Source: a virus
Length of the DNA stretch: 38,961 bases
Virus record (IMG/VR): IMGVR_UViG_3300031576_000166
Location: 1 to 38,961 of that record
Direction: 5' to 3' (one strand)
In this document: positions 1 through 38,961 of the stretch, piece after piece
Layout: each line of letters starts with the position of its first letter
How positions within the stretch are numbered: the stretch's first letter is position 1
Made by a program: the position numbers and the translations under genes
The notes under the pieces: generated by a model
What the model was told of the DNA's origin: nothing
Database searches by the model: none
The model's input: the letters and a program-made list of their open reading frames with translations, nothing else

Positions 1-641
1 ACGCCATCGGTGAGGCGATCCGCTGTTATGCCTACATTCATCCGGACGAACTTTCACAGTCGGCCATTTATAATAAATCCGACCTGCGCCGCACATACAT
101 CACCGTCACTGCGAATTCCGGACAGGCAGTCGTCGCTGTCAATGACACGACGGGGTTTGTCGCTGGGGATACGGTGACACTTGATCCGGAGGGCGTGGGC
201 GGCGGAACTGAGGACAAAACAATCCTCTCCATCGACTCGCTCACTCAGCTCACCATGACGGCGAACCTCACCTTCACGCATACCTTAGCGCAGGGAGATC
301 CTATCGTCCCGAAGTTCGCGACGCAGGCGATGAATGTGTCCAGCTGGGCGCAATGCACGGATCAGCGTGGCGATACCTACGCATCCGTCAAGTCCGGCCA
401 CGAGTCGGCCAGTACCGGATACGGGAATCTGAATGTTGGTTTTCCGGATCTGGGTTCTGGTCGTGGCAATATCGCCAATGAAATAGGTTTCATTGAAGAT
501 TACGACCTACAGATCAATTGGGTCGCCGCTCCCGCGGTGACACTGTCGGTGACACAGGCGACACTCCAAACCGGAGCGACAAGAAAAGAGTCCGCCCAAA
601 CTCGTAAGGCCACAAAGAGCTTCACCGCGACGGGAGCGCTG
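1..641 (+). repeat. Terminal overlap with 38321-38961
   Basis: Bases 1-127 and 524-641 are identical to the other end; 14 substitutions lie between 128 and 523, 12 of them synonymous. No indels. It marks circular closure of the genome, with two variants present. Confidence 0.9.
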
Positions 642-1265
642 GAGACGATCAACTATGCCGTCAATGAATTGCCTCTACGGTTATTCACCGAGCTTGCTAA
701 ATCCACCTTTGCGCAAACCTACAACAGCACGGATCTTCCGTCCTCTACCATCAAGATAACTGACGGCACGGGTTTCTCTCCTGGGATGGCAATCATTTTG
801 GAGCCGGACGAATTGATATCGAGAGAGGACGGACGGAACATTGTCGCCATTACCGCAATGGCGGCCGGCTCAACAACCTTTTCGCTGGACCGTCCCTTTA
901 ATCTGACTCACGCGTCAGGTGACGCAATTGAAAGCGCCGAAAGCGTGGCGACTCTATGGGGATTTAAGACGGGTGATAGCAACAGCGGGATTGGCTTACA
1001 GCTGGGTTTGCATGTGGAGACAACAACCGCAGGGAAAACAGCGGTCGGCACGGAGATCGCGCGCGTGTATGAAACGCGCTTGCGGATCAAAGCATTGATT
1101 CCTCCACGCGGGACGCAGAATCTGATTTTCTGGCAAACCTTCTCACCTTCGATGCGGCGCCATGAAAGTCGGGGTGTCAAACCGATTCGCGATGTAGGGT
1201 TTCATCCGCCGAGACGGACCAGACCAACACTACCAAACCTCCCGGGCACACGCCGCAATGGATGA
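1..1265 (+). CDS. Tail tip/baseplate protein, 3' part (5' part at 37324-38961)
   Basis: The reading frame is open from base 3 and continues the gene that runs off the right end, because bases 1-641 repeat 38321-38961; joined, the product is about 753 residues. Two copies of a small beta module are visible, with the pattern GF-x-x-G(D/M) followed by an (L/F)xxTHxxGD-type ending, encoded around 100-311 and 752-932. The position after the tape measure and distal tail genes supports a tail tip or baseplate role. From about 1140 to the stop the translation becomes Arg/Pro-rich and unlike the rest. Between 1202 and 1336 the next frame reads like real protein, so the stop at 1263 may come from an indel and the gene may originally have run on to 2147 (about 1,047 residues). 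Function is inferred from position only. Confidence 0.75.
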   Translation, partial: AIGEAIRCYAYIHPDELSQSAIYNKSDLRRTYITVTANSGQAVVAVNDTTGFVAGDTVTLDPEGVGGGTEDKTILSIDSLTQLTMTANLTFTHTLAQGDPIVPKFATQAMNVSSWAQCTDQRGDTYASVKSGHESASTGYGNLNVGFPDLGSGRGNIANEIGFIEDYDLQINWVAAPAVTLSVTQATLQTGATRKESAQTRKATKSFTATGALETINYAVNELPLRLFTELAKSTFAQTYNSTDLPSSTIKITDGTGFSPGMAIILEPDELISREDGRNIVAITAMAAGSTTFSLDRPFNLTHASGDAIESAESVATLWGFKTGDSNSGIGLQLGLHVETTTAGKTAVGTEIARVYETRLRIKALIPPRGTQNLIFWQTFSPSMRRHESRGVKPIRDVGFHPPRRTRPTLPNLPGTRRNG

Positions 1266-1271
1266 GTAGTT

Positions 1272-2147
1272 ATGGCAATTATCTCCAAGAGCAAACAGAC
1301 CGGGAAAATCCTGAAGTTCGCGAGCTCCTCGCCTGACTCATACGGAAAGCTCGGGGTGGAGTGCTCTGGACGAACATTTGGGTCGTGGATCACGGGAAGG
1401 AACGGTCTCGCCTCCGGTGACTTGATATCACAAGTTCCGTATGCGATCGAGTCAATCCTGCGGGATGAACTGGGAGTGCCCGGCTCGCGCATTGACACGG
1501 CCAGTTTCGACGCGGCGTTTGCGAACGCGCTGACGATCAAGCTGAACCTCACTTCCGACTTCGAAATAGAATCGACAGACCTGCTTCAGAAGCTGGCCTT
1601 TCAGGGCGGGTTGGTTTATGTCGTTAGTTGTGGCCGCCACCGACTGGTTGACATCCAAGACTTGACGCCGACGAGCGTAGCGACGATCCCCTTCGCCGAC
1701 ATGGTCAACTATCCGCAGGTCAGCAAAACCAACATCAACGATGTGGTCAATCGGCTCAAGGTTTATTACGATTTTGCCCCGGAGTACAGCGCCTACAAGC
1801 GCGTCGACACTTTCAACAACTCCACATCTCAGTCCCTGTACGGACGCACGAATGAGGCGGAGATATTCCTGCCGCATATCACAAAAGAATCGGCTTTGAT
1901 ATTGCGCACAGTCCTCGTTCCCGATAGCGGCGTGGGCCTTTGGACGCACACGAAATTACTGGTCTCTTGGGATACCGTCGGCTGGAAGTGGGCGCATCTG
2001 GAAATTGGAGATTTCGTCGAGCTCGATGCCGCCTCAGTCGATCCCCATCTCAAGCCGTTCGGTAGCTCTTGGTCCAATGTGAAAATCCTGATTCAGGGAA
2101 TCGAGCGAGGGCCGGAGTCCGTGAGCTTTAACGGAGTGCAACTATGA
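1272..2147 (+). CDS. Tail protein, likely the C-terminal part of the preceding tail gene
   Basis: 291 residues in the same frame as the preceding gene, separated from it only by TGA at 1263-1265. The segment GRTFGSWI followed by PYAIESILRDELG and IDTASFDAA resembles the inner region of phage tail tip proteins, where it follows directly on an upstream beta domain; this recollection of the family is the main reason to think the two pieces once formed one protein. The annotated ATG at 1272 has only a weak ribosome-binding site. The rest is soluble, mixed alpha/beta, without signal peptide or membrane segment. It is probably a virion component of the tail end. Confidence 0.6.
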   Translation: MAIISKSKQTGKILKFASSSPDSYGKLGVECSGRTFGSWITGRNGLASGDLISQVPYAIESILRDELGVPGSRIDTASFDAAFANALTIKLNLTSDFEIESTDLLQKLAFQGGLVYVVSCGRHRLVDIQDLTPTSVATIPFADMVNYPQVSKTNINDVVNRLKVYYDFAPEYSAYKRVDTFNNSTSQSLYGRTNEAEIFLPHITKESALILRTVLVPDSGVGLWTHTKLLVSWDTVGWKWAHLEIGDFVELDAASVDPHLKPFGSSWSNVKILIQGIERGPESVSFNGVQL

Positions 2148-2181
2148 TATCGCCCGAATATCACTCAAGGGGAAAACGCGC

Positions 2182-2505
2182 ATGACGACTCGGACACTCA
2201 ACATTATTTCTTCTTTCATACTCGGACTCGGTATATGTGTTTCGCTTCTGGCGCAACCCGTTAGCCGTCAGGAGATGATATTAACTCAAGCGCGAACGCA
2301 GGCATTGGCAGATCAGGTTGCGGATGTGCGTCAGACCGTTGCGGTCAACCAGACCAAACTCGATCAAATAACGAGTGATGTAAGGGATATCAAGGCGACG
2401 ACACAGCAGGCATTCTATCTCATTATCTCAGTGGTGGGAGCGTGGATACTGCGCCTGATTTCACCGCTTCTTTTCAGGCGGCGCGCCAATGTGTTGGAGG
2501 AATGA
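2182..2505 (+). CDS. Small membrane protein with central coiled coil
   Basis: 107 residues: an N-terminal hydrophobic segment (about residues 7-25), then a long charged and Gln-rich heptad-like stretch (about 30-75) and a second hydrophobic segment (about 77-98) followed by RRR. AAGGGG lies about 12 bases before the ATG. It overlaps the next gene by ATGA or is spaced a few bases from it, depending on the start chosen there. Two membrane anchors around a periplasm-sized helical region fit a holin or spanin-like role, but I recognise no family, and a separate lysis set lies at 11420-12149. The function is open. Confidence 0.6.
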   Translation: MTTRTLNIISSFILGLGICVSLLAQPVSRQEMILTQARTQALADQVADVRQTVAVNQTKLDQITSDVRDIKATTQQAFYLIISVVGAWILRLISPLLFRRRANVLEE

Positions 2506-2507
2506 AC

Positions 2508-2810
2508 ATGACTCAGCCGATATACGACGCCGCGAAGCGTAAGGTCAAGGAGCATCCCAAGAAAACGGCGGGCATGGGACTTCTCCTTGGCGCACTAATC
2601 ACATACGGGAGCTGGCTGGGCGTAGATGTTGTAGACCTGGCCCTCATGCCAAAAACTCTTCCGCACGAACAACTTGCGCTCCGTAAAGAGCTTGGTGAAG
2701 TCGCTGATGTCGTCGCATTTTATGTCGCCCGCGACGCTGGTGAGGGAAGAATTCCACTTGACAGCGCGGTGATGATGATTGCAAGATTGCATTTGAGAGT
2801 GGAGAGATAG
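2508..2810 (+). CDS. Small membrane-associated protein
   Basis: 100 residues. ATG at 2502 and 2508 are both in frame; GGAGG at 2496-2500 is 7 bases from 2508, so 2508 is preferred. A Lys/Arg-rich N-terminus (about residues 1-16) precedes a hydrophobic segment (about 17-38), then a helical C-terminal region. It ends with TAG, rare in this genome, and the following gene stays in the same frame. Translational coupling with 2182-2505 is likely because the stop of that gene overlaps the ATG at 2502. No family recognised. Confidence 0.6.
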   Translation: MTQPIYDAAKRKVKEHPKKTAGMGLLLGALITYGSWLGVDVVDLALMPKTLPHEQLALRKELGEVADVVAFYVARDAGEGRIPLDSAVMMIARLHLRVER

Positions 2811-2816
2811 CAGGTT
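2801..2816 (+). promoter_or_regulatory. Shine-Dalgarno plus GTT start of gene 2814-3719
   Basis: GGAG at 2801-2804 is 9 bases from GTT at 2814-2816. The stop TAG at 2808-2810 is immediately upstream in the same frame, and there is no ATG, GTG or TTG between that stop and ATG 2919. Confidence 0.7.
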
Positions 2817-3719
2817 AGACAGAAACTTCAGCTTTTCATCTGGACATTTCTCGCCGTCCTCATTCCCTTTCACATCGAGGCGGCGGTCGTCACGATCAGT
2901 CATGCGGACTCCGTTGAGATGACCTATATCAATTCCGGAGCGACGACGACAAATTATTCGACTGATGACCGAATTCGTCTTGGCGAATGGAACAATTCCA
3001 ACCCGTTGCAATACGGTTTGGCGCGAGTGAAGTGCAACAATGCGACGGGAGGAATTCCGGCGGATTCTGTCAGGCTTCGAATACGGAACCTGCAAGTAAT
3101 TATGCACTCGACTGCCATAACTTGCACCCTGATTGATAGCTTCCTTATCAAGGTCTATCGAATAGACAGCCCTTGGGTTGAGGTGAACACGACCTGGAAC
3201 AACTTGGAGACATCGCGGCCGTGGGCCACTGCCGGCACAGGAGTTGGAACGGATGTGAATGGGCCGCGCAAAGCGTGGCACAATTCAACCCTTCGTGACA
3301 GTACCCGCCTTATCACCGCTTGGGCCGATAACGGTATTTGCGAAGGTGAGACAAAGTGGCTCAGCCAAGTAAATGCGCAAACCGCGCCCTTTGGAAGTCA
3401 GGATCTCTACTTCTACATCGACACGGCGATTGCGAATGTCTGGCTGACCGGCGGCGCAAATAACGGTATGCAGCTGCGGGTGTCGGCCATCGCCGATCAC
3501 GCAACACTAACTGACGGTTGCTTCATTGACCTCTATACCGACGATGCAACCGGCACGACGAATGATCCACAGCTTGAGGTCTACTATACGCCGAGCGGCG
3601 GCCTTCCCCAGCGGCGCCGCAAGCTGATAGAATATCAGATCGGACAAAGCTCAGCAGAATTGGACGATGCTCTGAGTGAACCCTATTCCCCCAAGGAAGA
3701 AGCCGCATGCGTATATTGA
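2814..3719 (+). CDS. Secreted DNRLRE-type domain protein, GTT start
   Basis: 301 residues if translation begins at GTT 2814. The first in-frame ATG is at 2919 and would delete the N-terminus, which is a clear signal peptide: Arg-Gln-Lys, then LFIWTFLAVLIPF, then a small-residue cleavage site near HIEA|A. The body has the pattern of a DNRLRE-type carbohydrate-binding domain: a run of arginine- and valine-rich strands (DSVRLRIRNLQV) and the characteristic WVEVNTTWNN segment followed by W. Such domains occur in secreted and cell-surface proteins. The gene is first in a row of four exported proteins. The role is probably on or outside the host envelope or in fibre assembly, which I infer. Confidence 0.75.
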   Translation, partial: VRQKLQLFIWTFLAVLIPFHIEAAVVTISHADSVEMTYINSGATTTNYSTDDRIRLGEWNNSNPLQYGLARVKCNNATGGIPADSVRLRIRNLQVIMHSTAITCTLIDSFLIKVYRIDSPWVEVNTTWNNLETSRPWATAGTGVGTDVNGPRKAWHNSTLRDSTRLITAWADNGICEGETKWLSQVNAQTAPFGSQDLYFYIDTAIANVWLTGGANNGMQLRVSAIADHATLTDGCFIDLYTDDATGTTNDPQLEVYYTPSGGLPQRRRKLIEYQIGQSSAELDDALSEPYSPKEEAACVY

Positions 3720-5671
3720 AAACTGTCATACTTCTCACATTGTGCGCGACACTTACGGCCTCAGCGTCGCAAGTCACCAAGAAGATTGCCTTCATCGTAG
3801 ACAATCCCGCGGCCCTGACCAAGGACTCGCTCATCGGGAACCTGCTTCGTGACAGCTTGACCGAATATCACGGCCCGGAGTCGACAATCGTCTCCGTGAT
3901 ATACAAGGACGAAACCGGTGGGGCATTTGATATCGGCAACGGTACCGATGGCGGTCCATTCGCGCTGGTCGTCGTCGGTTACGACAATGGCGCGATAACA
4001 AATACCGAGGTGACTTGGTTGGCCGACACGGTCGATGCCTCTATCCTCTTATTGAATTCCGGGGCCGCTGAGGGGGCATTTAAGATGGCGTCAGGCGCCG
4101 CTGTGCAGACATCGAGCGCGCTCCAGGTGATGCGCCGGTATGACATCCTCTGGCCAAATCACAATCAAAACTGTGGCTGGGACAGTGTCATTGTCTTCAG
4201 CCAGAAGTTTGGTGTGAGGGAGCTGTCTGGAACTTTCGGCGTCGGTGACCTCAGAAACCTTTACTATATGGATTCGGCTACTTATGATTTCTCCAGTTTC
4301 TCGGTGCTCTTTCGACAACACGATCCGGGGGCGACGCTCATTGAAATTGAGGGCGAGTCGGGAGCCAGCGGATTCGCAGTTGGGCAAACTGTCATTTTTG
4401 ACCCAGGCGGATCGAATCAAGAGTCCCATGTCATTCAGACCGTACAACGCAATGGCTCTGCGCCGGATACCCTGACGATAGCCACGCCTCTCGCAAATCT
4501 CCATATCGCGGGTGCCATTGCCCAGCGCCAATTCACCTGCAACTGTGAACGCACGGAACTCTCTAACCGCGGCCTGATCGTGGCCGTCGACTCCAATGGA
4601 CTCCTCGACGATGTGACGACGCGCTCTAAAGAGCGGCGCCTGTACGACGGAACCATCGCCATCGGCGACTGCGATAACTGTGACAAGTTAGGGGAAAGCC
4701 AAAGTCAACGAGTCCTCCTGCAGGCGCTCTGGCTAATGCACGACACGACACATATCCGCTGGGCGAAAAAGGTCTACGAGGGATATAATTTCATAATGAC
4801 CTGGTCTGAGTTGGGGCCAACGGGTAAGCATCGCGTCTTTGGGTACGGCATGGGAAATTTCGACATGCGGGCGGGCTACGACGGGAGTGATCAGGCGACA
4901 CCGTGGGTCGAGGTGATGGGCTTCTCACGGATTACGAATGTTCCGCAAAGCATGCAAGGACGCAATGTTGATTCGGGTGGAATGTATTTGGTCATCGACC
5001 AATTCGCGAACAATCGCGGTGGTAGTCAGCAGGGAAGCTACAAGTACAACTTTGATATCGACCTCTATCGCATCAAGTCAAATGGCCCGACGATGACAGT
5101 ACAGGACCTGAAATACTACCCGATCTATCCGGTGAACTCACCCGATTCGTCGTTGCTTACCGCTCGTAACGCATACAATCACTTTACCCGGAGTGGTTGG
5201 CTGAATACTTGGTCTGGGACATACAGCGCACAATTCAAAGTGCCGGCCAAGGGCGTGGATATTGACCTGTTTCCGTTCGCTGGCAAAAATAACATTGACT
5301 CGGCTGGTTACGGCTGGCAGGTGTTCGCCTCTGGCTATGATACGATATACCAACCGCAGATATTCTTTGCGTTTCCGGACACGATCGTCCAGTCGTGGAA
5401 GATCGGTGAACCGTGGTTTATTTTGTGGACTGACACTATGAATGTTCCACCCGTGAACAACACGACGACATCCGCTAATGACTTAGAATTGATTTTCGTC
5501 AGCCCTGGCGATGTGGACGGAGTGGATGTAGGCGGGAGGATCGATTCTAACTCGCCCTACAATGAGAGATTTGCATCGCGGGTCGTACTCTGGACAAGAG
5601 ATTCGGTGACTTCTCCGCCACCCGCGTTTCAATGGAAAAAGCGCGCAATGGGATTGAGGCGACTGACATGA
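3707..5671 (+). CDS. Large secreted protein of unknown function
   Basis: 654 residues, starting with ATG 3707 after AAGGAAG and overlapping the previous gene by 13 bases. The N-terminus is a signal peptide (MRILK, then VILLTLCATLTASA). Residues about 208-275 carry the same small beta module seen in the tail tip protein (GFAVGQ followed later by an L-x-x-LH ending). Two cysteine clusters follow (CNCE near residue 280 and CDNCD near 322). The C-terminal half is beta-rich with many aromatic residues and resembles secreted bacterial proteins more than a tail fibre. It sits between the DNRLRE protein and the glycosidase-like protein and is likely part of one functional set with them. No enzyme family recognised. 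Confidence 0.7.
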   Translation: MRILKTVILLTLCATLTASASQVTKKIAFIVDNPAALTKDSLIGNLLRDSLTEYHGPESTIVSVIYKDETGGAFDIGNGTDGGPFALVVVGYDNGAITNTEVTWLADTVDASILLLNSGAAEGAFKMASGAAVQTSSALQVMRRYDILWPNHNQNCGWDSVIVFSQKFGVRELSGTFGVGDLRNLYYMDSATYDFSSFSVLFRQHDPGATLIEIEGESGASGFAVGQTVIFDPGGSNQESHVIQTVQRNGSAPDTLTIATPLANLHIAGAIAQRQFTCNCERTELSNRGLIVAVDSNGLLDDVTTRSKERRLYDGTIAIGDCDNCDKLGESQSQRVLLQALWLMHDTTHIRWAKKVYEGYNFIMTWSELGPTGKHRVFGYGMGNFDMRAGYDGSDQATPWVEVMGFSRITNVPQSMQGRNVDSGGMYLVIDQFANNRGGSQQGSYKYNFDIDLYRIKSNGPTMTVQDLKYYPIYPVNSPDSSLLTARNAYNHFTRSGWLNTWSGTYSAQFKVPAKGVDIDLFPFAGKNNIDSAGYGWQVFASGYDTIYQPQIFFAFPDTIVQSWKIGEPWFILWTDTMNVPPVNNTTTSANDLELIFVSPGDVDGVDVGGRIDSNSPYNERFASRVVLWTRDSVTSPPPAFQWKKRAMGLRRLT

Positions 5672-8154
5672 TACGACACCTACGCGCCCTTTGCCTCGCT
5701 CTCCTGCTTTGCGGGAGCGCGCACGCGCAAGTCGACTCCACCCCGTCGGTGCGCATGTTCTATATCGCCTACAACAATGACGGCAATCTTGATTCAATCG
5801 ATGGCCTTCTCTTCGGGGCTCGCGCTGAATTCATTGTCATGGACGAGATGACACTTCCCTACATCACGCCCGCCGTAAAGGGCATCAAGGCCTACAACCG
5901 TGGCACGAAACTGCTTCGCTACAATTCCTTTCAGGACAATTTCCACGGCGACTCGGCGGCTCCCAATGTAGCTGAGGACTGGTATCAGCACGCCCATTTG
6001 AAATACTTTCTTGGCGCCGATTCGAACAAGGCCTACTTCTACTATGACAGCGCTACGGCGCTTGATCGGGGATTCTATTCGGGTAGTCCAACGACACTTC
6101 CGGGGGCCGCGTTCAATTCTGACACTTCCCTTTCTCGTATGCCACCCGCCGGATTCAGCAACAACAATCGTCGCCGTCTCGCCAGCTACGCCACGGATAT
6201 TGTTCAGAAGGCCTATCTGAATTTCTATTTGTCGAACCTCAACCGCGTCTGGGTCACACTCTACAACGGCGCGGCCGTTTATTATGACGGCATCTGGCAT
6301 GACAATGTGGGGCCGGGTAACCAGATAGCCGCTCGGAGTGACAGTAATCTTACGGGCGGAAGGTGTTCACAGTTGAATCAATATCGACTCGGCGGCGCCA
6401 TCTACGACCCCGGATGGACACCGTACTGGATCAACAATCACCGCCCCTTTCTTACCCGGATGCTTGATTCGCTTCCTCTCTTTCCGTTCACCGTGCCCGG
6501 GAAGCGATATGTGGTCAACAACTACGCCGAGGTGCATGCGGATCGGTCGAGCACGACGCACCCATTCAAGTATTCCACGACATACAACGACAGCGATGTC
6601 TGCGACTTTGCCTTCTGGGAGCTTGATTTCAAGCTGACCAAGACCGCCGCTCCGAACCTCCTCTCCGCCGGATTGGCGGACGCGGGTACGAGTTGGGCGA
6701 CTACCCTCGCCGCTGGTTACAGTCCGATCCTATACTGGGAGCGTGACTCTATAGGGATGTTGCAAGGGTGTGGATCCTGGTGGTATCCACGGCAGACGGA
6801 TCCGCGTCCGTATGGATATGTCAATTGGCACTACTCCAACCTCGCGGTCTATTACATGATCCGCTCGCCGATAGATTACATAACCTGCAACTACGGCAAT
6901 TCAGTTAAGGCCAGCGCCTGGGGCGCGGGAGTTGGTGACACCTTCAACTGGATCCCCGCGTACGGGTATAACTTTGGAAACGATTCACAATTTTCAATAG
7001 CCGCGACGACGCGCCGTCCCGTCAAATTCGCCGCATCCGTCACCTGCTCCGACTGTGAAAATGGCACCCCCGTCGGAAAGGACCAGATCGGCCGCAACTG
7101 GATGGCCTTTGGCAAACACTTCACGAATGGCAACCTTACTCTCGTAAGGCCCGCGCACGAAGGCGAAGTTGACTGGTCGGTTGTCGCCGACGCTGGCAAT
7201 ACTTCTGTGACATTTAAGACAAATATGCCCGCGACGACAGACGGATACTACAACGGGAAGCTTCTTAGGTTCACATCGGGAAATCTTTCGGGTCAACAAC
7301 GACAGGTCACAAATTTCGTCGCGGCGACGAAGTTTATCACGGTCAGTTCGGCCTTTTCCGCGGCTCCCGCCGGCGCCACCAACAACATCCATATCTGGGG
7401 CGCATTCTCTCCTCCGATTCCCCTTGGTGGGAGTTTCAAGAAACTGAACCCAGACGGCACACTCGGACAAGTAATCACTCAGGATTCTCTTCGATCCGGA
7501 GAGGGTGGCATTTACATCACCACCGCGCCGGTCGATAACCCACCAGTCCTGAATTCAATTGGGGGCAAGTCCGTCTCGGAAGCGCAACTCTTGACATTTT
7601 CAATTTCGGCGACGGATGACTTATCCGTGCCGACGCTTGGAGCCACTGGCCTTCCCAGCGGGGCGCAGTTTGTGGATCATGGTGGTGGCTCGGGGACATT
7701 TACCTGGACTCCAAACTCCAGCCAGGCAGGCGTCTACAATGTCACCTTTACCTCCACGGACAATATCGCCCAGACAGATCAAGAGGTCGTGAATATCACG
7801 GTCACTGACTACAACCCTCCGACCGGTGGAGAAAAAGTCAGAGTTCGGATCGGCGCGCTGGATGAATCCCTGATGCGGGAATTTGGTTTCAGGTGGAACG
7901 GTTATGTGTGGGTTGATACAATCAGGGCCATTGACGCTTTCGATATCGAGGGCGGGGCGCTCGTCATTGAAGCCCATGAATGGACGGGACGGTTCGATGT
8001 TGACGCCAGTGGCGATGTGAATATCGGGGACCTCACGCTCTTTGTCGATCAACTGTTTCATGTCACACCGGCGGACATCAACCAATTTCAGATAGTCGAA
8101 TTAAACGAGCAAAACGAAGGAGCTCTTGGGTTAGAGTCATCTATCGATTACTAA
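5668..8154 (+). CDS. Secreted glycosidase-like protein with putative Ig domain and dockerin-like motif
   Basis: 828 residues from ATG 5668, which overlaps the previous stop as ATGA; GAGG lies 9 bases upstream. The signal peptide is MIRHLRALCLALLLCGSAHA. Residues about 25-460 resemble hypothetical glycosyl hydrolase-like families of the GHL15 type (aromatic-rich barrel segments such as FAFWELDFKL and SPILYWERDS), by recollection of pattern only. Around residues 520-580 there is a beta module also found in the next gene (FTSG, then ATKFITV, then SAAP). About residues 625-715 form a putative Ig domain ending in a tandem of WTP and VTF strands. Near residue 777 the loop DVDASGDVNIGD matches the calcium loop spacing of type I dockerins. 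Such modular secreted enzymes are unusual in a phage genome. Confidence 0.7.
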   Translation: MIRHLRALCLALLLCGSAHAQVDSTPSVRMFYIAYNNDGNLDSIDGLLFGARAEFIVMDEMTLPYITPAVKGIKAYNRGTKLLRYNSFQDNFHGDSAAPNVAEDWYQHAHLKYFLGADSNKAYFYYDSATALDRGFYSGSPTTLPGAAFNSDTSLSRMPPAGFSNNNRRRLASYATDIVQKAYLNFYLSNLNRVWVTLYNGAAVYYDGIWHDNVGPGNQIAARSDSNLTGGRCSQLNQYRLGGAIYDPGWTPYWINNHRPFLTRMLDSLPLFPFTVPGKRYVVNNYAEVHADRSSTTHPFKYSTTYNDSDVCDFAFWELDFKLTKTAAPNLLSAGLADAGTSWATTLAAGYSPILYWERDSIGMLQGCGSWWYPRQTDPRPYGYVNWHYSNLAVYYMIRSPIDYITCNYGNSVKASAWGAGVGDTFNWIPAYGYNFGNDSQFSIAATTRRPVKFAASVTCSDCENGTPVGKDQIGRNWMAFGKHFTNGNLTLVRPAHEGEVDWSVVADAGNTSVTFKTNMPATTDGYYNGKLLRFTSGNLSGQQRQVTNFVAATKFITVSSAFSAAPAGATNNIHIWGAFSPPIPLGGSFKKLNPDGTLGQVITQDSLRSGEGGIYITTAPVDNPPVLNSIGGKSVSEAQLLTFSISATDDLSVPTLGATGLPSGAQFVDHGGGSGTFTWTPNSSQAGVYNVTFTSTDNIAQTDQEVVNITVTDYNPPTGGEKVRVRIGALDESLMREFGFRWNGYVWVDTIRAIDAFDIEGGALVIEAHEWTGRFDVDASGDVNIGDLTLFVDQLFHVTPADINQFQIVELNEQNEGALGLESSIDY
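7996..8031 (+). other. Dockerin-like calcium-binding loop within the glycosidase-like protein
   Basis: The encoded loop has acidic or polar ligands at positions 1, 3, 5, 9 and 12 (D, D, S, N, D) followed by a hydrophobic helix, as in dockerin/EF-hand repeats. Only one copy is visible, whereas type I dockerins normally have two. Confidence 0.6.
8117..8132 (+). promoter_or_regulatory. Shine-Dalgarno plus GTT start of gene 8130-11423
   Basis: AAGGAG at 8117-8122 is 7 bases from GTT at 8130-8132. No ATG, GTG or TTG lies in this frame between the upstream stop and ATG 8157. Confidence 0.75.
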
Positions 8155-11100
8155 TCATGGTAGCGGGCGCGCTTTTCGCGTCCCCCTCAATCAATGCGTC
8201 CGGCATAGTAAATAATTCGGGGAGCACATCGGAGGACTCGGTCACTGTCGCCGTCCTCTCGCTTGACTCACTGGGTAACCCCGCGCTTTCCGATTCGTTT
8301 TTTGTCGCGGTGTTCTCTGGGGGCAAGACCAACGCGTCTGTATTCATAGACAGTGGCACCATAAGCACCTTGGTTGGTCTCGACAGCATTCGACTCTTCG
8401 GCGGAACGCTATACTACTATTCGCGCGCCGTAGCCGACATTGATGGGAACGGAGCGGCGGGTGAGTACAGCGGTGTTGTTATTGCGAAGAAGAATTCTCC
8501 GGTATTGCGCACGACCACTCGCTTCTCGTTCCAAATCGTTGGCAACAACTTTTCCAGCGGATATCTGGCGAGCCTTGACGCGGCCATCACTTCGAGAATG
8601 GCTACTTACACCCAACCGACAGGGTTTTTGGCGGCTACATTTCCAAGTGGAACGCTCGCGAACACGACGAATATCACCGCCGGAACCATGACAACTACGA
8701 CGAATCTGACTACCAATAATGACAAGACGAACTACACTCTATCGACCGCTGGTATCGATGCTCTTTTAGAGACGGACACCGTGACTATTGCCACAGCGAC
8801 ATCAGTGGGGCGGACACTGCAACGCGCCTACACTGAATCTTTGAAGCCAACGGTGGCGGGCCGGACGCTCGATGTAGCTACGACCGGTGAGGCGGGCGTT
8901 GACTTCTCAAATACTACGGGAGGGCTCGGCGCTGCTGAATTTGACAATGACGCTTTCACAGCCGCGAAATTTGCGGCCGATGTGGGGCTGGAATTTGCCG
9001 ACGCCATCTGGGACGAGGATGTGGGGACGCATTCGATTTTAGGGAGTTTCGGTAATCGCTTCAAGGCGCTGTCCTTGGTCGACGCCGAGGCGGCCGCCGG
9101 AACGCTGTCCTCAGATTCATTCACTACAACTCTCGTGAATGCGGTCAATGCTCACTATGTCGGAGCCACGCTGGTCTTCACCTCCGGCTCTAACTCTCAC
9201 CAATCACGACTCATAATTGCATACACTGGCGCCACCAAGAGCGTCAAGGTGGACCCGGCTTTTGAGGTGACTCCCTCGATCGGTGATGACTTCTCGATTG
9301 TGTTCAACCCCTTTTCTGCGCCGCTTTTCCAGGAGTATGTCACAAAAGGCGCATGGCTCATCGACAGTGGCATTACAGTTGACGGTCAGCGTTACGCTGA
9401 CACCCCGCGCGTCATCGGCTATGTTCACGCCCCGGAAAACATGCCATCCCTGGGCGAAGCGGGTGACTCAACCATGAAGCACATCATGGCGGCCGACACC
9501 GCAACCCACAATGATGCGGCTAACTCGTACGGGAAGATCTGGGCGGACCCGGGCTACATGGGATCAAACGCGGCCGCGATTTGGAGCCACGCAACCCGCA
9601 CGCTCACCGCATTCGATCCCGCGCTGTTGCCGGATTCGTCGCTCGGGGTGCGCCTTTTTCCCTATGCGACTATGACAAAATTCAGCCAGAACTGGGCCGA
9701 TCTGGACACGGCTGGATTCACGAAGCCAGGGAAAATGGGTGAGTCACAGAATCTCGCGGAGTTTTCTGACACATCGCAAGCGTCTCTGGCGGTTTGGAAT
9801 AAGAATCTTTCCGGTGCATCTCTTGTCGCCGGTAGCGCCGGCCGGCTGGTCCGGGGTCTTGCGCCCATAGATGGCGCCGCCATTACTGGGACACTTTCCA
9901 CAACTCAGTTCACCAGTAACTTTACGAATGCCAACACCGACTTTTACAAAGGCCAAGCGGTCACATTCATCAGCGGCTCTAACGCAGGCCAGACCCGCTT
10001 AGTCACCGCGTACAATGGCGCCACGAAGATGTTCACGGTCACACCAGCCCTGTCGGCCGCTCCGGCGAACAACGACCAGGTGGTCGTGGCAAGTGTCTCC
10101 AATATCGAGTCAGTCACCGGCTCGGTAGGTTCAGTCACCGGCAATGTCGGTGGCAATGTCGCTGGCTCGGTCGCTTCGGTGACTGGGTCGGTGGGGTCTG
10201 TCACGGGCAATGTCGGTGGAAATGTGGTCGGCTCGGTGGCGTCAGTCACCGGAGCGGTAGGGTCAGTCACCGGAGCGGTGGGGTCGGTCACCGGGTCAGT
10301 GACCGTTGGTACCAACAACGACAAGACGGGCTATGCCCTGAGCTCCGGTGACAAAAACACCCTCACCGATCTGATATGGGATGAAGCGCAAAGCGGCCAT
10401 GGCACCGTAGGGACATTTGGTTACAATGTCGACGCGCGCATTTCCACTGTCGGCACCGGTGGGTTTTCCACGACCGAAAGGGACTCGGTGCTGAAGGCCC
10501 TGCATGACGCCGCTATCCACACGAAGTCATGGGGTAGTTCATCGGTACGCGGACTCACCGCGGGAACCATCCTTGCGTCAACATTTGGGCTCGGGGCCAT
10601 CGATGGAAATGCCATCGGCCCTAACGCTTTCGGAGCCAGCGAGGCGGATGCGAGTTTGATTGACGAATTCTGGGACGAGGCCCAATCGGGTCACAGCACT
10701 GCTGGGACATTCGGTCTTTATCTCGACTCCCGCGTCTCTCTTGTTTCGGGTGGTGGGGGTGGCGGATCCTGTGGAACCGGAGCATACACGGTCAGCTGGC
10801 GCCTGCTGGACACATCCCAAATCCCCGACTTATCGGTGAGCGGCGTGAATATGTATGTGAACAATCTTGCGCAGAATGGAACGATCTATCAGGACGAAAT
10901 CGACCCCGCCACCGGACTTGCGCAATTCAACCTGAATGCTGGCACCTGGGTCATCTTCCACACCGACGCGCGCTACAAGACCAAGCTCGACACCTTCACC
11001 GTCGCCGGCGCATTGATAGACACGCAGATGACCTATCTCGATAAGGGGTCGCGCACGGTTGTCTATGGGACGCTCCAGGGGGCGGCGAATAACATCGCCT

Positions 11101-11423
11101 ACGCGCAGGCGCGCGTGCAACTTCTACCGATAGTCGCGGGCGAAGAGCTAAGAATCAACGACACGCTCTACGGGCAGACCTTGAGCTACGACACGACAGA
11201 TGCGCTCGGCCAGTTTTCGATCGCGCTTTACCGGAACGACCAGACGACAACTCCGTCAGCGGCGACGGATAGTTCGTTTTATCGGTGGTCATTCTACGAC
11301 CGCGCGAATAGACCAATCCGAGTCGGCGGGCAAGGGTATATTGACACCTACTTGCGGGCGGCGGATCAGGGCGGAGACGGCCGCGTGAAATTCAACTCCA
11401 TGCCACGGTTGAGTCGTCCATGA
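8130..11423 (+). CDS. Large exported fibre-like protein, GTT start
   Basis: 1,097 residues if started at GTT 8130, overlapping the previous gene by 25 bases. The GTT start gives a textbook signal peptide: VRVIYR, then LLIMVAGALFA, then SPSINA; ATG 8157 would leave only MVAGALFASPSINA without a positive n-region. The body has fibre-like features: repeated WDE..SGH..GTFG motifs (near residues 290, 750 and 848), two beta modules of the FTSG or FISG / ATK type encoded about 9090-9310 and 9880-10100, and a Gly/Ser/Val/Thr repeat region encoded about 10110-10310. A GGGGGS-type linker follows, then a beta-rich C-terminal domain with an YGTLQ-type strand. It is probably a fibre or adhesin exposed outside the cell or on the virion. 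Confidence 0.75.
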   Translation, partial: VRVIYRLLIMVAGALFASPSINASGIVNNSGSTSEDSVTVAVLSLDSLGNPALSDSFFVAVFSGGKTNASVFIDSGTISTLVGLDSIRLFGGTLYYYSRAVADIDGNGAAGEYSGVVIAKKNSPVLRTTTRFSFQIVGNNFSSGYLASLDAAITSRMATYTQPTGFLAATFPSGTLANTTNITAGTMTTTTNLTTNNDKTNYTLSTAGIDALLETDTVTIATATSVGRTLQRAYTESLKPTVAGRTLDVATTGEAGVDFSNTTGGLGAAEFDNDAFTAAKFAADVGLEFADAIWDEDVGTHSILGSFGNRFKALSLVDAEAAAGTLSSDSFTTTLVNAVNAHYVGATLVFTSGSNSHQSRLIIAYTGATKSVKVDPAFEVTPSIGDDFSIVFNPFSAPLFQEYVTKGAWLIDSGITVDGQRYADTPRVIGYVHAPENMPSLGEAGDSTMKHIMAADTATHNDAANSYGKIWADPGYMGSNAAAIWSHATRTLTAFDPALLPDSSLGVRLFPYATMTKFSQNWADLDTAGFTKPGKMGESQNLAEFSDTSQASLAVWNKNLSGASLVAGSAGRLVRGLAPIDGAAITGTLSTTQFTSNFTNANTDFYKGQAVTFISGSNAGQTRLVTAYNGATKMFTVTPALSAAPANNDQVVVASVSNIESVTGSVGSVTGNVGGNVAGSVASVTGSVGSVTGNVGGNVVGSVASVTGAVGSVTGAVGSVTGSVTVGTNNDKTGYALSSGDKNTLTDLIWDEAQSGHGTVGTFGYNVDARISTVGTGGFSTTERDSVLKALHDAAIHTKSWGSSSVRGLTAGTILASTFGLGAIDGNAIGPNAFGASEADASLIDEFWDEAQSGHSTAGTFGLYLDSRVSLVSGGGGGGSCGTGAYTVSWRLLDTSQIPDLSVSGVNMYVNNLAQNGTIYQDEIDPATGLAQFNLNAGTWVIFHTDARYKTKLDTFTVAGALIDTQMTYLDKGSRTVVYGTLQGAANNIAYAQARVQLLPIVAGEELRINDTLYGQTLSYDTTDALGQFSIALYRNDQTTTPSAATDSSFYRWSFYDRANRPIRVGGQGYIDTYLRAADQGGDGRVKFNSMPRLSRP
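10110..10310 (+). repeat. Degenerate repeat encoding a GSVGSVTGNVGGNV-like collagen-style region
   Basis: The DNA repeats units close to GTCACCGG, GGCAATGTCGG and GCTCGGT-GG, encoding alternating SVTG, SVGS and NVGG blocks. Repeats of this kind are common in phage fibre shafts and are prone to length variation. Confidence 0.8.
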
Positions 11424-11827
11424 AATACAAGTCGCCGGACATTGAAGTCACCTGGTTGGGGCGGGCGCCGCGCTCTTTGCGCGCGTTGGTGTCCATCGCC
11501 GATGAGTATCGCATTGCCGCGCTGGATGGTGTAGACATCACGATCACAAGCTTTCTGCGCACACCCAATACCACAAAGGTGAGTTACCACACGGACGGTA
11601 TGGCGGTAGACCTGCGCACACACGATATGAGCGCGACTGTACGGTCGGCGGTACTGGCCTTATTGCGCTCCACCGCTGAGCGGATGAATGAGGATTCGTT
11701 GCATTACAAAGCGCTGGATTTGCAGGTCATTGCTCACGACGAACTTCTCGGAACACCGGAAGCGCATATCCATATCGAGCTCGATGACGGTCGCTATAAC
11801 CTAAAACACCTTGCGCCGACGGCGTGA
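11420..11827 (+). CDS. Endolysin-like M15 family peptidase
   Basis: 135 residues, overlapping the preceding stop as ATGA. The zinc-binding motifs of the M15 family (D-Ala-D-Ala carboxypeptidase or L-Ala-D-Glu peptidase) are visible: SYHTDGMAVDLR at about residues 55-66, supplying H and D, and HIHIE near residues 117-121. The length fits a single catalytic domain without a cell-wall-binding domain. No signal peptide is present, so release through the holin-like protein encoded just downstream is expected. It probably cleaves host peptidoglycan at lysis. Confidence 0.8.
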   Translation: MKYKSPDIEVTWLGRAPRSLRALVSIADEYRIAALDGVDITITSFLRTPNTTKVSYHTDGMAVDLRTHDMSATVRSAVLALLRSTAERMNEDSLHYKALDLQVIAHDELLGTPEAHIHIELDDGRYNLKHLAPTA

Positions 11828-11828
11828 G

Positions 11829-11843
11829 AAAGGAGTATTGGTT
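11829..11843 (+). promoter_or_regulatory. Shine-Dalgarno plus probable GTT start of the holin-like gene
   Basis: AAAGGAG at 11829-11835 is 5 bases from GTT 11841-11843. TTG at 11838-11840 is also in frame, but only 2 bases from the Shine-Dalgarno, too close for normal initiation. This is the most ambiguous of the five GTT sites. Confidence 0.5.
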
Positions 11844-12149
11844 GAACAACTTCCGTGGGACGCAATTGTCACAGCGACGCTGACTGCCCTGATCTATCCG
11901 ACAATTGAGAAGCTCAAGAAAAACTGGCCATGGATGAGCGATGAAGGGGTGTACGGCTCAGTCGTGAAGTTCGCGCTGGTGCTTGCCGGCGCGCTGATTG
12001 CGGTCTGGGGTTCCGAGGCCCTGGCGACCGGCTCCTTCGCGTTCAAGCAGGAGTATCTCACAAACGCGACACCGTACGCATTGGCGGCCATCGGCCTGAA
12101 AGTGCTTTTGAAGACCCGGGCGAAAGCCAGAGCCCAAAATGGAAACTGA
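11841..12149 (+). CDS. Holin-like membrane protein
   Basis: 102 residues from GTT 11841 (103 from TTG 11838). An amphipathic N-terminus precedes a hydrophobic segment (FALVLAGALIAVW, about residues 45-62) and a second, weaker one (YALAAIGLKVLL, about 80-92), ending in a basic tail. It follows the endolysin by 13 bases, the usual arrangement of a lysis cassette. Size and topology fit a holin of two membrane segments. I cannot assign a holin family. Confidence 0.6.
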   Translation, partial: VEQLPWDAIVTATLTALIYPTIEKLKKNWPWMSDEGVYGSVVKFALVLAGALIAVWGSEALATGSFAFKQEYLTNATPYALAAIGLKVLLKTRAKARAQNGN

Positions 12150-12180
12150 AGGACTATCACATCACAAAGGAGTGTTCCAC

Positions 12181-12651
12181 ATGAAACGAATTTACGCTTC
12201 TGCTCTATTGTCAATGGCGCTCTGCGTGTGCTCTGCGCAGGCGGAGACACTCGCGTTCGGTGGCGTGCGCTACCAGGATGCGGTGAAGCTGAGTGTCGGC
12301 GTCGCTGAACACCTCACGGGATCGCTGTGGACATTCAACTATGTTGACCTCGGCCATTACAGCGCGCTCAACACCGAGCTGGCGCTGATAACTGGACTCG
12401 ACGATGCCGGTGACGGTGGCTCATGGGCTGGGCTGGTAGCGGGGCCGAATGCGGACTTTGGCGCGGAATCTCCGGATGGAAGCAGATCGCCTTTGAATTA
12501 TCTGACCGGCGCGGCTGGTTTCGTGGGAGGAATCTGGTTTACCCCGAAAATCGGCGCCTGGGGATACGCGAAATACAAAGTGGAATTGCGCGACGCTGTG
12601 ACCTATGAAAACGGCGTGCAGGGCGGCCTGGGCATATCTGTTAATTTCTGA
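12181..12651 (+). CDS. Small outer-membrane beta-barrel-like protein
   Basis: 156 residues from ATG 12181, with AAGGAG about 8 bases upstream. The first 21 residues are a signal peptide (MKRIYASALLSMALCVCSAQA). The mature part alternates hydrophobic and polar residues with many Gly, Tyr and Trp, and it ends GLGISVNF, with the terminal phenylalanine typical of proteins inserted by the BAM complex. It lies after the lysis genes, a common place for phage genes that change the host surface, for example to block superinfection. That role is inference. Confidence 0.65.
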   Translation: MKRIYASALLSMALCVCSAQAETLAFGGVRYQDAVKLSVGVAEHLTGSLWTFNYVDLGHYSALNTELALITGLDDAGDGGSWAGLVAGPNADFGAESPDGSRSPLNYLTGAAGFVGGIWFTPKIGAWGYAKYKVELRDAVTYENGVQGGLGISVNF

Positions 12652-12674
12652 CCGAAGGGAGGTGGTGTGAGCGG

Positions 12675-12718
12675 CCGAAAAAGGGCTTGACAGATCACGG
12701 TCGCGCCCTATCTTTCGG
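12675..12718 (+). promoter_or_regulatory. Candidate sigma70-like promoter inside an imperfect hairpin
   Basis: TTGACA at 12687-12692 and TATCTT at 12709-12714 are 16 bases apart. The same bases form an imperfect stem: CCGAAA (12675-12680) with TTTCGG (12713-12718) and AGGGC (12682-12686) with GCCCT (12705-12709). It could be a promoter directed into what is now the transposon, an operator, or a weak terminator for the lysis operon without a U-tract. Confidence 0.4.
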
Positions 12719-12734
12719 GACATGGTGAATAGTG

Positions 12735-12768
12735 GGTAGTGGGTCAGTTTGACTCTTTAGTTTCTAAG
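12735..12768 (+). repeat. Left terminal inverted repeat of the transposon
   Basis: Reverse-complementary to 15761-15794 with one mismatch (T against C at base 31 from the end). The transposase stop codon lies inside it. Confidence 0.9.
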
Positions 12769-13583
12769 AGCTTCACAATGTCCTCGATGTTCCAGAGTTT
12801 CGCCGTAACTCCGGCGGCCATAGCTGGGCTGACACGCAGGGTCTGGTGAATCCGACAGAAGTTATAATACGTGAAATACAGGGCCACGGCGTGTTCAAGA
12901 TTCTCAATCTTTTTGCTGAATCCGTTCGTCAGCCGCGTCATTCGACGCATACTCATTCGCATAGTAAGGTTTTGCCGCTCGACAATCGATGTTGAGACAT
13001 GTTCACGCTTGGGCTTGCCGATGATTTTCTTGCGGCGACAGCCAATACAGGCAGGCGGGCTGTAACGCGCTTCACCACCTTGTTCGGCTCCATAGAGCTT
13101 CACCAGTACCGCATAATCCACATCCGCCCCGAACGCGGCTTCGACGGCTTCCAGATATACCGAGTGGCCGTCCGTAGTGATCTGCACACGATTGGCAAGG
13201 CGTGAGGCCACATCCGCCATGAACGCCTTGCCCCATTCCGCATTGCGTAGTCCCACGAGGTACGATATCACGAGCTTGGTATCGGGGTCGATAGCCGTCC
13301 AAGTCCAAACATCACCATAGCCGTACTGCCCCTTCTTCTCCACTGGGACATTCTTCTGCTTGGCATAGCAGAACGACCAAATTTCGTCACACTCCACCCG
13401 CTTGCACGCCAGATTACGGACATTCTCGTTTTGATAGGCGGAGCATACCGCTCCCACATCGGCCAATAGTTTGACTACTGTATTCTTGGCTACCCCTGTC
13501 ATCCTTACGGTTGAGCGGATTGAGTTTCCCTCGACTAAGCAGGACAGGACGCGGACTCGGTCTTCTCTGGATAGTTTATTCAT
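12744..13583 (-). CDS. IS1-family transposase
   Basis: 279 residues, intact. The N-terminal region is a helix-turn-helix that recognises the ends (EGNSIRSTVRMTGVAKNTVV). The catalytic DDE region is visible: D in VECDEIWSFC, D in ITTDGHSVYL, and E in ERQNLTMRMSMRRMTRLTN, the last being a typical signature of single-frame IS1-family transposases. The C-terminus is encoded within the left inverted repeat. It should mobilise the element that flanks it; the passengers upstream are transcribed in the same direction. Confidence 0.92.
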   Translation of the reverse strand: MNKLSREDRVRVLSCLVEGNSIRSTVRMTGVAKNTVVKLLADVGAVCSAYQNENVRNLACKRVECDEIWSFCYAKQKNVPVEKKGQYGYGDVWTWTAIDPDTKLVISYLVGLRNAEWGKAFMADVASRLANRVQITTDGHSVYLEAVEAAFGADVDYAVLVKLYGAEQGGEARYSPPACIGCRRKKIIGKPKREHVSTSIVERQNLTMRMSMRRMTRLTNGFSKKIENLEHAVALYFTYYNFCRIHQTLRVSPAMAAGVTAKLWNIEDIVKLLETKESN

Positions 13584-13653
13584 ACTGACCTAATATGCAT
13601 AACCGCTCACGCATTGTCAAGCAAAATCCACCCCTTGAAACAAATCAATTTTC

Positions 13654-14715
13654 CTATTTGGCGATACGGATTACTGAAGTTTCTCTGGGAATGTAAGAAC
13701 TTACAAACTCATGCTCGTACAAATCGCAGAGACGTCCGAGGTCAGAGTAGCTATATCGGTGTTCGCGAAGATGAATTCCGAGCAAATCCTGAAAAACTCT
13801 TGGCTCTTCCGAGGGAATGTCAATCGGTTCGTGTCGGCGATATCCCATCCTACTAATCTCAGTAAATAATCTCCGGTACTGACTCTCGGATATTTTCCGG
13901 AGGTTGTAAGCGCGCCGGATCAGTGCTTGCATTGATACTTTCCAGTATGGCTTTAGATGAGCCGCTCTTGCTACTGTGATCCCCGATAAGTCAGCTGATA
14001 TTTCTCGTGCAGGCATAAGGAACGCAGAGGCGAAAGCGTCAGCCTCTTCCTCCTGATTATTGGAGGCTTCCTTGTGCATGATTAAGTGTCCAATTTCGTG
14101 AGCAAGGCTGAACCGAATACGTTCCCAGGGCATATCTGAATTAATAAAAAATAGTGGGGGCATATCGGGGGGCCACTGACTAATTGCATCGAGCTTGTTC
14201 GTACCAAAAGAAAATTGAATGACAATTCCTCCTGCGCTCTCAACAATTGAGATTAGGTTTCTAATCGGGCCGAGCGGAAGCCCCCATGTCCGACGTACGA
14301 GATCAGCTATCTGTTCCGCATTCTTGTAGTCTCCAATGTCAATCCTTGGCAATTCGCGGGCAACATCGATCTCTATGCCGCTCCGCAAAAGCGACTTGAT
14401 GTGCATTCTCTTCAAGTTGACTTGCGCTTGAATGCGTCTCAAGATGTTGACGGAAATGGTCTGTCGTCTTCGATGATACATACATGAGCTACCAAATCCA
14501 TAAATTGGCTCGAAACGGGCGAATAAAGATTCGGGGTAACCAAGGGCCCTCGCCAATGGGCGGAGCTGGTCTTGAGATATTGCTAATAGTCCGTTTTCAT
14601 ATTTTGAGAGAACGGATTGTCCAATACCACATTTTTCGGCGAGCTCACCTTGCGTGAGTCCGCGTGACTCACGCGCAAGAATAATCATGTCAGGATTGAC
14701 ATCGGTACGATTCAT
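13654..14715 (-). CDS. XRE-family regulator with ImmA/IrrE metallopeptidase domain
   Basis: 353 residues. Residues about 7-60 are an XRE helix-turn-helix (ARESRGLTQGELAEKCGIG). The peptidase domain has the zinc motif HEIGH near residue 205 and the following ADAFASAFLMP element supplying the third ligand region. Proteins of this build cleave a partner repressor or act as an antitoxin-like regulator. It overlaps the next gene upstream (14712-15323) by ATGA, so the two are translated together. Pairs of an XRE-ImmA protein and a partner are known from mobile elements and from toxin-antitoxin-like anti-phage systems (RosmerTA is one I recall); whether this pair belongs there is untested. Confidence 0.85.
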   Translation of the reverse strand: MNRTDVNPDMIILARESRGLTQGELAEKCGIGQSVLSKYENGLLAISQDQLRPLARALGYPESLFARFEPIYGFGSSCMYHRRRQTISVNILRRIQAQVNLKRMHIKSLLRSGIEIDVARELPRIDIGDYKNAEQIADLVRRTWGLPLGPIRNLISIVESAGGIVIQFSFGTNKLDAISQWPPDMPPLFFINSDMPWERIRFSLAHEIGHLIMHKEASNNQEEEADAFASAFLMPAREISADLSGITVARAAHLKPYWKVSMQALIRRAYNLRKISESQYRRLFTEISRMGYRRHEPIDIPSEEPRVFQDLLGIHLREHRYSYSDLGRLCDLYEHEFVSSYIPRETSVIRIAK

Positions 14716-15323
14716 GCCTGCTTGTCTTTCTTAGCTACACGATTTGAACGTACGACTGGCTTGAGTTCAATTGTATTACACGCGTCGCTGGAGAGTGTTG
14801 TAGGTACTTGCGCGGGAATTGACATCGACCATTCGATGTCTCTGCTTCGGGGACAAATAAGTCGCACATCCAAGATTGCTACTTGTAATTGATCAAGCAT
14901 GTAGCCCCCAATTAGTTTTGTAGGTGCATCTCCAATTCCCGGAATTCCAAGTTGAGCCATGAAGAGCTCTGATTGTCTTGTCTTGGAAAGGGAGAACTTG
15001 CCCCTTTCGTTCAGCTTCTTGAATCGCACTACTACCTTATTCTCGAAGATCACGGCGAGAAAGCCAGCCTTTTCTGAGAGATGCACATTGAGTATATCTT
15101 GAAACCGCCTCTTAGCGGCCTGAACAATGTGACAATACACGAAGTTGGCCCTGGCGATTGGGCTAAGAGGGGCTCGAAGCTCCGGGGCCTTTTCTCCGAA
15201 GGCCTCCCAAGCTCGCCACCCGTCCTTTATGCATTCGCCAATGCTGAGTAGGTGTGGGGCGAGAAACTCTCTGGTTTCGATCTCGCCGGGAATATTTCTT
15301 GGAGTGGTCTGTATATTCTTCAT
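14712..15323 (-). CDS. Partner protein of the XRE-ImmA regulator
   Basis: 203 residues from the ATG at 15323 (a TTG at 15332 is also in frame). It is soluble, mixed alpha/beta, with a C-terminal basic tail ending in KKDKQA, and has no motif I recognise. It is the first gene of a two-gene operon with the XRE-ImmA protein, overlapping it by 4 bases. An inverted repeat (15309-15339) and a promoter lie over its start, so the operon is probably autoregulated. A toxin or a substrate of the ImmA peptidase is possible. Confidence 0.7.
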   Translation of the reverse strand: MKNIQTTPRNIPGEIETREFLAPHLLSIGECIKDGWRAWEAFGEKAPELRAPLSPIARANFVYCHIVQAAKRRFQDILNVHLSEKAGFLAVIFENKVVVRFKKLNERGKFSLSKTRQSELFMAQLGIPGIGDAPTKLIGGYMLDQLQVAILDVRLICPRSRDIEWSMSIPAQVPTTLSSDACNTIELKPVVRSNRVAKKDKQA

Positions 15324-15358
15324 AGAAAACAATATACAGGGGTTTTAAGAAAAAGCAA
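15309..15358 (-). promoter_or_regulatory. Promoter and operator of the XRE-ImmA operon
   Basis: CTGTATATT (15309-15317) and AATATACAG (15331-15339) are a perfect 9-bp inverted repeat with 13 bases between, spanning the start codon at 15321-15323. On the minus strand, TTGCTT is followed after 16 bases by TATATT, which lies inside the upstream arm of the repeat. Binding of the XRE protein here would block its own promoter. The predicted transcript start is at or a few bases before the ATG. Confidence 0.6.
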
Positions 15359-15379
15359 GCGAAATTATTCCACAGATTA

Positions 15380-15739
15380 TTATTCCAAATCGTTCTTTCC
15401 CCAACGTGCCTCGGCGGCCTTCTTCGCCGCCTCTGAGCGCTCCTTCTTGGTCATCGACTTGGCGCGGGCCTTTCCGCCTTTCAGACCACCAAGACGGCCA
15501 AGGGAAACGGCGGCTGGGTTCTTGCCAGATGTGTCCGGCGGGGCTTCGGGTATGGCTCCGCCTTCATTATCCCAATTGTTGACTGTGGTCTCTGGCGGCT
15601 TTTCCGACTGATCTGGAACTGGATTAGTCGCCTGCTCGACTATTGAGTGAGCCAGTTCGCTAATATCGAGTCGTTTCTTGGGCTTCTTCTTTTTCACGCC
15701 CCAATCTAACCGCTTAAGCATGATTGACCAAGCGCCCAT
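15380..15739 (-). CDS. Small Lys/Ala/Gly-rich protein, possibly nucleic-acid-binding
   Basis: 119 residues (113 from the internal ATG at 15721). The N-terminus has a KKKKPKK stretch; the centre is Pro/Glu-rich and likely disordered; the C-terminus contains a RLGGLKGGKARAKSM stretch followed by KAAEARWGK. This C-terminal motif is widespread in small bacterial proteins often next to mobile elements; its function is unknown to me. The composition suggests binding to nucleic acid. It sits between the transposon end and the XRE-ImmA operon. Confidence 0.65.
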   Translation of the reverse strand: MGAWSIMLKRLDWGVKKKKPKKRLDISELAHSIVEQATNPVPDQSEKPPETTVNNWDNEGGAIPEAPPDTSGKNPAAVSLGRLGGLKGGKARAKSMTKKERSEAAKKAAEARWGKNDLE

Positions 15740-15743
15740 ATTT

Positions 15744-15760
15744 CAAACTGACCCACTACC
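15744..15760 (+). repeat. Partial copy of the transposon terminal repeat
   Basis: These 17 bases are identical to 15778-15794, the outermost part of the right inverted repeat, in direct orientation and 34 bases apart. They suggest an earlier transposon end or one formed by incomplete transposition. Confidence 0.8.
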
Positions 15761-15794
15761 CTTGGAAACTAAAGAGTCAAACTGACCCACTACC
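15761..15794 (-). repeat. Right terminal inverted repeat of the transposon
   Basis: Matches 12735-12768 in reverse complement at 33 of 34 positions. Confidence 0.9.
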
Positions 15795-15854
15795 GGAATT
15801 TCGTTTTCGCGCCAAAGTGGGGGGCTTTGTCGTATCGCGTTATCACGCAACGGC

Positions 15855-15945
15855 TTGACATTTCGTGGCCACCCGCCAGCGAATTTTCGTTATTTTTTTC
15901 TCGAAAACACTTGACGCGTTCGAATTAAAGCATTAACATAACAGT
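15855..15945 (+). promoter_or_regulatory. Early promoter region
   Basis: TTGACG at 15911-15916 and TAACAT at 15934-15939 are 17 bases apart, ending 6 bases before ATG 15946. The transcript should therefore begin at or next to the start codon. A second TTGACA at 15855-15860 has no convincing -10. This is the only clear promoter ahead of the early operon. Confidence 0.55.
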
Positions 15946-16275
15946 ATGAGTGTGAAACAAAGGGTCATTGCCAACTACTCACTTCCCTCTGAACTCAAGC
16001 GGGCGGTCGCCGCTGACGCGCTCCTCGACCATGACGGCAACGACAGCGCCGCCGCGCGCGATCTGCTTGCACGCGGCTTAGCGGCGAAGTACGGGGACAA
16101 ACTCCCAGTCAAGTCCGACAGCGCCGCGCCAGCGTCCAAACAGGTGGAAGCCAACACGCACGCGTTCGAAGCGGATGAGGCGTCGGTGTCCATCCCAAAA
16201 AATAACCGCGCCGATGAGAGCGCGGTCGGTGGTCAAAGTTCACTTATCGTGGCTCGGTGTTTGCCGAGGCCGTAA
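15946..16275 (+). CDS. Small early protein, possible ribbon-helix-helix regulator
   Basis: 109 residues, first gene of the early operon. The N-terminal 45 residues (YSLPSELKRAVAADALL and onward) resemble the strand-helix-helix pattern of ribbon-helix-helix DNA-binding proteins; the remainder is Ala/Ser-rich and likely disordered. No Shine-Dalgarno precedes the ATG, and the promoter -10 ends only 6 bases upstream, so the message may be leaderless. It may regulate the early operon. Confidence 0.55.
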   Translation: MSVKQRVIANYSLPSELKRAVAADALLDHDGNDSAAARDLLARGLAAKYGDKLPVKSDSAAPASKQVEANTHAFEADEASVSIPKNNRADESAVGGQSSLIVARCLPRP

Positions 16276-16306
16276 CCCTTAACCGTTTCTAATATGGGGG
16301 GAACCC

Positions 16307-16723
16307 ATGTCTCTGTCAACTTCAACTTCCAATCTCTTTCTCCGCTCACGGCCAAAGGACTATCGTCCACTCATACTTTGGCAGAAAAGGAGCCTCGGTG
16401 CAATTACCGAACCAACCGCGGATCACTGGGAATTCCGTTGTCGCTTCGCTCTTGTAATGAACTCCGTAGCCATGCTACACGACCACAATCCTGTCGCAGA
16501 GAGGGTCATTCGACGCGTTGTCGAACAACTGGAGGCCCCATACTGGCTCCCGAAACATGGACATGGGGACGAGGGGGTCGCGCTGGCTATTCTGAACGAC
16601 CATTGCGGGGAAGGCGCTTCCATCGGCATCACCGCCGGTGTCAATGGGATTTTCCTCGAAGTTTGTGAGGACGGCGGGGCCAACTCATCAAACGAACAGG
16701 AAATCGGGGTCAATAATGGTTGA
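16307..16723 (+). CDS. Conserved-looking early protein of unknown function
   Basis: 138 residues from ATG 16307, preceded by GGGGGGAA. A central segment (CRFALVMNSVAMLHDHNPVAERVIRR) is helical, and the C-terminal part (ASIGITAGVNGIFLEVCEDGG) is beta-rich. It overlaps the Gam-like gene by 7 bases, so it probably belongs to the recombination cassette. I do not recognise the family. Confidence 0.6.
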   Translation: MSLSTSTSNLFLRSRPKDYRPLILWQKRSLGAITEPTADHWEFRCRFALVMNSVAMLHDHNPVAERVIRRVVEQLEAPYWLPKHGHGDEGVALAILNDHCGEGASIGITAGVNGIFLEVCEDGGANSSNEQEIGVNNG

Positions 16724-17357
16724 ACCCACAGTTGCACCCGAATCAACACAGGCGCTTGAGCCCATCTTGGTTGCGCAGGAGCAGTTGCGGCAACTCGCGC
16801 TGTGTGAAAAGAACATCGAGGACATTGACAGGCAGGCGGCCATATTCAACGAACGAATTGAGATGTGGCGAAAAGCGCAGGTACGGCGGAGCGAATCTTG
16901 GCGCATGTTACTGCTTGGACAGTTGCGCATTTACGCGGAGTCCCATTTGAAAGGACGGGCGAAGACCGTCACGCTACCCGGCGCAAATCTCTCTTTTCGT
17001 TCGGGGCGCGAAGGCGCCTCCGTGGCGCAGGAGCAATTACTGGAATGGTATCTTCAGGGCCGTGACGGTGTCAAGGGGGGAATGCCGCAATATCTTGTAG
17101 ATACAATTGAGGGGATGGAACTGATTGTTGAGAAAAAGAAGTGGGTGGTTAGTATAAGAGCGATTACGGCGGCCCTGGCTGACGGTAAATTGCCACCAGA
17201 ATTATCGCGCTTTACCTGCGCGCTTCCTTCGACGGAGTCCTTCACGGTCAATATACTTGATCGTGACTCACTCATCGGGCAACCGGCCCTTGTAGTGTTG
17301 CCCGTAATGGATCCCCAAGCGGATGAAAGTTCAGAAGGTGGGGACACTCATGGCTGA
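16717..17357 (+). CDS. Gam-like host-nuclease inhibitor
   Basis: 213 residues from ATG 16717. Two long helices (about residues 20-80) form a coiled coil, followed by a beta hairpin carrying AKTVTLPGANLSFRSG, the pattern of phage Mu Gam-like proteins, which bind DNA ends and protect them from exonucleases. The family is normally 160-200 residues, so the length fits with an extended C-terminus. It is directly followed by a Rad52-like annealing protein with an 8-base overlap, an arrangement typical of phage recombination modules. Confidence 0.75.
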
Positions 17358-18204
17358 CATCAGCGCTATCCAGGCTCTTTTATCGGCGCCGTTCCGGGAC
17401 GATGACATAGAGTGGCGTGTCCTCGAATGCGGAATAGCTAAGAGCAAGCCGTGGGCGCATCTCGCCCCGTATATCGACAGTCGTGCAATCATGCGCCGTC
17501 TCGACGAAGCAGTTGGATGCAACAACTGGTATGACTCGTACCACGAAGTCAACACGCCGAAGGGCATTGCCCTGATGTGTAAACTCTCCATACGCATTGG
17601 TGACGAGTGGATAACGAAAGAGGACGGGTGCGACTTCTCGCGTGGAATTGAACACACGAAGTCGGCGATCTCTGACGCGATCAAGCGCGCGGCCGTCAAG
17701 TTTGGAGTTGGTCGCGACCTCTACGACGCTCCGACTATTTGGGCGCGTGATATCGTTGAGGGGTTTGCGCCGCGTGGTCGCACCGATACGATATCCATCC
17801 GGTCTAAAACTCACAGCATCACAGCGTGGTGTCCCGCTCCGGCGTTTTCGAAATACTCAGCGCAACGCCCTAATGTTATGGAAGAAGAAGACGACGACAC
17901 AGATCAGTCGCCACAAGCATCTGCCGCTCAGGCGACAGTTCAGCGCGAGAAGTCAGAAAAGGTATCTCATCTCAAGGAAGTGGTCGCGAATAATGCGGCC
18001 GCAAGCCGGCAGAACCCAAGCATGGGAATGGCGACAACGCAACAGAAACAAACACTTACACGACTAATCGGCGAACGCGAAATGTCCGCTCCTGAGCGGA
18101 CATCAAGATTGAATGAGATGGAGAAGCTGAGCTTTGAATCAGCGGGGGTTAAAATCGAGGCCATACAAAAACTGCCAAAGCGATCGAGTACAGCCGTGAA
18201 CTAA
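17350..18204 (+). CDS. Rad52-family single-strand annealing protein
   Basis: 284 residues from ATG 17350, with GGTGGGG upstream. The Rad52/Rad22 domain occupies about residues 1-160: AHLAPYIDSRAIMRRLDEAVG, NW, then KSAISDAIKRAAVKFGVGR followed by LYD. The C-terminal 110 residues are acidic, then Gln/Ala-rich and probably a flexible region that binds partners. The protein should anneal complementary single strands during phage replication or recombination, partnered by the Gam-like protein upstream. Confidence 0.88.
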   Translation: MADISAIQALLSAPFRDDDIEWRVLECGIAKSKPWAHLAPYIDSRAIMRRLDEAVGCNNWYDSYHEVNTPKGIALMCKLSIRIGDEWITKEDGCDFSRGIEHTKSAISDAIKRAAVKFGVGRDLYDAPTIWARDIVEGFAPRGRTDTISIRSKTHSITAWCPAPAFSKYSAQRPNVMEEEDDDTDQSPQASAAQATVQREKSEKVSHLKEVVANNAAASRQNPSMGMATTQQKQTLTRLIGEREMSAPERTSRLNEMEKLSFESAGVKIEAIQKLPKRSSTAVN

Positions 18205-18304
18205 TAATCCCCGTCAGGGGAAACGCTCTGGGCGGTGGGATGTCACACGGTTCCCCCGGATGATCCGCCGCCCGGAGTAAAGAAACCCGCAAGGAAGAGC
18301 CGAA
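18205..18304 (+). other. Structured intergenic region
   Basis: Several strong inverted repeats overlap: CCCC..GGGG just after the stop, and GGGCGG paired with CCGCCC around 18230-18276. There is no coding potential that I can support. It may be a terminator with no U-tract, an mRNA processing site, or an attenuator before the next early genes. Confidence 0.4.
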
Positions 18305-18541
18305 ATGAAACGACACGGGGTCATGGATGACCTTCTACAAGCTCTAACTCCGCATCCGCAATCGCTGGAAGACATAACCTCGGTACTCGTGCGTAGGCGT
18401 GTGTTTGTTTCAGGCGTAACTATCAGAAATGCGCTTCCTAAGCTCAAGGGCAGTGGGCTGGTAGCGAACCCAAGTCGGGGTAGCTGGTCTCTCAATGTGC
18501 ATGGGCCGGCTAAATTACGGAGCAATTCTGATAATGAGTAA
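18305..18541 (+). CDS. Small winged-helix-like protein
   Basis: 78 residues with a winged-helix pattern: SLEDITSVLVRRRVFVSGVTIRNALPKLKGSGLV, in which the second helix and the wing are recognisable. AAGGAAG precedes the ATG. It overlaps the next gene by 8 bases. It probably binds DNA and may regulate replication genes. Confidence 0.6.
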   Translation: MKRHGVMDDLLQALTPHPQSLEDITSVLVRRRVFVSGVTIRNALPKLKGSGLVANPSRGSWSLNVHGPAKLRSNSDNE

Positions 18542-18677
18542 GAATCGTCATATCGGTTTTGAAGTTGCTCGGCGCCGGTTGCGAATTCACGCTCCCAGCG
18601 TAATCCTCGGCGCCGGTATGACGATTTTCGGACTTGTCATTATCAACGCAATTTTTTACATGTGCGGAATCGAATAG
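18534..18677 (+). CDS. 47-residue membrane protein
   Basis: From ATG 18534, overlapping the previous gene. A basic N-terminus (FEVARRRLRI) precedes one hydrophobic helix (VILGAGMTIFGLVIINAIFY). Small single-span proteins are common in early phage operons; the function cannot be inferred. Confidence 0.5.
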   Translation: MSKNRHIGFEVARRRLRIHAPSVILGAGMTIFGLVIINAIFYMCGIE

Positions 18678-18681
18678 GTCC

Positions 18682-19059
18682 ATGACTCTGCCTGGGTATG
18701 AGGATATTGAGGGGATCACGCCCGCGGTGACCCATAGTGTTCCACTCTTTCTGTTTCATCTGAAGCGACACCCCATGAGTGACCCTGTGACTTCGGTGCG
18801 CATTGAGAAGGGACTAAATCTTACTGGGCCGGAGGTGCGCGCGATGGTCGCGGCCTGCGTCAGGCAGGGAGAGCCAATCGCCTCCGGCCCGAAAGGTTAC
18901 TGGTGGGCGGGGTCTCCGGAAGAGATTGAAATAACAAAACGACATCTCCTCGCAAGGACGATTGCGCTTCAGAGTCGTTTGCGGGATTACTCTAAAATCC
19001 AAGAGAAAATGCTACGCGAGAGACAACTTACATTTCAAGCGTTTGGAAACCAACCATGA
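18682..19059 (+). CDS. Early phage protein with winged-helix features
   Basis: 125 residues from ATG 18682. The segment LTGPEVRAMVAACVRQG followed by GYWWAGSPEEIE and then a long helix (TKRHLLARTIALQSRLRDY) is a pattern I associate with small phage proteins beside the replication initiator. It ends with ATGA overlapping the initiator-like gene, which suggests translational coupling and a role in replication control. Confidence 0.6.
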   Translation: MTLPGYEDIEGITPAVTHSVPLFLFHLKRHPMSDPVTSVRIEKGLNLTGPEVRAMVAACVRQGEPIASGPKGYWWAGSPEEIEITKRHLLARTIALQSRLRDYSKIQEKMLRERQLTFQAFGNQP

Positions 19060-19949
19060 AGGACAGAATTCTCCGCGCCAGCTTCTTTGACGACGAGGAA
19101 ATCGCCGCGCTCCCCCCCCTCGCGCGCCTGCTGTTTCAGGGTTTGTGGGCGATCTCGGACAGGGATGGCAATTTCAAGTGGCTCCCCAGGACCATTCAAA
19201 AGAAGGTTCTCGGCTTCGATGATTGTGACATAGACAACCTACTCACCCACCTAATTGACGGCGGATTTATTCTTAGGTATGAAGTTGAAGGTCGACTTTA
19301 CGGACAGGTGGTCAACTTCACGAAACATCAGAAGATACACTACAATGAGAGACCTTCAGATATACCTCGTCCGTGCACACCGATTTCCAGTATGGGTTCA
19401 TCATGCGTCCATAATGTCCCTATCATAGCATCATCATCCGCTCATAATAAAACTATCATACACCCACCATGTAAAGAAGAAGTAACAGTAAAAGTAAAAG
19501 AAGAAGTAACAGTAAAAGTAAAAGAAGCCGCGAAATTTCCGACGGAGCCCGCGGACTTCGAATTTGCCGACACACTGATTCGGAGTTTGTCTGACCTGTT
19601 CGGATGTGATTCGGGTACCGCCGTCAAGTCAAAAAAGGCAAGGCCGAAGTGGGCGGAGGATTTCGCCTGGATGCGTCTCTCGGCCGGAAGATCGCCCGAC
19701 ATGATTAGGCACATACTCCGCGCGAGCGCCGAGGAACCTCGTAGCACAAAGTTCACATGGAGAAAAAATATCAGAGGTCCGCTAAAAATTCACGAACGGT
19801 GGGATGATTTACTTCTGTACTACGGCTTCAGTGAGAGTCAAAATGGAAACAATCAAAAACCGCATAACAAATACGCCGGGCGCGCAATCGTCAGTCGTGA
19901 CCGAAGTGGATCCCTTCTCAGTGATGGAGCAATCCTTCCAAAGGGATGA
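19056..19949 (+). CDS. Replication initiator or helicase-loader adaptor-like protein
   Basis: 297 residues. The N-terminal 100 residues (IAALPPLARLLFQGLWAISD, then QKKVLGF) have the fold pattern of phage replisome organisers, a winged helix with a conserved DRDG turn. A linker containing two exact copies of the octapeptide EEVTVKVK follows, then a helical C-terminal domain (WAEDFAWMRLSAGRSPDMIRHIL) as in conserved phage replication proteins. It precedes a DnaC-like ATPase, so it probably recognises the origin and recruits the loader. Confidence 0.7.
   Translation: MKDRILRASFFDDEEIAALPPLARLLFQGLWAISDRDGNFKWLPRTIQKKVLGFDDCDIDNLLTHLIDGGFILRYEVEGRLYGQVVNFTKHQKIHYNERPSDIPRPCTPISSMGSSCVHNVPIIASSSAHNKTIIHPPCKEEVTVKVKEEVTVKVKEAAKFPTEPADFEFADTLIRSLSDLFGCDSGTAVKSKKARPKWAEDFAWMRLSAGRSPDMIRHILRASAEEPRSTKFTWRKNIRGPLKIHERWDDLLLYYGFSESQNGNNQKPHNKYAGRAIVSRDRSGSLLSDGAILPKG
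19476..19523 (+). repeat. Tandem 24-bp repeat, two identical copies
   Basis: Copies at 19476-19499 and 19500-19523 are identical, AG-rich, and in frame with the replication gene (EEVTVKVK twice). They lie in the likely disordered linker. An iteron role for an internal origin is possible but unsupported. Confidence 0.85.
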
Positions 19950-20604
19950 GCGCCACGCCGCGATTGATCATGCGTTTAATTGGGCTGGACTCAATTTGCC
20001 CGTCTCCCGAAGCTGGGGTAAATACAAGGATCTGCCGCATCAAGAAACAGCCGTTTCCGCTCTGCGAAGTTGGCTTTCCGTCATGGGTCGGCCAATGAAA
20101 AACCTGATTATCTACGGATCGGTGGGCACAGGTAAAACCCGCCTACTGGCGACGGTGGCGCGTCAATGTGTTTTGCGCGGACTCCCCTCGGACTTCAACG
20201 AAACTGGACACTGGTGGTTACCGCGCTGGCGCGTTCTCTTTGTGAAGTCGCAGGATATCTCGGATCGGATAAAGAATTCAAAGACACAGTATGCTAATCG
20301 GGAGCGTCCAACTACCCCTGAGGTCGTCTCTCACTACTGTGATCCTTTCGCTCTTTTCATCGACGACATCGATCATATTGCGGGGCGGGATTGTGACGCC
20401 GCTTCCGCGCTCTGTGAAATAATCTTTCGTCGCTACGATATGAACAAACCTATTATGTGTACTTCCAACGCCTCCCCGGAAGAGCTGGTGGGTCAGTTGT
20501 CGCGTAGCAATGGCCCTTATCGCGGTGATGCCGCCATCTCGCGACTTCAGCACGCCGCGCTCGTGATCAAGCTCGAAGGTCCAGATCTAAGGTACCCACA
20601 GTGA
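19843..20604 (+). CDS. DnaC-like AAA+ helicase loader
   Basis: 253 residues from ATG 19843, which lies inside the end of the previous gene. Walker A is GSVGTGKT near residue 92 and Walker B is FALFIDDID near residue 173; the later STSN-type sensor is CTSNAS. An N-terminal region without a zinc motif is present. The protein should load the host replicative helicase, since no phage helicase is visible. It overlaps the next gene by 4 bases. Confidence 0.85.
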   Translation: METIKNRITNTPGAQSSVVTEVDPFSVMEQSFQRDERHAAIDHAFNWAGLNLPVSRSWGKYKDLPHQETAVSALRSWLSVMGRPMKNLIIYGSVGTGKTRLLATVARQCVLRGLPSDFNETGHWWLPRWRVLFVKSQDISDRIKNSKTQYANRERPTTPEVVSHYCDPFALFIDDIDHIAGRDCDAASALCEIIFRRYDMNKPIMCTSNASPEELVGQLSRSNGPYRGDAAISRLQHAALVIKLEGPDLRYPQ

Positions 20605-21125
20605 CAAAACCAGTTGTCTATTGTGGATGTGACCCCGGCGCACACACGGCCTTAGTCGGTGTGAAGGATGGCGTGTTCGTCTGGGGCTATGGGCAAATTC
20701 AGGGTTCCTACTTGGCGCGCATAGAATTCCTGCAATTGCTCATCTCCAAGTTCGGAACGCGAACCGAGGCGGCATATCCTGGGGAAAATACTCTCGTCTG
20801 GACAATTGGAAAAGCGTGGATCGGGAAGTATAGGGGCGCGGGGCTTAAGTTGAGCGCCACAACTTCCGCGACGCGAATGGCGATCGTCCAATCCGGCGGA
20901 GAAGACACAGAGGAAATGGGTGATTCGGTGGCCAGAAAGGTCGTGACCGGCTATGGTGGTTGTGACAAAGACAAAATCTGCGATTTCCTCTGGAGTCAGT
21001 ATTGGCCGGGTATTCCCCGCCTCAAGAATGGCGCAATCAATACGCATGTGGCCGACGCAGCGATCTTCGCGCTGGCGCGGGCCTCGCGCGAAGGTGTGAA
21101 TATCTGGGACTGGAAGGTAAAATGA
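20601..21125 (+). CDS. RuvC-like Holliday junction resolvase
   Basis: 174 residues starting with GTG at 20601, overlapping the previous stop as GTGA. The RNase H-like fold is recognisable: the first strand with the catalytic aspartate in YCGCDPGAHTALVG, the acidic residue in AAYPGENT, and the final helix HVADAAIFALA with an aspartate. Phage RuvC-like enzymes trim branched DNA before packaging. This gene shows that GTG starts are used normally here, next to the GTT starts. Confidence 0.8.
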   Translation: MTKPVVYCGCDPGAHTALVGVKDGVFVWGYGQIQGSYLARIEFLQLLISKFGTRTEAAYPGENTLVWTIGKAWIGKYRGAGLKLSATTSATRMAIVQSGGEDTEEMGDSVARKVVTGYGGCDKDKICDFLWSQYWPGIPRLKNGAINTHVADAAIFALARASREGVNIWDWKVK

Positions 21126-21192
21126 TAGTAGGCGCAACGACACATGGGCGATTCTCAATTTAACCAACTAACCCCTGAAACGCGAGGAAATC

Positions 21193-21963
21193 ATGGAACA
21201 ACCAATTTCATCTCAAAAAGAACCGACCACGAAGGAGAATCTGGCTGAACACGCCGACATTGTAACGATCTATTTCATGCCGGAGTCGAAAAGCGTTCCG
21301 CTTGGAAAAGCCGTGCTGATAGAGCATACCGGTGAGAGGCGGAAAAGTAAGGGGGTTGAAATCGCCCAAAGGTGGATTTGCATTTTCGTCTCTGCGAATG
21401 AAAACGCGAGTTCCATGCTCGCACGGCGCATGAAGGAAGGGTCTCTGAACATGGGCATAGATGTCAAGTTCGGAGCAAAAGGTAAATTTTGGGTGAATGT
21501 AACCGATATCCCGCTGACGCGTTTAGTGCTCGACACTCAAATCGACGCTTTCCCCCCGGACGCTTCCAAGCCAAATGAGCATGACTTCATAGACGGGGAA
21601 ACGGGTGAGATCAAAAGAATTGAGCGCAATGCACACGGGCCGCGTGAGAAAGTGTTCTCCGATACTGTTATACAGGAGGCCGTATGTCGGGCGCTGAAAA
21701 TTTCAGATAAAAGGAAGCCGAATCTTGGAAGGAAAACTAATTCTGAAATCATGGAGTTCATCAAAGAACAACTCCGTGGGGGCCATGGTGGCTTTAGCGC
21801 AGACGCAATTGCGACTGGACTTCAGGTGCGCACAAAGGGCGGCAGGTCGCCGCAAATTCAACTGTGCAAGGGTAGACATATAGAAACACTCGTCGGATCG
21901 AAAGTGGTGGATACGGTGAGGAAGATGTTCGACATTCCAGAGAAGCCGAAGGTGAAAAAATGA
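21193..21963 (+). CDS. Accessory protein of unknown function
   Basis: 256 residues from ATG 21193, with GAGGAAA upstream. The N-terminal half is beta-rich (IVTIYFMP, AVLIEHTG, RWICIFVSANE). The C-terminal half is basic and helical and may bind nucleic acid. It overlaps the next gene by ATGA. No family recognised. Confidence 0.6.
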   Translation: MEQPISSQKEPTTKENLAEHADIVTIYFMPESKSVPLGKAVLIEHTGERRKSKGVEIAQRWICIFVSANENASSMLARRMKEGSLNMGIDVKFGAKGKFWVNVTDIPLTRLVLDTQIDAFPPDASKPNEHDFIDGETGEIKRIERNAHGPREKVFSDTVIQEAVCRALKISDKRKPNLGRKTNSEIMEFIKEQLRGGHGGFSADAIATGLQVRTKGGRSPQIQLCKGRHIETLVGSKVVDTVRKMFDIPEKPKVKK

Positions 21964-22268
21964 CATGGGGGAAAGGACTGAGCATGGTGGGGGTGGTGTT
22001 GATAATGACGGCGGCGTTGACGGTGGTGATGATGGTGGCGTTGATGGTGATGGTGGAGGTGGAATTGGTGGCTCTGAGGGAGGGGATTAGGATGGCGGAG
22101 ATAATGCTGGTGGTGATTTCGGCGTTGATCGCATCGTTGATGATGCTGGCGGCGATAGAAGTGGTGACGGATGCATGGGCGAATAAAAGCGCGGAAACCG
22201 AACGGCGGAAAATGGTGAAGCCGCACATTCCGAGTATGCCGCCGCCAAAGCCCCAATCCGAAAGGTGA
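21960..22268 (+). CDS. Met/Val-rich membrane protein
   Basis: 102 residues from ATG 21960 (ATGA overlap). Two hydrophobic helices (about residues 8-35 and 46-68) are followed by a basic, Pro-rich tail. The first 190 bases are strikingly rich in G and T on this strand and low in C, unlike the neighbours. The protein reads as membrane-embedded and the overlap supports translation, but the low-complexity composition lowers confidence. Confidence 0.5.
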   Translation: MTWGKGLSMVGVVLIMTAALTVVMMVALMVMVEVELVALREGIRMAEIMLVVISALIASLMMLAAIEVVTDAWANKSAETERRKMVKPHIPSMPPPKPQSER

Positions 22269-22271
22269 ACA

Positions 22272-22964
22272 ATGAAAATCCTAAATCGATTTAACGGAAC
22301 GGTCATCTTTGAGGATGACGCGGAAACAATGGCCAAGACGGTCAGGGCCGCTCGCAAAGTTGGAGCATCCCTGTCACGCGCCGACTTGTCAGCCGCCGAC
22401 TTGTCACGCGCCAACTTGTCACGCGCCAACTTGTCACGCGCCAACTTGTCACGCGCCAACTTGTCAGACGCCAACTTGTCATGCGCCAACTTGTCATGCG
22501 CCAACTTGTCACGCGCCGACTTGTCACGCGCCGACTTGTCAGCCGCCGACTTGTCAGCCGCCGACTTGTCACGCGCCGACTTGTCACGCGCCAACTTGTC
22601 ACGCGCCAACTTGTCAGACGCCAACTTGTCACGCGCCAACTTGTCACGCGCCAACTTGTCAGACGCGAAGAAAGATTTACTTTCGGTATTGTCACAGTTT
22701 CCGAATGAAGTCCCCGCCTTGAGGGCGGCCATTGTCCAAGGGACAATCAATGGGGCGGTGTACGAAGGCGAATGTTGCTGCCTCAAGGGCACTATAGCCA
22801 AAGCGAAAGGTGTGCACTATACAGAGTGCACTCCATGCAGTGGAGACCCTGCGGAGCGACTCTTTTTAGCCATTCAAGAGGGGGATACCCCAGAAACTAA
22901 TCCCGTGTCGAAAATTGCGCTTGAATGGCTTGACGAGTGGACGCAATCCAAGTTGGGGAGGTGA
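22272..22964 (+). CDS. Pentapeptide-repeat protein
   Basis: 230 residues. About 20 pentapeptides of the form A(D/N)LSx occupy residues 34-133 and should form a right-handed quadrilateral beta helix. The C-terminal 95 residues hold a Cys cluster (ECCCLKG, CTPC) and the segment EGDTPETNP. Pentapeptide proteins include DNA mimics that inhibit gyrase, but phage copies like this one with a C-terminal domain have no known function. The neighbouring genes are short and accessory. Confidence 0.85.
22371..22670 (+). repeat. Twenty tandem 15-bp repeats encoding the pentapeptide array
   Basis: Each unit is close to TTGTCACGCGCCAAC. Variation occurs almost only at the third and fifth codons, and the TTGTCA part is unchanged in all units, so the array has expanded recently or is homogenised. 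Confidence 0.92.
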
Positions 22965-22965
22965 A

Positions 22966-23106
22966 ATGAGATTTTTGAAAATCTTCAATCCGGGTAAAGA
23001 GGCGGGTGAGGCGGCGGCTCGTAAACTCGGCCCGTGGATATTGGGTACAGTTATCGCCGGAATTATACTGGCGTGGATATTGTGGGGGAGAAAGGGTTTA
23101 GCATGA
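22966..23106 (+). CDS. 46-residue single-span membrane protein
   Basis: ATG 22966 follows GGGGAGG by 4 bases and the previous stop by 1. A short amphipathic N-terminus is followed by the hydrophobic helix WILGTVIAGIILAWILW and a basic end. Function unknown. Confidence 0.6.
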   Translation: MRFLKIFNPGKEAGEAAARKLGPWILGTVIAGIILAWILWGRKGLA

Positions 23107-23163
23107 AAATCCCCTGCGAGCGAAATTAGGGAAATGAAGCATGACCTACGAAGGGAGATGATA

Positions 23164-23349
23164 ATGACCGTCACAACACAACAAACCCGCGTCCCGCTTA
23201 GCCCTGAGATGTTGGAAAACTATTCGATAGAGATGAGCGCAGTAGATTACGCTATAGATGAGTATCTAAGTAAGGCCATTCGAACGCGCGCTGATGAATT
23301 CTGGCAGGATCTACTAAAAGCATCAAATCAGAAGGGAGCACACGGTTAG
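23164..23349 (+). CDS. Small accessory protein
   Basis: 61 residues from ATG 23164, chosen because AAGGGAG (23151-23157) is 6 bases upstream; earlier ATGs at 23134 and 23158 are less well placed. The product is acidic and helical, and ends with a TAG immediately before the next gene. No family recognised. Confidence 0.55.
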   Translation: MTVTTQQTRVPLSPEMLENYSIEMSAVDYAIDEYLSKAIRTRADEFWQDLLKASNQKGAHG

Positions 23350-23350
23350 A

Positions 23351-23629
23351 ATGTCATACACCAAACACACAGCCACCGTCCCTGTGCGCATGGGGGACTT
23401 TCTGCATATTGAAGACCTTGCTGAGCGCAAACGGACTTATCATGCCGAGTACGCCAGGGTGCGCCGAGAAATGTTAGCGACTCGCGCGATCCAAATTCGC
23501 CAAAACTTCGCCGTGAATCGTGCGCCAACTCCGCCGCAAAGCATCGCCGCACCCGCGGTTACGAAAGTCGCGACTACGATGGCGACGGGGTTTTCCGTAA
23601 AGGCGCCAACTCCGTTCACGAAAGGATGA
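23351..23629 (+). CDS. Small basic protein ahead of the terminase
   Basis: 92 residues from ATG 23351, with AAGGGAG 17 bases and a weaker GG-type site closer. The N-terminal half is helical and charged (AERKRTYHAEYARVRREML); the C-terminal half is Ala/Pro/Thr-rich. It ends 4 bases before the GTT start of the small terminase. Function unknown. Confidence 0.55.
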   Translation: MSYTKHTATVPVRMGDFLHIEDLAERKRTYHAEYARVRREMLATRAIQIRQNFAVNRAPTPPQSIAAPAVTKVATTMATGFSVKAPTPFTKG

Positions 23630-23636
23630 ATCGGTT
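23622..23636 (+). promoter_or_regulatory. Shine-Dalgarno plus GTT start of terS
   Basis: AAGGA at 23622-23626 is 7 bases from GTT 23634-23636, which opens the terS frame. The first conventional start in this frame is TTG at 23724, 90 bases inside and without a Shine-Dalgarno. Confidence 0.75.
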
Positions 23637-24089
23637 CCGAAGGGAAAGAAGCCCAAAGGCCGCGACCGGCCCAATATCCCCACTCGTAGGTTTACATCTC
23701 TTACTGAAGACGAAGCCCCTGGCTTGTCAAGGGTTCGGCGTAAGTTGTTGAGCTATGAGCTGGTATACGCCGATCAGAATCTTTCAGTCACGGATTTGTG
23801 TCAACTCGCCGGAGTGAGCCGTCAGGTGCATTGGGAATGCCACCGCGATCCCAAATATCGGGCGGCCCTTAGTGAGCGCCTGCGCCTGATGTTCGGACGC
23901 GTTTCTCCGTTCCTTGTGTGCCGGTACATCCACATGGCGACAGACGGTGACCGGCGCGCGACCGAACGCATTCTCGAAAATATGGGGCTACTGAAGTCCC
24001 CGGCCATTACCCTCGGACAACCAGATGACCAAAGTAACGCAGACCTTGAGGCGACCGCCAAAGCTCTCCAAGACCTCGGCCAAACGTAA
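23634..24089 (+). CDS. terS: Small terminase subunit, GTT start
   Basis: 151 residues from GTT 23634. The N-terminus is very basic (PKGKKPKGRDRPN), followed by a helix-turn-helix (LSVTDLCQLAGVSRQVHWECHRD) as expected for a terminase subunit that recognises DNA, and a C-terminal region (RRATERILENMGLL) typical of phage small terminases. A TTG start at 23724 would remove the basic tail and begin right at the DNA-binding helices. It overlaps terL by 65 bases, the usual terS-terL order. Confidence 0.75.
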   Translation, partial: VPKGKKPKGRDRPNIPTRRFTSLTEDEAPGLSRVRRKLLSYELVYADQNLSVTDLCQLAGVSRQVHWECHRDPKYRAALSERLRLMFGRVSPFLVCRYIHMATDGDRRATERILENMGLLKSPAITLGQPDDQSNADLEATAKALQDLGQT

Positions 24090-25680
24090 TCTGATCGAGT
24101 ATATCCGCGACGCTGACAGCTACTACCGCAGGGTCTCGCCCAGGGCCTGGCTTGGTGTAAGGTATCATCGAACTCACCGCGGTACCAGAATCGACTTCGC
24201 TGGACGGGAATGGGCGCGTCGCCTATGGGCGGATGAATCGCGCGAGATCGTGATCAAAAAGTCCAGCCAGTGCGGTATCAGTGAGTGGGCCATCTGTGAG
24301 ATGCTGTCTCGGGCTATGAACGGGTTCGGCTCGTTCTATGTGCTCCCGACCGACCATCTCGCGGGGATGTTTGTCAACAATCGAATCAATCAAAGTATCG
24401 TCCGGACGCGGCTGTATCGCCAAGGCATTCTTCGCGGTGACGCTAAGTCGGTCTTTCTCAAGCACATGTTTGGTTCGGCAATCAAGTTTGCCGGATCCAA
24501 AACGCGCACGAATTTCCATGAATTCGTAACTGACACTGTCTTGGTTGATGAGCTTGATCTCTGCGACCAAGAGAATCTCAACCTTGCCCCTGACCGACTC
24601 GGAGCTTCGAAGGATCCCAGGATTCGCAGATTCGGGAATCCCACTATCCGCGGATTCGGAATCGACGAGGCCTATTTTCAGTCAGATCAGAAGGCTTGGC
24701 ACATCAAGTGTGAATCCTGCGGTGAATTCCAGACATTGGATTGGTTTGTGAATTTCGTGGGTCAAGTGGGTAGCTCCAGCTATGAGCTTCTGGACCTTGA
24801 TTGGACGCCAGGTTCCGGTCGGGACATCCAAGCGATCTGCCGTAACTGTGGCCGTGCTTTGGATCGGCTGACAAAGGGCGAATGGGTAGCCGCGAATCCG
24901 ACTTCATCCGTGTCCGGTTATCATGTGTCGAAGCTGTTTGCCGACAGTCGGTCGCACGATGTCATGTCCGCCTTGTGGGGCGCATTTCAGGAGAGCGTGT
25001 CAAACCCATCGAAGCTTCAGCGGTTCTACAACAACGACCTGGGGGTGGCGTTTGAGGCCCCAGGCGCGAAAATATCCGAGTCCGTTCTTGCGGGGTGCGC
25101 CGGTGATGGCGTAATGCCTTCAGGGGTCGTGAGTTGTGTGGCCGGTGTCGATGTTGGGGCGCGCCTCCATGTGCACATCTCGGAACTCAAGGAGGGTCGA
25201 AGGGTCAAGCGCTTTGTCGGCACGGTCGGGAACTTTAGCGAGCTCGATTTCATCTGTCGACAGCACCGCGTTCGAAAGGGGGTGATCGACGCGATGCCCG
25301 AGACACACAAGGCGCGCGAGTTCGTTACGGCTCATCACGGATGGTTGATGTGTTTTTACGGGGAGGTGATGAAGGGCGATTACACCCTGAACCGCGAAGA
25401 CCGCACGATCACGATTGGCCGCACTGAGTCACTGGATGCGTCCTTCGAGACCTACTCTGGTGGTCGAGTAGTTCTGCCGAGGGCTTGGCGTCAGCTGGAC
25501 GGCGGGGATTTTGTATCCCAGATGGTTGCTCCGACGAGAATCTACGATGACAAACGGCAACGCTATGTCTGGAACGAGGCCGGCCGGCCGGACCATCATC
25601 GCCACGCTGACAACTACGAATACATCGCCGCTCTGCTATGTGGGTTCATGGCGGAGCCGGTGGAGCCAACTTGGGTATGA
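24025..25680 (+). CDS. terL: Large terminase subunit, GpA-like ATPase/nuclease
   Basis: 551 residues from ATG 24025. The ATPase has a Walker A variant at KKSSQCGISEW (no GKT; the lysine lies earlier, as in many terminases) and Walker B VLVDELD near residue 173. Two CxxC pairs (CESCG, CRNCG) about 30-40 residues apart may bind zinc. The nuclease domain has aspartates in VAGVDVGARLH, GVIDAMPE and ADNYEYIAALL. It packages DNA into the prohead with terS. This is among the firmest functional calls in the window. Confidence 0.9.
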   Translation: MTKVTQTLRRPPKLSKTSAKRNLIEYIRDADSYYRRVSPRAWLGVRYHRTHRGTRIDFAGREWARRLWADESREIVIKKSSQCGISEWAICEMLSRAMNGFGSFYVLPTDHLAGMFVNNRINQSIVRTRLYRQGILRGDAKSVFLKHMFGSAIKFAGSKTRTNFHEFVTDTVLVDELDLCDQENLNLAPDRLGASKDPRIRRFGNPTIRGFGIDEAYFQSDQKAWHIKCESCGEFQTLDWFVNFVGQVGSSSYELLDLDWTPGSGRDIQAICRNCGRALDRLTKGEWVAANPTSSVSGYHVSKLFADSRSHDVMSALWGAFQESVSNPSKLQRFYNNDLGVAFEAPGAKISESVLAGCAGDGVMPSGVVSCVAGVDVGARLHVHISELKEGRRVKRFVGTVGNFSELDFICRQHRVRKGVIDAMPETHKAREFVTAHHGWLMCFYGEVMKGDYTLNREDRTITIGRTESLDASFETYSGGRVVLPRAWRQLDGGDFVSQMVAPTRIYDDKRQRYVWNEAGRPDHHRHADNYEYIAALLCGFMAEPVEPTWV

Positions 25681-25709
25681 CGGTGTTCTCACATTTCGCT
25701 ATTTGAGTA

Positions 25710-25738
25710 TTGACAGCATGTCAACTTGTGCAAACTTA
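25710..25738 (+). promoter_or_regulatory. Palindrome and possible late promoter ahead of the portal gene
   Basis: TTGACA-GCA-TGTCAA (25710-25724) is a perfect 6-bp inverted repeat whose left arm is a -35 consensus. A poor -10 (AACTTA) follows at 25733-25738. It could be an operator over a promoter for the head genes. Confidence 0.4.
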
Positions 25739-25745
25739 AGACAGC

Positions 25746-27935
25746 GTGGGACTCGTAGATCGCTTGCGCTCAAATCTTCCGAAGTGGCTTCGCCCGGGAA
25801 TCGTACCAGAAAAGATTCCTACTTCTTCCCCTTCCGTTAAAGAAGACCGCACTGCATCGCTTCGCGCTCGTGATTACGCGGACGACGCGCCTCCACAACT
25901 ATTCGATATTACCGCCGACGCGCGGACGGAACGCGTCGATGCAAACATCGCCATCATCACAAGGATTGTGACCGGCGCCGTGGCGCACTTACCCATAGAT
26001 GTCAGCCGTGTTGTCAATGACGGGGGAAAACTTTCGTACGAGGAAGACAACTCACATCCGGCCGCTGAGCTTTTACGGATCCCGAATTTCTATCACATGA
26101 CCTCAGAGGTGATATCGGACATCGTCCAGTCCTTGGTTCTCTGTGGGAATTCTTACACTGCCATCGAGAAGAAAGGCGGACAAACGATCCTGGAACTGTG
26201 GCCGCTTGAGCCGTCGAAGGTTGAGATAGCTCTGGATCGGGAAAGTGGATTGCCCCTTGGATACCACTATGAACGATTTGGGTTCGGCAAGCCACGCATC
26301 TCGTACGCCCTCGATGAGCTCTTACATATTCGACTTTGGAATGTGAACGACCGTTGGTATGGCCGCTCTGGAGTACAGTCCGTCCACTCAAAGATCATGT
26401 TGAATTGGTATGTCGATAGGTATAACAACGGGTTCTTTCGGAACGGGGCCGGTGTCACAAAGGCCCTCTTTCCCAGTGAATCCATGAGCGCTGAAGAGCG
26501 TGAGATAACCGAGAAGGCGCTACGCGGGCGGAGTTCCCCTGAGAATTTTGGAAAGATTGTTGTCATGCCGGTCGGCGGGGACATCAAGAACATCGGCAGT
26601 GAACAGAAAGACCTGTCATTCCTTGAACTGCTCCAAAATAATCGAGAACAAATTCTTGCTGTCTTTGGCATACCGCCCTTTCTCGCTGGCGTCATGGAGT
26701 TCGCCAATTACGCGAACGCGCTTGTGCAAGAGCAGTCATTCTGGCGACACACGATTAAGCCACTCTGTGAGATTATTTCACAGTCGATGACGCGGCAGAT
26801 CATTTGGCAACACTTCGACCGGGAGCATGTGTTCCGATTTGACTTCTCGGGAGTTGACGCACTACGCCCCGACGAGCTGGCGCGCGCGCAGACCGACGCG
26901 ATACTTGTCAGGTCCGGAATTGTGACAATCAATGAAGCTCGGCGGAGCCGCAACATGGATCCCGTCGACTGGGGCGATGAACCGATACTACAGCTACTCA
27001 ACCCCATTGCTCCTGGAGCGGCCACCGATGGGACACAGGAAGTCGATCCAAATAAAGAGGCGAAGTCCGACCTCTTTGTCGGGCCGCCGTTCGTGCGAAG
27101 GTCTGCGCCACAAACGCCAAGGGCTATTAAGTGGAAGGCGTTCGATCAGCGTGTCAGGAAAGAAGAGATCCGCTTTTCGCGCATAATAGCCGAATACTTT
27201 CAGGGTCAAGGCGCCCGTGTAATAGAACGCCTGGACAAGTTCACAGCGAACGGGAAATTCATGGCCGCCATAATGATCGCCATGAAGGATGCGCCGGATA
27301 GCCCCGATCCGATTTTCCCTGTCGGAGATGAGGATGTGATTCTCGAACGGTCCGTTATACCAGCTTTTCGCTCCACCATTGGACGCGCGGGCACAGACGC
27401 GATAACGGATATCGGGGTGAGCGCGTCATTCAATGTGAACAATCCCTCGGTCTCCGGCGCCGTGTCACAGTTCTTTAACCGCATCCGGAACATCAACGAC
27501 ACCTCGTACGAGATCATCAAAGGCATCCTACGCCAAGCGAATGACGAGGGCTGGTCTATTGAACGCATCCAGAAGGAATTGCGGCGCAATTTTCTGGAGT
27601 TCTCGCGTGAGCGGGCAGTGCGCATAGCGCGCACCGAAATGACGGGTGTTGTGAACCGTGGGACGATTATCGCCTATGAACAAATTGGCGTCGAAACAAA
27701 GGAATGGCTTGCCACGCAGGACGAAGTAACGCGCGACTCGCACGCGGCCGCTGACGGAGAGGTAGTGCCAATCGATCAACCATTTATCCGCACAGGTTAT
27801 CCGATGGATGCGCCCGGCGATCCCACTGCACCGCCGGGGCAGGTCATAAATTGTCGCTGTGCGGTCACAGCAGGAGAGGAGAAAAGGTTCCCTATAAGAC
27901 ATCCGGAACAGATCTTGAGCTTAAGCACAAACTAA
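25746..27935 (+). CDS. Portal protein fused to a MuF-like head protein
   Basis: 729 residues from GTG 25746; an in-frame TAA at 25737 excludes an earlier start. Residues about 1-430 match the HK97-type portal pattern (ISDIVQSLVLCGNSYTAI, then LLHIRLWN, then FGIPPFLAGV). The C-terminal 240 residues carry a MuF-like domain: ERAVRIARTEMTGVVNRGT and the ending INCRCAVT. MuF proteins normally are a separate gene after the portal; fusion into one chain is unusual and would fix the MuF domain at 12 copies per vertex. Confidence 0.85.
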   Translation: MGLVDRLRSNLPKWLRPGIVPEKIPTSSPSVKEDRTASLRARDYADDAPPQLFDITADARTERVDANIAIITRIVTGAVAHLPIDVSRVVNDGGKLSYEEDNSHPAAELLRIPNFYHMTSEVISDIVQSLVLCGNSYTAIEKKGGQTILELWPLEPSKVEIALDRESGLPLGYHYERFGFGKPRISYALDELLHIRLWNVNDRWYGRSGVQSVHSKIMLNWYVDRYNNGFFRNGAGVTKALFPSESMSAEEREITEKALRGRSSPENFGKIVVMPVGGDIKNIGSEQKDLSFLELLQNNREQILAVFGIPPFLAGVMEFANYANALVQEQSFWRHTIKPLCEIISQSMTRQIIWQHFDREHVFRFDFSGVDALRPDELARAQTDAILVRSGIVTINEARRSRNMDPVDWGDEPILQLLNPIAPGAATDGTQEVDPNKEAKSDLFVGPPFVRRSAPQTPRAIKWKAFDQRVRKEEIRFSRIIAEYFQGQGARVIERLDKFTANGKFMAAIMIAMKDAPDSPDPIFPVGDEDVILERSVIPAFRSTIGRAGTDAITDIGVSASFNVNNPSVSGAVSQFFNRIRNINDTSYEIIKGILRQANDEGWSIERIQKELRRNFLEFSRERAVRIARTEMTGVVNRGTIIAYEQIGVETKEWLATQDEVTRDSHAAADGEVVPIDQPFIRTGYPMDAPGDPTAPPGQVINCRCAVTAGEEKRFPIRHPEQILSLSTN
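27872..27889 (+). promoter_or_regulatory. Shine-Dalgarno plus GTT start of the protease-capsid gene
   Basis: A doubled site AGGAGAGGAG (27872-27881) is followed after 5 bases by GTT 27887-27889. The only other in-frame start is TTG 27851, 36 bases upstream. Confidence 0.7.
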
Positions 27936-30022
27936 GCCAGCCGTTTGAATTCAAGTCGCTCACGGATGAGTCAGATGGCTCGTTGATAGTTGAGGGCTGG
28001 GCGTCGACACGGGCAATTGACTCCTACAATGAAATCGTCGAACCAGAGTCCTTCCGAAGCTCACTGAATGAGTATCTCGAGAAGGCCATTGTGCTCTTCA
28101 TGCACAGGTTCTTCGATGCGCCAATTGGCAAGACCCTGTCGGCGGAGATCCGCGAAGATGGCCTCTGGGTTCGGGTAAAGATACTCGCGACGGACCTCGG
28201 TAAAGACATCATCCTGCTCATCAAAGAGGGGGTGATTCGCTCGTTTTCCATCGGCTATCAGGAGCGCAAGGTTGAGGAGAATTCGGAAACCAAGACACGC
28301 CGAATTCTCGACCTGCGGTTAATGGAAATCTCGGTCGTGAATCTGGGCGCGAATTTCGGGGCGGTATTCTCAGAAGCGAAATCCAAAGGACTGTCATTAA
28401 AACATCTACAACCCTCTGAGTTCTCAGAGACATCACGGAAAGGGAATCTGGTTGACCACGAAGTAAGAGACGCAATCAAGCGCACCGAAGAGACGGTCGG
28501 AGGGTTTCGTAGCTCTCTGGAAACTGTCTCAGGCGATGTGCAGAGGTTAGGGAAGAATCTGAACGATCAGGGAGCCCTGCTTCGGCAGGTTCAGGAAAAG
28601 GCAGACGCGTTGAGCAAGGGCGCTATCACGCCCGCTGAGTTCAAGGCCTTCACGGAGAAGGTCGGCGCAGTCATTCTTAAGCTCGAAGAGAGCATAAATT
28701 CCGCAAAGGGCGCGGAGAATGTCCGCAAGGTGCGCTACGCCGTGAAGGATTGGCGCGGGATGGCGGATATTCCGTGGCTCCGAAAAGACGACGGTTCACC
28801 GCTCTCAGCGATGGAGCAAAAGGCCTACCGGCTTTTCCAAGCTCCCGTCAATTTCGAAGACAGCGAAGATGGCCACCTGCTAAAGATGACGCGTGACTTG
28901 CACGATGTCGTCGCGGTCGTCGACGCGTACATGCGCGGGAAAAAGACACCGGGCTACGCTATTCAGCGCCTGAAGTCCTTTCAGGATTTGAAAAAGCTGG
29001 TGGGATACTTCGACAGCGAATTCGCCGAAAAGGCCATGTTCTCAACGGGCGTGGGGCTTGGCGACGAATGGGTGCCGATATTTCAATCGGGCAATCTCAT
29101 CGAGTTTCTCCGGCTCGAACCGGGGTTGTTCAATCGTATCCCGGCCTTCGACATGCCGTCACAACCATATGACTGGCCTCTGTTGATTGGGGGCGCGACT
29201 ACATATCGCGGCTTTGAAGCGGCCGTGAATAATCCGACGCAAGCCACGGCTTCTAACCTAAGCACAGCTAAGGTAACCTTGTCCGCGGAGCCTTTTATCA
29301 CGCGCATCCCGTGTTCGCCGGACATGGTTGAAGATTCGGTGGTTTCAATTTTTGAGGAGATTCGCAAGGAGATCGTTCGTTCGCAGGCCGAGGCCTATGA
29401 TGCGTCGATCCTGAATGGTGACACGACCGCGACACATCGTGACACCGGCCGGTCGTACACAGCGGTAAATGTGGAATCGGCTTTCATGGGCTTGCGCTAT
29501 CTGGCCATCGACACCGCCGGGTCGTCGTTTGACACGGCCTCGACAACCGCCGGAGTAGGCGACGCCACCACGGCCTTCGTTGCGAAGGATGTGCGTTATC
29601 TGCGGAAGCTGATGGGTGTCGCAGGGGCGGATCCAAGTAAGGTCTTGTATGTGTGCAATCTCGACACATGGTTCCAGGCGCTGAACTTCAGCGAGGTCAC
29701 CAAGGCCAACGAGTTCGGCAATCCGTCAACCTGGCTAAGCGGTGTGCTCCCGGGCTTGGACGGTGTGGAAATCTTCATCACCTCCAAGATTTCCAACACG
29801 CTGAACGGTTCTGGTGTGGATGCTGGAGGAACGAAGACGGGTATTCTCGCGCTCCGGCCGAGTTCGTTCAAGTGGGCGTCACGGCGCGGGCTGACCGTTG
29901 AGTTCGAGAAGGATCTTCTCGCCCAGCAGTGGAATTTCGTGGCCACGAGCCGGAAGCAACTCAAGAAGTTGGCCGCGGCGGCAGACAGAGTTGTCGCCTA
30001 CGGATTCAACATCACGCCATAA
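27887..30022 (+). CDS. Prohead protease fused to HK97-type major capsid protein, GTT start
   Basis: 711 residues from GTT 27887, giving the N-terminus VPYKTSG, similar to the MPYKT-like start of HK97-type proteases. Residues about 12-165 are the serine protease: SDGSLIVEGWAST, the catalytic histidine in FMHRF and the catalytic serine in RSFSIGY. A helical, charged region follows (about 180-290) and may act as scaffold or delta domain. The rest is the capsid protein, with the LRLEPGLFNRIPA and PCSPDMVED segments and a C-terminal LLAQQWNFVA. One chain for protease, scaffold and capsid would require self-cleavage during maturation. Confidence 0.85.
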   Translation, partial: VPYKTSGTDLELKHKLSQPFEFKSLTDESDGSLIVEGWASTRAIDSYNEIVEPESFRSSLNEYLEKAIVLFMHRFFDAPIGKTLSAEIREDGLWVRVKILATDLGKDIILLIKEGVIRSFSIGYQERKVEENSETKTRRILDLRLMEISVVNLGANFGAVFSEAKSKGLSLKHLQPSEFSETSRKGNLVDHEVRDAIKRTEETVGGFRSSLETVSGDVQRLGKNLNDQGALLRQVQEKADALSKGAITPAEFKAFTEKVGAVILKLEESINSAKGAENVRKVRYAVKDWRGMADIPWLRKDDGSPLSAMEQKAYRLFQAPVNFEDSEDGHLLKMTRDLHDVVAVVDAYMRGKKTPGYAIQRLKSFQDLKKLVGYFDSEFAEKAMFSTGVGLGDEWVPIFQSGNLIEFLRLEPGLFNRIPAFDMPSQPYDWPLLIGGATTYRGFEAAVNNPTQATASNLSTAKVTLSAEPFITRIPCSPDMVEDSVVSIFEEIRKEIVRSQAEAYDASILNGDTTATHRDTGRSYTAVNVESAFMGLRYLAIDTAGSSFDTASTTAGVGDATTAFVAKDVRYLRKLMGVAGADPSKVLYVCNLDTWFQALNFSEVTKANEFGNPSTWLSGVLPGLDGVEIFITSKISNTLNGSGVDAGGTKTGILALRPSSFKWASRRGLTVEFEKDLLAQQWNFVATSRKQLKKLAAAADRVVAYGFNITP

Positions 30023-30056
30023 GTGGCGCATTGAGTTCGCGGACAAAGTATGAAAC

Positions 30057-30128
30057 TGCGGGATGGAGCAGTGGTAGCTCATCGGGATAACCTCCCGAAG
30101 GTCGTCGGTTCGATTCCGACTCCCGCTT
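30057..30128 (+). tRNA. Initiator-like tRNA with anticodon AAC (reads GUU)
   Basis: A full cloverleaf folds: acceptor G2-A7 (30058-30063) with T66-C71 (30121-30126), D stem GAGC/GCTC (30066-30069, 30077-30080), anticodon stem TCGGG/CCCGA (30082-30086, 30094-30098), loop ATAACCT with T33 at 30088, T stem GTCGG/CCGAC and loop TTCGATT (30109-30115). The anticodon is AAC (30089-30091). Bacterial initiator features are present: A11:T24, three G:C pairs 29-31:39-41, G2:C71-C3:G70-G4:C69, and no pair at 1:72 (T1, T72). By hand about 58 of 72 positions agree with E. coli tRNA-fMet as I remember it. No CCA is encoded. C37 and T73 are unusual. ValRS may charge it, given A35 and C36. Confidence 0.88.
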
Positions 30129-30158
30129 GCAAATTCTGAAAGGAGAAGGAGAAAGAGC

Positions 30159-30431
30159 ATGGCCACAGGATTGACAAAGGCGCTTGGCGCAATCGCGCTT
30201 AAGTGCACGCTCGTAGCCGGGGCCGCTGCAAATGCGGACATTGCCGTCACTGGCATTGCAGTCGAAGACACAATCATCGGTGTGATTCATTTGGAGGGAA
30301 CAGCGACCTACGCCGCCCCCGCTGACAGGTTGTCGGAAGCGTCAATCACATCGGCCGGGAATATCCAGCTGACAACGACTAACACGACCGGCGATTTTCT
30401 GCTGTTGCTTTGGCACGACGCGTCGCTTTAA
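30159..30431 (+). CDS. Small capsid-associated protein, possible decoration protein
   Basis: 90 residues, with AAGGAG-type sites 12-20 bases before ATG 30159. Beta-rich and Ala/Thr-rich (TGIAVEDTIIGVIHLEG, then a C-terminal LLLLWHDASL). It lies directly after the capsid gene and the tRNA, the usual place of a head decoration or stabilising protein. The family is not recognised. Confidence 0.6.
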   Translation: MATGLTKALGAIALKCTLVAGAAANADIAVTGIAVEDTIIGVIHLEGTATYAAPADRLSEASITSAGNIQLTTTNTTGDFLLLLWHDASL

Positions 30432-30499
30432 CCGGCGTTGACTGAAACCGCGGGCGGGTGTCGCGGGGCGCCCGCCCACTTATACGAAAGAGGAACTCT

Positions 30500-30712
30500 A
30501 TGCCAGCGATATTGAAATTCAAGGCGACGGAGACAATGCGGTACTACCACCCACATTGTGAGTGTGATGGCGCGCAGATTGAAGTAGACGACGCAGAGGG
30601 CGCCCGTCTGTTGCAAACCTTCCCTGAAAATTTCGTCGCAGTGCCACGCGGGAAGGCCGAAGGCGCGTCGCCGAAGAACAAGGCCGAAGGCGCGTCGCCG
30701 AGCAATAAGTAA
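30500..30712 (+). CDS. Small head-region protein with repeated C-terminus
   Basis: 70 residues from ATG 30500 with AAAGAGG 6 bases upstream. The core (MRYYHPHCECDGAQIEVDDAEGARLLQTFPENF) resembles the short proteins often found between capsid and connector genes. The C-terminus carries two copies of KAEGASPxN from a 27-bp period DNA repeat (30653-30674 and 30680-30701 identical over 22 bases). Confidence 0.6.
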   Translation: MPAILKFKATETMRYYHPHCECDGAQIEVDDAEGARLLQTFPENFVAVPRGKAEGASPKNKAEGASPSNK

Positions 30713-30718
30713 GCGCGT

Positions 30719-31330
30719 ATGCCCCTCGATAACACGATCGCTCTCATAACGGTCGACCGCTATCTGCTCTACTCGGGAGAAACGGTGAATGACCCCGGCG
30801 CCCCGAACGAAAGGATTGAGCAATTTATCAATGCCGCGTCGCGCCACATCATCACTGAAAGCGGGCGTAAGTTTGTGACACCCGCGAGCGCAATCGTTGA
30901 GCTATTCAGTGGAGATGGAATGGGTGATTACTTTGCGGCACACAATCCAATCGGCGCCACTCCCGCGCCGATCCTCGAGGTGTACGAGGGCCCAACATCC
31001 GGCTGGAAGAATGTCGCCACGGTTTACAATCAAGTGTTTGCCTATAGCTCTGACCGCGGCCATGTCTACTTCACCGACGGTAATGTGTTCAGTCGGGGTG
31101 AGCGGAATTACCGCCTGACATACAGTTACGGCTGGACGCTCGCGCTAATGCCACAGGACATTCAGTCGGCCTGTTGCATGATTGTTGACTGGCTCAAGCT
31201 CCAAGCGGACAAGCTCGGCGTATCATCGGAGACCTTCGGCGACAACTCACGCAATTACGCGCAGGATGGAGCGCATGGCTTCCCTGACCATGTGTGGGGA
31301 ATCATTCGGAGGTATCGTCGTCATGGCTGA
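30719..31330 (+). CDS. Head-tail connector protein, gp6-like
   Basis: 203 residues. The N-terminal region (ERIEQFINAASRHIITESGRKF) and the later QSACCMIVDWLKLQADK helix match the HK97 gp6-type connector pattern; the sequence GRKF followed by a strand-rich middle is typical. It overlaps the next gene by 7 bases. It should form the ring between portal and tail. Confidence 0.75.
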   Translation: MPLDNTIALITVDRYLLYSGETVNDPGAPNERIEQFINAASRHIITESGRKFVTPASAIVELFSGDGMGDYFAAHNPIGATPAPILEVYEGPTSGWKNVATVYNQVFAYSSDRGHVYFTDGNVFSRGERNYRLTYSYGWTLALMPQDIQSACCMIVDWLKLQADKLGVSSETFGDNSRNYAQDGAHGFPDHVWGIIRRYRRHG

Positions 31331-31730
31331 GATACGCATTTCATTCCCGGGCGGCGAGTTCAGATCGCCCCTTGTGGACAAGCTCGGTCGCAACTTGACC
31401 AAACAGCTCAAGATCGCCATCCGGCGCATTGGCGTGAAGCTCGAACGACAGAGCAAGAAGAATTTATCGGGGCCATCGCATACGCGCTTTCCGGGAAATC
31501 CGAATCCATTCCCAGGTGTGCTCACCGGCCGCCTGCGTCAATCGGTTACTGCACAGTTTTCAGACGAGGGCTTGACCGTTCGTGTCGGTCCGGACACGGT
31601 GTACGCGCGCGCGCAGGAGTACGGTATGGACACTATTCCGGCGCGTCCGTATCTCGGACCCGCTCTGACTGAGAAGCTGGAAGAAATTCGCGCAGATTTG
31701 CGGGGAGTCATTGGGGAGGCGCTCAGATAA
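31324..31730 (+). CDS. HK97 gp10-like tail completion protein
   Basis: 135 residues from ATG 31324 with GGAGG upstream. Motifs of the family are visible: IRRIGVKLERQSKKNL, TGRLRQSVTAQF, VYARAQEYG and ARPYLGPAL near the C-terminus. It overlaps the next gene by 1 base (TAATG). It probably fits between connector and tail tube. Confidence 0.85.
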
Positions 31731-32188
31731 TGTCCATTCGCGCTGACATCTTTGCGTCTCTTGCGAGTAAGCTCACGGAGCTCACGACGGCGAGCGGGTA
31801 TCCTGTGGCCGTGCAGAAGACAGGAATGTTCGATATCAATGCGCTTGAATTGGAGCGTGACAAGTCCCCTATGCTCATCGCCATAGATACCGGCGCGGAG
31901 CAACTGCAAGTAGCCGACGCGACGCATCATCGATTCACGACAGATGTGACATTCCGCGGTATTGTACGAGCCAATGAAAAGGCTTCAATCCAGTCCCTGA
32001 TCATCGACCTGTCGGCCACAATCAAACAATTCATCCACGGCAACAAAGGCGCGGGGTTGCATCCTCAGGTTCTGGATTTTCAATTTGTCGAATCAGTTTT
32101 CATGCAATTCGACGCAGAGAAACGCGAGAGTGCAGACATCGCTGTACGCGCGAGAATCATTTACTGGACAGCCGTGGGAGCATTTTAA
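31730..32188 (+). CDS. Tail terminator-like protein
   Basis: 152 residues from ATG 31730 with GGGGAGG upstream. The order (after the gp10-like gene, before the tube protein), size, and a beta strand ending such as RARIIYWT fit a tail terminator of the gpU type. The following gene has a similar length and build. Confidence 0.55.
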   Translation: MSIRADIFASLASKLTELTTASGYPVAVQKTGMFDINALELERDKSPMLIAIDTGAEQLQVADATHHRFTTDVTFRGIVRANEKASIQSLIIDLSATIKQFIHGNKGAGLHPQVLDFQFVESVFMQFDAEKRESADIAVRARIIYWTAVGAF

Positions 32189-32191
32189 GCG

Positions 32192-32668
32192 ATGCCGGAT
32201 TATGTCTACAGTTCACCGGAAGTATTCGAGTCCCTGGCCTCGAAGATAATGACCCAGTTGGGGTCATTGCAAAGCGCGGTCTCCACGCTGGACGCCAAGT
32301 TCACATCGTATTTCGACTCTCACGGGATTGCGAAGCTGGTACCGAACACCGTGACATTCGAAATCGTCGGCGGATCCGTCCGGCAAGTGGGCGTGGAGGG
32401 AGCAAATACCCTCCTCGGCATGGCGACGCTGACGGTCGAGTTCCGCGTTCACACGGGATTCCCTGGCCGTGCGACTGACGCCCGACTCGTCATACGGTTG
32501 CTGAACTCAATCCACAACTGGTTCGCTATTCACAAAGACCTTGGCGATCAGCATCGCTACGCCGGGACCTCGTCGTTTGAATCGGTTGTCGAGTTTGAAG
32601 AATCAGTGTCACGGGGTGGGCAGATAGCTCTGAACTTTGATGTACCCTACTCATACACAACAATCTGA
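32192..32668 (+). CDS. Second tail terminator-like or tail completion protein
   Basis: 158 residues. It resembles the previous protein in length, position and beta-rich C-terminal half (VEFRVHTGFPG, then DARLVIRLLNSIHNWF). I cannot tell which of the two caps the tail; the other may be a neck component or a diverged duplicate. Confidence 0.5.
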   Translation: MPDYVYSSPEVFESLASKIMTQLGSLQSAVSTLDAKFTSYFDSHGIAKLVPNTVTFEIVGGSVRQVGVEGANTLLGMATLTVEFRVHTGFPGRATDARLVIRLLNSIHNWFAIHKDLGDQHRYAGTSSFESVVEFEESVSRGGQIALNFDVPYSYTTI

Positions 32669-32676
32669 CAGGTTCT

Positions 32677-32871
32677 ATGAAAGTTAAAGCTAACGACTCA
32701 TTCCAAGACAGGCGGCTCGATACCATCCTCGGGTTGTTGAGCGTGGAGCAATATCGTGCGCTTCAGCGAGGGGAAGCGGTTACGGTCGACGACGACATTG
32801 CACATCAACTGGTAGATCTGGAAGGCATCGCCTTCCGCGTTTTAGAAGACAATCACGACGATGAAGCATAA
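32677..32871 (+). CDS. Small tail-region protein
   Basis: 64 residues, acidic, from ATG 32677. The sequence LLSVEQYRALQRGEAVTVDDDIAHQLVDL suggests a small alpha/beta protein with a helix that could bind a partner. No family recognised; the location between terminator and tube genes suggests tail assembly. Confidence 0.55.
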   Translation: MKVKANDSFQDRRLDTILGLLSVEQYRALQRGEAVTVDDDIAHQLVDLEGIAFRVLEDNHDDEA

Positions 32872-32884
32872 GGAGTGACACGGA

Positions 32885-33910
32885 ATGGCGTTTCCTATAC
32901 TGTCCGGACAGGACACCATCTACGGCCGCAAGCCGCAAACAACCTGGGGCACAGCGGTAGTTACCGCTTTCAATACCGCGGCGAGCGGCTTTCAGTTTCC
33001 GGCCGAACCGATAGACCTTTCACTCGGCGTCAAGCGACGCGAAGGAAAGCAGGCCTGGGGAACCCGAGCTCAGTACAACACCTCGCTTCAGTACGATGAG
33101 AAGGGCGTCCTGCCGGAATTTGCCCTCTCGGGTGTTGCGACGAAGCAAACCCTGGCCGAAATTTTCTACTCAATCTTTCAGAGCGTTGCGGAAGGAGCCA
33201 GCACGCCATTCTCCAAGACCTTCAATTGGCACGCGACGCAACCCGATTTCCATGCCAATGCTGGCTTCTTTGAGACCTTCGCCCTGCGTTTCCCCAGCGC
33301 GAGCACACACCACCTGGTGAAGGATGTTATCACGAAGTCACTGACCCTGACCTGTAAGGTCTCGGATGGTCGACTCATGTACTCCGCGCAGATGATCGGG
33401 CGTGGCGCGGTAACCGTGAACAACAACATCGCCACCTCAGAATTTGCGCTGAGGGCGGAGACCTATCTCTACTACCATGACCTTGTTCGCACGACAATCA
33501 ATGTGAACGCGGCTGGCGTTATCACCCTGCCGATTCTGGCGGATGGCTTCGAGATCACGATTGAGAAGGTGGTTGATGGCGCCGGACAATCCACGGGACA
33601 GTTCCAAAGCCTCGCAACCGCCACCTACCGCGTCAAGGGAAAACTGCACATCGCGAAGGGCGCGACATTCGAAACCATCCTGACTGGCTTTAAGAGCAAT
33701 CACGAAGTCGATATCAATCTGGCATGGGGATCCGGAACCGCCGGCACCGTGGACGGAGACCTGGATTTCACCATTCACGGGAAGATCACAGACATCAAGG
33801 TGGACAACAAAGAAGTTCTCGGCGCTGAAATCACATTCGAGGGCGTGAAAACGGCCTCGGTACAAGACGTCACCGTCATTCTGGCGGACGCTGTAGATAG
33901 GGCTTGGTAA
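32885..33910 (+). CDS. Major tail tube protein
   Basis: 341 residues from ATG 32885 with AAGGAG 9 bases upstream. The start (FPILSGQDTIYGRKPQTTWGTA) and the alternating strands throughout match siphovirus tube proteins, and the gene lies directly before the frameshifted chaperone pair and the tape measure. The length is within the range of tube proteins with an extra domain. Confidence 0.8.
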   Translation: MAFPILSGQDTIYGRKPQTTWGTAVVTAFNTAASGFQFPAEPIDLSLGVKRREGKQAWGTRAQYNTSLQYDEKGVLPEFALSGVATKQTLAEIFYSIFQSVAEGASTPFSKTFNWHATQPDFHANAGFFETFALRFPSASTHHLVKDVITKSLTLTCKVSDGRLMYSAQMIGRGAVTVNNNIATSEFALRAETYLYYHDLVRTTINVNAAGVITLPILADGFEITIEKVVDGAGQSTGQFQSLATATYRVKGKLHIAKGATFETILTGFKSNHEVDINLAWGSGTAGTVDGDLDFTIHGKITDIKVDNKEVLGAEITFEGVKTASVQDVTVILADAVDRAW

Positions 33911-33913
33911 GCT

Positions 33914-34279
33914 ATGGCAATACAACTGATTGATCCGAACGCCACGATTGAAATCCGAATCGACGGGACGGTGTTTTCGTTCCGGCAGGCCACCTATCGC
34001 GACTACTTGACATTCGCGGCCGCGACCGTTGAGGCCAGCGCGGACACCAATAAGAGTTCCACCGCGAAGGCGCTGTGTGCGCTGGACGCCAACGATGCGA
34101 TTATGTCGGACTTGTTTATTTCGGTCATCAATGACGACGGTTTAATCTTCTCTGCGGCGACCGGTCCTGAGTTTGTCGAGAATGTCGTACACCGTATGAC
34201 GCCGACTGACTGCGTCGAACTCACCAAACAGTTTTTTGAGCGCCAATTCGGCGGCTCAGGGGCTGAAGCGGGAAACTGA
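33914..34279 (+). CDS. Tail assembly chaperone, gpG-like
   Basis: 121 residues. Position between tube protein and tape measure and the mostly helical composition match the first of the two tail chaperones. The N-terminal segment (ATIEIRIDGTVFSFRQATYRDYL) is typical of the family. The stop TGA at 34277 follows directly on GGGAAAC, the slippery site through which some ribosomes move to frame 34276-34734. Most ribosomes should end here, giving the short form. Confidence 0.8.
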   Translation: MAIQLIDPNATIEIRIDGTVFSFRQATYRDYLTFAAATVEASADTNKSSTAKALCALDANDAIMSDLFISVINDDGLIFSAATGPEFVENVVHRMTPTDCVELTKQFFERQFGGSGAEAGN

Positions 34280-34734
34280 AGCTCCTCGTCCAGTTTGCTT
34301 TTCACGAACTGAGCGACCCGGACGAGGCGCAGAAATTTGACTGCGACACCTGTAGAGGACACCATGCGCGAGGATACCGTTGCTTGCACTCTCGTTGGGG
34401 CGCGAAAGAGATTACGGCGACATGTCCCGGTGATCTCCCGCCGGTGCGCTTTACGCGAACAACGCTGGCTGAAGCGTGTGCGACGATTCGGAGTAGCCCC
34501 TCATACGGGCATGCGCCGGAACTTTCGTGTCTCCTGCAATACTCGATTTGCCCAGCGGCATTCCCGACAGCGCAAAGTCGTTTCGTTCTCTCGCTGTTTT
34601 ATACCCTCGGCGGAATGGCGGGACTCCGGACACAAGGCATACTCGACCAACCGGCGCGGCTGGTACGACTGTTTGAGATCATTGAGAACGAGATTGACCG
34701 CTTGAAAGCGATGCGCGCGAAGCAGAAGAAGTAA
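33914..34734 (+). CDS. Tail assembly chaperone long form, gpGT-like, by -1 frameshift
   Basis: A -1 shift at GGGAAAC (34270-34276) continues translation at CTG 34276 and adds 152 residues, giving 273. The extension has no ATG in its first part (the first listed start in the frame is TTG 34384) and carries CxxC (FDCDTC) and a further Cys/His region, possibly a zinc site, then a helical C-terminus (LVRLFEIIENEIDRL). The second frame of this pair is joined the same way in lambda (gpG-gpGT). It should help assemble the tube on the tape measure. Confidence 0.8.
34270..34327 (+). promoter_or_regulatory. Programmed -1 ribosomal frameshift signal
   Basis: The slippery heptamer G GGA AAC (34270-34276) fits X XXY YYZ in the zero frame. 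After a 7-base spacer, CCTCGTCC (34284-34291) and GGACGAGG (34320-34327) form a perfect 8-bp stem with a 28-base loop, extendable by GC after one mismatch. Confidence 0.85.
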
Positions 34735-34736
34735 TT

Positions 34737-36275
34737 ATGGCAACCTATCGTGACGACTTGAAACTCGTTGTGTCGGCGGTGGATAACGCGACGGGTGTGC
34801 TGACTTCACTCAGGGCATCGATCCTTGGTATAGGCGCGGCCTACCTGTCCCTCCAAGGGGCGCAAAAGGTGGTCTCATTCCTTTTCAAAACCATCGAAGA
34901 TGCCGCCGTAGTTCAGAAAGAGCTACAACGCGCCGTTGAAAATAGCGGACAGTCGTTCGCCAAATACAACGGGATTATCGATGAGGCCGGTAAACGCACT
35001 ATTCGTATGACTGGTGTTTCAGACGAACTTTATAAGCGCGGTGTGCAGATAGCAATTCAGTATGGCGCAGATGTCCCAACGGCCCTGAGAATTACATCAG
35101 CGGCGCTTGACTTGGCAAAGGGGCGACATATTGAGCTTGAGTCAGCAGTGGACATCCTCAGCAAAGCGTATGCTGGCAATACCTCCATGCTGAGTCGTTA
35201 CGGCATTGTGATAGATGACACAATTCCGACTGCGGAAAAATTCAATGCGGTGATGTTGCAAATAAATCAGCGCTTTGGTGGACAAGCTCAAGATGACTTA
35301 AAAACATTCACGGGACAGTGGAAGAAATTTATAGAGAATATCGGCGAAGGCATGGAGGAAAGCGGGCTTGGTCTCGCCGTTCCTACAAACATACTAAGAT
35401 GGTTGAATGTGATGAATGACCTAAGGGATCAGCTTGGGAGAGAAGGAGGAGAGCTTCAAATAGGGATATCAAGTTTTCCTACCGTCGCAAATATAGAGGC
35501 ATTAGAGAGGTTCAGTAAGGCCCTCGATGACGAAGAGAAGCGCTTGGCCGAACGCGCTCCTATGCTGAACCAGCCCTCGATTGAGGCAGAAATTGAGCGC
35601 GCCGCCGCGCGGGCCACAATCCAGATAGAACAACTCACAAAGTCCATCCAATCAAACGCGCGAGCACTGCGACAGCGATTCGACTTGGCCCCCGATATCA
35701 GTAAAGACCTTGAGGCGTTGACAAGGGGAACTGGCCTTCCCACTGCACAGCAGGCCGCCGGCCAACAACGGGAGGACGCGCAAGTTCGCGCGAGGGCGCA
35801 ACTCGCCTACAGCCAAACCAAACAGCAACAGGAAGATATTACCGGTGTGTACGAGGACGGCGCCAGAGACAGGGAGGCCGCCGAGCGAAAGGCGGCCGAT
35901 GCGATTATGGCTATTTCGAGCAACTCCGCCCACATGATCGTAGACAATTTCCTGGAAGGTAAGAATCTCCTTGAAGGTATCTGGAAACAGATGGCGTCCG
36001 ACTTCCTCCACTTCTTTGCGGACACGATACTGAAGTCGGTAGCGGAATCTCTCGCTCCTGGAATTGTCAAAATACTCGGATCTATTTTCGACCAGCCCTC
36101 AAACGACGCCAAGGCGATGGAGCAGGGCCGCCACTTCGCACAATTCTTCATTCAGGGAGCTGAGGGAGAATTGCGCGGGTATGTGCCCAGCATGGCCGTC
36201 GTGGGTTTCGGTGGCTCAGAGTTCGATTCTGGAATGGGTAACATAAACCAGTTCAACCGCTCACCGCGTCTATAA
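34737..36275 (+). CDS. Tape measure protein
   Basis: 512 residues. The N-terminus (DDLKLVVSAVDNATGVLTSLRASILGIGAAYLSLQGA) and the helical segments with VPTALRITSAALDLAKGR match phage tape measure proteins. Long helices, a hydrophobic segment near the middle and the C-terminal FLEGKNLLEGIWKQMASDFL are typical. At roughly 0.15 nm per residue the tail would be about 75 nm. The size is modest, giving a short siphovirus tail. Confidence 0.85.
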   Translation: MATYRDDLKLVVSAVDNATGVLTSLRASILGIGAAYLSLQGAQKVVSFLFKTIEDAAVVQKELQRAVENSGQSFAKYNGIIDEAGKRTIRMTGVSDELYKRGVQIAIQYGADVPTALRITSAALDLAKGRHIELESAVDILSKAYAGNTSMLSRYGIVIDDTIPTAEKFNAVMLQINQRFGGQAQDDLKTFTGQWKKFIENIGEGMEESGLGLAVPTNILRWLNVMNDLRDQLGREGGELQIGISSFPTVANIEALERFSKALDDEEKRLAERAPMLNQPSIEAEIERAAARATIQIEQLTKSIQSNARALRQRFDLAPDISKDLEALTRGTGLPTAQQAAGQQREDAQVRARAQLAYSQTKQQQEDITGVYEDGARDREAAERKAADAIMAISSNSAHMIVDNFLEGKNLLEGIWKQMASDFLHFFADTILKSVAESLAPGIVKILGSIFDQPSNDAKAMEQGRHFAQFFIQGAEGELRGYVPSMAVVGFGGSEFDSGMGNINQFNRSPRL

Positions 36276-37324
36276 TGGCCCTTACGCTTTGGACAATGCC
36301 ACTCACCGAAAAGGCCATCATCATGGCCCAGGGCGCCTTTGACACCGCTGGCGCAACGACGGTGAACGCCGACAGCAATGCGGGACAAACGAACTTGAAT
36401 GTCGCCGCAACTTCCGGATTTCATCCAGGCGCCGCAATCATCATTAACAGCGGCGGCGCGCGTCAGGAAACAGCGGTTGTTGGAACTGTCAATTCTTCGA
36501 CCCAGATGACGCTTGAAGGCAATCTTGCTTTTACCCACACGGCCGCTCAAGCGGATGCGGTGGCGGTGCAGGACAAGACACTCGCCACTGCCTTGCGCCA
36601 GAACCTTCTGGATCTCAACCTCGACACCTACGCCTCATGGGCCTCCGCCCCCTCCGGAAACATCTATGGCATCTGGCTCGACACTGGGTCGGCCGCCTCT
36701 GACTGGGATGGTTTTGCGATACTCTTTCGGAATTACGCTTCACTCTCGGCGTCAAATTGGACTATAGGCCTCTATACCTCAACCGACGGGTCCGCTATCA
36801 CAATCAAAACTGGCTTCGTCGCGCCGGTGCAACTCACGCGCCAGCTGAATGTTTACACCCTTTCCTCGGCAGTCACGAATATACGCTATGCGTTCATTCG
36901 CATCATCTCGGCAGACGCCGTCATTCCCCAGATAGCTGGCGTTTTCCTTTTGAAGAAGTATACCCTCGCTCGACACGACGATCTCCCAAGTCAAACAGGC
37001 GAGATCGCGCGCAATGTTCGCGCAGTCACGGCCACGGGGCGGCAACTGGTTCGCGCCGCCCATGGGCGCATCACACCCCAGTTTGAAAAGAAATTCAAGA
37101 ACCTCGCTGAGTCAGATCTTTCGACGCTCCGCAATGTGTTCAGCGATTGCAAGGGCAGTCGCTGGCCCTTCATCTGGGACAATTCTGACGACGCTGGTGA
37201 CGCGATCGAGCTACTACGCTTCGATCAAGACGCCATCAAGTGGGAGACACGCGACTACCAGCTCCACGATGTGACATTACAGTTTTCGGCTTTACCCTAC
37301 ATTGCGTCAGGAGAAACGCTGTAA
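36275..37324 (+). CDS. Distal tail protein-like
   Basis: 349 residues from ATG 36275, overlapping the previous stop. Position directly after the tape measure fits a distal tail protein. Residues about 30-100 carry the beta module also found in the tail tip protein (GFHPGA, ending LAFTHTAAQADAVAV). A C-terminal half with GRQLVRAAHGRITPQFEKKFKNL and strand pairs is typical of distal tail or baseplate components. It overlaps the next gene by 1 base (TAATG). Confidence 0.6.
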   Translation: MALTLWTMPLTEKAIIMAQGAFDTAGATTVNADSNAGQTNLNVAATSGFHPGAAIIINSGGARQETAVVGTVNSSTQMTLEGNLAFTHTAAQADAVAVQDKTLATALRQNLLDLNLDTYASWASAPSGNIYGIWLDTGSAASDWDGFAILFRNYASLSASNWTIGLYTSTDGSAITIKTGFVAPVQLTRQLNVYTLSSAVTNIRYAFIRIISADAVIPQIAGVFLLKKYTLARHDDLPSQTGEIARNVRAVTATGRQLVRAAHGRITPQFEKKFKNLAESDLSTLRNVFSDCKGSRWPFIWDNSDDAGDAIELLRFDQDAIKWETRDYQLHDVTLQFSALPYIASGETL

Positions 37325-38961
37325 TGCTCACTGTGCCGACACAATTTGCCGAACACGCGGGAAGGATTGGCTCCCGGCGGCATTACATCCTGAGCATGGT
37401 CGATTCTGGAGTGACCTATTTGTTCTCAGATTGCGAAATGCACCTAACGGACGGACATGTCTACAATGTCGGCTTGCAAATAGGCGAGCTGTCGTCGGCG
37501 TGTGACTTTATGCAGGGTGGTTCCACGGTCTCTGAGGCCAGCGTGGCGTTCGCGAATATCGAATTATATATAGACACTTCTAATGTTCGCGTTCGACCGT
37601 CCGATGTGATGGGAGCGCTCACGGCCGGAACGGCAAAAATCTATCTTGCGGCGGGGTCGTCGATAGCTTCACTCTCGGACTGCCTGCAAGTGTACAGCGG
37701 AAAAATGGTCGGCGAATTGGCCTACAATAAGGAGCAATCCTCCCTCTCGATTGCGGATGACGGATTCGCCGACCAAAAGAAACTTCCCCAAACCGATATC
37801 TCCGCCTCGTTTACTGGCGCGGTCTCGGCGATTCATAGTCGTAAGCAACCTCTTGTCTATGGCACATTCGTACGCGACGACTATTTGGCGGGAGGCCTCG
37901 CCGTCGCTGAAGAGATCGAGAACGACAAGTTTCTGATCGCGGGACATGCGCTCAAGTCGGCGAAGAAGATATGGCTCTATCATGACGCGTTGGGTGACTT
38001 CGTCGAGGTCATCCCTTGGTCGACGACACTGACCGCAAATATCTCCGCCGCGGCGACGCTACTCCCCGTGTCCAGCTATCTCAACATGTGGAAGAAGAAC
38101 GAATTCATCCGCATCAACCCCGGAGGCGGCACAGAGGAAATGCGCCAGATTCAGAAGACCGGCAACTCCTCGGTCTATGTCACGGCCGGCGTCACCAGCG
38201 CACACAACTCAACGGAGAAAGTTGAGCGTTGGCCTTTCAATGTGGATGAGAGTGGGAAGGGAGTTTGTTGGCTCCTGCGCGACAAGGTGCAGTTCGACAC
38301 GACGGACAGTAAGGACGCCTACGCCATCGGTGAGGCGATCCGCTGTTATGCCTACATTCATCCGGACGAACTTTCACAGTCGGCCATTTATAATAAATCC
38401 GACCTGCGCCGCACATACATCACCGTCACTGCGAATTCCGGACAGGCGGTCGTCGCTGTCAATGACACGACGGGGTTTGTCGCTGGGGATACGGTGACAC
38501 TTGATCCGGAGGGCGTGGGCGGCGGAACTGAGGACAAAACAATTCTCTCCGTCGACTCGCTCACTCAACTCACCATGACGGCGAACCTCACCTTCACCCA
38601 TACCTTAGCGCAGGGAGACCCTATCGTCCCGAAGTTCGCGACGCAGGCGATGAATGTGTCCAGCTGGGCGCAATGCACGGATCAGCGTGGCGATACCTAT
38701 GCATCGGTCAAGTCCGGCCACGAGTCGGCCAGTACCGGCTATGGGAATCTGAATGTTGGCTTTCCGGATCTGGGTTCTGGTCGTGGCAATATCGCCAATG
38801 AAATTGGTTTCATCGAAGATTACGACCTACAGATCAATTGGGCCGCCGCTCCCGCGGTGACACTGTCGGTGACACAGGCGACACTCCAAACCGGAGCGAC
38901 AAGAAAAGAGTCCGCCCAAACTCGTAAGGCCACAAAGAGCTTCACCGCGACGGGAGCGCTG
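37324..38961 (+). CDS. Tail tip/baseplate protein, 5' part (continues at base 1)
   Basis: An open frame of 546 codons runs off the window end; it starts with ATG 37324 after CAGGAG. The N-terminal 220 residues (HAGRIGSRRHYILSMVDSG, then GKMVGELAYNKEQSSLSI) resemble phage baseplate proteins that bind the distal tail; a strand-rich part and the first beta module follow before the end. The last 641 bases match 1-641, so the gene continues there and the product is about 753 residues, or about 1,047 if the frame at 1202-1336 is repaired. Confidence 0.75.
   Translation, partial: MLTVPTQFAEHAGRIGSRRHYILSMVDSGVTYLFSDCEMHLTDGHVYNVGLQIGELSSACDFMQGGSTVSEASVAFANIELYIDTSNVRVRPSDVMGALTAGTAKIYLAAGSSIASLSDCLQVYSGKMVGELAYNKEQSSLSIADDGFADQKKLPQTDISASFTGAVSAIHSRKQPLVYGTFVRDDYLAGGLAVAEEIENDKFLIAGHALKSAKKIWLYHDALGDFVEVIPWSTTLTANISAAATLLPVSSYLNMWKKNEFIRINPGGGTEEMRQIQKTGNSSVYVTAGVTSAHNSTEKVERWPFNVDESGKGVCWLLRDKVQFDTTDSKDAYAIGEAIRCYAYIHPDELSQSAIYNKSDLRRTYITVTANSGQAVVAVNDTTGFVAGDTVTLDPEGVGGGTEDKTILSVDSLTQLTMTANLTFTHTLAQGDPIVPKFATQAMNVSSWAQCTDQRGDTYASVKSGHESASTGYGNLNVGFPDLGSGRGNIANEIGFIEDYDLQINWAAAPAVTLSVTQATLQTGATRKESAQTRKATKSFTATGAL
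38321..38961 (+). repeat. Terminal overlap with 1-641
   Basis: Second copy of the same tail-gene stretch; see 1-641. The true genome length is therefore about 38,320 bases. Confidence 0.9.

Follow-up and report, generated by a model that had tools for sequence, protein, structure and literature searches.

The window, by which we mean the whole stretch of DNA that was analysed (38,961 nucleotides; positions 1-38,961 of IMG/VR record IMGVR_UViG_3300031576_000166), carries a single tRNA gene according to ARAGORN, which labelled it Val(aac) and placed it exactly at 30057-30128 on the + strand. The gene sits in a 136-nt gap between the stop of a prohead protease/major capsid fusion gene (30022) and the ATG of the next gene (30159, with its own Shine-Dalgarno (SD) motif), and it begins 34 nt downstream of the end of the protease-capsid gene. 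A preliminary description, made from sequence alone, had claimed a tRNA with an AAC anticodon at this position and had proposed tRNAscan-SE/Infernal scoring as a check; the claim held in ARAGORN, in Rfam (52.3 bits for RF00005, the tRNA family, with a gathering score of 29) and in folding (the folding energy of 30057-30128 beats that of 198 out of 200 shuffles; z -2.75).

The rest of the window contains several features of separate interest. Positions 12735-15794 are an insertion of ~3 kb with 34-nt inverted repeats (97%), i.e., a transposon within the phage genome; among the genes it carries are one for a DDE transposase (12744-13583) and one for an HTH-IrrE peptidase. Positions 1-641 and 38321-38961 form an imperfect terminal repeat, the first 300 nt of which are 98% identical, and the contig ends therefore overlap but derive from slightly different copies. 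A pentapeptide-repeat (ADLSRANLS) protein with 15-nt repeats lies at 22312-22726.

Reading the tRNA gene base by base, we found the hallmarks of an initiator in the acceptor, the D-arm and the anticodon stem. Specifically, the acceptor has a T1.T72 mismatch, i.e., no Watson-Crick pair at 1:72 (a mismatch type also present in CAT initiators, e.g., locus L001), and keeps the formylation pairs G2:C71, C3:G70 and G4:C69; the D-arm has A11:U24; and the anticodon stem (TCGGG/CCCGA) has three G:C pairs, G29-31:C39-41. Initiator criteria were not met in the anticodon loop, whose seven bases (A32 T33 A34 A35 C36 C37 T38; AUAACCU) include AAC and C37 rather than CAU and A37, nor at position 73, which is T rather than A. 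CCA is not encoded, and GCA stands downstream at that place. Two cautions apply: A32:U38 pairing could close the anticodon loop, and charging by ValRS may be impaired when the discriminator is not A73, as here (T73). Bacterial tRNAs very rarely have AAC as the anticodon. All the structural features given in the preliminary description, and the caveats it had attached to them (C37, A32/T38 and T73), proved correct on this reading.

Placement among elongator tRNA-Val had been named in that description as an outcome that would refute it. We checked this by comparing sequences rather than with an initiator-specific covariance model, masking the anticodon loop and drawing on the tRNAs of the fetched loci, and found that the tRNA groups with initiators: its mean identity was 81% to 99 distinct initiator-like tRNAs (the best, at 91%, being a CAT initiator), 59% to 188 other tRNAs and no more than 69% to ordinary Val tRNAs, i.e., elongators. 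The features expected of an elongator tRNA-Val (pyrimidine 11:purine 24, a paired 1:72, purine 37) are likewise absent. By sequence and by all structural hallmarks except those of the anticodon region and position 73, the gene at 30057-30128 (+) thus encodes a tRNA of the initiator type in which the anticodon loop has been rewritten. As a separate observation, this loop looks as if two blocks of the fMet loop had been exchanged (CTC|ATAAC -> ATAAC|CTC), for which we found no mechanism. We also considered mimicry of the anti-Shine-Dalgarno sequence, given the likeness of GGATAACCTCC to the 16S tail GGATCACCTCC, and dropped it, as nothing that we tested supported it.

If such a tRNA were to initiate, the phage would be expected to have GTT start codons, and we identified six candidates in the window, all on the + strand. 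The protease-capsid gene (27887..30022) has a proposed GTT start at 27887, preceded by the SD motif AGGAGAGGAG (27872-27881) with 5 nt spacing. The N-terminal region of this ORF contains neither ATG nor GTG. Conserved S78 protease homology (phrog_80) starts as early as residue 17 of the protein read from GTT, which is upstream of an in-frame TTG (27983); the sole remaining canonical option, TTG 27851, has no more than a weak AGGT. The capsid gene is likely to be among the GUU-started genes, its start being inferred from sequence. A putative terminase small subunit gene (23634..24089; protein MPKGKKPKG...; weak match to phrog_2538 TerS, E=0.042) has its proposed GTT 5 nt after the upstream stop, behind AAGGA at 23622-23626, and its first canonical start is TTG 23724. 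A holin-like gene (11841..12149; protein MEQLPWDAIV...; weak match to phrog_2359 holin, E=0.019) has AAGGAG at 11830-11835 with 5 nt spacing, while the adjacent TTG 11838 would leave just 2 nt. The weakest candidate is a small gene (23345..23629) with GGAG at 6 nt spacing, where a possible GTT start competes with ATG 23351 (12 nt spacing).

The remaining two candidates are genes for exported/tail proteins. A large one (8130..11423) has AAGGAG at 8117-8122 and would begin with MRVIYRLLIMVAGALFASPSINAS; the other (2814..3719), encoding a DNRLRE-domain protein, has GGAG at 2801-2804, and the GTT proposed as its start lies 4 nt past the upstream stop; its product would begin with MRQKLQLFIWTFLAVLIPFHIEA, which precedes the DNRLRE domain. 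The first canonical start of the latter is ATG 2919, 35 codons on, which would remove a signal-peptide-like N-terminus, and this is the only gene in the window that is obligatorily non-canonical by coding potential. The GTT starts at 2814 and 8130 restore signal-peptide-like N-termini in both proteins (charge +2; 12-residue hydropathy 2.40 and 2.42). These resemble the N-termini of three exported proteins of the same phage that start with ATG (hydropathy 2.2-2.35), whereas 19 other genes reach at most 1.92. Separately, we note that five genes of the tail/lysis region (2814-12651) encode proteins with signal-peptide-like N-termini, which is unusual for tail proteins.

All six candidate GTT starts have G at position -1, which could pair with C37 of the tRNA. 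Some caution is required, as the sample is small (five or six genes) and a canonical alternative lies close by in two or three of them (TTG 27851, TTG 11838, ATG 23351). ATG starts also occur alongside GTT or GTA starts in late regions.

We assessed the GTT starts statistically by examining gene junctions, i.e., in-frame codons within 60 nt of the upstream gene's stop, and their SD spacing. Using a hand-curated gene list for the window, we found enrichment only for ATG (13/40, P=1.8e-4) and GTT (7/21, P=0.005), with GGTT at 6/9. In a second test, based on an automatic gene caller blind to start codons, GTT ranked first among 61 codons, and GGTT (4/4) ranked first among 230 tetramers. As a control, we applied the same pipeline to 74 viral loci (801 kb) that have a CAT initiator. 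Neither GTT (7.9%) nor GTA (8.8%) was enriched at SD-placed starts in these loci, where the base rate was 10%, GGTT reached 11/111 and TGTA 2/84, and ATG reached 34%. Against this control background, the GGTT counts in the window had P=1e-4 (start-agnostic caller) and P=6e-5 (curated list). A genome-wide SD scan of the window without gene context, which has little power, gave P=0.07 for GTT and P=0.0025 for GGTT.

Altered-anticodon initiator-type tRNAs are very rare in the collections we scanned, i.e., viral contigs and 85k genomes. With an initial pattern, we recovered at least 120 viral loci that have an initiator D-arm, and almost all of these were CAT. A strict scan (position 34 not C) found two cases in 2.9 million viral contigs (L039 and L121) and five bacterial cases in the 85k genomes, and a relaxed scan of the viral contigs added one further real tRNA (L145); all three viral cases have the anticodon TAC. 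The window's own record may be missing from such scans. A search for relatives of the window phage (large terminase and capsid fragment in viral contigs; tblastn in phages) returned distant matches only, and an anticodon-arm scan of the viral contigs returned no relative.

One of these viruses provides an independent case. L039 (genome G001; IMG/VR 3300036864_000384; 39.4 kb, 66% GC) carries one tRNA, which is of the initiator type with anticodon TAC and A37, and the predicted start is therefore GUA with U at -1. We found that GTA ranked first among 60 codons (12/17, P=1.8e-7) and that TGTA (9/9, P=2e-8) ranked first among 210 tetramers. In eleven genes a GTA lies at SD spacing, always preceded by T (-1) and with a purine at +4; these starts are at 16090 (portal), 20052 (protease), 21381 (capsid-size protein, phrog_13692), 23510, 24176, 25283, 26881 (tape measure), 28796, 31094, 31569 and 37320. 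Homology begins at residue 74 of the portal, residue 5 of the protease and residue 30 of the capsid-size protein, whereas the first in-frame canonical starts are at residues 94, 19 and 40, respectively. Homology in these three proteins thus precedes any canonical start, meaning that a non-canonical start is obligatory. More generally, 10 out of 37 genes had coding signal upstream of any canonical start (9 of these 10 with an SD-positioned GTA), compared with 1-2 of ~50 genes in two control phages with CAT initiators. The early genes of G001 have ATG or GTG starts. A at -2, found in 8 of the 11 sites, is not explained by codon-anticodon pairing. We also observed that 8 of the 11 sites read ATGTAR, i.e., an ATG followed by an immediate stop in another frame, which could possibly be a decoy that aborts starts by the host initiator. 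The alternative that these genes start at this ATG and undergo a -1 frameshift was rejected, as it predicts neither GTA nor the TAC anticodon.

The predicted-codon pattern is not common to every altered-anticodon phage. GTA starts were absent from G002 (L121; TAC, G37; 0/13), and in G008 (L145; TAC, A37) GTA ranked 16, although little SD use leaves that test with little power. The predicted codon ranked first in two of the four altered-anticodon viral records, and the chance of this calculated from ranks is ~6 x (1/61)^2 = 0.002 for codons and ~1e-4 for tetramers (the smaller P values were not used). A fecal phage scaffold (MT835577.1, position 2871; L162/L166) has an initiator-like CAA tRNA that would read UUG, with no enrichment of TTG starts. 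Among cultured isolates, PaMx74 and the others checked have the anticodon CAT; in the Pseudomonas and Stenotrophomonas phages PaMx74 and QDWS359 (L156, L160), we observed a CAT initiator-like tRNA directly after terL. The chromosome of Kibdelosporangium philippinense (L125/L144) has an initiator-like tRNA with TAC and T37, together with two other initiator-pattern matches; the TAC tRNA (L144) gave no usable start-codon signal. A recombinase-like ORF is among the genes near it. At L124 and L126 (two MAGs), L122 and L123, we also saw initiator-like tRNAs on chromosomes, with TAT or AAT as the anticodon. In the MAGs G003, G005 and G007, which may be incomplete, nothing else matched the initiator D-arm pattern.

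The preliminary description had further proposed that the tRNA is a natural initiator-like tRNA that might initiate at GUU. This is supported by the SD-spaced, in-frame GTT at several gene starts of the window, by the top rank of GTT and by the GTA parallel in the TAC phage, although initiation remains an inference without expression data. Loss of the initiator features in homologues would have counted against the proposal, and the other altered-anticodon viral tRNAs retain them. C37, raised as a caveat, now fits the G at -1 of every GTT candidate, while T73 is still unexplained.

What is shown, then, is an initiator-type tRNA body, matching statistics of codon and -1 base in two unrelated phages, and genes without a usable canonical start. 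We consider it likely that these phages use initiator tRNAs with rewritten anticodons to serve private valine start codons on late genes, with expression, charging, formylation, initiation and timing all inferred. In this model, the window tRNA would derive from a bacterial tRNA-fMet whose anticodon loop was rewritten to AUAACCU, and it would be transcribed together with the late (capsid) operon. The three G:C pairs would admit it to the P site, and the 1:72 mismatch would allow formylation and bar it from elongation. AAC, extended by C37, would then pair with (G)GUU on late mRNAs that have an SD motif and lack a well-placed AUG, GUG or UUG, making GUU a private start for structural, packaging and lysis genes while AUG is kept elsewhere. 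Charging with valine is probable, by inference, because MetRS reads CAU; by analogy with engineered initiators, valine charging and formylation would give proteins that start with (f)Val. The G001 system would represent the same design arisen independently, its UAC with A37 reading (U)GUA. The likely benefit would be that late proteins depend on an initiator made by the phage, which could serve to lock their timing, to insulate them from leaky expression or to escape tRNA-fMet nucleases. A bolder reading is that this is a natural reassignment of the start codon, in which AAC and UAC initiators make a four-base contact (anticodon plus position 37), late genes start at (G)GUU or (U)GUA with an amino acid other than methionine, and the initiation channel is insulated from host tRNA-fMet; we consider this reading fairly likely.

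The alternative that survives best, though we regard it as unlikely, is that the tRNA is a relic or drifting copy of a host initiator, or a non-decoding tRNA-like element for RNA processing in the capsid operon, and that the GTT sites are coincidental. The atypical C37, T73, A32:U38 and missing CCA speak for it, as do the small window sample and the rarity of AAC in bacteria. Against it, no stem is disrupted and every P-site determinant is retained, GTT and GGTT are at the top among SD-positioned codons and tetramers, and the GTA starts of the independent TAC phage reach far higher significance.

Three further explanations appear very unlikely. Firstly, the loop may have been altered solely to escape host anticodon nucleases, with start-codon usage incidental: VapC toxins cleave initiator tRNA (PMC4105405) and protective loop changes occur in phage tRNAs (PMC10264068), but this predicts neither the top rank of GTT in the window and GTA in G001 nor the matching -1 base; nuclease escape nevertheless remains possible as the evolutionary reason for the system. 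Secondly, the host CAU initiator may read genuine GTT and GTA starts at low efficiency, which would throttle these genes without any role for the tRNA, in line with rare natural non-AUG starts such as the sigR GTC under IF3 control (PMC5472188); however, the codon fits the anticodon in both phages even though their anticodons differ, the -1 base fits position 37, and capsid and portal genes are unexpected targets for throttling. Finally, the idea of an ordinary elongator tRNA-Val(AAC) with which the phage supplements codon supply has the ARAGORN label in its favour and is contradicted by the A11:U24, T1.T72 and three G:C pairs of an initiator, by a pyrimidine at 37 and T73, which are not Val-like, and by the lower identity to Val elongators than to initiators.

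To return to private start codons, some viruses probably use GUU or GUA in this way, as inferred from sequence without expression data. In the textbook view, a single initiator tRNA begins protein synthesis at AUG, with tolerance for near-cognate codons. If true, our reading would provide a natural counterpart to the orthogonal initiation systems of synthetic biologists and give phage tRNAs a precise role, with a candidate lever for late-gene control and a possible escape from tRNA-fMet nucleases. Gene finders limited to ATG, GTG and TTG truncate or misplace such genes. In the full-text literature searched, we found no natural non-CAU initiator tRNA paired with cognate starts, although few preprints were covered and most subscription papers were outside its scope, so absence is unproven.

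Compared with known systems, the window tRNA has in common with bacterial tRNA-fMet the acceptor mismatch, A11:U24, the three G:C pairs and up to 91% identity outside the loop, and differs from it in having AAC, C37 and T73 instead of CAU, A37 and A73. Engineered initiators with changed anticodons, including UAC/GUA, initiate in vitro (PMC13232202), and the step is therefore physically plausible; they resemble the window tRNA in joining an initiator body to a new anticodon that reads a cognate non-AUG start, whereas the window system is natural, is encoded by a phage, is paired with late genes that are themselves natural, and apparently reaches beyond the anticodon to position 37 and base -1. 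Nuclease-evading phage tRNAs (PMC10264068) also have an anticodon loop that differs from that of the host tRNA; in the window tRNA, by contrast, the anticodon itself is changed and the phage start codons match it. The GTC start of Streptomyces sigR (PMC5472188) is likewise a natural non-canonical start at a valine codon, but, unlike the window system, it has no dedicated tRNA, concerns a single gene and is repressed by IF3. Lastly, phage suppressor tRNAs and stop-codon recoding change the meaning of codons for late genes; suppressor tRNAs recode elongation at stops, whereas the window tRNA would recode initiation at a start codon.
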